NCBI RefSeq assembly: GCF_022829605.1
Contig: NZ_JAKSYD010000204.1
Coordinates: 1-64,000, forward strand
Source of the DNA: Methylobacterium sp. E-065
Lineage (GTDB): Bacteria > Pseudomonadota > Alphaproteobacteria > Rhizobiales > Beijerinckiaceae
Reading direction: 5' to 3'
DNA length: 64,000 bases
The translations under genes were made by a program, and so were the position numbers. The notes below the pieces were generated by a model. That model worked only from the letters and a program-made list of their open reading frames with translations. It did not search any database and was not told the origin of the DNA. Position 1 is the first letter of the stretch; every line of letters starts with the position of its first letter. This document shows positions 1-64,000 of the stretch, piece by piece.

Positions 1-71
1 TGGTAGGAGGCACCCGCCACCACCGCAGCCACGACACGCTCGCGCAGGTCCACAGACAGGGGTGAAGGCAT
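1..71 (-). CDS. IS630-family transposase, N-terminal fragment running off the left edge
   Basis: Reading the minus strand from an ATG at 71-69 gives 23 codons beginning MPSPLSVDLRERVVAAV and continuing VAGASY, the typical opening of IS630/Tc1-type transposases (a DLRERV-A-x-V-x-G-AS helix-turn-helix start). The rest of the gene lies outside the window, so intactness cannot be judged. Its start codon shares the bases CATG with the start of the plus-strand gene at 70, so the two genes are divergent with no spacer. The family call rests on this short motif only. Confidence 0.55.
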   Translation of the reverse strand, partial: MPSPLSVDLRERVVAAVVAGASY

Positions 72-639
72 GAGCAAGCTCCTTCACCCACCAACGCGCC
101 ACCCGCAAACCCGTCGCAACCGGCCCGGGACCGGCTCTAGGGAGCTTGCCCAAGGATTGGGTTGGTTCTCGATCGGTCTCGGGCTTACCGAGGTGGCGTG
201 CGGCGGCGCCATCGCGCGCTGGCTCGGAATGCCGCGTTCGGCACCGATCATCCGAGCCTACGGCATGCGCGAGATCCTGCAGGGGGTCGGGATTTTAGGC
301 GCCAGCGACCCGACCCCGTGGATCTCGGCACGCGTGGCCGGGGACGCGCTCGATATCGCCACGGTGCTGCCCGGGCTTGAGGACCATAATCCGCACAAGG
401 ACAACGTGCTGGTCGCCCTCGTGGCTTTGGCCGGCGTCACCGCGGTCGACGTGATCTGTGCGCGGGGTCTATCGGAAGCCCCCCTCGCTCCGTCCGAGAA
501 GGTCCGACGCGATTATCGCCGCCGCAGCGGCTTCCGCCGTCGTACGGAGGCGATGAGGGGGGCGGCACAAGACTTCCAACCGCCGCTCGATATCATCGGC
601 CCGGAGGCGATGCGTCCCTGGACCCTGATCAACGCCTGA
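70..639 (+). CDS. Cyclase/dehydrase-like small membrane protein
   Basis: A 189-residue protein. Residues about 25-130 carry hydrophobic stretches (LGWFSIGLGLTEVACGG and VLVALVALAGVTAVDVIC) and conserved blocks RAYGMREI and WISARVAGDALDIATVLPGL. The charged tail ends FQPPLDIIGPEAMRPW. These blocks resemble proteins annotated as cyclase/dehydrase in Methylobacterium that have the membrane part but lack an SRPBCC domain. The biochemical role is unknown. The first 22 residues (basic, Pro-rich) do not look like the family and abut the IS630 start, so an insertion may have replaced the original N-terminus. The next gene begins 10 bases downstream. Confidence 0.7.
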   Translation: MSKLLHPPTRHPQTRRNRPGTGSRELAQGLGWFSIGLGLTEVACGGAIARWLGMPRSAPIIRAYGMREILQGVGILGASDPTPWISARVAGDALDIATVLPGLEDHNPHKDNVLVALVALAGVTAVDVICARGLSEAPLAPSEKVRRDYRRRSGFRRRTEAMRGAAQDFQPPLDIIGPEAMRPWTLINA

Positions 640-649
640 GGTCGGAACG

Positions 650-2164
650 ATGGCTGGCCTGATCCCACCCGCCCTCGAACAGGCATCGGGCGTGCTCGTC
701 ATGGGCCTCGTCCTCGCCGACATCTTCCTGACGGTACTCTACGCGCGCATCGGGACCGGCCTGATCGCGGACAGGATCGCCCATCTCACCTGGGCGATCT
801 TCCGCTCCGCCGCCAATGCGGCCGGACGGAAGAGGGCCGCCGTGCTGTCCTTCTGCGGCCCGGTCATCCTTATCGTCTACGTCCTGCTCTGGGCCCTGGG
901 GCTGACCCTCGGGGCCGGCCTGATCATCCACCCCGCGCTCGGCGTGACGGTTCGGGCGAGCGGCGGCGAGACGCCAGCCGACTTCATGACCGCCCTCTAC
1001 GCGGGCGGCAGCAGCATTGCCATCGTGGGGGCCAGCGACTTCAAGCCGGTCACCGACAGCTACCGCGTCCTCTATCTCGTGAACTCCCTCGTCGGCATGT
1101 CGGCGACGTCCCTGGTCCTGACCTACGTGATGCAGGTCTACAGCGCGCTTCGGCAGCGCAACGCCCTCGGGCTGAAGCTGCATCTCCTGACGGGCGAGAG
1201 CACCGATGCGGCCGAGCTCCTGGCACGGCTCGGGCCGCAGGGACAGTTCAGTTCAGGCTACACCCACCTGGCCGACCTGGCGGCTTCCATGTCAGAGATG
1301 AAGGAGGCACACCATTTCTATCCGGTGCTGTTCTACTTCCGCTTTCGTCAGCCCTTCTATTCGGTTTCGGCACAGGCATTCGTCGCCCTCGACACGGTGT
1401 CGCTAATCCGCAGCGGTATCGGAGACCGTCAGGCGGCATGGCTGAAGGAGACCGCCGCCGTCGACGCGATCTGGCGCGTCGCCATGCTGCTCGTGGTCAC
1501 GCTCGAGACGACATTCGCGCGCGGAGACCTGCCAACGCCGGCCGACGTTAGCAGGGGCGAAAGCGAGGCATGGCGCACGCGCTTCACCGAAGCTGTCAGG
1601 CACCGCGATGCTGTCGTCGCCACGGTTCGACACGTAGAGCCAGCGCCCGCACGGGGTCAGCGCAATGCCGGCGGCGTGGCTGGTCTTGAGGCAGCTGGGC
1701 GGCAGCGTGGAGACGACCTCGAGCGGCAAGAGCCGGCCACTGCCCGCCTCATAGGCGAAGCGGGTGACCGTCGAGTCGAGCTCGTTCGCCACGAAGAGGA
1801 TGGTGCCGGAACGATCGAAGATGGCATGGCGCGGCCCGGCGCCCTCGCGGCCGGGTGGCGGTCCGTCCGGAGTGAGTGCGAGGCGGCCGTCATCGCGTCC
1901 GACGGCGACGACGAACACCCGGTCCAAGCCTTTGTCCGGCACGATGACCCGGTCGCCGGTCGGGTCCAGCACGACCTGGTGGGGATGAGACCCCGTCTGC
2001 TGGGTTCGATGCGGGCCCGTCTGACCCGGCAGTTCGAGGCGCTGGTCCACGCAGCCGAGCGTGCCGTCCGCGCGGATCGGCAGGCGCGCGAGGCTCCCGG
2101 TGGCATAATTCGCGACGAGGAGCGAGCGCGCGTGTTCGTGGATCAGGAGGTGGACGGGGTTTAG
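650..2164 (+). pseudogene. Two-pore-type potassium channel-like protein, 3' end lost and replaced by antisense of a lactonase gene
   Basis: Residues 1 to about 315 look like a real membrane protein. There are helices near residues 10-30 and 60-95, a pore-like segment FMTALYAGGSSIAIVGASDF, another helix (YLVNSLVGMSATSLVLTYVM), then a soluble domain ending LETTFARGDLPTPADVSRGESEAWRTRF. This matches bacterial Ion_trans_2-type channel proteins, although the canonical TxGYG filter is not present. From about base 1600 the frame stays open for a further 188 codons, but that tail is the antisense of the beta-propeller lactonase on the other strand and has no protein character of its own. The natural 3' end has therefore been deleted. 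Whether the chimera is made or stable cannot be told. Confidence 0.65.
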
Positions 2165-2422
2165 CCCCTCGGTCGCTCGTGTGCCGAGGAGCGAAACGGC
2201 ACCGTCCCGCGCGACCGCGAAGGCGCTGACGCTCTCTCCGTCGCCGTGCACGGCGTAGAGCCGATCCGCCGCTCGGCTCAGGGCGAGATAGGACGGGTTG
2301 GTCAGACCACGCAGCACATGGCGCAGCTCCCAGGTGCCGCTGGGCAGGACCGCGTAGACCGACAGACCCTCGCCGCGCGCCTTGCGCTCGACCGTCGTGC
2401 GTGATCCGACGAAAGCGAACAT
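1403..2422 (-). pseudogene. Lactonase (6-phosphogluconolactonase-like beta-propeller), 3' end lost
   Basis: The first 275 residues or so are a seven-bladed-propeller lactonase (PF10282 type). Repeated blade motifs are seen: FAFVGSRT, LALSRAADRLYAVH, HPHQVVLDPTGDRVIVPDKGLDRVFV, HAIFDRSGTILFVANELDSTV and CGRWLYVSNRGDDSIAV. The family normally continues for another blade, 340-390 residues in all. Here the frame runs at about base 1603 into antisense of the channel gene, giving a meaningless tail of about 65 residues. The last blade, which closes the propeller, is therefore missing and the product is probably dead. It ends 8 bases before the MFS gene upstream on the same strand, so it was probably the second gene of that operon. 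Confidence 0.7.
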
Positions 2423-2429
2423 GATGGCC

Positions 2430-3725
2430 TCAGATCCGCTGCGACAGGGGAGCGACCTCGGACTCGGCTTCGGATCGCCGCGCGCCGATCGGCGTGCGGG
2501 TGAGCGTCAGGACCGAGGCCGCGCCGCAGATGAGGAGGGCACCGGCGACGTAGAAGGCGCCGTCGTAGCTGCCCGTCGCTTGGATGACGTACCCGGTCAC
2601 GATCGGCGCCATCAGCCCGAAGACGTTGCCGCCGACCACGACGAAGGCCATGGCGACGCCGATATCGCGTGGGTTCGGCAGCAGGTCGTTGACCAGGGAG
2701 AACGTCAGCGACGTCGTCGAGGCGATGCCGGTCAGGGATACCGCGATCAGCGCCAGGATCAGCCACACGGCGTCGACGAAGGGCGCGAATAGGACGGTGG
2801 CCGCGAGCATCATCGTGGACGCGATGACGTACCGGCGCCGACCGCCACCGACCTCGCCCCGCATCATACGATCGCTGAGAAATCCGATCACGATGCAGAG
2901 CACCACGGCCACCGTGTACGGGATCGCGGCGTAGAGACCGGTCTTGGCGATCGTGAGCCCCTTGGTGGCCTGCAGATAGCTCGGCAGCCATGTCAGGAAG
3001 AGGTACTGCGAGTAGACGTTGCAGCCCATCGTCAGGGCCAGCCCCCACAGCGTCGGCCCGGATGACAGCATACCGATCAGGCCCGTGCGGTTGCCCGCGG
3101 CCGCCGTGTTGCCGGTCCGCTCGGCCAGGATCTTGGCCCGCTCAGGCTCGCTCAGCCAGCGCGCGTCCTCCGGGCGGGAGAAGAAGCTGAGCCAGCAGAT
3201 CAGCCAAAGCAGCCCGATCGCCCCGGCGGCGAAGAAGAGCGCGCGCCAGCCGAAGTGCTCGATGATGGGACCAGCCACGAGCGCGCACAGGGCAGGCCCC
3301 GCGTAGGACCCGCTGTTGAAGGCCGCGTTCATGGCCCCACGCTCGCCGGCCGGCATCCATTCGCGAATGACGCGAGCGCCCGCGGGATTGCTCGTCGCCT
3401 CACCCGCCCCCATCGCGAGACGTGTCGCGAGAAGCGAGGCGAAGCCGGTCGATAGGCCGGTCGCCGCCGTCGCCAGCGACCAGAGCGTGAGCCCGAAACC
3501 CGCGATGCGCTTGGCACCGAACCGGTCGACCAGCAGGCCCATCGGGATCAGAAACAGCGCGTATGTCCACAGGAACGACGAAAATAGATACCCCAAAGAA
3601 ACCGGATCCAGCCCGTATTCCTTCGCGATCGGCCCTGCAGCAAAAGATAACGTTACGCGATCAATATAATTGATCATTGCGAGCGCGAACAGGAGCAGCG
3701 CGATCCAACCTCGCCTGAACGGCAT
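2430..3725 (-). CDS. MFS transporter, anion:cation symporter (ACS) type
   Basis: About 431 residues with 12 predicted membrane segments. The N-terminal INYIDRVTLSFAAGPI and the loop LLVDRFGAKRIAGFG are typical of the ACS group, which imports organic anions such as hexuronates, tartrate or aromatic acids with protons or sodium. The start chosen is the ATG at 3725, preceded by GGGAG at five bases. A GTG eight codons upstream (3749) is an alternative. It is transcribed away from the GntR gene at 4001, with a palindromic operator between them, and was followed by the now truncated lactonase. The pair suggests sugar-acid or lactone uptake and hydrolysis; the substrate is an inference. Confidence 0.85.
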   Translation of the reverse strand: MPFRRGWIALLLFALAMINYIDRVTLSFAAGPIAKEYGLDPVSLGYLFSSFLWTYALFLIPMGLLVDRFGAKRIAGFGLTLWSLATAATGLSTGFASLLATRLAMGAGEATSNPAGARVIREWMPAGERGAMNAAFNSGSYAGPALCALVAGPIIEHFGWRALFFAAGAIGLLWLICWLSFFSRPEDARWLSEPERAKILAERTGNTAAAGNRTGLIGMLSSGPTLWGLALTMGCNVYSQYLFLTWLPSYLQATKGLTIAKTGLYAAIPYTVAVVLCIVIGFLSDRMMRGEVGGGRRRYVIASTMMLAATVLFAPFVDAVWLILALIAVSLTGIASTTSLTFSLVNDLLPNPRDIGVAMAFVVVGGNVFGLMAPIVTGYVIQATGSYDGAFYVAGALLICGAASVLTLTRTPIGARRSEAESEVAPLSQRI

Positions 3726-3934
3726 GTCTACTCCCGAGTGATGTTTCACTTACTCCAGGCCCGCGCGTTACGGGCCGGATCGTGCAGGGCGGCGACCTTC
3801 TGTGTGTCGCTCTCGTTTGGCGTACCGGGTCGAACGGCCAGGAATGGAGGCCCGCAAATCCCGAAATGGCAGGACCACACTCGGAAGGCTTCACGGGCCG
3901 CTGCACGCGAATCCAACCAGTGCCCGTCAATTCA

Positions 3935-3948
3935 TATACAATTGTATA
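3935..3948. promoter_or_regulatory. Candidate GntR operator, 14-bp perfect palindrome
   Basis: TATACAATTGTATA is perfectly self-complementary and lies in the 275-base gap between the divergent MFS and GntR genes. FadR/VanR-type GntR proteins commonly bind TNGTATACNA-like dyads, and this site continues into GTATACGG. A similar TATAC-N4-GTRTA dyad occurs at 8992-9009. Binding by the adjacent GntR protein is inferred. Confidence 0.6.
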
Positions 3949-4000
3949 CGGTTGAGTCCAGCGCGAGGCGACGTTAGGGTTCGAGGCGGGAAGCGGGAGT

Positions 4001-4696
4001 GTGATGGAGGGGCAACTGCGGTCGGAGGCTGAGAAATCCTGGCTGCCCGGAAGTCCAGGTGGTGACCGGCCGCTGAGCCGCCGCGCCTACGACGCGATCT
4101 TCACGGCGATTCAGGACGGTCAGCTGGCGCCGGGTTCGCTCGTGCGCGAGGCAGATCTGACCACGTGGCTTGAGATGAGCCGCACGCCGCTCCGGGATGC
4201 CCTGCAGCGCCTGGAGGCGGAGGGACTGCTGAGCATGCAGTCGCATCGCGGCATCCGGATCGCGGCACTGGATCAGCAGCAGGTCTCGGAGCTGTACACG
4301 GCGCGCGAATGGGCCGAGGGCGCCGCGGCCTCATTGGCCGCGCGGTACGCGACGCCGGTCGACATCGCGCGGATGCGGCATATCCTAGAACAGGAGCGCG
4401 CTTCTGCGGCCGATCCCGTGGCCGGCGCACGGCACAACCGCGATCTTCATCTGACGATCCACACCTGTGCCCGGAACCGGTACCTCGCCGAGCATCTCAG
4501 CTCCATGGCGGCCCTGTTGGCGCTCGTCGGCAACACGCGGCGGCGCAACGCGAACCGCGTGGTCGAAGCCGAGCAGGAGCACACCGCGCTGGTGGCGGCC
4601 ATCGCGGACGGCGACAGTCAACGTGCGGAGGCCAGCGCCCGTCAGCACATCCAGGCCGCGCAGCGAAACGTGCTGACCCATTGGGTAGGCGCCTGA
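4001..4696 (+). CDS. GntR-family regulator, FCD (FadR/VanR) subfamily
   Basis: 231 residues. The N-terminal winged helix-turn-helix (about residues 25-90) has the signature PGSLVREADLTTWLEMSRTPLRDALQRLEAEGLL. The C-terminal all-helical FCD effector domain (about 100-225) shows the expected spaced His/Asp/Arg residues (HNRDLHLTIH, the conserved Arg in CARNRYL, and HIQAAQ). GTG at 4001 or ATG at 4004 can start it, the latter with GGGAG four bases upstream. It diverges from the MFS gene and converges on the TRAP operon. It likely represses the MFS-lactonase unit and perhaps the TRAP operon in the absence of an organic-acid ligand. Confidence 0.85.
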   Translation: MMEGQLRSEAEKSWLPGSPGGDRPLSRRAYDAIFTAIQDGQLAPGSLVREADLTTWLEMSRTPLRDALQRLEAEGLLSMQSHRGIRIAALDQQQVSELYTAREWAEGAAASLAARYATPVDIARMRHILEQERASAADPVAGARHNRDLHLTIHTCARNRYLAEHLSSMAALLALVGNTRRRNANRVVEAEQEHTALVAAIADGDSQRAEASARQHIQAAQRNVLTHWVGA

Positions 4697-4894
4697 GTTC
4701 GGGGCGATCCCCGGAGAGGATGGAGTTCGCGTCCCTGCCCGATCCGCGCGCCTGAAGCTCCGTAAGGCGACGGTCGACCCCACTCCGGCCTTTCCGTCCC
4801 GGGGGACGGGGAGGGAAGACCGTTCCTCACCCCGGAGGCCGATGGTGCGGTGGACCAATCCATCGCGACCGACGATGCCGCCCTGTCAAGGCGC

Positions 4895-5758
4895 TCAAAA
4901 GCCGAAGAGCGCATCCGGGTTGTCGACCAGAATGCGCCGACGGTCAGCCTCGTCGGAAACCCAGGAACCAAACAGTTCTAAGAGGTCGCTCGTGTTGGGC
5001 ATCCCGCTTCTCAACCCAACATGCGGCCAGTCGCTCCCCCACAGGAGACGATCGGGTCTGAGCGCGAGGAGGGCCTCCACATAGGGGCGAAGCTCCGGAT
5101 AGTGCGGGCCTCCCTGAGACAGGCGATAGGCGCCCGACAGCTTGACCCACCCCGTCCCAGCTTCGATGAGGCGCCGCAGGGCCTGGAACCCCGGCTGCTC
5201 GAGCCCCTGCTCAGGCGCGAGAAACCCCATGTGATCGATCACCACCGGACAAGAGAGCTGCCGCAGGCGCGGCTCCAGCTTCACGAGGTGCGCGGGCTTC
5301 AGCAGAAACTGGAGGTGCCAGCCCATCTCGGAGGCCCGGGCCGCGGCCCGCTCGATCCCGGACGGTTCGAGACCGCCCGGATGGGCCATGATGAAGCGAA
5401 TGCCGCGCGCGCCTCGCTCGTGCAAGGCACGCATCTCCGCCTCGGAGGCATCCGGACCGACCACCACGACCGCGCGCATCGGTAGCCCGATTGCGGCGCC
5501 CTCCTCGAGCTGGTCACGGTTGTCGAGGCCGAAGACGCTCGCCTGGACAACGACGATCCGCTCGATGCCGAGTGCGTCAAACAGCCGGCGCGCGCTCGCA
5601 GCCGCGGCTTCCGGCGGCGTGTAGTCACGCTGCGGCACGAGTCGCTCGAGGCGGTTCGGACCGAAGATGTGGAAATGCGTGTCGGTCGCGCCAGGCGGCA
5701 TCCGGAAGGTCGGGGGACGCACGTCCGGATCGGGGGCGAGGCAGGTATCGTCCGTCAT
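4895..5758 (-). CDS. Amidohydrolase of the LigI-like (2-pyrone-4,6-dicarboxylate hydrolase) superfamily
   Basis: 287 residues with a TIM-barrel amidohydrolase fold. The HxH of strand 1 is in GATDTHFHIFGP (about residues 24-35), then YTPPEA, VVIDHMGF in the middle and LLWGSDWPHVG near the end with the catalytic Asp. LigI has this same frame. The Arg pair expected after RGVRFN in LigI is replaced here by RGIRFIMAHPGG, so the substrate may differ (another lactone or a sulfomuconolactone-like compound). It starts six bases after the TRAP permease and has no strong ribosome binding site, which suggests translational coupling. It shares ancestry with the protein at 18458-19351. Confidence 0.8.
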   Translation of the reverse strand: MTDDTCLAPDPDVRPPTFRMPPGATDTHFHIFGPNRLERLVPQRDYTPPEAAAASARRLFDALGIERIVVVQASVFGLDNRDQLEEGAAIGLPMRAVVVVGPDASEAEMRALHERGARGIRFIMAHPGGLEPSGIERAAARASEMGWHLQFLLKPAHLVKLEPRLRQLSCPVVIDHMGFLAPEQGLEQPGFQALRRLIEAGTGWVKLSGAYRLSQGGPHYPELRPYVEALLALRPDRLLWGSDWPHVGLRSGMPNTSDLLELFGSWVSDEADRRRILVDNPDALFGF

Positions 5759-5763
5759 GGGGC

Positions 5764-7692
5764 TCAGCGCGATCCGACGAGGTTGGGCAGGGCGTGGGTG
5801 AACCAGGGTATGAACGCCACGGCGAGCACGCCGAGGACGAGCACGATGAGGTAGGGGATCATCGCCCGGCTGGCCGCCTCGATGCGGCTCTCGGCGACGG
5901 CGCATGCGATGTAGAAGCCAATGCCGATCGGTGGGATGAAGATGCCGATCCCCATCGCGAGGATGATGACCATCGCGTAGTGGATGCTGTCGATCCCGTA
6001 CTGGCCCGCGATGGGGATCAGCAGCGGCCCGAGGATGATCAGCGCCGGTAGCCCTTCGAGCAGCGATCCGACCACGACGAGCAGCGCGAGCGAGCCGATC
6101 AGGAACGCCGCCCGGCTGTCGCCCAGCGCGTGCAGGAGCGAGATCAGGGCGACCGGCAGGTTCGCTGCGGTGAGCGTCCAGGCGAACGAGCCGGCCGCGG
6201 CGATGATGAAGAGCACCATCCCGGACAGCACCCCGCATTCCACGACGATCCGCACGAGATCGCGCAGCCCGAAGGCGCGGTACACGCCGCAGGCCAGGAT
6301 GAGACCGTAGAGCACGGCGACCGCCGATATTTCCGTCGGGGTGGCGAAACCGAAGCGGATGCCGACGACCATCAGGACCGGCATGACGAGCGGCAGCGTG
6401 GCCGCCCCGGCCGCCAGGGCGAGTTCGGGTCCGGTCGCGCGCGGCATGCGCGGTGCCCCTTCACGCACGGCCAGGACCCAGTTCAAGATCATCAAAAGAA
6501 CGGCGATCACGGCCGCGGGTAAGAGGCCGGCGATGAACAGTGTCCCGATGGAGATCGGCGCGACAGAGCCGAGGACCAGCATCGCCAGGCTCGGCGGGAT
6601 CGTCTCCGACATCGCCGCAGAGGCTGCCAGGACCGCCGCGCTCCGCTCGGGCCCGTAGCCCTGTTTCTTCAGCTCGCCTCGCAGCACCGAGCCGACCGCG
6701 ACGACGTCGGCGACCTTCGATCCGGAGATGCCGGACACGAGGTAGATCGTCAGGACGACGACCTGGAGCAGACCGCCCCGCAAATGGCCGACGAGCGCCA
6801 TCGCGAAGCGAACCAGCCGGAGGCTAATCCCGCCGCGTTCCATGATGAGGCCCGTCCAGATGAAGAACGGCAGGGTCAGCAGGATGAAATTGCCCGTCCC
6901 GTCGACGGTGTTCTGCGCTGCTGCGATCAGCGGCGCCGTGCCGGTCAGCTGGAGGAAGAACAGCGAGCCGAGCAGCATCGCAAAGCTGACCGGTAGACCG
7001 AGGAGGACGGCGGCGAAGAACAGGACCAGCATCAGGCCGAGCGCCGCCTGTGGACCGGGGCGCGGGATGGCCGGCAGCGCGGTGATGGCGAGCACGATCG
7101 AAACAGTGACAGCGACGCCGGACAGCGTGCGCCAGGCGAGGGCAGGGCGGTAATCCGTCGCGAACCGCTCGATCGCAAACAGGACGACGAGCCCCATACC
7201 GACGCTGAGCGGTACGACGAACCACGCGGCGCTAATCTGCAGGATCGGGGTCGTGGACAGTGCGGTGATCGATAGAAGGTCGAGGGAGACGTAGCCGACC
7301 GTGGCCGCGGTCACGAGGACGAGACCGTCGATCGCGATCGCGACGGGCTCGCGCCAACCGGGCGGCAGCAGCTGGCGCACGAACTCGACGGTGGTGTGAT
7401 GCTTGGCCCGGTAAGCTAAGGCGCCCCCGATGAAGGCAAGCGTCGTCAGGCAGAGCTTGGCTGCCTCGTCCGCCCACAACAGGGACAGATCGATCGTCGA
7501 GCGGGCGGTGATGTCCCAGAGGATGATCCCGAGTTCGCCGACGAGCGCCACGACCAGGAGGGTGCGGCAGAGCCACTCGACGAGGTCGAGCCCTCGACCG
7601 TACAGGCGGAGCGCGGCGTAGGGCGACAGGGCGAGCGTGGTCGGTGTCCGCTCGATCGCACCGCGGGCCAGCGCGGGCTCTCCGGCGGCCAC
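5764..7692 (-). CDS. dctQM: TRAP transporter fused permease, small plus large subunits (DctQM)
   Basis: 642 residues in two parts. Residues about 30-190 are the four-helix DctQ subunit (WADEAAKLCLTTLAFIGGALAYR and HHTTVEFV). From about 205 onward is the twelve-helix DctM subunit, with GSKVADVVAVGSVL and MSETIPPSLAMLVLG typical of DctM. Fused DctQM proteins are known. The partner is the binding protein DctP four bases upstream. Together they import a carboxylate driven by a sodium or proton gradient. Translation begins with GTG at 7692. Coupling with a downstream lactone hydrolase suggests that the solute is a cyclic carboxylate. Confidence 0.9.
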   Translation of the reverse strand: MAAGEPALARGAIERTPTTLALSPYAALRLYGRGLDLVEWLCRTLLVVALVGELGIILWDITARSTIDLSLLWADEAAKLCLTTLAFIGGALAYRAKHHTTVEFVRQLLPPGWREPVAIAIDGLVLVTAATVGYVSLDLLSITALSTTPILQISAAWFVVPLSVGMGLVVLFAIERFATDYRPALAWRTLSGVAVTVSIVLAITALPAIPRPGPQAALGLMLVLFFAAVLLGLPVSFAMLLGSLFFLQLTGTAPLIAAAQNTVDGTGNFILLTLPFFIWTGLIMERGGISLRLVRFAMALVGHLRGGLLQVVVLTIYLVSGISGSKVADVVAVGSVLRGELKKQGYGPERSAAVLAASAAMSETIPPSLAMLVLGSVAPISIGTLFIAGLLPAAVIAVLLMILNWVLAVREGAPRMPRATGPELALAAGAATLPLVMPVLMVVGIRFGFATPTEISAVAVLYGLILACGVYRAFGLRDLVRIVVECGVLSGMVLFIIAAAGSFAWTLTAANLPVALISLLHALGDSRAAFLIGSLALLVVVGSLLEGLPALIILGPLLIPIAGQYGIDSIHYAMVIILAMGIGIFIPPIGIGFYIACAVAESRIEAASRAMIPYLIVLVLGVLAVAFIPWFTHALPNLVGSR

Positions 7693-7696
7693 GGGG

Positions 7697-8698
7697 CTAA
7701 CCCTTCCTGACCTCCTTCATCACGGCATCGACCAGATCCGGCCCGATGATGTCGCGGAACTGCTTGTACACGGGCTCGACCTGCTTGCGGTACGCGTCTT
7801 GATCCACCGGCAGGATCGCCAGGCCCTTCGCCTTGAAGCGTGCGGCGGTCTCGTCGGTCGCCGCCGCGATCGTGGTGCGCCAATCGCCCGTCAGATCTTG
7901 CGCCGCCGCCCTGATCGCGCTTCGCGCTTGCTCGGGCAACGCGTCGAGCTTGGCCTTGCTCGCCATGAGGACCCCGACGTTGTAGACGTGATTGGTCGTA
8001 TTGATCGTTCGCACGACCTCATCGTGCTTGCCGGCCGCGACCGAGATCATCGGCGTCTCGATAGCTTCGATCGTGTGCTGCGATAGCCCGAGATAGACTT
8101 CCGTGAGGTCGATTGCGATCGGGTTCGCGCTGAGCGTGCGGAACATCGCCGCGAAGATCGCGCCGGGTTGGACGCGGATCTTGAGCCCCTTGATATCAGT
8201 CGGCTCCGGCACCTTTCGCTCGACGGTCGATACGACGCGCCAACCCCAGTGTCCGTAGGACAACCCGTAAATGCCCTTGGCGGGCATGAGGTCGAGGAGT
8301 TGGCCGCCGATCGGCCCGTCCAGGACGCGCTCCGCGCTCTTGGCATCGGGGAAGAGGAAGGGCAAGTCCACCACTTGAAACCGTGGGAAGAGCGGCCCGA
8401 TGAACCCAGAGGTGTGCGCACAAAGATCGATGATGCCGGTCTGCATGCCGGTCATGATGTTGGTGCCGCTGCCGAGCTGACCGATGCTGAACACCTGGAT
8501 TTCTACAGCGCCGTCCGTCCGTTTGTTTACGTTCTCGGCAAAGCGCTTCAGCACAGCGTAAAGCGGATGCGCCTGCGTGTCGGCGAAGGTGAGCTTCAGT
8601 GTGTGGGTCGGTGTTGCGGCGAAGCCCGATCGTGCCAGGAACGGCAGAGCTACCGGCGCGCCGAGGACGGCACCTGCGAACGTGCGGCGACTGATCAA
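7697..8698 (-). CDS. dctP: TRAP transporter substrate-binding protein (DctP)
   Basis: 333 residues. The N-terminus MISRRTFAGAVLGAPVALP carries a twin-arginine-type signal ending near GFAA, so the protein should be periplasmic. DctP-family landmarks are HPLYAVLKRFAE, the strand LKIRVQPGAIFAAM (whose Arg binds the ligand carboxylate in characterised members) and TEVYLGLSQHTIEAIETP. The start codon is TTG at 8698 preceded by GAGGG. It is the first gene of the TRAP-amidohydrolase operon, with a GntR-like dyad about 295 bases upstream. Confidence 0.9.
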   Translation of the reverse strand: MISRRTFAGAVLGAPVALPFLARSGFAATPTHTLKLTFADTQAHPLYAVLKRFAENVNKRTDGAVEIQVFSIGQLGSGTNIMTGMQTGIIDLCAHTSGFIGPLFPRFQVVDLPFLFPDAKSAERVLDGPIGGQLLDLMPAKGIYGLSYGHWGWRVVSTVERKVPEPTDIKGLKIRVQPGAIFAAMFRTLSANPIAIDLTEVYLGLSQHTIEAIETPMISVAAGKHDEVVRTINTTNHVYNVGVLMASKAKLDALPEQARSAIRAAAQDLTGDWRTTIAAATDETAARFKAKGLAILPVDQDAYRKQVEPVYKQFRDIIGPDLVDAVMKEVRKG

Positions 8699-9079
8699 GG
8701 ACGTTCCCTCGTTCCCTAGGCAGGCCTATTGGCTGGCCAACCACTTGTTCTTCGGCCCATTTTTCTAGGCCGCGGATTGATCGCGAGGATGTCCCCGGCC
8801 GGGGTGCCCGTCAATCATGCCCTACAGGCAGCAATGTACATCGGGTGACAGTTGGCTCCTGAATTTTAGCCGCTGATCCAGCGGCGCATCGTTTCCTCTA
8901 TCAATTGCTGGCTTGCGCGCCCCGCAACCATATTAGACCAGACCAAGCGGACCAATTAAGGTAATCAATCCTCAGCACCAGATGCTTGCATTCTATACGA
9001 TAGTGTAGACTTTCCCCATAATGCCCGGACGAAACATCCAGACCTGCCAGATCGTTGGATCTAGGAGATAATTCCGCTC
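8699..9079. promoter_or_regulatory. TRAP operon leader region with GntR-like dyad at 8992-9009
   Basis: This 381-base stretch has no gene. It is AT-richer than its surroundings and precedes dctP on the minus strand. It holds the inverted repeat TCTATAC-GATA-GTGTAGA (seven-base arms, one mismatch), similar in its TATAC-N4-GTRTA core to the palindrome at 3935. No convincing sigma-70 pair was found. The leader would be long if transcription starts near the dyad. Confidence 0.45.
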
Positions 9080-10387
9080 TCAGACAGGAAGCTCCTTATT
9101 CGCGGTCTCAGGAGCCATCCAGATTGTCGGCAAGCCAATGAGATAGATTAGCGAGATGATTGCCAGAGCTTCCGGATACGATCCTGTCACGACCACGAGA
9201 CTGCCGACGATCGTCGGCCCGAGAGCGCCTAGGATGCGCCCGAAGCTAAAAGCGAAGCCGGACCCGAAGGCCCGGCGGCGCGTCGGAAACAGCTCGGGCA
9301 GCCAGATCGTGTAGAGCGCGAACACCGCGTTGGTAAAGAAGCCGACGAGCGGCAGCAGCGCGATGAACAGCGTCACGCTGTCGAGCCAGACGGCGGCGCC
9401 GAGATAGGCCACGAGGTTGATGGTGAAGGCGCCGAGGAAGAAGGCCGTGGCCGTCCGGCGGCGGCTGCCGAACCATGTCGCGATGAACGGCATCGCGAGG
9501 CAGCCGATCAGCGTGCCGATGTTGGTGATGATCCCACTGATCGCCGCCACCTTCTGGGCGGCGGCGGGCGTCGAGCCGGCGGCAACGAGCTTGCTGATCA
9601 CCAGGGTCGGTGCCCAGTAGGTCGAGGACCACAGGCCGAGGATGATGCAGGACATCATCAGCCCGGCCGCCCAGGTGGAGCGGCCCTGCGGCCCCGTGAA
9701 CATGGCGGCGAGGCCCGGCTGATCAGGGCCGGACTCGGTCCGCGCCTGCTGTGCCCGCGGCGGCTCCTGCACGGTGGCGCGGATCGCCACCACGAGGAGG
9801 GCCGGCAGCACGCCCAGGAAGAACATGCCCCGCCAGCCGATCACCGGGGCGAGGAACGAAGCGGCCGCGCCCAGCAGCAGGCCGGTCGGCGTCGCGGTGT
9901 GGAGCCAGCCCGCGAGGCGCACGCGCTGATGCTCGCTCACCGATTCGTGGAGCAGCGGCGTGCCGGCCGCCCACTCGCCGCCGACGCCGAACCCCGCGCA
10001 GAACCGGAACACCGCGAAGGAGACAAGCCCGCCCGCGAGGCCGCAGAGCCCGGTGAACACCGAGTAGACGAGGATCGTCAGGCACATCACCTTCACGCGC
10101 CCGATCCGGTCGGCGAGCCAGCCCCAGAACATCGAGCAGGCCCAGCCGAGCATGAAGATCGAGAAGAAGTAGCCGCCATAGAGCGCGATCGTGCCGCGGG
10201 CGGGCTCTATGCCGCCGGCCGCGAGGAGGTCCGACACCGCCGGGACCAGCACGAAGATGTAGATGGCCGAGTCGAAGCCATCGAGCATCCAGCCCGCCCA
10301 GGTGATCCAGAAAACCCGGGTGCTCGATGTCATCCGTGCGGCTGTGGGCGTGCGGTCCGGGACCGCGGCGAGGCTCAAGCGGTCCAT
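9080..10387 (-). CDS. MFS transporter, aromatic-acid:proton symporter-like
   Basis: 435 residues and 12 membrane segments. The first helix carries GWMLDGFDSAIYIFVLVPAV, in which the Asp of the DGxD motif is typical of the AAHS and related metabolite:proton symporter carriers. The cytoplasmic loop GWLADRIGRVKVM and the later LPELFPTRRRAFGSGFAF are also canonical. The start ATG has GGAG eight bases upstream. It follows the CoA-transferase gene by 70 bases in a run of same-strand genes and is probably the last gene of that operon. The substrate is unknown; an aromatic or branched carboxylate is likely. Confidence 0.85.
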   Translation of the reverse strand: MDRLSLAAVPDRTPTAARMTSSTRVFWITWAGWMLDGFDSAIYIFVLVPAVSDLLAAGGIEPARGTIALYGGYFFSIFMLGWACSMFWGWLADRIGRVKVMCLTILVYSVFTGLCGLAGGLVSFAVFRFCAGFGVGGEWAAGTPLLHESVSEHQRVRLAGWLHTATPTGLLLGAAASFLAPVIGWRGMFFLGVLPALLVVAIRATVQEPPRAQQARTESGPDQPGLAAMFTGPQGRSTWAAGLMMSCIILGLWSSTYWAPTLVISKLVAAGSTPAAAQKVAAISGIITNIGTLIGCLAMPFIATWFGSRRRTATAFFLGAFTINLVAYLGAAVWLDSVTLFIALLPLVGFFTNAVFALYTIWLPELFPTRRRAFGSGFAFSFGRILGALGPTIVGSLVVVTGSYPEALAIISLIYLIGLPTIWMAPETANKELPV

Positions 10388-10457
10388 GGACGTCTCCGAT
10401 CCGGCATGGTGTCCTCCCCTGATGGCCGCCCGGTCTCGGCGCCGGGCTGGCGGGTCA

Positions 10458-11630
10458 TCAGATCACGCGCTTCTCCCGCAGGTCCGCCACCGCCTGCGCG
10501 TCGAAGCCGAAGGCGTTCAGGATCGCGTCGCTCTGCGCGCCGAGATCGGGCGCCGCTGTCCGCACGTGCCCTTCCGAGCGGGACATCCGGATCGGCTGGG
10601 CGACCAGACCGATGGGCCCGAGGCGCGGGTGCTCCACCGTCTCGGCCATGCCGAGATGCTGCACCTGCGGGTCGGAGAAGACCTCATCCATCGTGTAGAC
10701 GGGGCCGCAGGCGATCTCGGCGGCGTTCAGGGCCTCGACCCACTGGGCGGCGTTCCGGGTCCGTGTCACCGCGGCGATCGCCTCGGCGAGGTCGTGGCGG
10801 TTGCGGCTGCGGGCCGGCTGGTCGGCGAAGCGCGGATCCTCGGCCCATTCGGGATGGCCCAGCACGCCGCACAGGCGCCGCCACATGGCCTCGCCGATCG
10901 GCGCAATGTTGACGTGTCCGTCGACGGTCGGGAACGCGCCCATCGGGCTCGCGGTCGGATGGTGGTTGCCGATCTGCGGCGGGACCTCGTGGTCCATGGT
11001 CCAGCGCGCCGCCTGGAAGTCGAGCAACGCGATCTGGGCCTGCAGCAGCGAGGTCTGGATCCACTGCCCCTGGCCCGACTGCTCCCGCTCTAGGAGCGCC
11101 GTCAGGATGCCGAGGGCGCAGTACAGGCCGGCGCTCGAATCGGCCACCGCGATGCCGGCCCGCACCGGCCCCCCGCCGACCTCGCCGGTGATCGACATCA
11201 GCCCGCCCATCCCCTGCGCGATCTGATCGAGGCCGGGGCGCATGCGGTAGGGGCCGTCTTGCCCGTAGCCGGAGATGCTGGCGTAGACGAGCCGGGGGTT
11301 CTCGGCCGCCAAATCCGCGTAGCCGATGCCGAGGCGGTCCTTCACGTCCGGTCGGAAGTTCTCGACGAGGACGTCGGCCGACCGGACGAGCCGCTTCAGC
11401 ACGGCGACGCCCTCGGGGTGCTTCAGGTCGAGGGTGAGGCTGCGCTTGTTCCGGTGCAGGTTCTGGAAATCCGAGCCGTCGCGGTTGCCGCCGATCCGGT
11501 CGCCCCCGGGGGGCTCGATCTTGATGACGTCGGCGCCCCAATCGGCGAGCTGGCGCACGGCCGTGGGCCCCGAGCGCACGCGGGTAAGATCCAGTACCGT
11601 GAAGCGGCTCAGCGCGGTGGCAGAGGGCAT
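10458..11630 (-). CDS. CaiB/BaiF family (class III) CoA-transferase
   Basis: 390 residues, the usual length. The N-terminal VLDLTRVRSGPTAVRQLADWGADVIKIEPPGGD and the block RADVLVENFRPDV-like (here SADVLVENFRPD) are diagnostic. The probable catalytic Asp lies in AGIAVADSSAGLY (about residue 160). It would move CoA between a donor acyl-CoA and a free organic acid. It lies 42 bases after a crotonase-family gene, so the two likely act in sequence: activation, then hydration or lyase chemistry on the CoA ester. Itaconate-type, branched-chain or aromatic acids are possible; the sequence does not decide. Confidence 0.9.
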   Translation of the reverse strand: MPSATALSRFTVLDLTRVRSGPTAVRQLADWGADVIKIEPPGGDRIGGNRDGSDFQNLHRNKRSLTLDLKHPEGVAVLKRLVRSADVLVENFRPDVKDRLGIGYADLAAENPRLVYASISGYGQDGPYRMRPGLDQIAQGMGGLMSITGEVGGGPVRAGIAVADSSAGLYCALGILTALLEREQSGQGQWIQTSLLQAQIALLDFQAARWTMDHEVPPQIGNHHPTASPMGAFPTVDGHVNIAPIGEAMWRRLCGVLGHPEWAEDPRFADQPARSRNRHDLAEAIAAVTRTRNAAQWVEALNAAEIACGPVYTMDEVFSDPQVQHLGMAETVEHPRLGPIGLVAQPIRMSRSEGHVRTAAPDLGAQSDAILNAFGFDAQAVADLREKRVI

Positions 11631-11672
11631 GGGCGTCTCCCGGTTTCGCGTGACGTGGAGGTCGGGCGCCGC

Positions 11673-12461
11673 TCAGCGGCCCTTGAAGTTCGGCGGCCGC
11701 TTCTCGCGGAAGGCGATCGGACCCTCCCGGTAATCCTCGCTGGCGAAGCAGGCCTTGATCGCCCAGTCGATGGCGGCAAGCGCGTCCGGGCCGGGCTCGG
11801 TGGTGGCGGCGTCGATGGCGAGCTTGGCGGCCGCGATGGTCAGCGGCGCGTTGGCGGCGACGCCGGTCCCATAGGCGCGGACCTCCTCCTCCAGCGCCTC
11901 CCTGGGCACGACCCGGTTGATCAGCCCCATGCCGAGCGCCTCGGCGGTGTCGAACTGGCGCGCCGAGTAGAAGATGTCCTTGGCGCGCGAGGGCCCGACC
12001 ACGTCGACGAGGCGGCGCATGCCGGCGTAGCGGTAGCCGAGCCCGAGCTTGGCCGCGGGAATGGCGAAGCGCGTGCCCTCGGCGGCGAAGCGCAGGTCGC
12101 AGGCCAGCGCCAGGGCGAGGCCGCCGCCGATGCAGTAGCCCCGCACCATGGCCAGCGTCGGCTTGGAGCAGGTCTGGATGATCGCGGTCGCCGCGTCGGC
12201 GGCGGCGTTGTAGGCCATCTGGGCCTCACCGGAGCCGCGCTTCGTCTCGAACTCGGAGATGTCGGCGCCGGACACGAATGCTTTCTCGCCCGCGCCCTTC
12301 AGCGCGACGATGCGGATCTCCGGATCCTCCGCAAGGCCGGCGATCGCTTCGGGCACGCCACCCCACATCTCGAACGTCATGGCGTTGTGCTTGGCGACAT
12401 TGCTGAAGATCAGCCAGCCGATCGGCCCGTCCCGCTGCACGATGAGTTGGGGGTCTGCCAT
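11673..12461 (-). CDS. Enoyl-CoA hydratase/isomerase (crotonase) family protein with altered catalytic acids
   Basis: 262 residues, normal for the family. The oxyanion-hole segments AFVSGADISEF (about residue 65) and GYCIGGGLALA (about 110) are present. Aligned by eye with rat crotonase, Glu144 (in QPEILLG) corresponds to Ala in IPAAKLG, and Glu164 to Asp in AKDIFYS. A plain hydratase needs both Glu residues, so another crotonase reaction (isomerisation, hydrolysis, lyase) is more likely. The start has CGAGGA upstream. The first 52 bases overlap the 3' end of the MFS gene before it. Confidence 0.8.
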   Translation of the reverse strand: MADPQLIVQRDGPIGWLIFSNVAKHNAMTFEMWGGVPEAIAGLAEDPEIRIVALKGAGEKAFVSGADISEFETKRGSGEAQMAYNAAADAATAIIQTCSKPTLAMVRGYCIGGGLALALACDLRFAAEGTRFAIPAAKLGLGYRYAGMRRLVDVVGPSRAKDIFYSARQFDTAEALGMGLINRVVPREALEEEVRAYGTGVAANAPLTIAAAKLAIDAATTEPGPDALAAIDWAIKACFASEDYREGPIAFREKRPPNFKGR

Positions 12462-13855
12462 GGAATCAGTCCTCGGTTGGTTTGGCTGTGATCGTCACGG
12501 ATCGGGAACCGGTCGCGCGCGTCGTCCCCGCCTGTAAGGCTTCCCGCGACCCGCTCCGGATCGAGGCTCGCGGTGCCGCCTTCCTTCAGGAACAGCGTCG
12601 TAATGAACGTGCAGGCGATGCAGGCACTGACGTAGTAGAAGAACAAGCTCTCGTAGCCGAGATGCTTGAACCAAAGGCCGACATACTCGGCGCTCCCGCC
12701 GAACAGGGATGTCGCCAGGGTATAGGGCAGGCCGACGCCCAGCACCCGCACGCTGGTCGGGAACAGCTCCGCCTTCACCACCGAGTTCACCGAGGTGTAG
12801 CCGGACACGATGACCAGCGCGATCATCAGGAGGGCCAACGCCGACCACGCGTCGTGGACGCGCGTCATCGCGGTCATCAGTGGCACGGTGCCCAGCGTCC
12901 CGAGCACGCCGAAGGCGAGCAGCAGGGGCTTGCGCCCGATCCGGTCCGACAGCGCCCCGAGCAGCGGCTGAAGCAGGGCGAACACGAACAGCGTGGTGCA
13001 GGAGACCAGCGTCGTCTGGTCCCGCGTCAGCCCCGCTGAGTTCGACAGGAAGCGGTGCATGTAGACGGTGTAGGTGAAGAACGCGACCGTGCCGCCGACC
13101 GTCATGCCGGCGACCAGCACCAGCGCGCGCGGGTTGGAGAGGAGCCGCAGGGTTGGCCGCTCGGGCAGACCCCTGCGCTTAAGCGCCTTGAACTGGTCCG
13201 TCTCGTCGATTTTCCGGCGCAGGGCGTAGCCGATGACCGCGCAGGCCGCCCCGATGGCGAACGGGATGCGCCAGCCCCAGGCGGCGATCTGGTCGGTGCT
13301 CAGGAGACTCCGCATCACGACGAGCAGGAGGGTTGCCAGCAGCTGGCCCGAGATCAGCGTCACGTAGTTGAAGCTGCTGAAGAATCCGCGGCGGCGGGGA
13401 TCCGCGATTTCCGTCAGGTAGACGGAACTCGCCCCGTACTCGCCACCGAGCGACAAGCCCTGCAGCATGCGCGCGAGGAGCAGAACGGCCGGCGCCAGGA
13501 TGCCGGCCTGCGCGTAGGTGGGGCAGACCGCGATCAGCAGGGAGCCCGCGCACATCAGGGTCACGCACAGGCTCAAAGCGGTGCGCCGCCCGTGCCGGTC
13601 GGCGTAGACGCCGAAGATCCAGCTTCCGAGGGGCCGCAGCAGGAAGCCCAGGGCGAAGATCCCGGCCGCGTTGAGGAGTTGCACGTTCGGCGAGTCGCCG
13701 GGGAAGAATTGCGGCGCGAAGTAGAGCGAGAACGCCGTGTAGATGTGCAGATCGAACCACTCGATCAGGTTGCCGACCGACCCGCCGAGGATCGAGGCGA
13801 CGCGGTGGTGAAGGGCAGGGCGCGCCTCCCCGAGGGCGGTGTCCGTGGCGAGCAT
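12410..13855 (-). CDS. MFS transporter, metabolite:H+ symporter (MHS) type
   Basis: 481 residues with 12 helices. SVGNLIEWFDLHIYTAFSLYFAP and the loop GVYADRHGRRTALSLCV are typical of citrate, proline/betaine or alpha-ketoglutarate carriers of the MHS group. The start ATG at 13855 has GGAGG upstream and follows the previous MFS stop by 13 bases. The protein should end near LFLKEGG plus a short tail. The last 30 residues or so (rich in Asp, Ser and Arg) read through into the crotonase gene, overlapping it by 52 bases, which suggests that an original stop codon was lost. Confidence 0.8.
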   Translation of the reverse strand: MLATDTALGEARPALHHRVASILGGSVGNLIEWFDLHIYTAFSLYFAPQFFPGDSPNVQLLNAAGIFALGFLLRPLGSWIFGVYADRHGRRTALSLCVTLMCAGSLLIAVCPTYAQAGILAPAVLLLARMLQGLSLGGEYGASSVYLTEIADPRRRGFFSSFNYVTLISGQLLATLLLVVMRSLLSTDQIAAWGWRIPFAIGAACAVIGYALRRKIDETDQFKALKRRGLPERPTLRLLSNPRALVLVAGMTVGGTVAFFTYTVYMHRFLSNSAGLTRDQTTLVSCTTLFVFALLQPLLGALSDRIGRKPLLLAFGVLGTLGTVPLMTAMTRVHDAWSALALLMIALVIVSGYTSVNSVVKAELFPTSVRVLGVGLPYTLATSLFGGSAEYVGLWFKHLGYESLFFYYVSACIACTFITTLFLKEGGTASLDPERVAGSLTGGDDARDRFPIRDDHSQTNRGLIPWQTPNSSCSGTGRSAG

Positions 13856-13868
13856 CGCGGATCCTCCG

Positions 13869-15212
13869 TTACCGTGTCGCAGAGGCAGCGCAGCGCCGCT
13901 CGAAGGCGGGGGCGAGCAGGGCCTGCACGCCCCCCAGGAAGGCGACTCCGGCCAGGAATAGGAGGCCGTAGGTGAAGTGCCCCGTCGCGTCCTTGATCCA
14001 GCCGACGAGGTAGGGGGGCAGGAAGCCCGACAGGTTGCCGAGCGCCGTCACCATGGCGATCGAGCCCGCCGCCGCCGGGCCGGGAAAGCTCTCCGTGTAG
14101 AGGGCGAGCGACGGGCCTTTCAGCCCGTAGATCCCGATCATCACCACGCAGATCGCGGCGAACTGCGCGAGCGGCTGGGCGAGCCAGACCGAGGCCGTGA
14201 GGCCGGCGGCGACCAGGAAGGTCATGGCGGCAGTCGGCACGATCCGGTCCGCGTGCCGGTCCGACCACCAGCCGCCCAGCACCATGGCCAGCGTGCCGAA
14301 CGCGTAGGGGATCGCGGTCACGAAACCGGTCTGGGCGTTGGTCAGGCCGGCGGCCTTGATGATCTGCGGCAGCCACAGGCTCAGGCCGTAGCTCGCCGTC
14401 GTGACGTTGAAGAACAGGAGCGCGTAGAACAGCACCCGCGGATCGCGGATCGTCGCCCAGACGTTCCGCGCGGCGTGCGCCCGGACCGGCTCGGCGGCCA
14501 GCGTCCGGCGCAGCCAGTCCCGCTGCTCGCGGCTCAACCATTCGGCCTTGTCGGGCGTGTCGGTCAGGACGAACAGCAGCAGCACGCCGAGGACAACGGC
14601 CGGCAGCCCCTCGATGATGTACATCCACTGCCAGCCGGACAGGCCGAGCCACCCGTCGAGGCCGAGCAGCAGCCCGGAGATCGGCGCGCCGACGAGGCTC
14701 GAGACCGCCATGCCAACCAGCATGATGCCGATGCAGCGGGCGCGGTAGGCCTTCGGGTACCAGAGCGAGGCGAACAGGAGCAGGCCGGGGAAGAACCCGG
14801 CCTCCGCGACGCCGAGCAGGAACCGGGCGATGCAGAACGAGACCGGCCCGGTCACGAGCGCCATCCCGGCCGAGATGAAGCCCCAGGTGATCATGATGCG
14901 AGACAGCCAAATCCGGGCGCCGACCCGGCCCATCATCACGTTGCTCGGATACTCGAACAGGAAGTAGCCGAGGAAGAAGATCCCGGCGCCCCAGCCGTAG
15001 GCGGTGGCCGAGAGGCCGAGCTCCCGGTTGGCCGTCAGCGCCGCGAAGCCGACATTCACCCGGTCGATGAACGAGACCATGTAGGCGACGACGAGGATCG
15101 GCATGAACCGTCGGTTGATCCGGCGGATCGTGTCACGCTCCAGGTCCGTCACCGCGTCCGACCGCATGCCGTCCTGTACGGCGAGGCCGGCGGGGATTGC
15201 CCGCGTGTCCAT
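13869..15212 (-). CDS. MFS transporter, ACS type (tartrate/phthalate-like)
   Basis: 447 residues. VSFIDRVNVGFAALTANRELGLS and GAGIFFLGYFLFEYPSNVMM are hallmarks of the ACS branch that contains tartrate and phthalate importers, as are GVAEAGFFPGLLLF and WYPKAYRAR. Twelve membrane segments are expected. The start ATG has GGAGGAG eight bases upstream. It lies between the MmgE/PrpD gene and a second MFS gene on the same strand, an unusual tandem of two importers from different MFS families in one operon. Confidence 0.88.
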   Translation of the reverse strand: MDTRAIPAGLAVQDGMRSDAVTDLERDTIRRINRRFMPILVVAYMVSFIDRVNVGFAALTANRELGLSATAYGWGAGIFFLGYFLFEYPSNVMMGRVGARIWLSRIMITWGFISAGMALVTGPVSFCIARFLLGVAEAGFFPGLLLFASLWYPKAYRARCIGIMLVGMAVSSLVGAPISGLLLGLDGWLGLSGWQWMYIIEGLPAVVLGVLLLFVLTDTPDKAEWLSREQRDWLRRTLAAEPVRAHAARNVWATIRDPRVLFYALLFFNVTTASYGLSLWLPQIIKAAGLTNAQTGFVTAIPYAFGTLAMVLGGWWSDRHADRIVPTAAMTFLVAAGLTASVWLAQPLAQFAAICVVMIGIYGLKGPSLALYTESFPGPAAAGSIAMVTALGNLSGFLPPYLVGWIKDATGHFTYGLLFLAGVAFLGGVQALLAPAFERRCAASATR

Positions 15213-15282
15213 GCGCTCTCCTCCCTGGAGGCCGCCGGCCGATCTCGCGGCTCTGGCGGGTGTGTTCTGGCGGCGCGGACGC

Positions 15283-16662
15283 CTAGTCCGGCCCCGGCGG
15301 TCCGAGCCCGAGCCGCGACACCGCCTCGGCCGGGGCCGTGTCGAGGGTCCGCAGGGTCGCGAGGAGATCGGCCGCTGCCGCCGCGCCCACGGCGGGCGCG
15401 GCGAGTTCGCGGAACTTGTCGGCCAGCTCGTCGTCGGTGAGCGGCGCGTCCGGGTCGCCCTTGCGGGTCGGCTGCCGCTGCGTGAGGCGGCGCCCGTCCG
15501 TCAGTGTGATGGTCACCACGGCCGAGCGCCGTCCCGGGAACGCGGCCTCGCACTCCGGATCGACCACCATCGCGACGCGGCGCATCAGCGCCTGGACCCG
15601 CGGATCGGCGAGGCGCTCCGGCGAGACCGCATCGAGCCGAACGCTGCCGTGGACCACGGCGCTCGCCACCGTGAAGGGCGTCGAGAACCGCCCCTCGAAG
15701 GGCGTTGCGACCGCGCGCCGGTCGGTGACGTCGAGGGCCGTCCGGTAGGTGCCGATGGTAATCGCCGCGATGGCGTCGAGGTCGAGATCCGGCCGCAGCG
15801 CCAGGGCGGCGTCGATGGCCGCGAAGGCGTGGCCGCAGCAGCCGTGGTTCTTGAACGTCATGGCGCAGATGTTGTAGCGGCGCCCCAGATCCTCGACGGC
15901 GCGCGCCCAGTCCGCGCCCCGGCTCATCGCGGCCCCGAACCCGGCCTCACCCTCCAGCACGTCGAGGGCGCCGGTGACGCCGCGGCTGGCCGCCAGGGCG
16001 GCGAGCGCCCCGGCCTCCGCGGCGTGCCCGGCATGGAGCGGCTTCGACATGGCGTCGGAGCGAAAGGCCTGCTGAAGCCCGGCCGCCATCGTGGCGGCGG
16101 TGGCCAGCGCGTGGGCCATGCGCCCGGCATCGAGGCCGAGCAGGGCAGCGGTCGCGGCGGCGGCCCCGAAGGTGCCGATCGTGCCGGTCGTGTGCCAGTA
16201 GCGATAGTGCGACGGCTGCACCGCCACGCCGATGCGCGTCGAGACCTCGTAGCCAATCACGATGGCGCGCAGCAAAGCCGCGCCGTCGGCGCCGGATGCC
16301 TGCGCGGCCGCGAGCGCCGCGCCGATCACCGGGCAGCCGGGATGGTAGATCGCATCGCGAAAGATGTCGTCGAACTCGATGATGTGCGAGGCGGTGGCGT
16401 TGATCAGCGCCGCCGTGCGTAAGGGCCCTCGGCGCCCGGTGCCGTACACCACGGCTCCGCCTTCCGCCCCGAACTCGTCCGCGAGCGCCGCGGCCAGCAG
16501 GGTCGCGGGCGGGAGCTGCGCGCCCGGCAGGAGCGCGGCGAACCAGTCGATCAGGGCGCGCTTGGCGTGGTGCAGTACGTCCGCCGGCAGCGATCGCTCG
16601 CACTCGGCGGCCGCGTAATCCGCCAGCGCCTCGATCACCGTGCCGGGGTGAGCCGCGGTCAC
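15283..16662 (-). CDS. MmgE/PrpD family protein (cytoplasmic form)
   Basis: About 459 residues. The family includes 2-methylcitrate dehydratase, cis-aconitate decarboxylase and iminodisuccinate epimerase. Seen here are DVLHHAKRALIDWFAALL, ATASHIIEFDDIFRDAIYHPGCPVI with its Asp-Asp pair, and KPLHAGHAAEAGALAA. There is no signal peptide, unlike the two homologues at 21981 and 23524. The GTG at 16662, five bases after the aldolase stop, is preferred. An ATG at 16722 would overlap the aldolase by 55 bases and lacks a ribosome binding site. The substrate is probably a hydroxy-di- or tricarboxylate. Confidence 0.85.
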   Translation of the reverse strand: MTAAHPGTVIEALADYAAAECERSLPADVLHHAKRALIDWFAALLPGAQLPPATLLAAALADEFGAEGGAVVYGTGRRGPLRTAALINATASHIIEFDDIFRDAIYHPGCPVIGAALAAAQASGADGAALLRAIVIGYEVSTRIGVAVQPSHYRYWHTTGTIGTFGAAAATAALLGLDAGRMAHALATAATMAAGLQQAFRSDAMSKPLHAGHAAEAGALAALAASRGVTGALDVLEGEAGFGAAMSRGADWARAVEDLGRRYNICAMTFKNHGCCGHAFAAIDAALALRPDLDLDAIAAITIGTYRTALDVTDRRAVATPFEGRFSTPFTVASAVVHGSVRLDAVSPERLADPRVQALMRRVAMVVDPECEAAFPGRRSAVVTITLTDGRRLTQRQPTRKGDPDAPLTDDELADKFRELAAPAVGAAAAADLLATLRTLDTAPAEAVSRLGLGPPGPD

Positions 16663-16667
16663 GGCGA

Positions 16668-17471
16668 TCAATCCCGGTAGGTCGGGTCGATCCGGTCGAG
16701 TTTGCGCAGGAGCGCCGGCCATTCGAGCACGCCGAACGGGCGGCGCACCTCGGGCCGGTAGAGGTGGTTGGTCTTGGCGATGACCTCATCCGACGGCAGG
16801 ACGAGGTCGGTGCTCGCCGCCATCGCCATGAGCTGCGCCTTGCAGGCGAGTTCCGCGCGGTAGATGTTGCTGAAGGCCTGCGGCACGGTCGGCCCGACCA
16901 CAAGCAGGCCGTGGTTGCGCAGAATCATCAGGTCGGCCTCGCCGAGATCGTCCACGATGCGCTTCTGCTCGTCGAGATCGACCGCCACGCCCTCGTAATC
17001 GTGGTAGGCGACGGTCGAGAAGCGCATCGCCGTCTGGGTCATCGGCAGGAGGCCGCACTTCATGGCGGAGATCGCCATGCCGGCTGGTGTGTGCGTGTGG
17101 ATCACGCAATCGACCTCGTGCCGGGCACGGTGGACCGCGCTGTGGATCACGAAGCCGGCGCGGTTCACGCCGTAATCGAAATCGGGCTTGTCGACGATGT
17201 TGCCGTCGAAATCGATCTTGACGAGGTTCGAGGCCGAGATCTCCTCGTAGAGCAGCCCGTAGGCGTTGATCAGGAAGTGCTCCGGCTCGCCGGGGACGCG
17301 AACCGAGATGTGGTTCGCGATCATGTCGGTCATGTCCCAAAGCGCGACCAGCCGGTAGCAGGCCGCGAGGTTGACCCGCGCCTCCCATTCCTTGGGCGAG
17401 ACCCGATCGCGCATCGAGGGCAGGTCGAGGTCGTAGCGCTTCCCCTGAAGCTCGGCGATGCCGCTCGTCAT
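16668..17471 (-). CDS. Class II aldolase/adducin family protein
   Basis: 267 residues. Metal ligands are visible as the HTH of CVIHTHTPAG and the later His in LRNHGLLVVG. MIANHISVRVPG and INAYGLLYEEISASNLV are conserved in the subfamily without a sugar-phosphate loop. Known relatives carry out retro-aldol cleavage or decarboxylation using zinc or another divalent metal. The start ATG has GGAGGA seven bases upstream. It is the first gene of the run 17471 to 9080, with a dyad symmetry just upstream at 17553. It probably cleaves a hydroxylated acid made by its neighbours. Confidence 0.88.
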   Translation of the reverse strand: MTSGIAELQGKRYDLDLPSMRDRVSPKEWEARVNLAACYRLVALWDMTDMIANHISVRVPGEPEHFLINAYGLLYEEISASNLVKIDFDGNIVDKPDFDYGVNRAGFVIHSAVHRARHEVDCVIHTHTPAGMAISAMKCGLLPMTQTAMRFSTVAYHDYEGVAVDLDEQKRIVDDLGEADLMILRNHGLLVVGPTVPQAFSNIYRAELACKAQLMAMAASTDLVLPSDEVIAKTNHLYRPEVRRPFGVLEWPALLRKLDRIDPTYRD

Positions 17472-17552
17472 CCGCTCCTCCCGTCTGTCCGGCGCGGGTC
17501 CCGCGGGATCCGGCGCATCAGCGTGCGTTGACCGGAGGGTCGCTTACTTCCA

Positions 17553-17576
17553 AAAAATTTACAACCGTGAATTTTT
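17553..17576. promoter_or_regulatory. Candidate IclR operator, overlapping the 3' end of the IclR gene
   Basis: Inverted repeat AAAAATTTAC-AACC-GTGAATTTTT with ten-base arms and one mismatch. It contains the stop codon of the IclR gene and lies about 80 bases upstream of the aldolase start, where the promoter of the 17471-9080 operon should be. Its core TTTACAACCGTGAA resembles sites at 18369 and 19410. A weak AT-rich terminator is the alternative. Confidence 0.5.
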
Positions 17577-18344
17577 AGGATCGGCGAGAGGCGGCCCGAC
17601 GATGGTGCGCAGGCTCGCGAGGATCCGCTCCCGGTTCGGCTCGAGCCGCGACAGGGGGCCGGCGACGCCGAGGACGGTGGCCCGCCCGTCGGCCATCTTG
17701 GGTGCGAGCACCGCCATGGTCCCGGCGCCCTCGGTCACCTGATTGGCCGACCACGCGAAGCCGGCGGCGCGGACCTCCTGGAGGCCGTCCCAGAAGGCAT
17801 CAAGGTCCAGCGTCACCCCGGCGCGCCGGTCGAGTTGACGGACGAGGCGGGCGATCGCGTCGCGGGACTGGTGCGCCAGCAGCATGCGCCCGGCGGCTGT
17901 GGAGTGGATCGGCCGGAACGTGCCGGGATGCAGGTGATAGCGCAGGAGATGGCGCGCCTGGACCACGTGAATGTACTGCACGTGGAGGTCGTTCTGCATC
18001 CCGAGCACGACGGTCTCGCCGGTCGCCTCCTGCAGCGCCTCCATCAGGCGGATCAGCACCCCGTCGCGGAACACGCAGGCCTGAACCCAGGCGCCCAGCA
18101 TGGCGACCCGCATGGTCGGGCTGTAGGTGCGGCGCTCGAAGTCGTACGAGAGATAATCGAGGGCGAGTAGGCTCTTGAGCAGGGCCAGGGTGCTGGAGGC
18201 CGGGTAGCCCAGCGCCAGGGCGATCTCAGTGAGCGATTGCGGGCATTGGACGCGATCGAAATGCTCCAGCACCTCGACCACGCGGCGGGCCGACTTGACG
18301 GCCGCGCCCTGCGCCTCGGGCGGGATGTCCGCGCGCAGGGTCAC
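17559..18344 (-). CDS. IclR-family transcriptional regulator
   Basis: 261 residues. The N-terminal winged helix (about residues 17-75) contains SARRVVEVLEHFDRVQCPQSLTEIALALGYPASSTLALLKSL. The C-terminal effector domain includes RPIHSTAAGRMLLAH, a hallmark of the family. The start is probably the GTG at 18344. It sits between the LigI-like hydrolase and the aldolase operon on the same strand. Dyads found upstream of itself, of the aldolase and in the divergent promoter at 19.4 kb suggest that it controls both arms of this catabolic island. IclR proteins usually sense a pathway acid. Confidence 0.9.
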   Translation of the reverse strand: MTLRADIPPEAQGAAVKSARRVVEVLEHFDRVQCPQSLTEIALALGYPASSTLALLKSLLALDYLSYDFERRTYSPTMRVAMLGAWVQACVFRDGVLIRLMEALQEATGETVVLGMQNDLHVQYIHVVQARHLLRYHLHPGTFRPIHSTAAGRMLLAHQSRDAIARLVRQLDRRAGVTLDLDAFWDGLQEVRAAGFAWSANQVTEGAGTMAVLAPKMADGRATVLGVAGPLSRLEPNRERILASLRTIVGPPLADPKNSRL

Positions 18345-18368
18345 GAGGGCCGCACCGCGCTGCGATTA

Positions 18369-18382
18369 TTCACATCTATGAA
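18369..18382. promoter_or_regulatory. Candidate IclR autoregulatory operator
   Basis: TTCACATCTATGAA (TTCA-N6-TGAA) lies 25 bases upstream of the IclR start. It matches the core of the longer dyad at 17553-17576 at 10 of 14 positions by hand alignment. Confidence 0.4.
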
Positions 18383-18457
18383 ACGCATGATCCGGCCTGT
18401 CCGCCCGCCGACCAGCCGTTGATACCGGAAGGCGCGGGGTCCCGGTAGCATCGCCGC

Positions 18458-19351
18458 TCACGGGAAGCCGTAGAGCGCGGCCGGGTTGTCCACCAGGATG
18501 CGGCTCAGGGTTTGGTCATCCGTCCAGCGCCGCAGCGCCCGCAGGAGATCCACATCCGACGGGACGCCCCGGTCGGTCGCGCCGCCGAAATAGTTGATGT
18601 GCGGCCAGTCGCTGCCCCAGACGAGCCGCTCCGGATTGGCCGCGATCAGGGCGGCCGCGAAGGGGTCCACGTCGTCGTAGGGGGGACCTGCCACGGTGAG
18701 GCGGTCCGCCCCCGAGATCTTGGTCCAGGCCACCCCGTCCGCCACCAGCCGGCACAGCCGTGCGAAGCCCGGATCGTCGATGCCCCGGGCCGTGCTCATG
18801 CGGCCCATATGGTCGATCACCACCGGCATGCCGCAAGCGGCCAGCGCCGGCCAGAGCTCGGGCAGGTCCGGCGCGTGCAGCCAGGCCTGGAGATGCCAGC
18901 CCCGCGCCTTCAGCCGCGGCGCGAGCGCCCTCAAAACCTCCAGCCCCATGCCGTTGCGGTAGACCTGATGGCCGTCCCGCCGGAACAGGTTGACGCGCAC
19001 GCCACGCACGCCAGCCGCCGTCAGGGCATCGAGTTCGGCCTCGGTGACGCCCTCGGCCAGGACCGCGACGCCGCGCAGGCGGTCGGGGGCCAGCGCGAGT
19101 GCATCCAGCATGGCGCGGTTATCGACCCCATAGGCGCTGGCGGTGACGATCACGCACCGCGCGAGACCCATGGCGTCGAGCTGACGCAGCAGGGCCGCGC
19201 CGTCGTTCTCCGGCGGTGTGTAGCTGCGGTCCTCCGCCAGGGGGTAGCGGGCGTAGGGCCCGAACACGTGGGTGTGGCTGTCGCAGGCGCCGTCCGGCAG
19301 CGCGAAGGTCGGCGGCTCGGGGACTTTCGGGGCGAGGCAGTCGCGGCTCAT
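18458..19351 (-). CDS. Amidohydrolase, probable 2-pyrone-4,6-dicarboxylate hydrolase (LigI-like)
   Basis: 297 residues from the ATG at 19351 (GGAGG six bases upstream). It follows LigI closely as I recall that family. HxH is in GACDSHTHVFGP, followed by RSYTPPEN, YGVDNRAMLDAL, RGVRVNLFRR (the Arg pair that holds the pyrone carboxylates in LigI is kept), VVIDHMGR, RLTVAGPPYDDVDPFA and LVWGSDWPHIN with the catalytic Asp. LigI opens the pyrone lactone to 4-oxalomesaconate, the substrate of GalB, which is encoded at 26.2 kb. It is divergent from the plus-strand catabolic genes. Confidence 0.8.
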   Translation of the reverse strand: MSRDCLAPKVPEPPTFALPDGACDSHTHVFGPYARYPLAEDRSYTPPENDGAALLRQLDAMGLARCVIVTASAYGVDNRAMLDALALAPDRLRGVAVLAEGVTEAELDALTAAGVRGVRVNLFRRDGHQVYRNGMGLEVLRALAPRLKARGWHLQAWLHAPDLPELWPALAACGMPVVIDHMGRMSTARGIDDPGFARLCRLVADGVAWTKISGADRLTVAGPPYDDVDPFAAALIAANPERLVWGSDWPHINYFGGATDRGVPSDVDLLRALRRWTDDQTLSRILVDNPAALYGFP

Positions 19352-19409
19352 CGGCGTCCTCCGGCTTGACTCCGGCGCCTTTGATGGCTCGCCTCGGATG
19401 CGGCCGCAA

Positions 19410-19423
19410 TGCACGGATATGAA
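19410..19423. promoter_or_regulatory. Candidate IclR site in the divergent LigI-like / hydroxyacid oxidase promoter
   Basis: TGCACGGATATGAA followed by TTTTTT matches the sites at 17553 and 18369 at about 10 of 14 positions, mainly in the right half TATGAA-T-run. It lies in the 338-base gap between the genes starting at 19351 (minus) and 19690 (plus). Nothing else was recognised in this gap. Confidence 0.35.
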
Positions 19424-19689
19424 TTTTTTGATGCAGCCTCGGCAGCGCCGAGGGAAAAGCCGGCTTCTGTCTACAACGAACCGTCGATCAGCAAAGATTC
19501 GGCTCTGTTACAGGTACTGACGCCCAAACGGGTGTCCCGCTTCGTCATTCGCCGCATGCCTCGACGGCGCCGGGACGCCTGCACCTATAGACAGCGGGCA
19601 GCCAATCTTACACACTTGTGAAGTACGGGCTCAGACTTGGCTGTCTTGCGGGCGTCGGGACAACCGGCCCAGCACCGAACGGAAGATCG

Positions 19690-20946
19690 ATGGCGTCAGG
19701 CGCCCAGAAACTGCCCGGCCACACGGAAGCGATCCCCGGCACGGCGGCCACCGAGACGGCCGCCGGCACGCGCCGGCGCGGCAAGCCCGTCGCGCTGGCC
19801 CTGGCGGATTACGAGGCGGCGGCGCGGCGACACCTGCCGCGGCCCGTGTTCGGCTACATCGCGGGCGCCGCGGAGACCAACGCGGCGCTCGACGACAATC
19901 GGCGGGCGCTTCGGGAGGTCGGGTTCGTGCCACGGGTCCTGGTTGGGGCCGGGGCGCGCAAGGCCGCCACGACGCTGCTCGGCCGGGACTATGCCGCGCC
20001 GTTCGGCATCGCTCCGATGGGCCTGAGCGCGCTCGCCGCCTATCGCGGCGACATCGTGCTGGCCGCGGCCGCGCGGGCGGCGCGGATGCCGATGATCATG
20101 AGCGGCTCTTCCCTCATCCGCATGGAGGACGTGATCCCGCACAACCCGGACGCGTGGTTCCAGGCCTACCTGCCCGCCGAGCCCGACCGGATCGCGGCCC
20201 TGGTCGACCGGGTGGCGAAGGCGGGCTTCGGCACGTTGGTCGTGACCGTCGACACCGTGATTTCCGGCAACCGCGAGAACATCACCCGCACCGGCTTCTC
20301 GACGCCGCTCCGGCCGAGCCTGCGGCTGGCCCTCGATGGGCTCTCGCGCCCGCGCTGGACCGCGGGCACGTTCCTGCGCACGCTGGTGCGCCACGGCATG
20401 CCGCATTTCGAGAACTCCTACGCGGTGCGGGGGGCGCCGATCCTGTCCGCCTCGGTGCTGCGGGATTTCGGCAACCGTGACCACCTGTGCTGGGACCACC
20501 TGCGGCTGGTGCGAGAGCGTTGGCGCGGCCGGCTCGTCATCAAGGGGATCATGGCGGCAGCCGACGCCGTCGTGGCCCGGGATCTCGGGGCCGACGGCGT
20601 GATCCTGTCGAACCATGGCGGCCGCCAGCTCGACGCGACGGTCTCGCCCTTTCGCACCCTGCCGGCGGTCGTCGCGGCGCTCGGCGGCACGATCCCGGTG
20701 ATGATCGACAGCGGCTTCCGCCGCGGCACCGACGTGCTGAAGGCGCTGGCGCTGGGCGCCGCCTTCGTGTTCGTCGGACGGCCGTTCCTCTACGCCGCCG
20801 CGGTCGGCGGCCAGCCCGAGGTCGAGCGCGCGATCGCGATCCTGAAGGACGAAGTCGTCCGCAACATGGGCCTGCTCAGCGTGAACACCCTGTCCGAACT
20901 CGGACCCGACCGCCTGCACCGGATCCCCGTCGGGCCGACCCCGTGA
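19690..20946 (+). CDS. FMN-dependent alpha-hydroxyacid oxidase/dehydrogenase
   Basis: 418 residues from the ATG at 19690 (GGAAG five bases upstream; a GTG-type start at 19618 would add 24 unlikely residues). The lactate-oxidase/mandelate-dehydrogenase family is shown by YIAGAAETN, GIAPMGLSALA, FQAYLPAEPD (the active-site Tyr), VTVDTVISGNRE, the Lys in LVIKGIM, and SNHGGRQLD with the catalytic His. It oxidises an S-2-hydroxy acid to a 2-oxo acid with FMN; the acceptor (oxygen or quinone) is not evident. It is followed after 21 bases by a D-2-hydroxyacid dehydrogenase. Confidence 0.9.
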   Translation: MASGAQKLPGHTEAIPGTAATETAAGTRRRGKPVALALADYEAAARRHLPRPVFGYIAGAAETNAALDDNRRALREVGFVPRVLVGAGARKAATTLLGRDYAAPFGIAPMGLSALAAYRGDIVLAAAARAARMPMIMSGSSLIRMEDVIPHNPDAWFQAYLPAEPDRIAALVDRVAKAGFGTLVVTVDTVISGNRENITRTGFSTPLRPSLRLALDGLSRPRWTAGTFLRTLVRHGMPHFENSYAVRGAPILSASVLRDFGNRDHLCWDHLRLVRERWRGRLVIKGIMAAADAVVARDLGADGVILSNHGGRQLDATVSPFRTLPAVVAALGGTIPVMIDSGFRRGTDVLKALALGAAFVFVGRPFLYAAAVGGQPEVERAIAILKDEVVRNMGLLSVNTLSELGPDRLHRIPVGPTP

Positions 20947-20967
20947 ACCTCCGAGGCGGCGAAGCAC

Positions 20968-21948
20968 ATGAGCAGTGAAGCATCACGGGACAAGGCGGAC
21001 GAGCTCAGGCCGGACGTGCTGCTGGCGATCGACCTCGCGGCCTTCGCCCTCGACCGGCTGCAGGCGCACTTCACCGTGCACCAAGCCCTCACGCCCGAGG
21101 CCCGCGCTGAGGTCGCCGCGCGGGCGGGCGAACGCATCCGGGCCATCGTGACGAACGGGACGACGCCGATCCCGGCCGGCCTGATCGACGCGCTGCCGGA
21201 TCTCGGCATCATCTGCGCGCAGGGCGTCGGCTACGAGGGTGTCGACCTGACGGCGGCCCGGGCGCGCGGGATCGTCATCACGCACGGCACCGGCACCAAC
21301 GCGGCCTGCGTGGCCGATCACGCGCTGGGCCTGTTCCTGGCGGTGCTGCGCGACATTCCGCGGTTCGATGCCGCCGTGCGGGCGGGCCGCTGGCGGGAGG
21401 GCGGGACCGCCCGGCCGGGGGCGCAGGGCAAGCGCGCCGGGATCCTGGGGCTTGGCGGGATCGGCAGCCGAATCGCCCGGCGCTGCGCCGGCTTCGACAT
21501 GGCGGTTCGCTACCACAACCGCCGGCCTGTCCCTGACGCGCCGTGGGACTACGCGTCGAGCCTGGGCGATCTCTGTGCCTGGGCGGACGTGCTGTTCGTG
21601 GCGCTGCCGGGCGGCGCCGCGACCCGCCACTGCGTCGGCCGCGCGGCCCTCGACGCCCTTGGCCCTACAGGCTTCCTCGTCAATGTCGGGCGCGGCTCGG
21701 TCGTGGACACCGAGGCCCTGATCGAGGCCCTGGGGGCGGGCCGCCTCGCCGGGGCGGCCCTCGACGTGATCGAGGGCGAGCCTGCGGTGCCGGAAGCCCT
21801 GTGCGCGCTGCCGAGCGTCGTGCTGTCGCCCCACATCGCCGGCCGCTCGCCAGAGACTCTGGAGGCGACGATCAATCAGGTCGTGGCCAACCTCGCCGCT
21901 TTCTTCGCGGGCGAGCCCGTCCTTTCGCCGATCCCCGAGCGCGCCTGA
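20968..21948 (+). CDS. D-2-hydroxyacid dehydrogenase (NAD(P)-dependent)
   Basis: 326 residues. The Rossmann loop GLGGIGSRIARR lies at about residue 150. The catalytic triad of the family is visible: Arg in NVGRGSVVDTEAL, Glu in VIEGEPAVPEAL and His in LSPHIAGRS. It reduces a 2-oxo acid to the R-2-hydroxy acid, or the reverse. The order oxidase then dehydrogenase suggests inversion of a hydroxyacid centre through the 2-oxo acid. The start ATG follows a GAGGCGG/GAAG region. Confidence 0.92.
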   Translation: MSSEASRDKADELRPDVLLAIDLAAFALDRLQAHFTVHQALTPEARAEVAARAGERIRAIVTNGTTPIPAGLIDALPDLGIICAQGVGYEGVDLTAARARGIVITHGTGTNAACVADHALGLFLAVLRDIPRFDAAVRAGRWREGGTARPGAQGKRAGILGLGGIGSRIARRCAGFDMAVRYHNRRPVPDAPWDYASSLGDLCAWADVLFVALPGGAATRHCVGRAALDALGPTGFLVNVGRGSVVDTEALIEALGAGRLAGAALDVIEGEPAVPEALCALPSVVLSPHIAGRSPETLEATINQVVANLAAFFAGEPVLSPIPERA

Positions 21949-21980
21949 GCCGCGCGCTGCACGAACCGCCCGGAGTCCCG

Positions 21981-23450
21981 ATGTCACCGAGAACCAATCC
22001 GATGCAGGCGAGCCGCCGGGCCCTGCTGCGCGGCGCCGCCGCTGCCATCCTGGGAACCGCGCCGTTGCGCGCCCTGGCGGCCACAGGCACGATCAGTCCG
22101 GTCATGGCGAAGCTCAGCGCCTACATGGCCGAGGCCGGGGACCGGGCCTTGCCAGACGCGGTCGTCGAGGCGGCCAAGCACCACATCCTCGACACGTTCG
22201 CCGCCATGGTGTCGGGCTCCGGCCTGCTGCCGGCCAAGGCCGCCTACAACTTCGCGGCCTCTTACGGCGGTTCGGGCGAGGCTACCCTCGTTGCTGCCAA
22301 AACGACGGCCGACCCACTCGTGGCAGCCCTGGTCAACGGCATGCTGGCGCATTCGGACGAGACCGACGACTCGAACGAGTTCTCGCAATCTCATCCGGGC
22401 GCGCCGATCGTGCCGGCGGCCCTTGCCGCCGCCGAGAAGTTCGGGATCGACGGAACGCGCTTCCTGCGCGCCGTGACGCTGGGCTACGACGTCGGCCCGC
22501 GGGTCACCCTCAGCTTCGACGCGATCCCGTTCCGCAACACCAGCCACAAGAGCACCCACGCTATCGCGGGCACCTTCGGGGCCGCGGCCGCCGCCGCCTG
22601 CGCCGCCGGGCTCGACGCACAGCGGATGCGCTGGGTGCTTGACTACGCGGCCCAGCAATCCTCCGGCATCGGCGCCTGGACGCGCGACACGCAGCACATC
22701 GAGAAATCCTTCGTGTTCGCCGGCATGCCCGCGCGCAGCGGCCTCACCGCGGCGCTGATGGTGAAGGCCGGATGCACCGGCATCGACGACATCTTCTCGG
22801 GTGCCGACAATTACTTCCTAGCCTACGCGCCCGATGCCCGCCTGGATGAGCTGACGGCCGAACTCGGCGCGCGCTACGAGATCGCCCGCACCAACATCAA
22901 GAAATGGACCGTGGGCTCCCCGATCCAGGCGCCGCTGGATGCCCTGAGCAACATCCTGCAGCGACGTCGCATCGACCCCGAAGCGGTGACCTCGGTTGCC
23001 GTCCGCGTGGCCCACACCGAGGCGCGGGTCGTCGACAACCGCGACATGCCCGACATCTGCCTCCAGCACATGGTGGCGATCATGCTGCTCGATGGGACGG
23101 CTTCGTTCCAGGCGGCGCACGATAAGGACCGCATGGTCGATCCGACGGTCCTACGTCTGCGCACCAAGGTCCGGCTGATCCCGAGCGACGAGCTGGAGCG
23201 CCTCGAACCGGCGCGCGCTGCCATCGTGGAGATCGTGTTGAACGACGGGACGGTGCTGACCGACAAGGTGCTCGCGGTCCGCGGCACGGCCGACAACCCA
23301 ATGCCGCGCGCGGAGGTGATCACCAAGTGCCGCGACTTAATGGCGCCGGTCCTCGGCGCGGACAAGACGTCCCGGCTCATCGAAGCCGTCCTCGCCCTCG
23401 AGACGGTTGGGACTATGCGCGATGTCGCGGCCTTGCTGCGCCTGAGCTGA
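21981..23450 (+). CDS. MmgE/PrpD family protein with Tat-type signal peptide
   Basis: 489 residues. The N-terminus has the twin-arginine motif SRRALLRG, then a hydrophobic AAAAILG stretch and a probable cleavage after ALA (about residue 35), so export to the periplasm is predicted. The body is a PrpD fold: AAKHHILDTFAAMVSG, MLAHSDETDDSNEFSQSHPGAPIVPAA and WTVGSPIQAPLDAL. The start ATG has CGGAG six bases upstream. PrpD relatives are usually cytoplasmic dehydratases, decarboxylases or epimerases. It is followed by a second exported homologue. Confidence 0.85.
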   Translation: MSPRTNPMQASRRALLRGAAAAILGTAPLRALAATGTISPVMAKLSAYMAEAGDRALPDAVVEAAKHHILDTFAAMVSGSGLLPAKAAYNFAASYGGSGEATLVAAKTTADPLVAALVNGMLAHSDETDDSNEFSQSHPGAPIVPAALAAAEKFGIDGTRFLRAVTLGYDVGPRVTLSFDAIPFRNTSHKSTHAIAGTFGAAAAAACAAGLDAQRMRWVLDYAAQQSSGIGAWTRDTQHIEKSFVFAGMPARSGLTAALMVKAGCTGIDDIFSGADNYFLAYAPDARLDELTAELGARYEIARTNIKKWTVGSPIQAPLDALSNILQRRRIDPEAVTSVAVRVAHTEARVVDNRDMPDICLQHMVAIMLLDGTASFQAAHDKDRMVDPTVLRLRTKVRLIPSDELERLEPARAAIVEIVLNDGTVLTDKVLAVRGTADNPMPRAEVITKCRDLMAPVLGADKTSRLIEAVLALETVGTMRDVAALLRLS

Positions 23451-23523
23451 GCGAACCCATGAGCGCATCAGGGGCGGTGCGTTCCGCGCCAGGCGACGAG
23501 AGCTGAGCCAGGAGGATCCGACG

Positions 23524-25032
23524 ATGACGTTGAGCCGCAAGCGATTCCTGTCCGGCCTGGCGGCGCTCGGCGCCGGGATGAGTCTCCTGCCCGTCGCGCC
23601 CCGACGGGCCTTCGCCGCCGACACGCCGGCCGCGCCGGCCGGCACCGCCGAGGTGACGGCGGAGACAGCCGCGTTCGTGACTGCGACCTGCTACGAGGAC
23701 TTGCCGCCGGAGCTGATCGCGCTCGGCAAGCAGCACATCCTCGACGCGCTCGGCCTCGCCATCGCCGGCCAGAAGGCCGAGACCGGCCCGATCGTGCATC
23801 GCTACCTCGCCGAGCTCGGCGTCCTGAACGGGCTGTCCACCGTGCTCGGAACGGATCAGCACGCCGCCCCGCGCTTCGCCGCCTTCGCCAACGGCGTCGC
23901 CATCCACGCCGACGATTTCGACGACACGCAGCTCGCCGTCGCGAAGGACCGCGTCTACGGTCTGCTGACCCACCCCACGGTGCCGACTCTGCCTCCCGCC
24001 CTGGCACTGGCGGAAGCCTTGAACAAGTCCGGCCGCGACTTCATGCTGGCCTACCATCTCGGCGTCGAGGTCGCTACGAAGCTCGCCGAGGCGATTGCGC
24101 CCCGCTCCTACGAGAGCGGCTTCCACTCCACCAGCATGTGCGGAGTGTTCGGCTCGGCGGCGGCCGCGGGGAAGCTGCGCGGCCTCGACGCCAAGCAGTT
24201 GCGCAACGCCTTCGGGGTGGTCGGCGCGGAGGCCGGCGGCCTGCGTGAGAATTTCGGCACGATGACCAAGCCGTTCCAGGCCGGCCACAGCGCCGAGGCG
24301 GGCATCGTGGCGGCCGACCTCGCGGCCCTGGGCTGGACGGCGGCCGAGGACATCCTCGAGGCCAAACGCGGCTTCTTCGCCGCCTTCGGGGGCGGCTGGG
24401 ATCCCGGGGCAATCGTCGGCCGCCTGGGCCGGCCGTGGTCGCTGCTCTCGCCCGGCGTGTCGATCAAGCCGTATCCCTCGGGCTCGCTCACGCACCCCGC
24501 CATGGACGTGATGGCGGCTCTCATCGCGCAGCACGGCATCCGGCCGCAGGAGGTGGCTCAGGTCCGGGTCGGCGCCAACCGGCAGATGCTCAACACGCTG
24601 ATCCACCACCGGCCCAGGACGGGCCTGCAGGCCAAGTTCAGCATGGAGTACTGCATGGCCGTGCTGCTGGTGCTCGGCAAGGCGGGGCTCGGGCAGTTCC
24701 AGGACGACGTGGTCAACCGGCCAGAGCTGCAGGCCATGATCGACCGGGTCACCTTCTACAACAACCCGGACGCGGACGCGGCCGGCGCCGACAAGATGCG
24801 TAGCTACGTCGAGGTGCAGTTGACAGACGGGCGCGCCGTCTCGGGTCAGGGCGACTTCGCCCGCGGCAGCCCGGAGAAGCCGATGAGCTTCGACGACACC
24901 GTGGCCAAGTTCGAGGGCTGCGCCGACTTCGCCGGGCTGCCGCGCGACCGGGTCGGGCGAATCGTGTCCGCCGTCCGAAACCTGGAGGCGGTCCCGGACA
25001 TGCGCGCGGTCTGCACCGGCCTCTTCGCCTGA
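23524..25032 (+). CDS. MmgE/PrpD family protein with signal peptide, second exported paralogue
   Basis: 502 residues. The N-terminus MTLSRKRFLSGLAALGAG and a cleavage-like AFA-AD near residue 36 look like a Tat-type signal with a Lys-Arg or Arg-Lys pair rather than Arg-Arg. Family motifs are LGKQHILDALGLAIAGQ, ANGVAIHADDFDDTQL with the Asp pair, KPFQAGHSAEAGIVAADL and KPYPSGSLTHPAMD. It is only distantly similar to the paralogue 73 bases upstream. Two different exported PrpD proteins could form a heteromer or act on successive intermediates. Confidence 0.85.
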   Translation: MTLSRKRFLSGLAALGAGMSLLPVAPRRAFAADTPAAPAGTAEVTAETAAFVTATCYEDLPPELIALGKQHILDALGLAIAGQKAETGPIVHRYLAELGVLNGLSTVLGTDQHAAPRFAAFANGVAIHADDFDDTQLAVAKDRVYGLLTHPTVPTLPPALALAEALNKSGRDFMLAYHLGVEVATKLAEAIAPRSYESGFHSTSMCGVFGSAAAAGKLRGLDAKQLRNAFGVVGAEAGGLRENFGTMTKPFQAGHSAEAGIVAADLAALGWTAAEDILEAKRGFFAAFGGGWDPGAIVGRLGRPWSLLSPGVSIKPYPSGSLTHPAMDVMAALIAQHGIRPQEVAQVRVGANRQMLNTLIHHRPRTGLQAKFSMEYCMAVLLVLGKAGLGQFQDDVVNRPELQAMIDRVTFYNNPDADAAGADKMRSYVEVQLTDGRAVSGQGDFARGSPEKPMSFDDTVAKFEGCADFAGLPRDRVGRIVSAVRNLEAVPDMRAVCTGLFA

Positions 25033-25145
25033 GCCTCGGCGGCATCCGCGGCGTCGCCTTGTGGTCGGCCGGCAGCGGGCCGATCCGTATCGGCGGCCTC
25101 TCCGTCCGTGCGAATGCTGGCGCCGCGTTTCGACGGCGAGGGGTG

Positions 25146-26042
25146 ATGGAGCGGATCGACTTCCTGGGCCTTCAGGCCTTCCTCAGCATCGCCAACTGGG
25201 GGAGCTTCAACCGGGCCGCGGCCAGCCTCAGCCTCTCGCAGGCCGCCCTGAGCCACCGCCTGAAGAAGCTGGAGGACGAACTCGGCGTCAGGCTCGTCGC
25301 ACGGACGACGCGGCAGGTGACGCTGACGCCCGCCGGCGTCGAGCTTCTGCCGAGCGCGCAGCGCATCGTCGACGAGCTGTCCCAGATCTTCGGAACCCTG
25401 CGGCGGCAGGGCCGCGAGAGCCAGGACGTCGTCCGCTTCGGCTGCCTGCCGACGATCGCCGGTCACCACCTGCCCGCCATCCTGCGGGGCTTCAGCGCCG
25501 CTCACCCGGGCGTGCTGGTGCGCGTCCTCGATCAATCAGCCACCGCGATCATCGAGCGCGTGCGGGCGGGCGAGGCCGAATTCGGCATCACCATCATGTC
25601 GGCGCAGCACTACGACCTCGACATCACCCCGATCCACCAGGAAGCCTTCGTGCTGGTGTGCCGGGCCGATCACGCGCTCGCCGACGCAAAGGTGGTGACG
25701 TGGTCCGAGCTGGACCGTGAAATTCTCATCAGGATCGGGGAGCAGACCGGCAACAACTTGCTCATCGCGGCGGGGCTGGGGGGACGCTACGCCGACGTGA
25801 CCTGGGCCTACGAGGTGCACCGCGTCGCCACCGCCATCGGCATGGTGCGCGGGGGCCTGGGCGTGACCGTCGTGCCGCGCCTCGCCTTTCAGGCCGCCGA
25901 AGAGGGAAAGATCGTCGCCGTGCCGCTCCGGGCGCCGAGCATCGCGCGGACGATCGGCATCGTGACGCGCCGCAATCACACCCTGTCACCGGTGGCGGAG
26001 AGCTTGGCCCGGATGATCCGGGCGTACTTCAACGCGCTCTGA
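25146..26042 (+). CDS. LysR-family transcriptional regulator
   Basis: 298 residues from the ATG at 25146 (GAGGGG just upstream). The N-terminal helix-turn-helix is FLSIANWGSFNRAAASLSLSQAALSHRLKKLEDELGVRLVARTTRQVTLTPAG. The effector domain has FGCLPTIAGHHLP and GLGVTVVPRLAFQ. It lies between the exported PrpD genes and galB, all on the plus strand. It probably activates galBC and the downstream carrier in response to a pathway acid. Confidence 0.92.
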   Translation: MERIDFLGLQAFLSIANWGSFNRAAASLSLSQAALSHRLKKLEDELGVRLVARTTRQVTLTPAGVELLPSAQRIVDELSQIFGTLRRQGRESQDVVRFGCLPTIAGHHLPAILRGFSAAHPGVLVRVLDQSATAIIERVRAGEAEFGITIMSAQHYDLDITPIHQEAFVLVCRADHALADAKVVTWSELDREILIRIGEQTGNNLLIAAGLGGRYADVTWAYEVHRVATAIGMVRGGLGVTVVPRLAFQAAEEGKIVAVPLRAPSIARTIGIVTRRNHTLSPVAESLARMIRAYFNAL

Positions 26043-26232
26043 CCGCGCCGCCCGCCCGGCAGGAAGGAACCGCCCGGATGGCATCGCGCCGGCATGCCCG
26101 AACCCGCGGGCATTATTCGATGACGCGCATCAATAGCCTCAATCTAATCATTTGTTTGCTCGGGCGGCCGGCGATAGCTCTGCATGCACAATAGTGCGCG
26201 AGAGGCGACGCACGCTCCGGGAGAGATGAGAT

Positions 26233-26958
26233 ATGGCGGCCGCAGCGCGATCGGGCCTCGTGGTGACAGCCCATCCGGGCGACTTCGTCTGGCGCGCTGG
26301 CGGCGCCATCGCCCTGCACGCACGCAAGGGCTACCGGATGAAGATCGTCTGCCTGTCGTTCGGCGAGCGCGGCGAGAGCCAATGGGCCTGGAAGAAGGCG
26401 GGCGTGCGGATCGAGGACGTGAAGGCCCAGCGCCGCGCCGAGGCCGAGGAGGCGGCCGGCATTCTCGGCGCCGAAATCGAGTTCCTCGACGTCGGCGACT
26501 ATCCCCTGCGCGTCGGCGAGGCCGTCCTCGACCGGCTCGTCGACGTCTATCGGGAGGAGCGTCCGGCCTTCGTGCTGACCCACGCCCTGGAAGACCCCTA
26601 CAATTTCGACCATCCGGTCGCCGCCCACGTGGCGCAGGAGGCCCGGGTGATCGCCCAGGCCGCCGGGCACAAGCCGGACCCGGACCGCAGCTACGCCGCG
26701 CCGCCCGTGTTCCTGTTCGAGCCGCACCAGCCGGAGCAGTGCAACTTCAAGCCCCAGGTCATCCTGAACATCGATGCCGTGTGGGAGACCAAGTTCCGCG
26801 CGTTCCAGGTGCTCGCCGCCCAGAAGCACCTCTGGGAATACTACACCCGCGTGGCGCTCAACCGCGGCGTCCAGGGCGGCCGCAACTCCGGAACCGCGAT
26901 GACCTACGGGGAGGCCTATCAGCGCCTCTTCCCGATGACGCTGGAGGAACTGGCATGA
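26233..26958 (+). CDS. galB: 4-oxalomesaconate hydratase GalB (PIG-L/LmbE family)
   Basis: 241 residues. The metal site of PIG-L proteins appears as [18 protein letters not shown] (His14, Asp17) and NFDHPVAAH (His127). [48 protein letters not shown] and [16 protein letters not shown] match Pseudomonas GalB almost word for word as I recall it. The enzyme adds water to 4-oxalomesaconate to give 4-carboxy-4-hydroxy-2-oxoadipate in gallate and protocatechuate 4,5-cleavage. Its stop overlaps the galC start (ATGA), so the two are co-translated. Confidence 0.9.
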
Positions 26959-27644
26959 GGACCGTCGTCGTCCGCAACATCCCCCGCGTCGCGCCGGCCG
27001 TCGCCGCGACGCTCGCCCGGCACGGCGTCTCCACGGTCCACGAGGCGCAGGGGCGTACCGGCCTCCTGAAGACCTACATGCGCCCGATCTGGGAGGGCGC
27101 CGCGATCGCCGGCAGCGCCGTGACCGTGCTGGCGCAGCCCGGCGACAACTGGATGCTGCACGTGGCCATCGAGCAGTGCCGCCCCGGCGACGTCCTGGTA
27201 GTCGCCTGCACGACCGACAACACCGACGGCATGTTCGGCGACCTGCTGGCCACCTCGCTGAAGGCACGCGGCGGCGTCGGCCTGGTGATCGACGCGGGCT
27301 GCCGCGACGTGCGCACGCTCAAGGAGATGGGCTTCCCGGTCTGGTCGCGGGCGATCTCCGCCAAGGGCACGGTCAAGGCGACGCTGGGCAGCGTCAACGT
27401 CCCCGTGGTCTGCGCCGGCGCCCTGGTCCGGCCGGGGGACGCGATCGTGGCGGACGATGACGGCGTCGTGGTCGTGCCCCATGCCGACGCCGAGGCCGTC
27501 GCCGCGCAGGCGGACGCGCGGGCCGCCAACGAAGTCGCCAAGCGCGCCCGGCTCGCGGCCGGCGAGCTCGGCCTCGACCTCTACGGGATGCGCGACGCGC
27601 TGGCCGCCGCCGGCCTCGAGTACCGCGACGACCCGCTGGACTGA
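26955..27644 (+). CDS. galC: 4-carboxy-4-hydroxy-2-oxoadipate aldolase GalC/LigK (RraA-like fold)
   Basis: 229 residues. The class II pyruvate aldolase of the HMG/CHA type is shown by [63 protein letters not shown] (Arg117 and Asp118 of the RD motif that binds pyruvate and metal) and [12 protein letters not shown]. It splits 4-carboxy-4-hydroxy-2-oxoadipate to pyruvate and oxaloacetate and usually also decarboxylates oxaloacetate. It is co-translated with galB. Confidence 0.92.
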
Positions 27645-27765
27645 CGAACACGAGAGACAGGCGCCGGCAGATCGTTCGCGAAGAGACGGCACCGGCTGAA
27701 CCGTGCCTGCGCCCGGCCGGCAGCCCGGGCGGCACACGATCCCGTATGGCTGGAGGAGACGCGCC

Positions 27766-29070
27766 ATGATGAAGCTCGGCTGGTACCACACGCTCGATCA
27801 GACCGAGCGCCGAACCTACTGGGCCTGCTTCGCGGGGTTCGGCCTCGATGCCATGGACACGACGATCTACGCTCTCGTCATCCCGGCACTGATCGCGACG
27901 CTCGGCCTGACGCAGGCCGAGGCTGGATACCTCGCCACGGCCTCCCTCGCCGGGGCCGCGGTCGGCGGCTGGGCCGCCGGCATCCTGGCCGACCGGATCG
28001 GACGGGTCAGGATCCTGCAGCTCACCATCCTAATGGTCGCGGGTTTCACCTGCCTGGCGGCGTTCATGAGCGACGTCTGGTCCCTGGCCCTCGTCCGCTT
28101 CCTCCAAGGCCTCGGCTACGGCGGCGAGGCCGCGGTCGGCGGCGTCCTGATCAGTGAGGTGATCCGGCCGGCCCTGCGTGGGCGCGTCGCGGCTTCCGTC
28201 CAGAGCAGCTACGCGGTCGGCTACGCGATCTCGGTCAGCATGCTGCCGGTCATCGCGTCCCTGTTCTCCGAGGAGATGGGCTGGCGCGTCTTCTTCGCCA
28301 TCGGCATCATCCCGGCAGGACTCGTGTTCTTCATCCGCCGGCTGGTGCCTGAATCCGGCATCTACGCCGAGACGCGGGCGGCGCAGCGCGACGGCGCCGT
28401 GCCGCCGCCGTTCTGGACGATCTTCACCGGCCGGCACCTGCGCCGCACGGCCGCGGCCGCGGTTATGTCGACCGGCATCTTCGGCGGCGCCTACGTGATG
28501 ATCACGTGGCTGCCGACCTACCTGCGCACGGCGCTCGGCCTCTCGATCAAGTCGAGCATCGGCTATCTCGCGATGAACATCCTCGGCTCCCTCGTCGGGC
28601 CGCTTCTCTTCGGATGGCTTTCGGACCGGATCGGCCGCCGCCCCGCCTTCATGACCTTCCTCGTACTGCAGTCCGGCAACGTCGCGATTCTCCTGCTCGC
28701 GCCGATCGGCCTCAGCACGACCATCGTCCTGAGCTTCTTCCTAGGCGCGTTCCAGGGGGCTCTGGCCTCGGGCATGCTGCCGACCTTCGCGGAGCTATTC
28801 CCGACCTCGATCCGGGCGAGCGGCCAGGGCTTCTGCCTCGGGGGCGGTCGCGGCTTCGGTTCGGTCGTGCCCGCCACGGTGGGCATCCTGGCCGCGAGCT
28901 TGCCGCTGGGGACGGCAATGGGCGCCTGCGCCCTCTGCGCCTACGGGGTCGCCTTCTGCGCGGCGCTGCTCATGCCGGAAACGGCCGGAACGGATCTCCA
29001 CGACCAGAGTGGCGGCCAGGCATCAGCAGTCGGTCAAACTCAACACGCATCGCGCGTCGTGTCGGCCTAG
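27766..29070 (+). CDS. MFS transporter, aromatic acid:H+ symporter (AAHS) type
   Basis: 434 residues from the ATG at 27766, with GGAGGA nine bases upstream. Twelve helices. CFAGFGLDAMDTTIYALVIPAL (Asp in helix 1), GILADRIGRVRIL and LFPTSIRASGQGFCLGGGRGFGSV are AAHS/benzoate-carrier features. It ends the galBC operon (121-base gap) and probably imports the aromatic or pyrone acid that feeds GalB and GalC, in the manner of gallate or 4-hydroxybenzoate carriers. Confidence 0.88.
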   Translation: MMKLGWYHTLDQTERRTYWACFAGFGLDAMDTTIYALVIPALIATLGLTQAEAGYLATASLAGAAVGGWAAGILADRIGRVRILQLTILMVAGFTCLAAFMSDVWSLALVRFLQGLGYGGEAAVGGVLISEVIRPALRGRVAASVQSSYAVGYAISVSMLPVIASLFSEEMGWRVFFAIGIIPAGLVFFIRRLVPESGIYAETRAAQRDGAVPPPFWTIFTGRHLRRTAAAAVMSTGIFGGAYVMITWLPTYLRTALGLSIKSSIGYLAMNILGSLVGPLLFGWLSDRIGRRPAFMTFLVLQSGNVAILLLAPIGLSTTIVLSFFLGAFQGALASGMLPTFAELFPTSIRASGQGFCLGGGRGFGSVVPATVGILAASLPLGTAMGACALCAYGVAFCAALLMPETAGTDLHDQSGGQASAVGQTQHASRVVSA

Positions 29071-29830
29071 ATCTGCAACCGAGCGGCCGCGTCTCAACCT
29101 TTGGGGCTGAAAGCCGCTGGTCCGCTCTCGGCCAGACATCGCCATGCCGGATCGCCGATAAGCGCAAAAGTGGTCGTTCGGCTTTGCGCCCATCCCGGCC
29201 ATTCGATGGGTTATCACGAGTTCCCACAAGCAGACGTTACCACCGACGTTCGGAGAGCGGCCTACGGGATGATCTAACGGTACGGAAGCGGCTGCCGACA
29301 TGGCCGAACAGTCCTTCACCGTGTCTGTCCCGCGGCAATCCCGCCGAGTTCTAGAAGGATCTCAGATGTGTGCGATTTTGCGTTCCAAAAGGCAGAGACC
29401 ACCCGATGGAACGCTTATGATTCTTGGTACGGACCGTTCCACAGGAGCGGGCCCTATTGGACCGATTTTGGTAGTGGGGTTCGGTGCACGAGCTTGCAGC
29501 AATCGCCTTGGAGGCGGGTGCAACGGCTGCAGCGGGTGGGAAGCGGGATTTGACGTAACGCTTGGAAGCGGACCTTCAACTCCGCTCCCGGCTCAGTCGT
29601 TCGGGGTGATGCAGTTGGTATTTTTAAGGATCGCCCTCGGTCAAACACCATTTGGCGCAGCTCGCTTTCGCGCAGTACCAGCAGGTGCTCGATAAGCTCT
29701 AGCTTAGAACGCCTTCAGATTTGAACCTTTATAAGTGTGTGATCTATAACACGTTTTTGGCTTGCCCAAGGATCTGTGAACGGTGATCACTCGGGCGTTG
29801 CGCCGTTCAAGGCGCGTGTCAGCGTGATCT
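29071..29830. other. 760-base non-coding gap upstream of a TonB receptor
   Basis: No gene was recognised. The part at about 29145-29212 belongs to a dispersed intergenic repeat also seen at 54215-54370. The last 100 bases are AT-rich and contain GTGTgtgatctataACAC, a weak dyad that could lie in the receptor promoter. No clear Fur or RirA-type box was recognised. Confidence 0.4.
29145..29212. repeat. Dispersed intergenic repeat, copy 1
   Basis: It shares CGTTCGGCTTTGCGCCCAT and flanking CCGG-CC-TTC bases with 54285-54345. Looser relatives are at about 38730-38795 and 47270-47345 (GAAGCrGACCGGCCG words). The copies are intergenic with no open frame. Confidence 0.5.
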
Positions 29831-32050
29831 ATGCCTTATCGTTCCTCGCTCCTCGCCGTCCTTCTCGCCACCACCACCCTCGCTGGGAATGCGAGCGCGC
29901 AGGACGGGACCATCCAGCTCAACGAGATCTCAGTCGACGCGGCAGGACCCGGCAGCTCTGCCCCGGGACCGATGGGCTCCGGCGGCCTCAACCTCAGTGC
30001 GGGCGACGGCGGCACGGCCGCGACCAGCGGCGGTGGCGGTGGTCCGTCCGGCATCACCGGCTACACCGCCCGCGTGACGACTGCGGGAACGAAGACTAAC
30101 ACGCCAATCATCGAGACGCCGCAATCGATCTCCGTCGTCACCCGGGAGCAGCTCAACGACCGCAACGTCCAGACCCTGAGCGATGCGATCAACTACGTCC
30201 CCGGCGCCATATCGGCCCGGTCGGGCTTCGATCCGCGCTTCGACCAGATCTTCATCCGCGGCTTCGACGTGCTCACCAACCAGGGCACCTATCGCGACGG
30301 CCTGCGCGTAATCGGCAGCGGGTTCATCTTCCCGCGCATCGAGCCCTACGGCGCGGAGGCCGTGACCATCCTACGCGGGCCGTCCGCCGGTCTCTACGGC
30401 CTCGGCTCGCCGGGCGGCATCCTCGACATCACGAGCAAGCGCCCGGTTTTCGTGCCATTCGGCGAGGTCCAGTTCCAGGCCGGTAGCTTCGACCGCGTCC
30501 AGGGCAACTTCGACTTCGGTGGCCCAGTCGAGGGCTCGGGCGGTACCATGGCCTACAGGCTGACCGGCATCCGTCGCGAGGCAGGCACCTTCATCGGCCT
30601 CGGCACCAACGACGACCGGTTCAACATCGCGCCCGCCTTTACCTGGAAACCCGATGCCGCCACGACGTTCACGTTCCTGAGTGAGTTTCAAACGACCAAC
30701 ACGCCAGCCACGACGTTCTACTACAACTACCCAGGTTTCCGGGCGAGCCCGTACTATATGGGCGACCCGCGCTTCGCCGGTCTCGACCAGACGCAGTATC
30801 GGGTCGGCTACGCCTTCGAGCATTTCATCACGCCCGATTTGGTCTTCCGCCAGAACTTCCGGCACTACGGCGTCTTCCTCAGCGGGAAGTACGTCGATAT
30901 CAACGGCATAAACGACGCAAACACGATCGGCACGCGCGACACTGGCTACATCCGCGAAGGCTTGGTGCAGCAGACGCTGGACAACCAGTTGGAGGAGCGC
31001 TTCGCCACCGGCCCGATCGCTCACACCGTGGTCGGGGGCGTCGACTATGCGCGGTACAGCTTGAGCCAGCGCCTCGGCTTCGGCCTTGCCCCAGATCTGA
31101 ACCTGATCACGCGGAACTACGGCCAACAGTTCATCGCCACGCCGACCCTCGGGTCCGCCGCGCGTCAGACCCAGGAGCAGATCGGCGTCTACCTGCAGGA
31201 TCAGGCCAAGTTTGGCGACTTCATCCTCACCCTGAACGGACGCCACGATTGGGTCTTCCAGGACAACTTCACGACCCCCGACAGCGCGGTCTCACGCCAG
31301 AACAACAGCGCGTTCACGGGCCGGGTCGGACTGGGTTACGTCCTAGCGCCGGGCCTCGTGCCCTACGCCAGCTACGCCACGACCTTCACCCCGCAGGTGG
31401 GCCTCGACCGAAACGGACAGGCGTTCAAGCCGGCGACCGGTGATCAAATCGAGGCGGGCGTGAAGTACCTGATCCCCGGCACCAACATCCAAACCGCGTT
31501 CGCCGGCTTCGACATCACACAGTCGAACATTTTGATCCCCGACGCGTCCTCCCTCGCGTTCCAGACCGCCGGCGGTGCCGTGCGCTCGAAGGGCTTCGAG
31601 GCCGAGGCGACCGCCAACCTCGCCCCAGGCACCAACCTGACGATCGCCTACACCCACGTCGACATCCGGTTCGTGAACTCGGTCTCCTCAACCGGCCAGT
31701 CGCTCGCTGGCAACCTCGTCTCGGGCATTCCCCAGGATACCTACGCGTCGTTCCTGACCTACGCGTTCCCACCGTCCTCGCCTCTGCGCGGCCTTCAGAT
31801 CGGCGGTGGCATCCGCTACATCGGTGCGAGCTTCGCCGACGATCAGAACACGGTGCGCAACACTGCCGTCACGCTCTACGACGCTTTGGTGGCCTACGAC
31901 TTCGCGGCGCTCGACCCGAAGTACAAGGGCTTCCGTGCGCAGCTCAACGGCTACAACATCTTCGATCGGAACTATCAGACCTGCTCGTTTGGGTTCTGCA
32001 ATCGCAACCAGCCGGCGACGGTCATTGGCAGCCTGATCTACCGGTGGTGA
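29831..32050 (+). CDS. TonB-dependent siderophore receptor
   Basis: 739 residues. A Sec signal peptide (MPYRSSLLAVLLATTTLAGNASAQ) is followed by a TonB-box-like IQLNEISVDA. A Gly/Ser-rich linker comes next. The plug domain (about residues 80-200) has TNTPIIETPQSISVV, FDPRFDQIFIRGFD and TILRGPSAGLYGLGSPGGILDITSKRP. A 22-strand beta-barrel ends in YNIFDRNYQTCSF and a terminal aromatic (YRW). This is the ferrichrome/catecholate receptor type of outer membrane protein. No periplasmic binding protein or ABC importer adjoins it. The iron source is unknown. Confidence 0.92.
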   Translation: MPYRSSLLAVLLATTTLAGNASAQDGTIQLNEISVDAAGPGSSAPGPMGSGGLNLSAGDGGTAATSGGGGGPSGITGYTARVTTAGTKTNTPIIETPQSISVVTREQLNDRNVQTLSDAINYVPGAISARSGFDPRFDQIFIRGFDVLTNQGTYRDGLRVIGSGFIFPRIEPYGAEAVTILRGPSAGLYGLGSPGGILDITSKRPVFVPFGEVQFQAGSFDRVQGNFDFGGPVEGSGGTMAYRLTGIRREAGTFIGLGTNDDRFNIAPAFTWKPDAATTFTFLSEFQTTNTPATTFYYNYPGFRASPYYMGDPRFAGLDQTQYRVGYAFEHFITPDLVFRQNFRHYGVFLSGKYVDINGINDANTIGTRDTGYIREGLVQQTLDNQLEERFATGPIAHTVVGGVDYARYSLSQRLGFGLAPDLNLITRNYGQQFIATPTLGSAARQTQEQIGVYLQDQAKFGDFILTLNGRHDWVFQDNFTTPDSAVSRQNNSAFTGRVGLGYVLAPGLVPYASYATTFTPQVGLDRNGQAFKPATGDQIEAGVKYLIPGTNIQTAFAGFDITQSNILIPDASSLAFQTAGGAVRSKGFEAEATANLAPGTNLTIAYTHVDIRFVNSVSSTGQSLAGNLVSGIPQDTYASFLTYAFPPSSPLRGLQIGGGIRYIGASFADDQNTVRNTAVTLYDALVAYDFAALDPKYKGFRAQLNGYNIFDRNYQTCSFGFCNRNQPATVIGSLIYRW

Positions 32051-32166
32051 GAGGCGCCCCCTTCAACGGCTGGGTATTCGAGTGCTGAACCGTTACACCA
32101 GCACGACGACCGCGGCGCGCTGCATGGCGGGCTGCGGCTGAGGTGATACGGGCGTGAGAGGATGCC

Positions 32167-32448
32167 GTGTACGAGATCGATCTGACCCCAACTTACCAGG
32201 ACACCCTTCGTCTCGCGCAGCTCCGGAAGCAGGCGAAGAGCCTCGGACTGAAGTTGTCGAAGTCGCGCTGGCGTCAGTCTTATATTCGGAACCGCGGCGG
32301 CCTGATCCTCCTCGATAGTCGGGACGAGGTCGTCGCAGGGGACGGCTACAGTCTCAATCTGGCGGCGGCCGAGAGGATCTTGTCCGTCATGGCCGATCAA
32401 ATGCCCTCTTCGATGGCACGATCGATGGAACGTATGGGGTCGGCATAG
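32167..32448 (+). CDS. Hypothetical protein, 93 residues
   Basis: Starts with GTG at 32167 preceded by GAGAGG at eight bases. The protein is basic in its first half (YQDTLRLAQLRKQAKSLGLKLSKSRWRQSYIRNRGGLILLD) and ends with a helix and Met-rich tail. Codon use is consistent with a real gene. It looks soluble with no cysteine. The first half could bind nucleic acid, but nothing specific supports this. It stands alone after the TonB receptor gene. Confidence 0.55.
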   Translation: MYEIDLTPTYQDTLRLAQLRKQAKSLGLKLSKSRWRQSYIRNRGGLILLDSRDEVVAGDGYSLNLAAAERILSVMADQMPSSMARSMERMGSA

Positions 32449-32706
32449 AAAGCTTTGCTCAATAAGCGCCCCAGTGCCGGTAAGCAGACCTTTCCGAGGT
32501 CCTAGAAGGGTCGACGCTGCGTGAAAACGTGGAGGCGGTAGAAGGACCTTCTCTCCGGCTCCCTGCCCGATATCGGAAAGGGCACCCTACTGTCTTCAAG
32601 GCCGCCATTTGGAGGGCAGGGATGCCTCGCGCAGAGAAGATTGATCTGCGATTCCGGAACGCGCCTGCGTTTTCACACAGCCTGGGTCGAAAGCAGACTC
32701 TGGACT

Positions 32707-32853
32707 CTACGCGGGAAAGATATGTAGCATCGTGCCGATCACGCCAAGCGCACATATGCCGATTAGAGCCGCTGTGATGTACAATAGCATCCAGCTTTCA
32801 CTTTTGATGGGCGAGTGGCTGTCGTCGTCAGGATCGCCAAACCAATCTGTCAC
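32707..32853 (-). CDS. Possible small membrane protein, 48 residues
   Basis: A minus-strand frame starting with GTG at 32853 reads MTDWFGDPDDD, then SHSPIKSESW, then one clear membrane helix MLLYITAALIGICALGVIG, and ends MLHIFPA. The acidic head, single helix and short tail are typical of small bacterial membrane proteins. No strong ribosome binding site was seen. It lies in an otherwise gene-free gap between the 93-residue protein and the DUF2325 gene. The rest of the gap (32449-32706) shows nothing recognisable. Confidence 0.4.
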   Translation of the reverse strand: MTDWFGDPDDDSHSPIKSESWMLLYITAALIGICALGVIGTMLHIFPA

Positions 32854-32970
32854 GTGGTCATATCATGTCCGGCAAGTTGGAGAGCGGCTTATGTACGCTA
32901 TGCAATGAGGACATAAACCTAGAAGCTTCTTCCGGTCTGCCCGTGACCCCCGAGCGATCTGCTTGATCGT

Positions 32971-34218
32971 CTACGGCGAGCTCGCCATCGGCGTGACGAC
33001 GTGCATAAAGCTCGCCAGGCCAGCGCTCCGCACCGGGTGGAAGGGTTTAGCCTGTGCTTCGCAGTATCGTTTCAGGTGAAGGCTCGCCTCGTGGCTGACA
33101 CAACTCACGGGGAACACCGCTAGATCCGCTTGCCCAACCAGCCCCGCCAGAAGGCACAGGTTGTCCTCGATACCTCCGTCATGGTTGAGCAGCCTGCCGC
33201 CCCTGGCCTCCACGAAGCGGCGGAGATTGGCCACCTGACGCCGCCGGCCGCCAACATAGAGGATGACCTGTCCGTCTAGCCGTCCCGATGTTTGGCTATC
33301 GGCTGTATCCACGCTCGGAACATCCAGAGCCGCTTCGAGGGCAGCCAGTTCCCTTTCGGCAACTGATCGGCGGGCTATCTCCGTGGCTAGATCAGCGCTG
33401 AGGCGTTCGGCTGCGCCAGCCAGCACCGCAAGCCGCTCCTCCAACGCGGTCGCATGCGCGATCTCCCGGGCCAGCCGCACCTCCAGGCCGCGCGTGGACG
33501 GTGGCTCGATGGTCGTAGTAGCCGGGATGGGACGCTCGATTTCGATCGTCCGGGTGCGCTTCCTGAGATCGTCGCGCTCGCGCATGAGCGCCATGATGCG
33601 CTCGTCCCGTGCCGCGAGCGCTTCATCGCGTCGGCCCAACTCCTCTTCGAGATGGCGCAGGCGGCGGATGTCGGCCCGGTTCGACTGACCGACGAGGTGC
33701 GAGAGCATGTGCACTTCGCCGAAGATTTCCTGCACGAGTGGCCAGTCGGTGGCTGGGTGGGTGATCGCTGCCCAATAGGCGCCAGGGATAGCCCCACGCT
33801 CCAGCGAGGACTTCCAGAGCGCCCGAACCGCGTCAGCGGTGCGCGCCTCGGCAAAGCGTTCGATCTCCCGCTCGTGCCGCCGGTCCAGGGTCTTTTGCAG
33901 CAGACGGCCACCCCCGTCCTTGCGACCGGCTATCTGGACGATCTCTCCGTGCAGGTGGTGCTCACTGATCGTCCGAGCGTCGGCACGCCCAAGCTTGGCC
34001 AGGATCGCGCGGGCTTCAGAGTTGGTCAGGCAGGTGCCTACGATCGAGCAGTGCAGGTTCTCGGCAAGCTCCCAGATCCGGTCCCGCGATTTATCCGCCG
34101 AGTCGGGTTCAGGCGGCGGCACGAACGGCGGACGGGTGACGGAAGCGAGGGCGCGCAGCGCTGGACCGTCGAGGTGAGCGATTGGCGGCATCGGCGTCTC
34201 GGCAGTCGTTATATCCAT
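32971..34218 (-). CDS. DUF2325 domain protein with central coiled coil, in a molybdenum-responsive locus
   Basis: 415 residues. The N-terminal region (about 40-190) is helical and contains the Cys of HCSIVGTCLTNSEARAIL. The middle (about 190-310) is a heptad-like coiled coil rich in Arg, Glu and Ala. The C-terminal DUF2325 domain (about 320-410) shows VILYVGGRRRQVANLRRFVEARGG, LNHDGGIEDN and PVSCVSHEASLHLKRYC. Its function is unknown. DUF2325 proteins often sit near molybdenum genes in Rhizobiales. The ATG at 34218 lies inside a ModE-type palindrome, so direct Mo-dependent control is likely. Confidence 0.85.
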   Translation of the reverse strand: MDITTAETPMPPIAHLDGPALRALASVTRPPFVPPPEPDSADKSRDRIWELAENLHCSIVGTCLTNSEARAILAKLGRADARTISEHHLHGEIVQIAGRKDGGGRLLQKTLDRRHEREIERFAEARTADAVRALWKSSLERGAIPGAYWAAITHPATDWPLVQEIFGEVHMLSHLVGQSNRADIRRLRHLEEELGRRDEALAARDERIMALMRERDDLRKRTRTIEIERPIPATTTIEPPSTRGLEVRLAREIAHATALEERLAVLAGAAERLSADLATEIARRSVAERELAALEAALDVPSVDTADSQTSGRLDGQVILYVGGRRRQVANLRRFVEARGGRLLNHDGGIEDNLCLLAGLVGQADLAVFPVSCVSHEASLHLKRYCEAQAKPFHPVRSAGLASFMHVVTPMASSP

Positions 34219-34229
34219 TCGGATATAAC
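34208..34229. promoter_or_regulatory. ModE box over the start codon of the DUF2325 gene
   Basis: Perfect inverted repeat GTTATATCC-ATTC-GGATATAAC; with the preceding C it gives CGTTATAT, the half-site of known ModE operators. The minus-strand ATG of the DUF2325 gene (34218-34216) is within it. ModE-molybdate bound here would block initiation of transcription or translation directly. Confidence 0.75.
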
Positions 34230-34255
34230 ACTCTGTCCAAAAACAATCGGCTTGC

Positions 34256-34624
34256 CTAGGGGGAGGTCATAGCCGGCAGGTCGTCTGCGGTTCGCTCGGG
34301 AGCAGCAATCCGATCTAGGAAGGGCGCGGCCGCCCGGTCGGCAGCACGCTCAATCGCCCTGTAATGCGCGACCAGATCGACTCCGAGTGTAGACAAGCGT
34401 GCCCCGCCTCCCGCCTTACCGCCAATCTGCGCCTCGACTACCGGCTGCCCGAAACCGCTGTTCATCGCCTCAATGAGCATCCATGCCCGCCGGTAGGACA
34501 TGCCGAGCGCCCGCCCGGCTGCGCTGATCGAGCCGTGCTCGGCAACCATCTCCAGGAGTTGCACTTTACCGGGGCCGATACGATTGTCGGGCCCAACGTC
34601 GATACGAATGCTCAGGCTTGCCAT
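34256..34624 (-). CDS. modE: Short ModE-type regulator, DNA-binding domain only
   Basis: 122 residues from the ATG at 34624 (GGGAGAG seven bases upstream). A LysR-like winged helix (about residues 18-85) has GPGKVQLLEMVAEHGSISAAGRALGMSYRRAWMLIEAMN and GGKAGGGARLSTLG, the canonical ModE N-domain. E. coli ModE continues with two molbindin (TOBE) domains that sense molybdate; they are absent here. A separate molbindin is encoded at 35580 and may supply sensing, or this form binds molybdate differently. It is divergent from modA, with a ModE box between them. Confidence 0.88.
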   Translation of the reverse strand: MASLSIRIDVGPDNRIGPGKVQLLEMVAEHGSISAAGRALGMSYRRAWMLIEAMNSGFGQPVVEAQIGGKAGGGARLSTLGVDLVAHYRAIERAADRAAAPFLDRIAAPERTADDLPAMTSP

Positions 34625-34707
34625 CGGGTCTCTCCCTCGCCTCATGCCACGAACCGACGCGTCGACCGGTGGAGCAGTCGCGAACGCAGCGCAATCGATG
34701 GCTTTCT

Positions 34708-34733
34708 GCGATATATTCTGCTTGATATAGCGC
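34708..34733. promoter_or_regulatory. ModE box in the modE/modA divergent promoter
   Basis: GCGATATAT-TCTGCTTG-ATATAGCGC: nine-base arms with one mismatch and eight-base spacer, the spacing of the E. coli modA operator. It lies 35 bases before modA and about 85 before modE. Confidence 0.7.
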
Positions 34734-34767
34734 TGCTGGCACATCCGACGTCGAGGACCGCTTCCGC

Positions 34768-35547
34768 ATGCGCAGTTTGATCCGCTCCGGCCTCATCGCC
34801 ACCTTGTTCCTCACCGTTGGAGCAGCCCAAGCGGCCGAGACCACGACTGTGTTCGGAGCAGCCAGCCTCAAGAACGCTCTCGATGATGCCGGCAAGGCAT
34901 TCACAGCACAATCTGGGATCGAGATCCGGGCAAGCTACGCGGCGTCCTCTGCCCTCGCCCGGCAGATCGAGGCCGGAGCGCCGGCCGACCTGTTCGCCTC
35001 GGCCGACCTCGAATGGATGGACTACCTCGCCAAGAAGAACCTCATCCGTCCGGACACGCGGGTGAGCCTGCTCGGCAACCGCCTCGTCCTGATCGCGCCG
35101 CGCGACGCCAAGGAGAACACGGTTGCCTTCACGCCAGAGGGCTTCGCCAAAGCGCTCGGCTCCGATGGGCGGCTGGCCACCGGCGAGGTCAACTCGGTGC
35201 CGATCGGCAAGTACGCTAAGACCGCTTTCGAAAAGCTCGGTCTGTGGGGGAGCATTCAACCTCGTCTGGCTCAGAGCGACAACGTCCGAGCGGCCCTGGC
35301 TCTGGTCTCGCGCGGGGAGGCGCCGCTCGGCGTCGTCTACGAGAGCGACGCGAAGTCGGATCCCGGCGTGAAGGTCGTGGGCGTGTTTCCGGCGGACAGC
35401 CACCCGCCCGTGGTGTACCCGTTCGCCGTCACCGCGGACGCGAAGGGCGACGGCGCGAAGCGCTTCCTGGACTACCTCCGGAGCGCAGCAGCAAAGCCCT
35501 TCTTCGAGGCTCAGGGCTTCAGCGTCATCGAGGATGGCAAGAATTAA
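34768..35547 (+). CDS. modA: Molybdate-binding periplasmic protein ModA
   Basis: 259 residues with a Sec signal (MRSLIRSGLIATLFLTVGAAQA). ModA motifs are VFGAASLKNALDDAGKAF (Ser ligand in the AASL turn), ASYAASSALARQIEAGAPADLFASADLEWMDYL, LLGNRLVLIAP, GEVNSVPIGKYAKTA and LGVVYESDA. It binds molybdate or tungstate for an ABC importer. The usual partners ModB (permease) and ModC (ATPase) do not follow; instead come a molbindin and a small exported protein. Controlled by the ModE box upstream. Confidence 0.92.
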   Translation: MRSLIRSGLIATLFLTVGAAQAAETTTVFGAASLKNALDDAGKAFTAQSGIEIRASYAASSALARQIEAGAPADLFASADLEWMDYLAKKNLIRPDTRVSLLGNRLVLIAPRDAKENTVAFTPEGFAKALGSDGRLATGEVNSVPIGKYAKTAFEKLGLWGSIQPRLAQSDNVRAALALVSRGEAPLGVVYESDAKSDPGVKVVGVFPADSHPPVVYPFAVTADAKGDGAKRFLDYLRSAAAKPFFEAQGFSVIEDGKN

Positions 35548-35579
35548 GCGATCCGGAATGGGCCAGGAAGGCGGACACC

Positions 35580-35789
35580 GTGAAGATCAGCGCGCGCAAC
35601 ATCATCAAGGGCACCGTGACGGCGATCGAGAAGGGCGCCACCACGGCGCACGTCAAGATTGAGATCATGCCGGGCCAGGTCGTCACCGCCGCCGTAACCA
35701 ACGAAGCGGTCGACAGCCTCAACCTCACGGTGGGCGGTCCGGCCTATGCCGTGATCAAGGCGTCCGACGTCATGGTTGCCGTCGACTGA
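35580..35789 (+). CDS. Stand-alone molbindin (TOBE domain, Mop-type)
   Basis: 69 residues from the GTG at 35580 (AGGAAGGCGG upstream). A single TOBE/Mop domain: KISARNIIKGTVTAIEKGATTAHVKIEI, then VVTAAVTNEAVDSLNLTVGGPAYAVIKASDVMV. Such proteins form hexamers that hold molybdate in the cytoplasm. With a ModE lacking TOBE domains next door, it may buffer or report molybdate. It overlaps the next gene by one base (TGATG). Confidence 0.9.
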   Translation: MKISARNIIKGTVTAIEKGATTAHVKIEIMPGQVVTAAVTNEAVDSLNLTVGGPAYAVIKASDVMVAVD

Positions 35790-36301
35790 TGAAGCCTGGA
35801 TCCCGCGTTCTCCTCACCGTCGCATTGACGGTCTGCTGCATCGGCCCGGCGGTCGCTGAGGATGCGCCGGCTTGTGCGGGCTTCGCATGGTCGGTCGCGC
35901 GGGATCGTGCTGCGTTCACGGCGCCCGATTTGGCCGGGCTCGCATCTGGATCGGCTCTACCCGGCGGGACGGGGGCGGCGCAGGTGTCGTTGAAGCCGGC
36001 GGCAGAGGTGACACTGCCGGTTCAATCTGAGAGGACCGCGAAGCCAGGGACGTTCGCGGGCTTCATCACGGCCACGGTGCCATCCGCCGGCACCTATCAA
36101 CTGACGCTGTCGGAGGAGGCCTGGATCGACGTCAGCCAGGATGGGCGCACGACGCTCAAGCCCGAGCGCATCAGCGGCAAGGCCGGCTGCCCGGAGATCC
36201 GCAAGAGCCTGCGTTTCGCACTCGACGCCGGCCCGGTGACGATCGAGATCGGCCGCGCGCCGAGCCAGCAGATCAAGCTCGATCTGCTCCCGGCGGAGTA
36301 G
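35789..36301 (+). CDS. Small exported protein of a mod operon, function unknown
   Basis: 170 residues with a Sec signal (MKPGSRVLLTVALTVCCIGPAVAE). The mature part is beta-rich (AQVSLKPAAEVTLPVQ, FAGFITATVPSAGTYQLTLSEEAWIDV, GPVTIEIGRAP) and has two cysteines (ACAGF and GCPEI) that could form a disulphide. It looks like a periplasmic carbohydrate-binding-like or lipoprotein-like sandwich. Homologues beside mod genes are sometimes mislabelled homogentisate dioxygenase; no such motif is visible. One-base overlap with the molbindin gene implies coupling. Confidence 0.8.
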   Translation: MKPGSRVLLTVALTVCCIGPAVAEDAPACAGFAWSVARDRAAFTAPDLAGLASGSALPGGTGAAQVSLKPAAEVTLPVQSERTAKPGTFAGFITATVPSAGTYQLTLSEEAWIDVSQDGRTTLKPERISGKAGCPEIRKSLRFALDAGPVTIEIGRAPSQQIKLDLLPAE

Positions 36302-36328
36302 CCGCGTCGGCCGCCTGTCTCGACTGCC

Positions 36329-37159
36329 TCACGGCCCGCTGATCGGCCCGAGTTCGTGGCGGGCGAGGATCGCCTGCCCCTTCTCGGACACGAGGAACAG
36401 GGCGAGGCGCATCGCGTCCGGGTTGTCGGTGATCAGTGCCATGGCGTAGGTCGCCGGCACCAACAGGTTGGGCGGAAGCTGCACGAGGCTGAGGCCGGGC
36501 GCCTCCTTCATGGTACCGCTCTGGCCACTGCAGTAGTACAGCAGCGCGTCCGCGTTGTTGCCTAGGAACACGGTTGCGCTGGGGCTACGGCCCGCCACCG
36601 GCACCATCGTATTGGGCGAGCCGAGCAGCTTCAGCGCCTTCTTCTCCAGCATAGCCTTGGACCCTGGATGTGCGGTCTCGGCTCGATCGAATACGGCCTG
36701 GGCGTAATCGCCGCCAGGATCGGCGCCTGGCGTCGAGGTTGCCAGCCGCAGGTCGGGTTTGAGCAGGCGATCGAGGAGGTTGTCCGGGGTCAGACCAAGA
36801 TCAGCGCGGGCGAGCACACACATCGTGTTACGAGCAAACGGCACGACATCCTTTGCCCTACCTGCATCGACAAGGCGGCGCGGGCTGGCAAGGTCGGCTG
36901 AGAGATAGAGGTCTGCCTTCTCGCCATCCTCTATCCGCTTTCGCAGCAGTCCAGCCGGCCCGAAGGTCGGTGCCGCCACCGCCTCGGCAGGGATGCCTGA
37001 GGCAGCGATCACGTCCTTGAGCGCAGCCACGAGGCTGCCAGCAGCATAGACCTGCATCGGCTCAGCCCACGCTCCGCCTGTAGATGACAGCGTGAGGCAG
37101 CCGAGGAGAGCTAATTGCCGAAGGATGCGCGAGGGTATGGTGAGACGGGTGGCGGGCAA
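36329..37159 (-). CDS. Second ModA-type extracellular binding protein
   Basis: 276 residues. The start is TTG at 37159 with a strong GGAGG five bases upstream. Signal peptide to about residue 32 (GAWA). VYAAGSLVAALKDVIAASG, PTFGPAGLLRKRIEDGEKADLYLSADLASPRRLVDAGRA and NTMCVLARADLGL show the COG0725 molybdate-binding fold. It differs from the first ModA in the middle region (DALLYYCSGQSG). It is preceded by its own ModE box. No permease or ATPase gene is nearby, so it must use a ModBC complex encoded elsewhere or serve another oxyanion. Confidence 0.85.
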   Translation of the reverse strand: MPATRLTIPSRILRQLALLGCLTLSSTGGAWAEPMQVYAAGSLVAALKDVIAASGIPAEAVAAPTFGPAGLLRKRIEDGEKADLYLSADLASPRRLVDAGRAKDVVPFARNTMCVLARADLGLTPDNLLDRLLKPDLRLATSTPGADPGGDYAQAVFDRAETAHPGSKAMLEKKALKLLGSPNTMVPVAGRSPSATVFLGNNADALLYYCSGQSGTMKEAPGLSLVQLPPNLLVPATYAMALITDNPDAMRLALFLVSEKGQAILARHELGPISGP

Positions 37160-37185
37160 TGATGCCTCCAGACGGCTAGAGCAGC

Positions 37186-37207
37186 GCTATATCTGTTCGG
37201 ATATAGC
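37186..37207. promoter_or_regulatory. ModE box upstream of the second ModA-type gene
   Basis: GCTATATC-TGTTCG-GATATAGC: perfect eight-base arms, 27 bases before the TTG start at 37159. It is the third ModE-type site within 3 kb. Confidence 0.7.
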
Positions 37208-37263
37208 CCAAAGCCTGGCAGGATCACCCCTGGCACATGCGTTTCAGGCATCCAGTCGAGGCG

Positions 37264-37758
37264 TCAGTCGTCGGTCTCGAAATCACCCGGTTGCGGCGGG
37301 GCGATCGGCGTGAAGAGGGTCCGGTCTGGCTTGAGGTCGAGGAGTGGTGTGCCATCGAGGCAATCGAGGCCTCTGACCGTCAGGATGTTGCCCTCGATGG
37401 CGATGAGCGTGGCGATCGATGTTCCGATTGGGTTCGGCCGCACGGGCGAGCGCAGAGCAAAGGTGCCGCGCGTGCTCCCATTGTTGGCCGGGCTCTGCCG
37501 CACAAGATCTCGTCGGGAAGCATCGAGCCAGTACAGCACCTCAATCCGAGCGAATTTTGCTAGCCCGTCTAGCGCTGCGCCCCAAGGTTCAAACAGCTCG
37601 ATACGGCAGATCGGGCCATCCGACCTGCCTTGTCGTGGGCAAGCGAGACGATCGGTCCAGGGGGTGTGGATACGACCGATGTAGACCAATCCGGCGTCAT
37701 CGGCTGCAGGTGCCGCGACTGCGACTTCGCCGGTTCTGATTTCGTTGAGGCGCACCAT
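37264..37758 (-). CDS. trmO: tRNA(t6A37) N6-methyltransferase TrmO family (TsaA-like)
   Basis: 164 residues. The family signature SPVRPNPIGTS lies at about 105, with YIGRIHTPW at the start and DCLDGTPLLDLKPD near the end. TrmO methylates N6 of threonylcarbamoyl-adenosine at tRNA position 37, using S-adenosylmethionine. This is a short form without the usual C-terminal extension. It lies on the same strand as the second ModA gene, 104 bases upstream of it. Such TrmO/VirR-like proteins occur in some molybdenum loci; whether it acts on tRNA here is unknown. Confidence 0.85.
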   Translation of the reverse strand: MVRLNEIRTGEVAVAAPAADDAGLVYIGRIHTPWTDRLACPRQGRSDGPICRIELFEPWGAALDGLAKFARIEVLYWLDASRRDLVRQSPANNGSTRGTFALRSPVRPNPIGTSIATLIAIEGNILTVRGLDCLDGTPLLDLKPDRTLFTPIAPPQPGDFETDD

Positions 37759-38125
37759 GGACGGCCTTCTCCCATGGACATCAGGCTCACGCCACTAGGT
37801 TAAAGCCAGCTGCGTAACACTGAACAGCGCGAAGGGAATTTGCGTCCGATTGCACGATCGTTGGCCATGGGCCGGCGCTCGCGGTGTCCAGCTCCCCCGC
37901 AATGCACCGACCCTCACACGACCGCCCGACCGAGGCTCCACGGGCGGGCGGCAGGGAACTGGCCTGCGTCCGCCTGTCGTCGCGTACTCACACCGCCGCA
38001 CGTCTTGCGGCGTCGCGAACGCCTCGAATGTGCAGTCAGAAGAGAGGGCTTTCACAACCATCCTGACGTCGATGTCATCCACAGGGTGCCTTCAGCCGAA
38101 CCGGAACCGGCTGACGCTGTCGCCG

Positions 38126-38154
38126 TTGACCTGCCAGATTGGATCTGTTCTAAT
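38126..38154 (+). promoter_or_regulatory. Strong sigma-70-type promoter of the small cysteine protein
   Basis: TTGACC, a 17-base spacer, then TCTAAT, about 40 bases upstream of the ATG at 38195. The rest of the 436-base gap 37759-38194 shows nothing else recognisable. Confidence 0.6.
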
Positions 38155-38194
38155 TCGCAACAAGACGGATCGACCATCGAGTAGGGACACCGAC

Positions 38195-38395
38195 ATGGCC
38201 AACGCGCACTGCGAGAGCTGCAAGTTTTTCGACGAGCACAAAGGTAACGGCGCTTCCGCTCAGGGTGATGCCGGCCTGTGCCGCTTCAACCCGCCGATCA
38301 GCCAGCCGGCGCCGGAGGCGAAGGGCTTGTGGCCGGTGGTTTCGTCCGAGGACTGGTGTGGTCACTTCACCGCAGAGATGACTGCGGCCGAGTAA
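38195..38395 (+). CDS. Small cysteine-rich protein, 66 residues (probable metal-binding)
   Basis: The sequence opens MANAHCESCKFFDEHKGN and has further cysteines in LCRFNPP and WCGHF, giving C-x2-C plus two more Cys, as in small zinc or iron-binding folds. Start ATG at 38195 has AGGGA upstream. It has its own promoter (38126) and a hairpin terminator (38430), so it forms a single-gene transcription unit. The function is unknown; similar hypothetical proteins are common in alphaproteobacteria. Confidence 0.75.
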   Translation: MANAHCESCKFFDEHKGNGASAQGDAGLCRFNPPISQPAPEAKGLWPVVSSEDWCGHFTAEMTAAE

Positions 38396-38429
38396 ACCGT
38401 TCTCGTCGCATCCCTCATGGGAACGCGGG

Positions 38430-38454
38430 GCCAGCCTTCGAGCTGGCTTTTTTA
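38430..38454 (+). terminator. Rho-independent terminator
   Basis: Stem GCCAGC / GCTGGC around the loop CTTCGA, followed by six T residues, 35 bases after the stop of the small cysteine protein. Confidence 0.85.
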
Positions 38455-38959
38455 TTGCTGTGTCGTCACGACTGCCGATCGATAGAGCCGATCGGATGCT
38501 CGGCACAAAGCCGAATTTCTCGTCGAGCTGATGCTGTCCAAGCTGCCACGTTCCAGCGCGGCAGTTCCAATGCTCTTGCCCTATTGGAACGCTGCACTCC
38601 GCGCTCGCTTTAGGGCGAAATAGCAGGGTGCGGTTTCCACCCCAGACCGAACCTGCCGAATGGCAGACGTACGCTCGCTCTGCCGGGGAAGGCTGTCAAC
38701 GGTCATGGCGGCAGGGTCGGGTCGGTAGGAGGTCGTCCGCTTTTCCCGACAAAACGGCTTCGAAGCAGACCGGCCGGTTTCAGCCAGACCTAGAAACATG
38801 GGTATCTGCGACCGTACGAGGTACGAAGAGACCCTGTAGTCGCTTCCATCGCAGGGCGCTTTGATTGCAAATTCGAATTAGATGCCAGGGCTCGCGCATC
38901 ATGTGTGAACCCGGCTACGACTTGCCGATGCCCGATCGTGGAGGGCGCAGGTAGCTCGC
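38455..38959. other. 505-base gap with a repeat-like segment, no gene seen
   Basis: Contains words such as GAAGCAGACCGGCCGG (38755-38775) related to the dispersed intergenic repeats at 47.3 and 54.3 kb. The last 80 bases are AT-rich and probably hold the promoter of the sensor kinase. No convincing coding frame. Confidence 0.4.
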
Positions 38960-41900
38960 ATGCCCGACACCCACCCGCTGATCCAGCATCCAGGCCTGCG
39001 GGGCGCGCGTCCGCTCGCCGGGCTGCCCAGTTCGCCGCTCGCCTACGCCCTGCTCGCCCTGGCCTTGACGGCGGTCGGGTGGAACTTCGTGGCCGGCGAT
39101 GCCGCTCGTCGCGAACGGTTGCACCGCCGAGAGTTGATCGGCCACAGCGAGCGCCTGCTCTCGACGATGAAGGATTTGGAGACCGGCATGCGCGGCTACG
39201 CGCTCACCGGCAAGCCCGAGTACCTCGAACCCTATGCAGATGCTCTCGGCCGCATCCCCGGTGAGAGCGCCTTCCTCGACAATCTCGACGGTGGCTCTTC
39301 CGATCCAGCGATCGCGGCACTCGCTCCCGTGCGCAAGCTGATCGGCGATGAGACGGTGTTCTCCGACCGGGTCGTGATCGCGCGGCGTGACCAGGGGTTC
39401 GACAGCGCAGAAGCCCTGATCGAGACCGGCGCGGGCAAGCGCCTGATGGATGCGATCCGTGCCGCCACCGCGACGGCCAACCGATCCGCCGCGGAGGCGT
39501 CGGCGGAGAACGACCGTCGCGACAGCTTGCGCTACACCGCTCTGACGGCGTTCAGCCTGCTTTGCGCGACCCTCGCGATCGTGCTGCTGGTCCGCCTCAC
39601 GATAGTACGGCGCCGCGAGAGCCAACGCAGCAGCGGGCTGTTCGAGGGCGTGCTCGCCAATGCCCCGGTCGGGCTGGGCTTCCTCGACGGCGGGTTTAAC
39701 ATCCGTCACATGAACCGCGCCCTGGCGACGATGAGCGAGCGCGGCTTCGGCGCGGATCTCGGCGCACCGATCTGGACGCTTCTCCCTAAGCTGGAAGATC
39801 AGCTCACCCCGCTGCTGGAGGCGGCGCGCGACCACGGCCTCGTCAGCGCTGACGTGCCGGTCAGCGTGGCGAGCGAGAGCGCGCCGGGCGGGATGCGCCA
39901 CTTCCGCATGAGCTTCTACCCGCTGAGCCAGGATGAAGGGTCGGCTGTGGCCACCGGCGTCGGCCTCGTCGTGGCGGACGTAACTACGGCCGTCCTGTCC
40001 GAGGCCCAGGTCCGAGCGGGCGAAGCGCTGCTGCGGAGCGTTCTCGACACACTGCCGGTGGGCGTGCTCATCGCCGACGCGCCGTCCGGACGGATCACCG
40101 GCCACAACGCCCGCGCCGAGACGATCCTCGGGCACGGGGTGCTGCCCGCGCAACCCGGCGAGGGACCGGCCCGCTGGGTCGGCTTCCACGAGAATGGCCG
40201 GCCGGTCGAGCCGAGCGAGTGGCCGCTGATCCAGGTGGTGCGCGCCGGCGAGCCACAGTCCGAGCTGGAGGTCGACTATCAGCGCGGCGACGGTGCCCGC
40301 GCCTGGGTCGGCTTCGCCGGCGCGCCGATGCGGGATGCCGAAGGCGCGCTCATCGGCGCTGTCGTGGTGGTGTCCGACATCGACGCGCGCAAGCGCTCCG
40401 AGCACGTCCTCGCGGCGGCGAAGGACGCCGCCGAGGAGGCCAACCGCGCGAAGTCCGAGTTTCTGGCGAACATGAGCCACGAGCTGCGCACCCCGCTGTC
40501 GGCGGTGATCGGCTACTCGGAGATGCTGCAGGAGGAGATGGAGGACGCCGGCCAGGCGGACCTGCTGCCCGATATGAAGAAGATCGAGGCGAACGCGCGC
40601 CACTTGCTCGGGCTGATCAACGACGTGCTCGATCTGTCGAAGATCGAGGCCGAGCGCATGGAGGTGTACCCGGAAAGTATCGACGTCGCCGCGACCGTGC
40701 GCGACGTCGCCGCCACGGTGGAAGCCCTGGTGGAGAAGAAGGGCAACGCCCTGGTCCTCGACATCGCGGACGGGCTTGGCGGTGCGTACACGGACGCGAC
40801 CAAGCTGCGCCAGTGCCTGATCAACCTGCTGAGCAACGCGGCAAAGTTCACGGAAGGCGGGGAAATTACGCTGTCGGCACGCCGGCAGACGGACGCCGAG
40901 GGTGATCGGCTGGTGTTCGCGGTGGCCGACACCGGCATCGGCATGAGCGAGGAGCAGGCGTCACGCTTGTTCCAGCGCTTCAGTCAGGCCGACGCCTCGA
41001 CCACGCGGCGCTTCGGCGGCACGGGGCTCGGGTTGGCGATCACCCGGGCGTTCGCGCACATGCTCGGCGGCGACATCGCGGTCGAGAGCCGTCAGGGTGA
41101 AGGTACGACCTTCACCCTGACGCTGCTGGCGAGCGTGGCCGAGGGCGAGGAGAGACAGGCGCAGGCGAGATCCCCGCGGGCGCCGCAACCCTCGGCCGAG
41201 TCGATAGCCGGCAGCGAGGTCTTGGTCATCGACGACGATCAAGCCACCCGTGACCTGCTCGCCCGCTTCCTGGCCAAGGAAGGCTTCCACGTCGCAACGG
41301 CGGCTGATGGAATGGCAGGGCTCGAGCAGGCGCGCACGCGGCGTCCGCGCGCGATCCTGCTGGACGTAACCATGCCGCGCATGGATGGATGGGCCGTGCT
41401 GCGCACCCTGCGCGCCGACCCGGAGCTCGGCGATCTGCCGGTGATCATGGTCACGGTGCTCGACGAGCAGAACCTCGCGTTCTCGCTCGGGGCGACCGAC
41501 TACCTGCAGAAGCCGGTCGACTGGGTACAATTGAAGGAAGCGATGGAGCGGTTCCGGCCGAAGGACCATGACGGGCCGGTGCTGGTCGTGGACGACGACG
41601 GCGACCTGCGCGCGTTGATGGCATCCCAGCTCACCCGGGACGGCTGGCAGGTGGTCACGGCGGCGGACGGCCGAGCGGGCCTGGCGGCGGTCGGCGAGCA
41701 CCGGCCGCGGTTGATCCTGCTCGATTTGATGATGCCGGAACTCGACGGCTTCGGCTTCCTGCGCCTGCTGCGCACCCGCCCGGAGTGGTACGACATTCCC
41801 GTGGTGGTTCTGACGGCCAAGGACGTCACGGCGGACGACTTCCGCCAGCTGGCCGGGCAGGCCGACCGCGTGGTGCAGAAGGCCGGGCTGTCCTTCTCCG

Positions 41901-42013
41901 ACCTCTCGGCGCTCCTGACGACGCTCTACGGAGCCGATCCCGCCGAGCATCAACACGGTGGGCTGGGATCTGATCAGGCCGACGGATCCGGGATGACGAC
42001 GTCGTCCGAGTGA
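38960..42013 (+). CDS. Hybrid sensor histidine kinase with CHASE3, PAS and two receiver domains
   Basis: 1017 residues. Helix about 27-45, a CHASE3 periplasmic domain about 46-185 ([19 protein letters not shown]), helix about 195-215, two PAS-like regions (about 225-340 and 345-480), HisKA with the phospho-acceptor His507 in [13 protein letters not shown], HATPase ([29 protein letters not shown]), then two receivers with phospho-acceptor Asp802 ([11 protein letters not shown]) and Asp922 ([11 protein letters not shown]). The output may pass to a separate Hpt protein or response regulator; none is encoded nearby. The signal sensed is unknown. It is convergent with the DUF2252 gene. Confidence 0.93.
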
Positions 42014-42038
42014 TCAGCCCGTCGACGCATGCGCCAGA

Positions 42039-43538
42039 TCAAAGATGTGGGTCGTCGGCCGCTCGGAGCCTGCCCGCCGCGATGGCCGTCCGGAACGCCT
42101 GATAGTCCGCCTCGTTCCGGTCACCGTAGGCCATCGCCCAATCGGCGAGGGCCTCCCGCAGGTCAGCGCGGCCATCGTGGCCGCAATAGCCCGCGATCGC
42201 CGCCGCATCCCCGGTCCGCGCATGGGCCTTGGCCAGCAGGGCGCCGTAGGCGTGCGAGAAGTACAGCAGCGACCGGCCGGTCATGCGCGCGACCGGAATC
42301 TCGCCCTTCATGTTCTTCATCTGGCGCACGTAGAACGGCCGACCATCGATCTTCGTCCAGCCCAGCAGCGGATCGCCCACCGCCTGCAGCAGGCGCTGGC
42401 CGTAGATTACGCGCTCGCCCTCATGGTCGGCGTAGGGCTTGGGCATGCCGCGTAGATACGGCGCGTGGGCCGGTCGCACAGCTTCCTTGACCTGGAGGAA
42501 GAGCGCGTCCTGGTCCGAGTTGCCGCACAGCAGCGCGACGTACGCCCGGGTGCCGACGCTGCCGACGCCGACGACGCGGTGTGCGACGTCGACCACGTGG
42601 TAGCGGCTGAGCATGAACCGCCGCTCGCGCGGCAGCGTCTCGGCGTAACGCTCCAGGCCGGTGGTGACAGCCTCGCGCGTCGCCTCGTCGACGCGGACGA
42701 GGATCGGCGGCTCCTCGCGGAAGCGCCAGCCGCCGTCCGTGCGCCGCTCGCCCACTCGATCGAGCAAGCTCGTGTTGTTCTTCCGCCGCGCCTTCTCGAC
42801 AGCCTTGCGCACCACGGCCTGCGAACGCGCGTCGATCTCGATGCCGGCGAAAGCGAGGTCCTCGGCTCGCGCCGCGCGCTGCCAGACGTCGAGCGAACCG
42901 CGCGGGGCGAGGTCGTCCATCGTGTGCTGGTAACCAGCCACCGCGCTCAGTACCGCCTGCCGCCGTTCGGCCGGCGGGACGTCGGCATCCCGCGCGGCGA
43001 CCTCGATGCTCGCGCACAGGCGCTTCAGGTCCCACTCCCACGGCCCGACCGTGACCTCGTCGAAGTCGTTGAGGTCGAGCACCACCTCGCCCTGGGGTGA
43101 GCCAAACAGGCCGAAGTTCGAGATATGGGCATCTCCGTTCATCACCACGTCGATCGCCCCGCGAGGTCCCTGTGCGAGATCCCAGGCCATGACCTGAGCA
43201 GCCCCGCGTAGGAAGGCGAACGGCGAGGACGCCATGCGGGCGACCCGCAGCGGAAGCAGGTGCGACTGTCGCCCGTCGTGGGCCGCCTCGATGAGCGTGA
43301 CCGGGTCGGGACGGTCGCGGGCGAGATCGAGCACGGCATGAGCCGAATGCGGTAGATCCAGGCGCAGGATCTTGCCGGCGGCGCGACGTTTCTCCCACGG
43401 CTCCACGCCCGAGCGCAGGTCGATGTGCGGGAAGTCTGCCAGGGGCTCTAGGACCGCCTCCTCGGCAGCTCCGATCACCGCCTCATGCTCATCGGCCGCC
43501 GCCGATGACGTATCCGTGGACTGCGCTGACCGTTCCAT
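42039..43538 (-). CDS. DUF2252 family protein (kinase-like fold)
   Basis: 499 residues. Diagnostic blocks are SPFAFLRGAAQVMAWDL, VVMNGDAHISNFGLF, LDLNDFDEVTVGPWEWDLKRLCAS and VGSVGTRAYVALLCG, then KPYADHEGERVIYGQRLLQ. The GDxHxxN plus DxND-like pattern resembles aminoglycoside-phosphotransferase-type active sites, so a phosphotransferase activity is possible but unproven. Start ATG has GAGG upstream. It lies alone, 25 bases from the kinase stop on the opposite strand. Confidence 0.85.
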   Translation of the reverse strand: MERSAQSTDTSSAAADEHEAVIGAAEEAVLEPLADFPHIDLRSGVEPWEKRRAAGKILRLDLPHSAHAVLDLARDRPDPVTLIEAAHDGRQSHLLPLRVARMASSPFAFLRGAAQVMAWDLAQGPRGAIDVVMNGDAHISNFGLFGSPQGEVVLDLNDFDEVTVGPWEWDLKRLCASIEVAARDADVPPAERRQAVLSAVAGYQHTMDDLAPRGSLDVWQRAARAEDLAFAGIEIDARSQAVVRKAVEKARRKNNTSLLDRVGERRTDGGWRFREEPPILVRVDEATREAVTTGLERYAETLPRERRFMLSRYHVVDVAHRVVGVGSVGTRAYVALLCGNSDQDALFLQVKEAVRPAHAPYLRGMPKPYADHEGERVIYGQRLLQAVGDPLLGWTKIDGRPFYVRQMKNMKGEIPVARMTGRSLLYFSHAYGALLAKAHARTGDAAAIAGYCGHDGRADLREALADWAMAYGDRNEADYQAFRTAIAAGRLRAADDPHL

Positions 43539-43604
43539 CGACCTCGTCCAACCGCCTCAGACCACACCAACGGTTCGACCAGGGAATAAACCTTCCCGCT
43601 CAAC

Positions 43605-43894
43605 GTGGACTTAACCGCACACCGAACCCACCGCATCCTCAGCCACTATCGCTCGGCACCTCGCCCGCAGGGTTGCAGCCAAGCAGCGTGGCTGGGCGAC
43701 GAAGGCCCCGCTCTCGTTCGCAACTATGACTATCCCCTCCCCATCATCACCCTGCGGCTCGAACTCACCGCGCGGTCTCAGCGTCGCGTGATCGCGATGG
43801 CGCAACGATTCTAGGACGGCTGCCTGGATGGGATGAATGAAGATAAATTAGTCGCCAGCTGTACCCTCGGCGGTCGCATAGAATCTTCAGTGGC
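43605..43894 (+). pseudogene. Remnant of a C45-family (acyl-CoA:6-APA acyltransferase-like) hydrolase
   Basis: One frame reads GCSQAAWLGDEGPALVRNYDYPL, then ELTARSQRRVIAMAQRF, a TAG stop at about 43812, and, still in the same frame, DGCLDGMNEDKLVASCTLGGR. These are consecutive conserved blocks of C45 autoproteolytic hydrolases. The N-terminal part and the rest of the C-terminus (the family has 300 residues or more) are absent. It is therefore a fragment with an in-frame stop. Nothing else was recognised in the gap 43539-44185. Confidence 0.6.
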
Positions 43895-44185
43895 ATCAAC
43901 CTGTGATGCTTACTATTCGCGACCGAAGCCTCACACGCCGTTGCGCTAAGTTTGCCGATGCGAGGTGTGCGGTGACCGGTCCGCGGCTGTGACCTCGCTG
44001 CAACTGGTCCACCGTATCCACCGAAGTTGGGGTCTAACCGTCTTGTCCATCCTGTGTCTCAACCGTATCCGTTAAGCAGAAAAGTAAAGCAAAACAGCAG
44101 TTTATAACAATTTCAAACAACAAGGCAGCCACGTCGCATCTCTTTGCGGCGAGCGCGGGCGGCTGCTTGGATCGGGCTCGGGGCT

Positions 44186-46465
44186 ATGAAGATCATTAGC
44201 ACTCAACACACCATGGTACGCTGGCTCGCCCTCGCGGGCGCTTCCCTCGCGGTGCTCGGCGGCGCGATGGGACGAACCTCCGCTCAGGAGGCGAACACGC
44301 CGCGACGGGGCGTCTCGGCGAACGCAGGTAGCGTGCAGCTCGACGAGTTGAGTGTCGAGAGCCGGGGCGCCGGTGAGCGCTATGGGCCGGTCTCGTCCGG
44401 ACAACCGGGACCCGGCCGGCCCGAGAACCCGAATGGGCCAATCGACGGCTTCGTGGCCAAGCGCTCCGTCACCGCTCTCAAAACCAACACGCCGCTGATC
44501 GAGACGCCGCAGTCGATCACCGTCGTGGGACGCCAGCAACTCGACGCCCAGAACGCGCAGAACCTATCCCAGGCGACGCAGTACGTGGCCGGCACCTACG
44601 CCAGCCCGTTCGGCTACGACACGCGCTTGGACTACTTCCTCCTGCGCGGCTTCGTGGCGAGCGACTACGGCCTCTACCTGAACGGCTTGCAGACGCTGAA
44701 CTACGGCTTCGGCTACTTCCGCTACGACACCTTCGGGCTGGAGCGCGTCGAGGTGCTGCGCGGGCCCGCTGCGGTGCTGTTCGGCGCCGGCCCGATCGGC
44801 GGCATCATCAACCAGGTCAGCAAGCGCCCGACCGAGGATCCGTTCGGCTACGTCGAGGTCGGCGGCGGCTCGTATGGTCAGAAGTACGCCGCCTTCGACG
44901 TCGGCGGCCCGGTCGACAAGGAGGGGCACTACTTCTATCGCTTGACCGGATACGGCCGCAACGGTGGCACGCAGATCGACGGTCTGCAGGACAACAGCTA
45001 CTTCATCGCACCCGCGTTCACCTACAAGCCGGACGGGGCGACGACCTTCACGGTCCTGACCGCATTCCAGCATGACACGACCGGCGTGTCGGCGAACTTC
45101 CTGCCCTACGCCGGCACGGTTCGCCCGCAGGCGCTTGGCCTGCGCATCCTGCGCTCGACCAACGTCGGGGATCGCGACTTCAACACCTTCCAGCGCGATC
45201 AGGCGTTCCTCGGCTACCAGTTCGAGCACGTCTTCAACGACACGTGGTCGTTCCGTCAGAACCTGCGCTACTCGTTCGGCGACAGCTATCAGAACTCGTA
45301 CATCGGCAACGGCTACGCCTTCGGAGACGCGACGCAGACCCAGCTCGCCCGCTACCAGTTCCTCGTGAAGGACCGGGTCAACATCTTCCAGGTCGACAAT
45401 CAGGCAGAGGCGCGCTTCTTCGACGGCTTCTTCCGCCATGATCTGCTCATGGGTGTCGACTACAAGGATTACCGCCTGAGCGACAATCAGGGCACGAACT
45501 TCGGCGCGAACCCGTTCTACTCCGCGCCGGACCTCAACATCCTGGCCCCTGCTTACGGTGGTCCCGCCGGCACGCCGGGTCCCTACCAGGTCAACTTCGA
45601 CACCTTCAAGCAGCTCGGCCTCTACGGGCAGGATCAGATCAAGCTCACCGACCAACTGACCCTGTTGGTCGGTGTTCGCCAGGACTTCGCCGAGAACCGG
45701 ATCAACGACAAGCTCACCAATGGCGCCCGGAACGACGGTCGCAATGATACCGCGACCACCTACCGTACGGCGCTGATCTACAACTTCGACTTCGGCCTCG
45801 CGCCGTACGTCAGCTACTCGACCTCATTCCAGCCTCTGATCGGCACCGACATCAACAACCGAACGTTCAGGCCCGAGACGGGTGACCAGATCGAGGGTGG
45901 CGTCAAGTTCGAGCCGCCGGGCCAGGGCTACTTCGTCACCTTGGCCGGCTTCGACATCCACCGCCAGAACGTGCTGACGGCGAACCCAACCAACCCACAG
46001 TTCCAGTCGCAGCTCGGCGAGGTGCGCTCGACCGGATTCGAGGCGCAGCTCACCGCCACCGTGTTCAGCGGCCTCAACGTGTCCGCCTCGTACACAATCT
46101 ACGGGCTGACCAACGAGAAGAACGGTGATCCCACCCTCATCGGTAAGGTTCCGGTGAACACCCCGGAGAACTTCGCCAACGTGTTCTTCGACTACACCTT
46201 CCCGACAGGCGAGCTGCGCGGCTTCGGGTTCGGCGGCGGTGCGCGTTACATCGGTCGGTCCTTCGCGGATCAGGCCAATCTTTTCCACGTGCCTGAGTAC
46301 GTGCTGTTCGACGCGCAGGTTCACTACAACTGGGATCGTTGGCGCTTCCAGGTGAACGCAACGAACATCGCTGATCGGCGCTTCGTCTCGTCCTGTCAGA
46401 CGGTCAACGCCTGTTTTTACGGTCAGGCGAGACAGGTATTGGCGAGCATCAGCTATAAGTGGTGA
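44186..46465 (+). CDS. TonB-dependent siderophore receptor, second copy
   Basis: 759 residues from the ATG at 44186. A signal peptide (to about TSAQ) is followed by a TonB-box-like VQLDELSVES. Plug motifs TNTPLIETPQSITVVGRQQL, YDTRLDYFLLRGF and EVLRGPAAVLFGAGPIGGIINQVSKRP; the barrel ends ASISYKW with the terminal aromatic. It resembles the receptor at 29831 in layout, but the two are clearly diverged and likely take different ferric siderophores. No binding protein, ABC importer or FecIR pair adjoins it. Confidence 0.92.
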   Translation: MKIISTQHTMVRWLALAGASLAVLGGAMGRTSAQEANTPRRGVSANAGSVQLDELSVESRGAGERYGPVSSGQPGPGRPENPNGPIDGFVAKRSVTALKTNTPLIETPQSITVVGRQQLDAQNAQNLSQATQYVAGTYASPFGYDTRLDYFLLRGFVASDYGLYLNGLQTLNYGFGYFRYDTFGLERVEVLRGPAAVLFGAGPIGGIINQVSKRPTEDPFGYVEVGGGSYGQKYAAFDVGGPVDKEGHYFYRLTGYGRNGGTQIDGLQDNSYFIAPAFTYKPDGATTFTVLTAFQHDTTGVSANFLPYAGTVRPQALGLRILRSTNVGDRDFNTFQRDQAFLGYQFEHVFNDTWSFRQNLRYSFGDSYQNSYIGNGYAFGDATQTQLARYQFLVKDRVNIFQVDNQAEARFFDGFFRHDLLMGVDYKDYRLSDNQGTNFGANPFYSAPDLNILAPAYGGPAGTPGPYQVNFDTFKQLGLYGQDQIKLTDQLTLLVGVRQDFAENRINDKLTNGARNDGRNDTATTYRTALIYNFDFGLAPYVSYSTSFQPLIGTDINNRTFRPETGDQIEGGVKFEPPGQGYFVTLAGFDIHRQNVLTANPTNPQFQSQLGEVRSTGFEAQLTATVFSGLNVSASYTIYGLTNEKNGDPTLIGKVPVNTPENFANVFFDYTFPTGELRGFGFGGGARYIGRSFADQANLFHVPEYVLFDAQVHYNWDRWRFQVNATNIADRRFVSSCQTVNACFYGQARQVLASISYKW

Positions 46466-46516
46466 GGAGACACTCCTGCAGTTCGCCTGCCATGCGTTGA
46501 GCCTGCGGCGCACCAC

Positions 46517-46909
46517 TCAATCTGTGGTGTGTCGGTCGTCAGATGGTCGCTCCGGGGGGGGGCGCCATTTGCGGTCGATCCTCAGGCCACGCCGGCGTGG
46601 ACGTGATCGCGCCATCGCCACGGGATCGAGGGCGCAGGCTTCATCGGTCCACCCGGCATCGGACAGCTTCTTCAGCATGGCCGACCAGAAGGGTCGATGG
46701 CGCCATCGACTGAAACGTCGATAGACGGAGCCGCGCGGACCGTACACTGCCGGGCAATCTGGCCACCGGCATCCTGTCAGCGACACATGGATGATGCCGG
46801 ACACGGTGTGACGGTCGTCTAGGTGCTCGGCGACTGAGTTAGGCATGTAGGGGGCAATGACAGCCCACTGCGCGTCGCTGAGCCAGAACAAGCCTTCCTG
46901 ATCGACCAT
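46517..46909 (-). pseudogene. IS5-family transposase remnant (first ORF)
   Basis: Residues 1 to about 95 match the DUF4096 start of IS5-type transposases: FWLSDAQWAVIAPYMP, SGIIHVSLTGCRWPDCPAVYG, YRRFSRWRHRPFWSAMLKKLSDAGWTDEACALD. After ALD the expected STYVKAHR is replaced by unrelated Arg/Pro-rich sequence and the catalytic second ORF is missing. No matching terminal repeats were found. It lies just after the TonB receptor stop. Confidence 0.75.
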
Positions 46910-47616
46910 ACGACGTAGGCCATCCGCGACGCTCTAGCCTTTTTAGAATAGCTCCAATGAGATCGCAAGGCTTTCGGTGCCGATTCGACGAGCCAGGCGC
47001 CAGACGGTCTACATCGATTTGCTGATGTTCCAGCAAAAGTAATCCCTTTAGAATCAACTTATTGTTTTTGGATGCGCCTAGAAATTTTACATAAAAATCC
47101 GAACTTTCGTGGCCAGATCGCAGTCGTTAGCTGGTACAGCGTTAGTATATTGTCGGCTTTCGAGTAACGACTCAACTTCATATGTCCACCTCTTCCGAAA
47201 TTTCAAGTTGGCTAACGGACGGCCGCCTTGGGGGAGCGCCGACAGCCGTCCGAACAGCTGAATTGGGTCATCAAAAAGCTGTCCGCTTCTCCAGTGCTTT
47301 TTCCCCGAAGCGGACCGGCCGCTGTCGGCCAGTTCCGGTCAGCTCCTGTCGAATAGGCAGGTGCCTCTGAACGGCTCGGTTGGGTGGATTTCTGTCGTTC
47401 CGCTTTCGGGCACTACTTTGGAAAAAGCGGCTATCCGGTAATTAACTGAGGATGGTCGAACGCCGCTAGAACGATTAAGATTCCAGGCTGCATCTGCGCT
47501 GCTGCGACCGTACGAATCTTGGTTTTAACTCGGAAATCAAGAACAAAGACATCATTATCTGCTGGATCCGCCATTCTTATTAATACTGTAAATGATATTT
47601 GCAAAAAGGCCTGTTT
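46910..47616. other. 707-base AT-rich gap with a repeat-like segment
   Basis: The stretch at 47050-47180 is markedly AT-rich. The stretch at 47270-47345 contains CCGAAGCGGACCGGCCG and CGGCCAGTTCCGGTCAG words shared loosely with the other dispersed repeats. No gene, tRNA or terminator was recognised. Confidence 0.35.
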
Positions 47617-47796
47617 TCAAACTCTGGTGCGCTGGGTCCGCGGCTCAGCAAGCCAGCGCGAGAAGGGTGGCCGGGGCGGGCATGCCGCCGGTCGCGCGTT
47701 GTCGTCAGCCTCGAAGGGGTTGCGGCCGCGCCAGAGGCGCAGCAGGTTGATATTCCAGGTGTCGACGGCCCGCTGCATGGCGGCGCGCATGCTCAT
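47617..47796 (-). CDS. Hypothetical protein, 59 residues, possible operon remnant
   Basis: The minus frame from the ATG at 47796 begins MSMRAAMQRAVDTWNINLLRLW and continues RGRNPFEADDNARP. Third codon positions are almost all G or C, as in real genes here. Its ATG overlaps (ATGA) the stop of another short frame ending TPRRATDARKRAQAERVRALARA, which looks like the tail of a membrane protein whose start is lost in AT-rich DNA. Both may be leftovers of an older operon disrupted when the tcu genes arrived. The function is unknown. Confidence 0.35.
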   Translation of the reverse strand: MSMRAAMQRAVDTWNINLLRLWRGRNPFEADDNARPAACPPRPPFSRWLAEPRTQRTRV

Positions 47797-48007
47797 GCAC
47801 GAGCCAGGGCCCGCACCCTTTCCGCCTGGGCTCGCTTCCGGGCATCCGTGGCGCGCCGCGGCGTCAATAGTCCCAGCAAAATGCCGCCAGCCCATCCATA
47901 ACCTTCCAAATAAAAACAATCCAGTGCAATCCAATACCAGCGTCTTCCATCGTGCAGTAAGGCGGTGTACGTAGGCGCATAACGATACTAAAAATCGGGA
48001 GGCCAAC

Positions 48008-49396
48008 CTGCCTCGGGTCGAACATCGCTACGACGTCCTGGTGATCGGCGGCGGCAACGCGGCGCTCTGTGCCGCCATCAGCGCTCGCCGCGAGGGCGCC
48101 TCGGTCCTCGTGCTGGAGGCGTCGAGCGCCTTCTGGCGCGGCGGCAACACCCGCCACACCCGCAACATGCGCTGCGCCCACGACGAGGCGACCGAGATCC
48201 TCACCGGCCCATACACGGAGGACGAGTTCTTCGAGGACCTTCTGCGCGTCACGAAGGGCAAGACTGACGAGGTGCTGGCCCGGCACATGATCCACGAGTC
48301 GAAGGCGATGCTCACCTGGATCGCCGAGCAGGGCGTGCGCTGGCAGCCCTCCCTCGGCGGCACCCTCTCGCTCGGCCGGACGAACTCGTTCTTCCTCGGC
48401 GGCGGTCGCGCCATGCTCAACGCCCTCTACGCCACGGCCGAACGGCTCGGCGTCGAGATCCGCTACGAGGCGGAGGTGACCGACCTCGTGATTGAGGACG
48501 GCATGTTCATCTCCGCGACGATGAAGGACGGCGAGATGGTGACGGCCGGCGCCTTGGTGGCGGCGGCGGGTGGGTTCGAATCGAATATCACGTGGCTGAA
48601 ACAGTATTGGGGCGAGGCCGCCGACAACTTTCTCATCCGCGGAACCGGCAACAACAAGGGCACGATCCTCAAGCTGCTCCTCGACAAGGGCGTGCAGGAG
48701 GTTGGCGACCCGACGCAGTGCCACGCAGTAGCTATCGACGCCCGAGCGCCAAAATACGACGGCGGCATCATCACCCGGCTCGACTGCGTGGTGTTCGGCA
48801 TCGTCGTTAACAAGAACGCTGAGCGCTTCTACGACGAGGGCGAGGACATCTGGCCTAAGCGCTACGCGATCTGGGGGAGGCTCGTGGCCGCCCAGCCGGA
48901 CCAGATCGCCTACATCATCTTCGACGCGTCCTCGCTGAAGCTGTTCATGCCCTCACTCTACCCGCCGATCGCGGCGGGGACGATCCCCGAACTTGCTTGC
49001 GAACTTGGCCTCGATCCCGACGCACTCAGAAAAACGGTCAATGATTTCAACGCGGCGGTACAGCCCGGCACTTTTGACGACAAGATCCTCGACGATTGCC
49101 GCACGGAGGGATTGAGCCCTCCGAAGACCCACTGGGCCCGGCGGATCGAGGTGGCGCCCTTCTACGCTTATCCGGTGCGGCCGGGCATCACCTTCACCTA
49201 TCTCGGCACCCGGGTGAACAAGGAAGCCCGAATGCTGATGGCGGATGGGCGCCCTGCCGCGAACATTTTCGCGGCCGGCGAGATCATGGCCGGCAACGTC
49301 CTTGGCGAGGGCTACGCCGCCGGAATCGGAATGACCATCGGGGCCGTGTTCGGCCGCATCGCCGGGCGGGAGGCCGCGCGCAATGCTCGCAACTGA
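48008..49396 (+). CDS. tcuA: FAD-dependent tricarballylate dehydrogenase TcuA
   Basis: About 462 residues. The dinucleotide fold is YDVLVIGGGNAALCAAISARREGASVLVLEAS. The substrate region is WQPSLGGTLSLGRTNSFFLGGGRAM, and the C-terminal FAD contact is IFAAGEIMAGNVLGEGYAAGIGMTIGAVFGR. It oxidises tricarballylate to cis-aconitate. The first in-frame GTG (48041) would cut off the YDVL strand, whereas CTG at 48008 has GGGAGG five bases before it and gives the right length, so a CTG start is proposed. It overlaps tcuB by 14 bases. Confidence 0.88.
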   Translation: MPRVEHRYDVLVIGGGNAALCAAISARREGASVLVLEASSAFWRGGNTRHTRNMRCAHDEATEILTGPYTEDEFFEDLLRVTKGKTDEVLARHMIHESKAMLTWIAEQGVRWQPSLGGTLSLGRTNSFFLGGGRAMLNALYATAERLGVEIRYEAEVTDLVIEDGMFISATMKDGEMVTAGALVAAAGGFESNITWLKQYWGEAADNFLIRGTGNNKGTILKLLLDKGVQEVGDPTQCHAVAIDARAPKYDGGIITRLDCVVFGIVVNKNAERFYDEGEDIWPKRYAIWGRLVAAQPDQIAYIIFDASSLKLFMPSLYPPIAAGTIPELACELGLDPDALRKTVNDFNAAVQPGTFDDKILDDCRTEGLSPPKTHWARRIEVAPFYAYPVRPGITFTYLGTRVNKEARMLMADGRPAANIFAAGEIMAGNVLGEGYAAGIGMTIGAVFGRIAGREAARNARN

Positions 49397-50582
49397 AACG
49401 AAGATAGCCGGAACCACGCTACACCACGCCACCGCAGCACTTGCCGAGGCGGACCGGCTGATGACCGTGTGTAACTCCTGCCGCTACTGCGAGGGGCTCT
49501 GCGCGGTGTTCCCGGCCATGGAGATGCGCCGCTCCTTCGCGGATGGCGACCTCAACTACCTCGCCAACCTCTGCCACTCTTGCGGCGCCTGCTTCTACGA
49601 CTGCCAGTTCTCGCCGCCGCACGCCTTTGCTGTGAACGTGCCGAAGGTGCTGGCGCAGGTGCGCAACGAGTCCTACGCACGGTACGCGTGGCCCCGGGCG
49701 CTTGCCCCCGCCTTCGCCCGGAACGGCGTGACCATCGCAACGGTGGCCGCGCTGTCCGTAGCGGTCTTCCTGTTCGGGTTCATGCTCAGCAACGACCCAG
49801 GGACGCTGTTCAGCAAGCAGACTGGCGAAGGCGCGTTCTACCGGCTAATGCCGCACAACGCGATGGCGCTCGTCTTTAGTGCAGCCCTCCTCTACACCCT
49901 CGTCGCCATGGGGATGGGCCTGCGGGCCTTCTGGCGGGACATCGGCGAGACGCGGGAGACATTGCGTGTGCCCGACTACAACGCCCAGGCCTCGCGGGAC
50001 GCGCTCAGCCTGCGCTACCTCGACGGCGGCGGTGCGGGCTGCATGAACGTCGATGAAAAGCCTACCAAGGACCGGCGTCGGCTCTACCACCACCTCACCT
50101 TCTACGGCTTCATGCTGTGCTTCGCCTCGACCTCGACGGCGACGCTGTATCACTACCTGCTCGGCCGCGAGGCACCCTATCCCATCTGGGATCTGCCAGT
50201 GGTGCTCGGCACACTGGGCGGCATCGGCCTCGTGATCGGCCCCCTAGGACTGCTGCGCGCCAAGGCGGACCGGGATCCGATCCTATGCGAGGAGAGCGGG
50301 CGTGGGATGGAGCAGGCCTTCATCCTGATGCTGTTGGCGCTCGGCGTCACCGGCCTCGCGCTGCTGGTCTTCCGTGCCACCCCCGCGATGGGGACGCTGC
50401 TCGCTATCCACCTCGGCGCGGTGTTCGGTTTCTTCCTCACTATGCCCTACGGCAAATTCGTCCACGGCCTGTACCGCTACGCGGCCCTGGTCCGTTCGGC
50501 GAAGGAGCGCGAGAGCCTGCACGAACCCTCGCCCTCCGCCGCCCGGGCCTTGGCGAAGACCTCGCCGAAGGCTGCGTCCTGA
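49383..50582 (+). CDS. tcuB: Tricarballylate utilisation iron-sulfur membrane protein TcuB
   Basis: 399 residues. Two cysteine clusters near the N-terminus (CNSCRYCEGLC and CHSCGACFYDC) can hold 4Fe-4S centres. Six or so membrane segments follow (ATVAALSVAVFLFGFML, MALVFSAALLYTLVAMG, then others), with conserved His residues that may bind haem. TcuB reoxidises the FADH2 of TcuA and passes electrons to the quinone pool. Its ATG lies within the tcuA 3' end. Confidence 0.9.
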   Translation: MLATETKIAGTTLHHATAALAEADRLMTVCNSCRYCEGLCAVFPAMEMRRSFADGDLNYLANLCHSCGACFYDCQFSPPHAFAVNVPKVLAQVRNESYARYAWPRALAPAFARNGVTIATVAALSVAVFLFGFMLSNDPGTLFSKQTGEGAFYRLMPHNAMALVFSAALLYTLVAMGMGLRAFWRDIGETRETLRVPDYNAQASRDALSLRYLDGGGAGCMNVDEKPTKDRRRLYHHLTFYGFMLCFASTSTATLYHYLLGREAPYPIWDLPVVLGTLGGIGLVIGPLGLLRAKADRDPILCEESGRGMEQAFILMLLALGVTGLALLVFRATPAMGTLLAIHLGAVFGFFLTMPYGKFVHGLYRYAALVRSAKERESLHEPSPSAARALAKTSPKAAS

Positions 50583-50759
50583 GGGGCAAAGGCTCGGCGA
50601 GCACGAGAAGCGGGACGTCGCACTAGCCTGCACCGACACGCGAACTCGAATGGGAAGCACGTCTTGCCCGTCTTGGAAGACTGCGCCATGAAAACCTTCG
50701 CCCTACCAAGCTGAAGGCGGCGCCAGCAATAAAATTATCGCAAGGCAGGAAATAGCGTC

Positions 50760-52052
50760 ATGCTGACTCAAGAAGAGCGCCGCAAGAAAATTGGAGATGT
50801 GCTTCGCGTCGCGAGTGGAAATTTTCTTGAGCAGTATGATTTCTTTGTATATGGCTATGATGCATTTTACATTGGCAAGACGTTCTTCCCGGCGGATAAC
50901 GCCATTGTGTCCCTTATGCTCTCGTTGGCGACGTTTGCCGTTGGCTTCTTCATGCGCCCTTTGGGGGCGATCATACTTGGCTCCTACATCGACCGGCACG
51001 GCCGCAGGAAAGGTCTGCTCGTAACGCTGGGGCTAATGGCGGCGGGCACGCTCTCCATCGCGATCACGCCCGGCTACGAAACGCTCGGGATATTGGCGCC
51101 GCTGATCATCTTGGCTGGACGGCTGTTGCAGGGGTTCTCCGCCGGCGCCGAGCTCGGCGGCGTCTCCATCTATCTGGCTGAGATCGCCACCCCGGGCCGA
51201 CGCGGCTTCTACACGTCATGGCAGTCCGCGAGCCAACAGCCGGCGGTGGTCGTCGCTGCACTGATTGGGGCCGCGCTGAGCGCGATGCTAACGACCGAGC
51301 AGATGACCGCCTGGGGCTGGCGTATCCCGTTGCTCATCGGCTGCGCGATTATACCGGTCATCCTGTTTCTCCGCCAGAGCCTGGCAGAAACAGAAGAATT
51401 CCAGAAAATGAAGCATGCCCATAGCGGCGCGGAAGTTTTGCGTATCATCGCCGAAAACTGGCGGATCGTGCTGACCGGCGCGGGCATGTCGGTGCTGACC
51501 ACGACGATATTCTACCTTATCACCGCCTATACGCCCACCTTCGGACGCGAAGCGTTGCATTTGGATACGACCGGTGTGCTCATCGTCACGCTTTGTGTCG
51601 GCATCTCGAACTTCATCTGGCTTCCGATCGGTGGGCATATCTCCGACCGAATCGGGCGCTATCCACTCCTGCTCCTCATCCCGGTGCTTGCGATCCTGAC
51701 CGCCTACCCCGGCATGAACTGGCTGGCTGATGCCCCTAGCTTTCCCAAGCTGCTGACCACCGTGCTGCTCTTCTCGTCCTATTTCGGATTGTACAATGGG
51801 GCGATGATCCCGACATTGGCCGAGATCATGCCTGCGCGGGTACGCACGGCCGGGTTTTCGCTCGCCTTCAGCTTGGCAACCGCCCTGTTTGGCGGACTGA
51901 CACCGTTGGTCTCAACGGCGCTGATCCATCAGACTGGCGACCGGGCCGCGCCGGCCCTGTGGCTCACCTTCGCTGCCTTGGTCAGCTTGGGTTCCGTCAT
52001 TCTGTCTCGTCGGAAGGCCAAGGCGCCGGAAGGGGCGCCAGCACTCTCCTAG
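50760..52052 (+). CDS. tcuC: Tricarballylate/citrate:proton symporter TcuC (MFS, MHS family)
   Basis: 430 residues, 12 helices. ASGNFLEQYDFFVYGYDAFYIGKTFFP and GSYIDRHGRRKGLLVT match citrate-type MHS carriers; IYLAEIATPGRRGFYTSWQSASQQ and LAEIMPARVRTAGFSLAFSLA follow. AGGAAA precedes the ATG by eight bases. The first 100 bases or so use AT-ending codons unlike tcuA and tcuB, a hint of separate ancestry. The gap of 177 bases after tcuB has no other feature. Confidence 0.88.
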   Translation: MLTQEERRKKIGDVLRVASGNFLEQYDFFVYGYDAFYIGKTFFPADNAIVSLMLSLATFAVGFFMRPLGAIILGSYIDRHGRRKGLLVTLGLMAAGTLSIAITPGYETLGILAPLIILAGRLLQGFSAGAELGGVSIYLAEIATPGRRGFYTSWQSASQQPAVVVAALIGAALSAMLTTEQMTAWGWRIPLLIGCAIIPVILFLRQSLAETEEFQKMKHAHSGAEVLRIIAENWRIVLTGAGMSVLTTTIFYLITAYTPTFGREALHLDTTGVLIVTLCVGISNFIWLPIGGHISDRIGRYPLLLLIPVLAILTAYPGMNWLADAPSFPKLLTTVLLFSSYFGLYNGAMIPTLAEIMPARVRTAGFSLAFSLATALFGGLTPLVSTALIHQTGDRAAPALWLTFAALVSLGSVILSRRKAKAPEGAPALS

Positions 52053-52057
52053 AAGCA

Positions 52058-52708
52058 CTACGGGCGGGGCGGTTGCTGATGCACCTTGATGCGGGTGCGG
52101 AAGGCGTTCAGGATGTGTTGCCGCGCAGCTGCTTCCGCCCCGTCCGGATCACGTGCTGTAATGCGCGCCACGATGGCGGCATGCTCCTCTACGGAGGTCG
52201 GTCCACGCCCTGGAGCCGCTAGCGTAGTGTTTGCAAGCAATGCCAGCGTGAGCCGCATACTTTCCAAGGTTTGATCTAGGAACCTGTTCCGCGCGGCGTT
52301 GCGAAGCTGCTGGTGGAACTGGCGGTTCGTCCGGGCCAACTCGCGCGGCTGCGTGGCGATGGCGCGATCGCGCTCCACCATGTCGGCCAGTACGCTGATC
52401 TCCACGGCGGTCGCATGCTGGGCGGCGAGGCGAGCCGCAGTCCCCTCCAGGACCTCGCGCAAGAGGTACAGTTCCGCCACCTGCGTGTAATCGAGCGTGG
52501 CGATAACCGCGCCGCGGTGCGGCTCGTGGACGATAAGGCCCTGCTGCTCCAGTCGCTTGAGCGCTTCGCGGACCGGGGTGCGGCTGATCTGCAGCCGCTC
52601 GGCAAGGTCAGCCTCACGCAGCCGCGTGCCCGGCGGCAGCGCACCGTCTTCGAGCTCAGCAAGCAGAAGGTCGTAGGCGCTGGATGCACTGTTTCCGAAG
52701 GTCGTCAT
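52058..52708 (-). CDS. GntR-family regulator, FCD subfamily, next to the tcu genes
   Basis: 216 residues. Winged helix about 10-75 with PPGTRLREADLAERLQISRTPVREALKRLEQQGLI. The FCD domain has the conserved Arg/His pattern (REVLEGTAARLAA, NRQFHQQLRNAARNRFL, HAAIVARI and the final QHILNAF). It is convergent with tcuC with five bases between stops. The likely role is control of tcuABC in response to a tricarboxylate. Salmonella uses a LysR-type TcuR instead, so this is a different regulatory solution. An IS3 copy lies 195 bases upstream of its start. Confidence 0.87.
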   Translation of the reverse strand: MTTFGNSASSAYDLLLAELEDGALPPGTRLREADLAERLQISRTPVREALKRLEQQGLIVHEPHRGAVIATLDYTQVAELYLLREVLEGTAARLAAQHATAVEISVLADMVERDRAIATQPRELARTNRQFHQQLRNAARNRFLDQTLESMRLTLALLANTTLAAPGRGPTSVEEHAAIVARITARDPDGAEAAARQHILNAFRTRIKVHQQPPRP

Positions 52709-52880
52709 GCTCGGTCCGGGAACACCTTTGTTCGGTCCACGATGCTCCTGCTACGGGCATCGCCTAAGTTGCACGCCGCAGGGGCCTCAAGCTGGCTGAG
52801 GATGGGTGAATAGGCGAGCGGTCCTCCAAGGCAAGCACCGGTGTATCGCACACAGGGACGAGGCCAAAGCCTAGCCTTAT

Positions 52881-52886
52881 GTATAC
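52881..52886. promoter_or_regulatory. Possible GntR site upstream of the tcu regulator
   Basis: TTATGTATACGGTG contains the palindrome GTATAC and resembles ATTGTATACGGTT at 3942. It lies between the regulator gene and the IS3 end. Confidence 0.3.
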
Positions 52887-52933
52887 GGTGGGTCGCCTGG
52901 TCTGATCCTCCCCCGGTTCCACGGACAGGGGGC

Positions 52934-53795
52934 TTATCTCGCGTTCCGTTCGGCTTGCTCGGGGGTTGATGTAGCCGAGTGCCGAGTGGATGCGCTGCCG
53001 ATTGTAGTAGCCTTCGATGTAGGCGAACAAGTCGCGCCGGGCCTCGTCGCGGTTCGCCCATCGTCGCTGGTGGACGAGTTCGACCTTGAGGGTGTGGAAG
53101 AAGCTTTCCATCGGGGCGTTGTCTTAGCAGCAGCCGGTCCGGCTCATGGAGGGCGTCGCCTTCATGCCGACGAGCTGCTTTCGATAGGCCTCGGCGGCGT
53201 ACTGGCTGCCGCAGTCGGAATGACAGATGAGCCCAGCCCCCGGTCGTTGCCGTTGGGTGGCAATCATCAGGGCCGCCGACGTCAGTTCGGTCCGCATATG
53301 CTCGCGCATGGACCAGCCGACGATCTTGCGAGTGGCGAGATCGCGCACGGCGGCCAGGTAGAGCCAGCCCTCGCCGATGGGGAGGTAGGTGATATCTGCC
53401 AGCCAGACTGTGTTGGGCAACGCCGCCAAGAACTGTTGCTTCAGGAGGTCGGGGGCGATCGGCAGATCGTGGCGGCTGTCGGTCGTGCAGGGCCGGAGTC
53501 GGCGACCTCCCAGGGCTCGGATACCATGACGGCGCATCAGGCGCTCCACCCGCCCGCGACTGGCCGTTCGTCCCTCCGCACAGAGGGTGGCATGCACCCG
53601 AGGCGAGCCGTAGCGCCTGTGATGCCCGGCATGAATACGCCGGACGTCGTCGAGAAGGCGGCGGTTGGACGCCGACCGCGCACTCTCGGGACGGGATCGC
53701 CAGCCGTAATAGCCGCTGGGGGAGACTTCGAGCACGCGGCACATGAGGCGCACCGGCCAGGTGCTCGCATGCTACTCGATGAAGGCGAACGCCAC
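52934..53795 (-). pseudogene. IS3 transposase orfB (DDE domain), two stops and a frameshift
   Basis: The frame from GTG at 53795 reads VAFAFIE, a TAG stop (53774-53772), then HASTWPVRLMCRVLEVSPSGYYGW. The catalytic Asp residues are in WLADITYLP and CHSDCGSQYA. A TAA stop (53126-53124) follows MSRTGCC where related elements have Tyr before DNAPMESFFHTLK, so the catalytic Glu is cut off. Near the 3' end a run of five C shifts the frame after GYINP; with four C it would read EQAERNAR and stop at 52934. Confidence 0.85.
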
Positions 53796-54118
53796 TTGAG
53801 CATCTCCGCGAAGATGCCGATCGCTTTTTTAAGGACGTCGCGCTCCATGCGCGTCCGATCGAGTTCACGCCGCAGACGAGCGATCTCGGCGGCTTGGTCG
53901 GAGGGGGAAACCACCGGGCTCGCAGCCGCGGTTCCCGGTGATGCTGCTGTCCGTGGTGGTGAAGAGCCTCCCATCAACGCCGTGCGCCACTGCCTCAGCA
54001 TGGAGGGTTGGATCCCAAGTTCGGCCGTGATCTGCGTCTGTGGTCAGCCACTGCTCTCCAGCAGGGCCACCGCCTCGCGTTTGAACTCCGGCGTGAACTC
54101 CCGTCTCGTCTTCGCCAT
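53790..54118 (-). pseudogene. IS3 transposase orfA (helix-turn-helix) with an internal stop
   Basis: ATG at 54118 gives MAKTRREFTPEFKREAVALL and ESSG, then TGA at codon 25 (54046-54044), then PQTQITAELGIQPSMLRQWRTALMGG and the leucine-zipper-like ARLRRELDRTRMERDVLKKAIGIFAEMLK. The family normally has Arg or a similar residue at the stop position. The frame then enters orfB in a different phase, as is usual where a programmed frameshift joins the two. Confidence 0.85.
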
Positions 54119-54214
54119 CAAACACCTTCCCAGCTCGCAAGGAGCGTATCAGAGGTGTCCGTGGAACCGAGGGAGGATCAATCGAGGTCCGAGCGGCAGC
54201 GTTGTGTCGATAGA

Positions 54215-54370
54215 CGGCCATCTGCTTTCGAGCAGTTTTGCCCCGAAGCCGCCATTCCGATTTCGGACATATTACGCCCTGCTGGGCAGCTAATGAGAGC
54301 AAAACCGGCCGTTCGGCTTTGCGCCCATGCCGGACGTTCCAGCAGCCTGCCGTTCTTCCCGGAAACGGAC
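54215..54370. repeat. Dispersed intergenic repeat, copy 2
   Basis: Shares CGTTCGGCTTTGCGCCCAT and neighbouring bases with 29145-29212, and CCCCGAAGC words with 47.3 kb. It fills most of the 288-base gap between the IS3 end and the VOC gene. No coding frame. It may be an old mobile or structural element. Confidence 0.5.
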
Positions 54371-54468
54371 GCTTGAAAACACCCCTCGATCGGCGCTGCT
54401 GATCGACTTTTGGTCGCTACAGAAGAGCGAGACTGCCGTCTCCCGAGAGGGGGGACGGCAAGCCGGCG

Positions 54469-54882
54469 TCAGTGCGCAAAGACGCCTGCGAACTCTCGAA
54501 AGCCTTTGATCTCGATCGGGTTGCCGCTCGGGTCGAAGAAGAACATCGTACGTTGTTCGCCCGGTTCGCCCGCGAAGCGCACCACCGGCGGGATGTCGAA
54601 GGCGATGCCCGCAGCCTCGATGCGGGCGGCCAGCGCCTCCCAGGCGTCGAGCGGCAGCACCACGCCCAAGTGCGGCATCATCACCATGTGCGTGCCGACC
54701 TTCCCGGTCCGGGTGGTCGCGAAGGGCTCGCCTAGATGCAGAGAGAGCTGGTGGCCGAAGAAGTCAAAATCGACCCAGGTGTCCGTGCTGCGACCTTCCT
54801 CGCAGCCGAGCACGCCGCCGTAGAAGCGGCGCGCCTCGTCGAGATCGATGACGTGGTAGGCGAGGTGGAACGGCGTGGGCAT
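54469..54882 (-). CDS. VOC (glyoxalase/extradiol dioxygenase-like) family protein
   Basis: 137 residues with the two beta-alpha-beta-beta-beta modules of the vicinal oxygen chelate fold. His in FHLAYHVIDLDEARRFYGGVLG and Glu in FFFDPSGNPIEIKGF are the likely metal ligands, and HMVMMPHLGVVLPLDAW starts the second module. Such proteins can be lyases, dioxygenases or resistance proteins; the reaction here is unknown. ATG at 54882 has AAGGA upstream. It is the last gene of the 5-oxoprolinase run, 41 bases after pxpC. Confidence 0.85.
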   Translation of the reverse strand: MPTPFHLAYHVIDLDEARRFYGGVLGCEEGRSTDTWVDFDFFGHQLSLHLGEPFATTRTGKVGTHMVMMPHLGVVLPLDAWEALAARIEAAGIAFDIPPVVRFAGEPGEQRTMFFFDPSGNPIEIKGFREFAGVFAH

Positions 54883-54923
54883 CGGTGCTGTCCTTCGGTA
54901 GGTGAGAGGGGGTGGGCCTGCCT

Positions 54924-55958
54924 TCAGGCGGCCGGTTCGCAGGCGGTCGCCGACACGACGCCGCCGACGAGGTTGCAGGCGAGCAGGAAGCCGCTGTCGA
55001 GATCCCCGCCGCCGGCGGGGACGAGCGCGGCCAGCTGCGCCGCCAGCGCCCGCCGCGCCTCGCGAGCCAGCGCCTGCGCGGCCTCGACGGACACCGCCTC
55101 GAAGCGGATCGCCTCGCCCGGCCGCACCTGTGCGAGGCGGCCGAAATCAGCCGAGATCACCGTGGCGATCTTCGGGTAGCCCCCCGTCGTGTGGCGGTCG
55201 GCCAGCAGGATGAGCGGGCGCCCGTGCCCGGGCACCTGGATCGAGCCGTTCACGATCCCGTCCGAGACGATGTTGAACCCGTCGGCGTGCGCGATCGCTG
55301 GCCCGTCGAGATGGCAGCCCATCCGATCTGCCCGCGCCGACAGGGTGTAGGGTGCCGACAGGAAGGTATGGATGCCCTCCGGCGTGAAGCCGTCTGCTTG
55401 CGGCCCGAGCACCACTCGGATCGGCCCGCCGAGGCGCGGCCGGTGGACTAGTGGCAGGGTCAGGGGGCGGCCCGCGGGGACGGGCGCGCGCAACGGCAGC
55501 AGGTCGCCCGCGGCGAGGGCTTCGCCGGCGAGGCCCCCGAGGCGGGTGCGGGTGTGGGTCGAGACGCTGCCGAGCATCGGCGCCACGGCAAAGCCGCCCG
55601 CGACCGCGAGATAGGCTCGCAGGCCGTGGCGCGGCGCGCCGAGGGTGAGCCGGTCGCCGCGCCGGAGATCACAGGCCGTGAAGGGGTCGAGGATGCGGCC
55701 GCCGAGGGCCATCGCGAAGGGCGCGCCGGCTAGCGCGACACGGCAGGTTTCAGCTTCGCAGACGAGGGTCGGGCCGACCATCGCCATTTCGATCACCGCG
55801 GCATCGAACGGGTTGCCGACGAGGCCGTTGGCCAGGGCCAGCAGGTCGGGATCCATCGCGCCGGACCCCGAGATGCCGTAGCGGAGGTAGCCCGGCCGCC
55901 CGGCATCCTGCAGGGTCGAGGCGACACCAGGGGCGATCACGCGCAGGCCCTCAGGCAT
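54924..55958 (-). CDS. pxpC: 5-oxoprolinase subunit C (PxpC, biotin-dependent carboxyltransferase-like)
   Basis: 344 residues. GLRVIAPGVASTLQDAGRPGYLRYGISGSGAMD is the opening signature, followed by GRPLILLADRHTTGGYPKIATVISADF. With PxpA and PxpB it hydrolyses 5-oxoproline (pyroglutamate) to glutamate with ATP. Its ATG overlaps the end of pxpB by eight bases. Confidence 0.92.
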   Translation of the reverse strand: MPEGLRVIAPGVASTLQDAGRPGYLRYGISGSGAMDPDLLALANGLVGNPFDAAVIEMAMVGPTLVCEAETCRVALAGAPFAMALGGRILDPFTACDLRRGDRLTLGAPRHGLRAYLAVAGGFAVAPMLGSVSTHTRTRLGGLAGEALAAGDLLPLRAPVPAGRPLTLPLVHRPRLGGPIRVVLGPQADGFTPEGIHTFLSAPYTLSARADRMGCHLDGPAIAHADGFNIVSDGIVNGSIQVPGHGRPLILLADRHTTGGYPKIATVISADFGRLAQVRPGEAIRFEAVSVEAAQALAREARRALAAQLAALVPAGGGDLDSGFLLACNLVGGVVSATACEPAA

Positions 55959-56685
55959 CGATCCGCTCCAGGGTGGCGACGGTCTCGCCGGCGCGGGCCG
56001 CCTCGCTGAGTTCGTCGAACGCGGCGCGGTCGATCGGCTCGAACCGGATCAGGTCGCCGGCCGTGAACAGGAACGGCTCGGCCCGCGCCGGATCGTAGGA
56101 GCGTGCGGGCGTGCGGCCGATGAGTTGCCAGCCGCTCGGCAATTCCAGGGGCGGCGAGACGCCAGTCTGATTGCCACCGATCGAGACGCTGCCCGCGGGG
56201 GTCTTGGGTCGGGGATCGGTGCGTCGGCTCGCATGGATGCGGGGATCGAGGCCGCCGAGATAGGCGAAGCCGGGGGCGAAACCGATCATGTAGACGCGGT
56301 AATCGCGGCCGGCATGAAGGGCGACCACCGCCTCCGGGCTGAGCCCGGCCCCGGCGGCGAGGTCGGCGAGGTCGGCGCCGTGCTCGCCGCCGTAATGAAC
56401 CGGCACCCGCCAGCGGCGCAGCGTCCTCGCCGCCCCGTCCGGGGGCGGCCAGTGCGCGGCAATCAGCGCGACGAGGTCGGCCCGGGGCAGGAGGTCCGGG
56501 TCATAGAGGATTAGGAGCGAGCGATAGGTCGGCACGGTCTCCCGGAGGCCCGAGCGCCCTGCGCCGCGGAGCGCCGCGTCCAGGGCGATGACCTGCGCGT
56601 TGACGGCGGGATGGACCGTCTTGCCCAGTTCCACCGTCAGGGCCCGGTCACCGCAATCGAGCAGCCGGTAGCCGGGCTCAAACAC
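55951..56685 (-). CDS. pxpB: 5-oxoprolinase subunit B (PxpB, KipI-like)
   Basis: 244 residues from GTG at 56685, which overlaps the pxpA stop by eight bases. FEPGYRLLDCGDRALTVELG, then YRVYMIGFAPGFAYLGGLD and PAGSVSIGGNQTGVSPPLELPSGWQLIGRTP are the PxpB/KipI signature. Same complex as PxpA and PxpC. A longer frame upstream is antisense-like and was not used. Confidence 0.92.
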   Translation of the reverse strand: MFEPGYRLLDCGDRALTVELGKTVHPAVNAQVIALDAALRGAGRSGLRETVPTYRSLLILYDPDLLPRADLVALIAAHWPPPDGAARTLRRWRVPVHYGGEHGADLADLAAGAGLSPEAVVALHAGRDYRVYMIGFAPGFAYLGGLDPRIHASRRTDPRPKTPAGSVSIGGNQTGVSPPLELPSGWQLIGRTPARSYDPARAEPFLFTAGDLIRFEPIDRAAFDELSEAARAGETVATLERIDA

Positions 56686-57451
56686 CGAGCACCTCGGCCA
56701 TCGGGCGCACGGCGATCCCCTTGGTCGCGCAATCCTCGCGCAAGCGGCGGCCCATAACGACGGCGCCGGGCGTGTCCCCGTGGACGCAGACGGTGTCGAT
56801 CCGCGTCGGGATGCGCCGGCCAGACAAGCAGGTGATCGCGCCGTCCTCCAGCATCCGCGCCACGCGCTCCGTGACGGTATCGGGATCGTGCAGCACGGCG
56901 CCGGGGAGTTTGCGCGACACCAGCGTGCCGTCATCCGCGTAGGCGCGGTCGGCGTAGATCTCGCGCGCGAGCGGTAGGCCTAGCTTCTCCCCGGCCTTCT
57001 CGGTCTCCAAGCCCGGCATCACCACGAAGATCAGGTCGCGGTCGAGGGTGCGGATCGCCCGCGCCACCGCCAGGGCGAGGTCGGCATCCTCGTTAGCCAT
57101 GTTGCCCATCGCCCCGTGCGTCTTCACGTGGCGCACCGAGCAGCTGGCATCCTGGGCGAGCGCCAGGAGGGCACCGACTTGGTAGAGAACCGCTTTCTCG
57201 ATGTCGGCCGGTCGCTCGCCGTGGATCGGCCGCCGGCCGAATCCCCAGAGGTCGAGGAAGCTCGGATGCGCGCCAGCTTGCACACCGTTCGCGGCGGCGC
57301 CGCGCAGGGTCTCGTGCATGACCAGCGGGTCGCCGGCGTGAAAACCGCAGGCGATGTTGGCCGAGGTAGCCACTGTCAGCATCTCGGCGTCGTCGCCGAG
57401 GCGATAGATGCCGAAGCCCTCGCCCATGTCGCAGTTCAAATCGACGATCAT
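56678..57451 (-). CDS. pxpA: 5-oxoprolinase subunit A (PxpA, LamB/YcsF family)
   Basis: 257 residues from ATG at 57451 (AAAGGAT upstream). IVDLNCDMGEGFGIYRLGDDAEML, SANIACGFHAGDPLVM, QAGAHPSFLDLWGFGRR and VCVHGDTPGAVVMG are the conserved metal and substrate-site blocks of the family. First of the three overlapping pxp genes, it lies 35 bases after the M20 hydrolase. Confidence 0.93.
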   Translation of the reverse strand: MIVDLNCDMGEGFGIYRLGDDAEMLTVATSANIACGFHAGDPLVMHETLRGAAANGVQAGAHPSFLDLWGFGRRPIHGERPADIEKAVLYQVGALLALAQDASCSVRHVKTHGAMGNMANEDADLALAVARAIRTLDRDLIFVVMPGLETEKAGEKLGLPLAREIYADRAYADDGTLVSRKLPGAVLHDPDTVTERVARMLEDGAITCLSGRRIPTRIDTVCVHGDTPGAVVMGRRLREDCATKGIAVRPMAEVLGV

Positions 57452-57486
57452 CGGTGCATCCTTTGGCGCGGGTTTTCTCTGCGGGA

Positions 57487-58770
57487 TCAGACTTCGGCGA
57501 CGAGGTGGGCCACCAGCGTCGCGGCCGCGCAGAGATCCTCGATCCGCATCGCCTCGTCCGGGTTGTGGCTGCCGTTCTGGTTGCGGATGAAGATCATCGT
57601 GCTCGGCACGCCCTGGCCGGAGAGGGTCGCGGTGTCGTGTCCCGCCCCGCTCGGCATGGTCCGGAACGGCATCCCGAGCCGGCGTGCATGGCCCGACAGG
57701 GCCTCGATCAGCGCCGAGCTCATCTGGGCCGGCGTGCTGCCCGTACGCTCGCCCAGGACGAAGCGCACACCGCGGGCGGCCTCGATGGCGGCAACCAGTT
57801 TGGCCAAGGCCGCCTCGATCCGGTCGAGAACGGCCGGCTCGGTGCTGCGCACGTCGAGGCAAAAGCGGACCTCGCCGGGAATCTTGGCGAAGGCGTGCTG
57901 GACCGGGTCGGTGGCGACCTCGCCCAGCGTGATCGTGGCGGGCCGTCCCTCACCCTCCAGCGTGCCCCACAGGGCATCGAGGCCGGTGATCAGGTCGGCG
58001 AGGGCGAAGACGGCGTCGCTGCGCTCGGACCGTGCCACGGCACCAGAATGGCCGTAGATGCCGAAGCAGGCGGCTTTGCGGTAGCGGAAGCTGCCGCTGA
58101 TCGTCGTGACGAAGCCCACCGGGATCCCGGCCACCTCCAGCGCCGGCCCCTGCTCGATATGCATCTCCACGAAGCCGTGGATCCGCGTCGGGTCGAGCAG
58201 CCGCTCGCCCCGTGCCACCGCCTCCGGCCCCAGGCCGAGCTCGGCCATGTGGTCGCGCAGGCTCCGGCCGGTATCCGCGCGGGGCAGGTCGAGTACGTCG
58301 GGCGGCAGCAGGCCGAAGGCGGCGCGGCTGCCGACATAGGAGGCCGGGAACCACACGCTCTCCTCGGCCCGGAATACCGCCACCGTCACGGGGCGCGCCG
58401 GCACGATCCCCGCCCGGCGCAGGGCCTCCACCGCCGCGAGGCCGCCGATCACGCCGGCCGCGCCGTCGAAGTTGCCCCCGTGGGGCACCGTGTCGACGTG
58501 CGAGCCGACCATCCAGGGCGCCAGCGCCGGGTCGCGTCCCGCCATCGTCAGGAAGAGGTTGCCGGCGGCATCGCGTTCAGCGCTTAGGCCCAGTGCCAGC
58601 CCGGTCGCACGCATCAGTGCGTGGGCCCGCTCCTCCCCCTCGCCGTAGGCGGCCCGCGTGACCCCGGGCTCGGCGCGGCTGAAGGACAGAAGCTGCGCGA
58701 ATAGTCCCGCACAGAAATCCGGGTCGATGGCGACCCCCTCCGCGGCCGTGGCCGCTTTGAGCCCGCTCAT
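57487..58770 (-). CDS. M20-family Zn-dependent hydrolase, N-carbamoyl-L-amino-acid hydrolase/allantoate amidohydrolase type
   Basis: 427 residues. Metal-site motifs MVGSHVDTVPHGGNFDGAAGVIGGLA, FRAEESVWFPASYVGSRA, FVEMHIEQGPALE and the late PSGAGHDTATLSG are those of the HyuC/AllC group, which remove carbamoyl or ureido groups from amino acids. A small dimerisation domain lies between. It overlaps the upstream dehydrogenase by four bases (ATGA). With pxpABC it points to use of cyclic or N-capped amino acids such as hydantoin products. Confidence 0.88.
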   Translation of the reverse strand: MSGLKAATAAEGVAIDPDFCAGLFAQLLSFSRAEPGVTRAAYGEGEERAHALMRATGLALGLSAERDAAGNLFLTMAGRDPALAPWMVGSHVDTVPHGGNFDGAAGVIGGLAAVEALRRAGIVPARPVTVAVFRAEESVWFPASYVGSRAAFGLLPPDVLDLPRADTGRSLRDHMAELGLGPEAVARGERLLDPTRIHGFVEMHIEQGPALEVAGIPVGFVTTISGSFRYRKAACFGIYGHSGAVARSERSDAVFALADLITGLDALWGTLEGEGRPATITLGEVATDPVQHAFAKIPGEVRFCLDVRSTEPAVLDRIEAALAKLVAAIEAARGVRFVLGERTGSTPAQMSSALIEALSGHARRLGMPFRTMPSGAGHDTATLSGQGVPSTMIFIRNQNGSHNPDEAMRIEDLCAAATLVAHLVAEV

Positions 58771-59831
58771 GCCGAGAACCCCGCGACCGTTTCACCATGC
58801 CGCCGTCTGTCCCAGACCTCCGCGTTGACGAGCTTCGGCGGGCGGCGACCGGCCAGCACATCGACTACCTGCCCGGCGACCCGCTCGGCGGCACGGATCA
58901 GGGCCGCCTCGGTGGAGGCCGCGACATGGGGCGTGAGGATCGCCCGCCGCTCCCCATGAAGCGGGTGATCGTGCGCGAGCGTGTCCCCCGACAGCACGTC
59001 GAGCCCAGCACCCGCGATGGTCCCCGCGGCGAGAGCCCTGGCTAAAGCGTCCTCGTCCACCAGGGCACCACGGGCGGTGTTGATCAAAAAAGCGCCAGCC
59101 TTCATTCGGGCCAGCTCCTCTGAGCCGATCAGCCCACGGGTCTCGGCCATGAGCGGCAGGTGCAGGGAGACGATGTCGGCGCGGAGGAGGAGGTCCGGCA
59201 GGGAGGCGGCGCGCTCGGCTCCTAAAGCTTCGAAGTCGGAATCCGGCCGCGTCGGGCCATAGGCGAGCACCTGCATGCCGAGGGCCGACGCAAGTCGTCC
59301 GGTCGCCTGCCCGATGGCTCCAAACCCCACGAGACCGAGTGTCAGACCGGCGAGCTCGACGAGGCGTGCCCCGTAGCGGAAGTCGTGGTCGCCTTCCCGC
59401 ATGGCCCGGTCGGCCTGCGGGATTGCCTTCGCCAGGGCGAAGATCAGGCCGATCGCGTGCTCGGCGACGGATTGGGCATTGGCTCCCGGCGTATTGACGA
59501 CCGGGATTCCCGCCCGTGTCGCCTCGGGGACGGCCACCGGGTCGGTCCCGGTGCCGTGAACACCGATCACCCTCAGCCGGGGCGCGGCCAACACCGCCTC
59601 TGCGGGGAAGCCGCCATTGCGTGTGATGACTGCAACACAGTCGGCTGCCTCCCGGGCGAGAGTCGCGGGGGAAAGGTCGGTCGCGACTCGGATCTCGAGC
59701 CCCGCCGCGCGGAGCTGCGCCAGGCCGGCTGCATGAATCGGCTGAACGATGAGGCAGGTGCCCCACGGTTCCGTGAAGGGGCGGCGGGGGGAGGAAGGCT
59801 CAATGAACACGTTCGAGGCAGTCCTGCTCAA
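58767..59831 (-). CDS. D-isomer-specific 2-hydroxyacid dehydrogenase family protein (phosphoglycerate dehydrogenase-like)
   Basis: Up to 354 residues. The NAD loop GFGAIGQATGRLA lies at about 170, Arg in LINTARGALVDEDAL and His in LTPHVAASTEAAL. The family Glu near LSGDTLAHDHP is not obvious. The first in-frame start is TTG at 59831, GTG at 59810 also fits, and neither has a clear ribosome binding site. First gene of the minus-strand run 59831-54469, it faces the ABC transporter operon across a shared control region. Confidence 0.85.
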   Translation of the reverse strand: MSRTASNVFIEPSSPRRPFTEPWGTCLIVQPIHAAGLAQLRAAGLEIRVATDLSPATLAREAADCVAVITRNGGFPAEAVLAAPRLRVIGVHGTGTDPVAVPEATRAGIPVVNTPGANAQSVAEHAIGLIFALAKAIPQADRAMREGDHDFRYGARLVELAGLTLGLVGFGAIGQATGRLASALGMQVLAYGPTRPDSDFEALGAERAASLPDLLLRADIVSLHLPLMAETRGLIGSEELARMKAGAFLINTARGALVDEDALARALAAGTIAGAGLDVLSGDTLAHDHPLHGERRAILTPHVAASTEAALIRAAERVAGQVVDVLAGRRPPKLVNAEVWDRRRHGETVAGFSA

Positions 59832-59832
59832 A

Positions 59833-59863
59833 AATACCGCTTGAATGCCGATGGTATACCGCT
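59833..59863. promoter_or_regulatory. GntR-type operator region with direct repeats in the divergent promoter
   Basis: ATACCGCT occurs at 59833-59840 and again at 59856-59863; the second is part of the palindrome GGTATACC (59853-59860). The following stretch to 60026 is AT-rich and would carry promoters of both operons. The GntR protein encoded at 62486 is the obvious candidate ligand. Confidence 0.5.
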
Positions 59864-60026
59864 GACACTATCGCATGACGGCGACAATGGCAATATTAAA
59901 ATGCAAAATCGAATCGATAAAACAATAATGATTTAGTTATTTGAAGTATAATGCGCGATTTGAAAAATATAATTAAATCCGATGAGCTGTTTAACCTGAA
60001 GTTATGACAACGAGTTAGGTCAGACG

Positions 60027-60833
60027 ATGGCTGAGGCCGAGACTGCTCCGCCGCCCCTTCTTAAGGTCCGGAAGCTGCACAAGAGCTACGGCGCCAACGA
60101 GGTTCTGAAGGGCATCTCCCTCGACATCTACGAGGGCGAAGTCGTGTCGATCATCGGCGCGAGCGGCTCGGGCAAGAGCACGTTCCTGCGCTGCCTGAAC
60201 CTCATGGAGACGCCGACCGCCGGCTTCATGGATTTCGAGCGGTTCTCCTTCGACTACGAACAGGGCGCCCGCCGCCAGCCGACCCCGCAGCAGCTCTGCG
60301 AATTGCGGGCGCGGATCGGCATGGTCTTCCAGAGCTACAATCTCTGGCCGCACATGACCGTGCTGGAGAATGTCATCGAGGCACCGATCCGAGTGCGACG
60401 AATGCCGCGCCGGCAGGCGGTCGAAGAGGCTGAGGGGCTGCTCCAGCGCATCGGCCTCTACGAGAAGAGGCAAGCCTACCCGTCAAAGCTCTCGGGTGGG
60501 CAGCAGCAGCGCGTGGCGATCGTGCGCGCCCTGGCGATGGCACCCAAGGTGATGCTGTTCGACGAGGTGACCTCGGCCCTCGATCCGGAGCTGGTGGGCG
60601 AGGTGCTGGCGCTGATGGCCTCCCTCGCGGCGGACGGGATGACGATGCTGCTCGTCACCCACGAGATGGCCTTCGCCCGGGACGTCGGCACCCGCACCCT
60701 GTTCTTCGACGGCGGCGTGATCGCCGAGGACGGCCTGCCGAAAGAAGTCATCGGTGCCCCTCGGAGCGAACGGTTGCGCCACTTCCTCCGGCGCGTGCTG
60801 CACGAGCCGGTCGGCCTCGGGCACTCGGCGTGA
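60027..60833 (+). CDS. Polar amino-acid ABC transporter ATP-binding protein
   Basis: 268 residues. Walker A GASGSGKST, Q-loop MVFQSYNLWPHMTV, signature LSGGQQQRVAIVRALA and Walker B VMLFDEVTSALD match the GlnQ/HisP group. It energises uptake through the permease encoded 34 bases downstream. First gene of the plus-strand operon. Confidence 0.93.
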   Translation: MAEAETAPPPLLKVRKLHKSYGANEVLKGISLDIYEGEVVSIIGASGSGKSTFLRCLNLMETPTAGFMDFERFSFDYEQGARRQPTPQQLCELRARIGMVFQSYNLWPHMTVLENVIEAPIRVRRMPRRQAVEEAEGLLQRIGLYEKRQAYPSKLSGGQQQRVAIVRALAMAPKVMLFDEVTSALDPELVGEVLALMASLAADGMTMLLVTHEMAFARDVGTRTLFFDGGVIAEDGLPKEVIGAPRSERLRHFLRRVLHEPVGLGHSA

Positions 60834-60867
60834 GCAGCCGCATATTCAGCGCGGAGTTCGGACGGTG

Positions 60868-61551
60868 ATGAGCGTCACGGCAATGCAGGACTGGTGGCTC
60901 AGCCTCTCGGAAGAGGTCGTCACCTACGGCCCCGGCTTCCTCTCGGCGACCATCGTCGTACTCGGCGTCACTGTAGCAAGCATCCTCGTGAGCTGGGTCT
61001 GCGGCCTGCTCGGGGCGCTGGGGAAGCGCTCGTCCTTCGCGCCCTTCCGGGCCCTGGCGAGCTTCTACGTCTGGTTTATCCGGGGTACGCCGACGCTGGT
61101 GCAAGTGTTCATCGTCTATTTCGGCATGCCGCAGATGGGCGTGAAGCTCTCGCCGATCACCGCCGGGATCATCGCGCTGGGCGTCAGCAGCGGCGCTTAC
61201 GTCGCCGAGACCATCCGTGCCGGCCTCGCGGCGATCCCCAAGGGTCAGATGGAATCGGCGTTGGCCTTGGGCATGAACCCGCGGATCATGATGGCACGGA
61301 TCGTCCTGCCGCAGGTCTTCCGCATGATCCTGCCTTCGCTCACCAACGAGGCGATCTCATCGGTCAAGAACACCTCGCTGCTCTCGACGATTACGGTGGT
61401 CGAGCTGACCCTCTACGCGCAGCTCATGATCGCCACCACCTTCCGCCCGTTCGATTTCTACATCGCGGCGGCGCTGATCTATCTCGGCCTCACGTCGATC
61501 TTGTCGCAGCTCTCCGCCTTCTTCGAGCGGCGCTACGCCCGCCTGTCCTGA
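60868..61551 (+). CDS. Polar amino-acid ABC transporter permease
   Basis: 227 residues from ATG at 60868 (GCGGAG upstream). Five membrane segments. FIRGTPTLVQVFIVYFGMPQ and the EAA loop SALALGMNPRIMMARIVLPQVFRMILPSL are the HisMQ-type signature. Only one permease gene is present, so a homodimer is expected. Confidence 0.93.
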   Translation: MSVTAMQDWWLSLSEEVVTYGPGFLSATIVVLGVTVASILVSWVCGLLGALGKRSSFAPFRALASFYVWFIRGTPTLVQVFIVYFGMPQMGVKLSPITAGIIALGVSSGAYVAETIRAGLAAIPKGQMESALALGMNPRIMMARIVLPQVFRMILPSLTNEAISSVKNTSLLSTITVVELTLYAQLMIATTFRPFDFYIAAALIYLGLTSILSQLSAFFERRYARLS

Positions 61552-61617
61552 ACCCTGCCCGCCGCGGATCGGGCCGCGGCTCACACCTCCAGCCCCGTCC
61601 CGACTTTGGAGACTACC

Positions 61618-62415
61618 ATGAACCGCCGACACCTCCTCGCACTCGCCGCCCTCTGCACCAGCCTGCTGGCTGCTCCCGCGGCCCGGGCGGCCGAGGGCAA
61701 GCTGGAACTGATCGAGCCCGGCAAGCTGATCGTGGCGACCGACAGCACCTTCGCGCCCTTCAGCATGCGTACACCGAGCGGCGAACTCGACGGGCTGGAG
61801 GTCCGGGTGATGCGCGAGGTCTGCCGCAGGCTCGGGCTCGAATACAGCCCCGTGAACGTCAAGTTCGATGCCCTGCTGATCGGCCTGATGGCCGATCAGT
61901 ACGACATCACCAGCGAGTCGATGGACATCACGCCCGCCCGGCAGAAGCAGGTCGCCTTCGCGGACGGGTGGCTCGAATCCGGGGCGCGGATCGTCACCCG
62001 CAAGGATACGGGCATCAAGGGTCCGGACGATCTCAAGGGCCGGAATGTGGGCGCCCTCTCGGCCTCGACCTTCGGCAAGCTCGCCGAGGACCACGGTGCC
62101 ACCTTGAAGAGCTACAAGACCGCCGCGGACGCTATGCAGGACCTCGTCGGTGGCAACATCGACGCGGTGATCAACGACGCGGTGGCCGGCAACTACGCGG
62201 TCAAGGCCCGCAAGCTGCCGCTGGTGATGATCGAGACCCCGCTCAGCACCATCCAGAAAGGCTTTGCCATCAAGAAAGGGAAACCGAACCTGCATGCGGC
62301 CGTCAACAAAGCCCTGGCCGAAATGGTCGCCGACGGAACCTATGCCAAGCTCATCACCCCGCTGATCGGCTATGACCCGGCGCCGAAGGAGCCGATCCGC
62401 ACGAACGCCATGTGA
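61618..62415 (+). CDS. Amino-acid ABC transporter substrate-binding protein
   Basis: 265 residues from ATG at 61618 (TTGGAG upstream). Sec signal MNRRHLLALAALCTSLLAAPAARA. Family 3 solute-binding features are LIVATDSTFAPFSMRTPSGELDGLEVRVMREV, then YDITSESMDITPARQKQVAFADGW and LVGGNIDAVINDA. The ligand is unknown; context favours pyroglutamate, a carbamoyl or cyclic amino acid, or an ectoine-like compound. Confidence 0.92.
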   Translation: MNRRHLLALAALCTSLLAAPAARAAEGKLELIEPGKLIVATDSTFAPFSMRTPSGELDGLEVRVMREVCRRLGLEYSPVNVKFDALLIGLMADQYDITSESMDITPARQKQVAFADGWLESGARIVTRKDTGIKGPDDLKGRNVGALSASTFGKLAEDHGATLKSYKTAADAMQDLVGGNIDAVINDAVAGNYAVKARKLPLVMIETPLSTIQKGFAIKKGKPNLHAAVNKALAEMVADGTYAKLITPLIGYDPAPKEPIRTNAM

Positions 62416-62431
62416 AAGGCCGCGGCGACAC

Positions 62432-62439
62432 GGCATACC
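62432..62439. promoter_or_regulatory. Possible GntR autoregulatory half-palindrome
   Basis: GGCATACC lies 47 bases before the GntR start and differs by one base from GGTATACC at 59853. Confidence 0.35.
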
Positions 62440-62485
62440 AACAAGAAGACGGGGGCGGCCCGGCCGGCCGTTCCGGGAGGAACCG

Positions 62486-63166
62486 ATGAAGACCCTTGAC
62501 GCATCGTCGTACACGACGGCGCTCAACGCCCGGCGCGAACAGAGCCTGGGTCAGAAGGCCTATGACAAGCTGCTCGACATGCTGGTGCGGCGCGACCTTC
62601 CGGCAGGGACGGTGCTGCACGAGCGTCGCCTCGCCGAGATGCTCGACATCTCGCGCACGCCGACCCGTGAGGCGATGTCGCGGCTGGAGACCGAGGGCCT
62701 TGTCGAGCGGCAGCCCGGCGGGATGCTCGTCGTGAAGGAGTTCTCCCTGCGCGAACTGATCGAGATCCTGCACGTCCGCCGCCTGCTGGAACGGGAGAGC
62801 GTCGTGCTCGCCGCGGGCCGGATCACCGACGCCGTGCTGGAGGATTTGCAGGGACAGATCGAGGCGCTGCTGGCGGCGGGGGATCCGGATGCCCCGGGCA
62901 ACTGGGAGGTCGACCGCCGTTTCCACGAACTGTTCGCCGATCACAGTCACAATACGATCCTGGCCAAGACGATCAAGGATCTGCGGCTCAAGACGCAGAT
63001 GTTCAACCTGAGCCGGATGCCCGAACGGTTCGAGGCCGTGCATCACGAGCACTTGGCGGTGGTCGCCGCCCTGCGAGCCGGGGACGCGGCGGCGGCGGCC
63101 AATGCCATCGCGGCCCATCTCGAGAACTTCAAGCTGGGCATCATTCGCCGCTTGAGCGAGTTCTGA
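62486..63166 (+). CDS. GntR-family regulator, FCD subfamily
   Basis: 226 residues from ATG at 62486 (GGGAGG five bases upstream). Winged helix LPAGTVLHERRLAEMLDISRTPTREAMSRLETEGLV. The FCD domain has the metal-binding pattern with Asp/His (NWEVDRRFHELFADHSHN) and a late His pair (HHEHLAVVAAL). It probably controls the divergent operons of the 54-64 kb island in response to the imported amino acid. Confidence 0.88.
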   Translation: MKTLDASSYTTALNARREQSLGQKAYDKLLDMLVRRDLPAGTVLHERRLAEMLDISRTPTREAMSRLETEGLVERQPGGMLVVKEFSLRELIEILHVRRLLERESVVLAAGRITDAVLEDLQGQIEALLAAGDPDAPGNWEVDRRFHELFADHSHNTILAKTIKDLRLKTQMFNLSRMPERFEAVHHEHLAVVAALRAGDAAAAANAIAAHLENFKLGIIRRLSEF

Positions 63167-63183
63167 GGTTGAGGGGCAGCGCG

Positions 63184-64000
63184 ATGCATGAATTTGCGAA
63201 CCTGCGCGGCTGCGAGGCGGCCTTCCCGGAGGCGGAGTTCACCGGGCGGCAGGTGGCGGCGCGGGCCGCAATCGCTGCAGCTGGCCACGATTGTCTCGTG
63301 GTGACCGGCCCGGAGGCGATATACTGGCTGACTGGCCGCCAGACGGCGGGTTACTTCGCCTTTCAGGCCCTCGTCCTACCGGTGGATGGAGAGCCGGCCC
63401 TGTTGGTGCGCCAGCTCGAACTGCCGGGGGCAGCGGCCAACACCTGGCTCGACGACATCCAGGCCTATCCAGACGGGACCGACCCGGCCGACGCCTTGGC
63501 CGCACTCCTGCGGCGGCGAAGCTTCGCCCGGCCGGCGCTGGAGCGGGACGGCTGGTTCGTCTCGCCCGCCCTGGCTGCGCGGATCGGCATGGCACTCGGC
63601 GTCGACCCGCTGCCCGACGGGTCGGGCCTCCTCGGCCCTCTGCGTACGGTGAAGTCGACGGCCGAGCTGAAGGCGATCCGGGCCGCCGCCCGTTATGCGC
63701 AGGCCGGGCTCGCCGCGGGCATCGCCGCCTGCACCGCGGGCAACGATGAGAACGCGGTCGCCGCCGCCATGCTCGCCGCCGCCACGACGGCTGGATCCGA
63801 GGCGATGGCGATGGAGCCTTTGGTCTCGTCGGGACCTCGCAGCGGGCTGCCACATATGACCTGGCGCCGGCGCCGGCTGGAACCGGGCGACGCGGTGTTC
63901 CTTGAACTTGCTGGCAGCCATGCCCGCTACCACGCGGCGCTGATGCGCAGCGTCTGGATCGGCGAGCCGCCGTCCGAGGCGCGGCGGATGATGGACTGTG
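63184..64000 (+). CDS. M24-family hydrolase (Xaa-Pro peptidase/creatinase/ectoine-hydrolase-like), cut by window edge
   Basis: ATG at 63184; 272 codons are open to the last base of the window. The N-terminal creatinase-type domain (about 20-140) has CLVVTGPEAIYWLTGRQTAGYFAFQALVLPVDGEPALLVR. The catalytic pita-bread domain begins near LGPLRTVKSTAELKAIRAAARYAQAGL and includes SSGPRSGLPHMTW and VFLELAGSHARYHAALMRSVWIGEP. The metal ligands lie beyond or near the edge, so activity is unproven. Creatinase, ectoine hydrolase or a dipeptidase are possible. Confidence 0.85.
   Translation, partial: MHEFANLRGCEAAFPEAEFTGRQVAARAAIAAAGHDCLVVTGPEAIYWLTGRQTAGYFAFQALVLPVDGEPALLVRQLELPGAAANTWLDDIQAYPDGTDPADALAALLRRRSFARPALERDGWFVSPALAARIGMALGVDPLPDGSGLLGPLRTVKSTAELKAIRAAARYAQAGLAAGIAACTAGNDENAVAAAMLAAATTAGSEAMAMEPLVSSGPRSGLPHMTWRRRRLEPGDAVFLELAGSHARYHAALMRSVWIGEPPSEARRMMDC

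Follow-up and report, generated by a model that had tools for sequence, protein, structure and literature searches.

Genes and ModE boxes of the block

The window is the whole stretch of DNA that was analysed, 64,000 nucleotides from Methylobacterium sp. E-065. Positions 32,971–37,758 of the window hold a gene block with three ModE-type palindromes (boxes). Genes were called by HMM search, and scores are given in bits against the family cut-off. The calls bore out the gene content given in a preliminary description of this DNA, namely a DUF2325 protein, a ModE without TOBE domains, a ModA, a molbindin, a small exported protein, a second ModA-type protein and TrmO. The features are as follows.

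32971–34191, minus strand: DUF2325 long-form protein, 406 aa (Pfam PF10087, 59 bits, cut-off 33.6)
34207–34230, no strand: ModE box 1, in front of the DUF2325 gene; similarly placed in most orthologous loci
34256–34624, minus strand: short ModE, DNA-binding domain only, 122 aa (TIGR00637, 92.1 bits; PDB 2ijl)
34709–34732, no strand: ModE box 2, between the divergent modE and modA1
34768–35547, plus strand: ModA1, molybdate-binding protein (TIGR01256, 188.9 bits, above the cut-off of 62.5; PDB 2h5y, E = 1e-72)
35580–35789, plus strand: Mop, lone molbindin, 69 aa (TIGR00638, 74.8 bits, cut-off 55; PDB 1h9j, E = 3.5e-24)
35789–36301, plus strand: sp170, 170-aa exported protein without a Pfam family; its start overlaps the mop stop
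36329–37159, minus strand: ModA2, second oxyanion-type binding protein (SBP_bac_11, 138.6 bits, above the cut-off of 25; PRK03537-like)
37185–37208, no strand: ModE box 3, in front of modA2
37264–37758, minus strand: TrmO (TIGR00104, 100.9 bits, cut-off 93.25; synteny)

The short ModE scored slightly under the TIGR00637 cut-off of 98.5 (E = 1.7e-26). Its PDB matches were 2ijl (E = 4.2e-30, residues 6–114) and the ModE structure 1b9m (E = 9.6e-10). The HMM search found no TOBE domain in this protein, unlike the full-length ModE of the E. coli type. The genome has seven TOBE matches, one being the mop of the block and one ModC, and none overlaps its three ModE-domain matches. A short ModE is an already known kind: PDB 2ijl, a 135-aa 'molybdenum-binding transcriptional repressor', is likewise short and has a DNA-binding domain of the ModE type. 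The gene set here differs in that it includes DUF2325 and sp170. The short ModE of Agrobacterium reportedly follows Moco status. The modE start probably lies at 34624, where it was placed because box 2 falls inside the longer ORF. The DUF2325 start was corrected to 34191 by orthologues, and a longer ORF start was rejected because box 1 covers its ATG at 34218.

ModA2 failed the TIGR01256 cut-off (47.5 vs. 62.5), and PRK03537-type models matched it strongly, yet under their cut-offs. Its best PDB matches were archaeal solute-binding (UPF0100-type) proteins; one further match was named molybdate/tungstate binding. A homologue of sp170 is fused to ModA at locus L120, which makes sp170 a likely ModA partner as judged from sequence, and a paralogue lies on contig C43 of the genome. 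The CsgH curli chaperone was rejected as an identity for sp170, as NF041112 gave only 16.7 bits, far under its cut-off of 35. TrmO is a recurrent neighbour, here without a box directly in front. Box 3 has modA2 on one side and the 3′-end of trmO on the other, and was therefore assigned to modA2 and not to trmO.

The palindromes had been placed at 34208, 34708 and 37186, positions that proved correct to within 1 bp. The palindrome scan gave six matches (three sites on both strands) against a chance mean of 0.05, and none of 100 shuffles reached at least six. In the 6.99 Mb genome, the stringent core TATAT-N7-GATATA was confined to these three sites (five strand matches); the same core read backwards gave two matches, this control being poor because the sites are nearly identical when read backwards. 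The box score was set by eye from the window's own sites. A genome-wide scan at three mismatches was noise (37 matches vs. 44 for the backward control, per strand). Over 59 genomes of the genus, 42 forward sites were found vs. 8 for the backward-read pattern. The site CGTTATATCAAATCTGCTATATCG and near variants recur in six of the genus genomes (G002, G010, G017, G026, G037 and G049). No ModE-type box was found in front of the TonB receptor in the window (29831–32050), and the receptor was therefore ruled out as a box-controlled gene.

Box-fronted genes in related genomes

The block recurs in four relatives (L055–L058) and, without trmO, in a fifth (L059), with extra genes inserted. A box stands before DUF2325 in all five, beside modE in all five, and before modA2 in four (not L059). 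Contig C43 carries a partial second copy of the block with two boxes.

A wider survey covered 80 DUF2325 loci, mostly from Alpha- and some from Betaproteobacteria, many of them closely related and thus not independent. The gene start was taken as the start of the tblastn match (two loci, L112 and L165, have <150 bp upstream), and in unannotated loci our own script, based on G+C by codon position, chose the ORFs. Of the 80 loci, 63 had a box scoring at least 14 of 16 no more than 300 bp before the DUF2325 start, and 17 were without one. Random stretches from the same loci contained a box in 65 of 3635 cases, and dinucleotide shuffles gave 0/80 in each of 20 rounds. The backward-read control fired at the same threshold (at least 14) in 14 of the 80 upstream regions, in no case off a forward site. 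This neighbourhood survey agrees with the earlier proposal that DUF2325 is a box-linked gene.

Genes directly behind a box (score at least 14) in the 80 loci were DUF2325 (51/75), modE (17/33), modA2-like genes (10/24), modA1 (6/23), and genes for alcohol (8/15) and aldehyde (8/22) dehydrogenases. An iron-complex-type binding protein gene followed a box in 9/9 cases, all in Rhizobium. The box-fronted genes were a minority for moeA (1/8), mop (4/24) and lysR (3/10).

In some relatives, though not in the genome studied here, a box also precedes the operon of a metal-free NAD formate dehydrogenase (lysR-fdh) and, more rarely, genes for MoeA, TonB receptors, and alcohol and aldehyde dehydrogenases. 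The fdh survey comprised 36 loci: 7 from genus genomes and 29 further ones from a second search that listed 55 matches. At L230, a stop interrupts fdh. Upstream boxes numbered 12 over all 36 loci, against a shuffle mean of 0.2. Where lysR lies upstream in the same direction, a box (score at least 13) was found before lysR in 11 of 18 loci, and the other 18 loci had one upstream box. Across four families of the order, the box before lysR keeps nearly the same position. The upstream 1.5 kb was without a box in 7 of the 18 lysR-fdh loci, two of which have a box heading a longer gene run. The fdh of G030 has neither. All seven genus genomes with fdh also have a DUF2325 match, as 13 of the 59 do; in G016 the match is only partial. 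No metal-free NAD formate dehydrogenase was matched in the genome studied here, which has the scavenging genes and DUF2325.

The DUF2325 protein

From sequence and models, the DUF2325 protein consists of a helical N-domain with conserved His and Cys residues, a coiled coil, and a C-terminal Rossmann-like DUF2325 domain. The N-domain is confidently predicted to be helical, has no Pfam match and contains invariant histidines. Because the peptides HCSIVGTC and G[EA]IPGAYW served as seeds of the wide survey, the conservation of H47, C48, C54, Y139 and W140 is in part a product of the search, whereas that of H81, H145, H161 and H165 is independent of the seeds. One row with a stop (L109) was left out of the alignment. 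The protein is probably metal-binding.

Structure searches found no convincing solved relative of the N-domain (best Foldseek E = 1.6), although one may still exist. The best VIA-align match, with Z = 4.6 and rmsd 2.9 over 63 residues, was likewise not convincing. The full-length structure search covered residues 304–406 only (best Z = 9.8, rmsd 2.8, 94 residues), the top match being tied with response-regulator proteins. Matches from a PDB sequence search with the DUF2325 profile read as coiled-coil only.

Among the papers searched, none joins 'DUF2325' and 'molybdenum'. For Cj1384 of Campylobacter jejuni, a DUF2325 protein of 104 aa, a function in redox or metal processes has been suggested. 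Violet-blue light is reported to induce it, and PerR and RacRS to regulate it; the passages on it in that article give no molybdenum link (PMC9426514). It shares the DUF2325 domain and is too short for the helical N-domain. DUF2325 was rejected as an obligatory partner of the short ModE, since a ModE-type match of at least 79 bits occurs in 39 of the 59 genus genomes and DUF2325 in only 13, three of them partial or split (G016, G045 and G052).

Importer and proposed regulon

The preliminary description noted that the block has neither modB nor modC, which is correct for the block itself, and took the importer to be missing. No modB was matched on this contig, and its sole BPD_transp_1 permease match lies at 61003, 24 kb from the block. 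A search of the genome for modB and modC found a complete modABC on contig C159, with ModA, ModB and ModC each passing an NCBIfam cut-off. ModBC is also encoded with related genes elsewhere, a finding that had been named as speaking against the earlier proposal: plasmid pCMU01 of Methylorubrum extorquens CM4 carries modABC, mop, short modE and DUF2325 together. For these two reasons, the absence of ModBC from the block is a local accident. The pCMU01 cluster shares mop, short modE and DUF2325, with boxes, and also holds an alcohol dehydrogenase and a MoeA-type gene. It differs in that modABC lies inside it and that neither sp170 nor modA2 is among the annotated genes shown. The box before the genome's own modABC is weak, having three mismatches, a level at which genome-wide matches do not exceed the backward control.

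We consider the block to be a molybdenum/Moco-starvation regulon island, with a probability of about 0.78 on sequence evidence. Of the molybdenum or tungsten sensing or scavenging module proposed earlier, the Mo/Moco-responsive block is supported by sequence, and the missing importer is not. The boxes adjoin modE/modA1, DUF2325 and modA2, and the short ModE is predicted to act on them. When molybdenum or Moco is sufficient, the short ModE would occupy the three boxes and repress DUF2325, modA1-mop-sp170 and modA2, as their positions suggest; scarcity would be the signal that turns these genes on. ModA1 (with sp170) and ModA2 would then capture periplasmic oxyanion and most likely pass it to the ModBC encoded on the other contig, and Mop may be a molybdate buffer. 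DUF2325, presumably cytosolic and metal-binding, may help the cell to endure low molybdenum. In some relatives, the same boxes would extend control to the metal-free NAD formate dehydrogenase, an NAD aldehyde dehydrogenase, a zinc-type alcohol dehydrogenase and MoeA. Since boxes stand before these molybdenum-independent enzymes and MoeA, the wider regulon would couple scavenging with molybdenum-sparing enzymes. This wider regulon looks new; the short ModE itself does not.

Older physiological work reportedly describes Mo-dependent formate dehydrogenase switching in methylotrophs. Our literature search, mostly at title level, found no report of ModE control of the switch between molybdenum and metal-free formate dehydrogenases. 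The box-fronted lysR-fdh offers a possible regulatory explanation for it, and the metal-free enzyme is important to C1 metabolism and biotechnology. A comparable arrangement is the MopA/MopB Mo-box regulon of Rhodobacter capsulatus (mopA-modABC, morAB and anfA), for which passages of one article describe Mo-boxes before binding-protein genes and a Mo-repressed Mo-free isoenzyme system (PMC6925177). MopA and MopB are termed ModE-like in passages of another, which describes ModE regulators as direct sensors of molybdate (PMC7294313). Both systems share Mo-boxes before binding-protein genes and a Mo-free isoenzyme, its molybdenum control being predicted here. They differ in that ModE is short here and that the Mo-free enzyme of the relatives is formate dehydrogenase, not nitrogenase. 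We tentatively suggest that the long DUF2325 could be a core Mo/Moco-starvation effector of Alpha- and Betaproteobacteria. It would be cytosolic, have a helical domain of a kind not yet described, hold metal through conserved His/Cys residues and aid the shift from molybdenum to Mo-free enzymes, above all formate dehydrogenase. This widespread uncharacterised family would gain a physiological setting and a direct test.

Another possible reading, which we do not favour, is that Mop binds molybdate as the missing sensor half of the short ModE, the pair doing the job of the fused regulator. A mop match occurs in 29 of 41 short-modE survey loci, and mop directly follows modE on the same strand in five (L139, L144, L146, L148 and L150). 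Three of 44 modE genes are long enough for a fusion (245–265 aa from match start). Mop was counted with short modE only, since at L161 and L170 the mop match is probably a TOBE region within a long ModE; the length check of the short ModE covered 29 of 30 loci, with L194 left out. However, at 12 of the 41 loci the fetched stretch lacks mop (it could lie elsewhere), and in most other loci mop runs opposite to modE. In the Methylobacterium block mop sits behind modA, which fits a storage or buffer role, and short ModE proteins such as 2ijl and the Agrobacterium one, reportedly Moco-linked, are a known kind.

It is rather unlikely that ModA1 and ModA2 serve another ABC permease or act purely as periplasmic scavengers. 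The modABC on C159 already has its own ModA, and at nine loci in Rhizobium the gene behind a box belongs to a single cluster of binding proteins; at L126, the one locus examined by HMM, this is Peripla_BP_2, with FecCD, an ABC ATPase and an SBP_bac_11 protein after it. Against this, the related gene set on pCMU01 includes modBC, and the only permease match on the present contig is the distant one at 61003. A response to tungstate or to oxyanions in general, independent of Mo/Moco limitation, is improbable: tungstate can likewise be bound by ModA-type proteins and molbindins, and the PDB matches of ModA2 are compatible with it, but the box-linked metal-free formate dehydrogenase and MoeA of the relatives point to an economy of molybdenum and Moco.

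Genes and predicted boxes of the block

The HMM searches identified DUF2325, the ModE DNA-binding domain, ModA, Mop, a second SBP_bac_11 protein, and TrmO in the block. The gene identities of the preliminary description were retained, and the starts of DUF2325 (34191, from orthologues) and ModE (probably 34624) need moving. With these starts, boxes 1 and 2 fall upstream of the genes and outside coding sequence. The small exported protein sp170 (170 residues) had no Pfam family in the Pfam search; its weak match to CsgH was far below the cut-off. The predicted ModE boxes, all palindrome matches, are as follows:

34207-34230: box 1, in front of DUF2325
34709-34732: box 2, upstream of modE, between the divergent modE and modA1
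37185-37208: box 3, before modA2 (second binding protein) and behind trmO

Apart from these three palindromes, noted previously, the 64 kb window held no site with at most 3 mismatches to the pattern (0.05 hits expected), and 0/100 shuffles reached the observed count. The stringent core TATAT-N7-GATATA occurred only at these sites in the whole 6.99 Mb genome. The block is real and recurs in relatives, and it is probably Mo/Moco-responsive; all functional statements on it are inferred from sequence.

DUF2325 and other genes behind boxes in relatives

Species genomes were scanned with an alignment of nine long DUF2325 proteins, and the best 80 loci of 151 relatives were kept. The nearest relatives were from Methylobacterium sp. 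E-005 and J-088 (99%). In 63/80 loci, a box scoring at least 14/16 lay no more than 300 bp upstream of the DUF2325 match, versus 65/3635 stretches drawn at random from these loci (at least 13: 66/80 versus 93/3635); many of the genomes are closely related, and the counts do not represent independent events. Dinucleotide shuffles of the 80 upstream regions (20 rounds) gave a mean of 0.2/80 at a score of at least 13 and 0 at 14. The boxed loci include Methylobacterium, Beijerinckia, Rhizobium, Reyranella, Rhodospirillales, and Acetobacteraceae, together with Variovorax and Paraburkholderia of the Betaproteobacteria. No box at 14 was found in 17/80 loci, such as an Anaerolineae MAG (L177). The breadth of this link is new.

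Families starting just behind a box scoring at least 14, per locus holding the family among the 80 loci (not independent events)
DUF2325: 51/75
modE: 17/33
modA2-like: 10/24
iron-complex-type binding protein: 9/9, all in Rhizobium (the single one tested is Peripla_BP_2)
ADH: 8/15
ALDH: 8/22
modA1: 6/23
mop: 4/24
lysR: 3/10
moeA: 1/8

In 11 survey loci, an sp170 orthologue stands as a gene of its own. Locus L120 (4117-5400) encodes a 427-residue fusion of ModA and sp170, which is the strongest evidence for sp170 acting together with ModA. This fusion and the boxed DUF2325 loci strengthen the earlier proposal that both proteins are new Mo-regulon members. A distant relative, sp196 of Methylorubrum, lies between a TonB receptor and a diheme-like protein (best match MbnH-type family, below cut-off); the run of genes that includes it follows a box.

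The AlphaFold2 model of DUF2325 (57 sequences; mean pLDDT 86.3, pTM 0.50) showed three parts: a helical N-domain, a long coiled coil, and a C-domain of Rossmann-like fold; the N-domain predicted alone reached pLDDT 94.4 and pTM 0.88. For this N-domain, no Pfam family was above cut-off and no solved relative among Foldseek's candidates was convincing. Nine residues were identical in 57/57 sequences, of which C48, C54, Y139, and W140 sit in peptides used to find the sequences, as does H47 (56/57), and H81, W126, H145, H161, and H165 lie outside them. A metal site is a plausible prediction and not a finding. None of the papers searched mentioned both DUF2325 and molybdenum. One report (PMC9426514) describes a short Campylobacter DUF2325 protein strongly induced by violet-blue light.

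Further genes were located behind boxes. In Rhizobium locus L126 (3680-7305), a box precedes a Peripla_BP_2/FecCD/ABC-ATPase transporter, and a gene for a ModA2-like binding protein comes next. The set, HMM-tested in L126 only, is also present in eight other Rhizobium loci and resembles MolBCA-type importers. Boxed TonB-dependent receptors (L060, 14855-17050; L167, 4894; L243, 19768-21963) possibly serve Mo-responsive outer-membrane uptake. A haem-containing dehydratase (PF13816) lies directly behind a box in genus genome G004 (L063, 6143-7192). In three Reyranella/Rhodospirillales loci (L123, L131, L143), a box is followed by mop and then trmO, so TrmO itself may be Mo-regulated there.

Metal-free formate dehydrogenase

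The block of relatives also holds a metal-free-type NAD formate dehydrogenase (fdh; NF005750, 695.6 bits, cut-off 329). Also encoded there are an aldehyde dehydrogenase of the Aldedh family, an alcohol dehydrogenase of zinc type, and a MoeA-type protein, which all reached the Pfam cut-offs; narrower NCBIfam models matched these three below cut-offs. In the genus, fdh was found in 7/59 genomes and DUF2325 in 13/59. All 7 are within the 13, G016 of these with a partial DUF2325 only. The window's own genome had no fdh match.

The fdh sample comprised 36 loci (7 from the genus, 29 from the order), and lysR lay upstream in the same direction in 18. A box scoring at least 13 was located 1186-1317 bp before fdh in 11 of these 18; its start was 44-59 bp ahead of the lysR match in 10 and 142 bp ahead in L235. 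These 11 loci span four families by handle (f1, f2, f32, f46). Loci without same-direction lysR had an upstream box in 1/18, at a different place. At a score of at least 14, boxes were upstream in 10/36 loci and downstream in 4/36. Shuffling of the upstream 1.5 kb gave means of 0.1/36 for a score of at least 14 (10 observed) and 0.2/36 for at least 13 (12 observed). In two further genus loci the box heads a longer gene run (L059, 11278; L095, 10430), and G030 had no box within 1.5 kb of fdh. Read most simply, these boxes place Mo-free formate oxidation within the ModE regulon for part of the order. A box in front of this gene is new.

In the window's genome, an ORF (L027, 8056-8715, contig C237) resembles the beginning of the alpha subunit of formate dehydrogenase. 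The stop codon that ends it, following ...NQARV, may be a selenocysteine TGA.

Molybdenum sensing and import

The window ModE is a DNA-binding domain alone, in agreement with its earlier description as lacking TOBE domains. Among solved structures the closest relative is 2ijl, a 135-residue protein named molybdenum-binding transcriptional repressor. In genus modE genes (30 loci fetched, 29 parsed), the stretch between the GPGK motif and the stop codon encodes 96-128 residues in 29/29, too few for TOBE domains. In the 80-locus survey, 41/44 were short and 3/44 long. Since mop was present in 29/41 short-modE loci, and in 5 of these followed modE immediately and in the same direction, a split sensor is possible, with short ModE plus separate Mop standing in for the fused ModE. 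This idea rests on an already known architecture. The Agrobacterium short ModE, in work of Hoffmann et al. from 2016, reportedly follows Moco availability rather than molybdate. We favour a Moco-linked signal for the short ModE, with Mop as a buffer. A third short ModE of the genome (L209, 4041-4352) is on the 6.5 kb contig C157, which had no box scoring at least 13.

The ModBC importer had been described as missing. The genome search found modA (TIGR01256, 183.7 bits, cut-off 62.5), modB (TIGR02141, 221.3, cut-off 182.6), and modC (TIGR02142, 433.9, cut-off 285.05) consecutive and in order on contig C159. The importer is therefore not missing from the genome. A weak box, CGTAATATCCGGCCGGGTATGACG, ends 26 bp upstream of the C159 modA ORF. 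It is only suggestive as a ModE site because genome-wide hits at 3 mismatches did not exceed the control (37 vs 44 per strand).

A second partial copy of the block (L024, 5253-8260, within 10000-22000 of the 22.6 kb contig C43) holds a short modE, modA1, mop, an sp170 paralogue, a further SBP_bac_11 protein, and two boxes. On plasmid pCMU01 of Methylorubrum extorquens CM4, adjoining genes encode a TOBE protein, ModC, ModB, ModA, ADH, a MoeA-type protein, a short ModE (winged-helix, TIGR00637, 94 bits), and DUF2325. One box lies before DUF2325 (L243, 11948), and four others are present. With modABC on C159 and modBC in one cluster with DUF2325 on pCMU01, the absence of modBC from the window is a local arrangement. 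The plasmid (NC_011758.1) is typed conjugative, and its Mo cluster also carries a TonB receptor and an OFA transporter.
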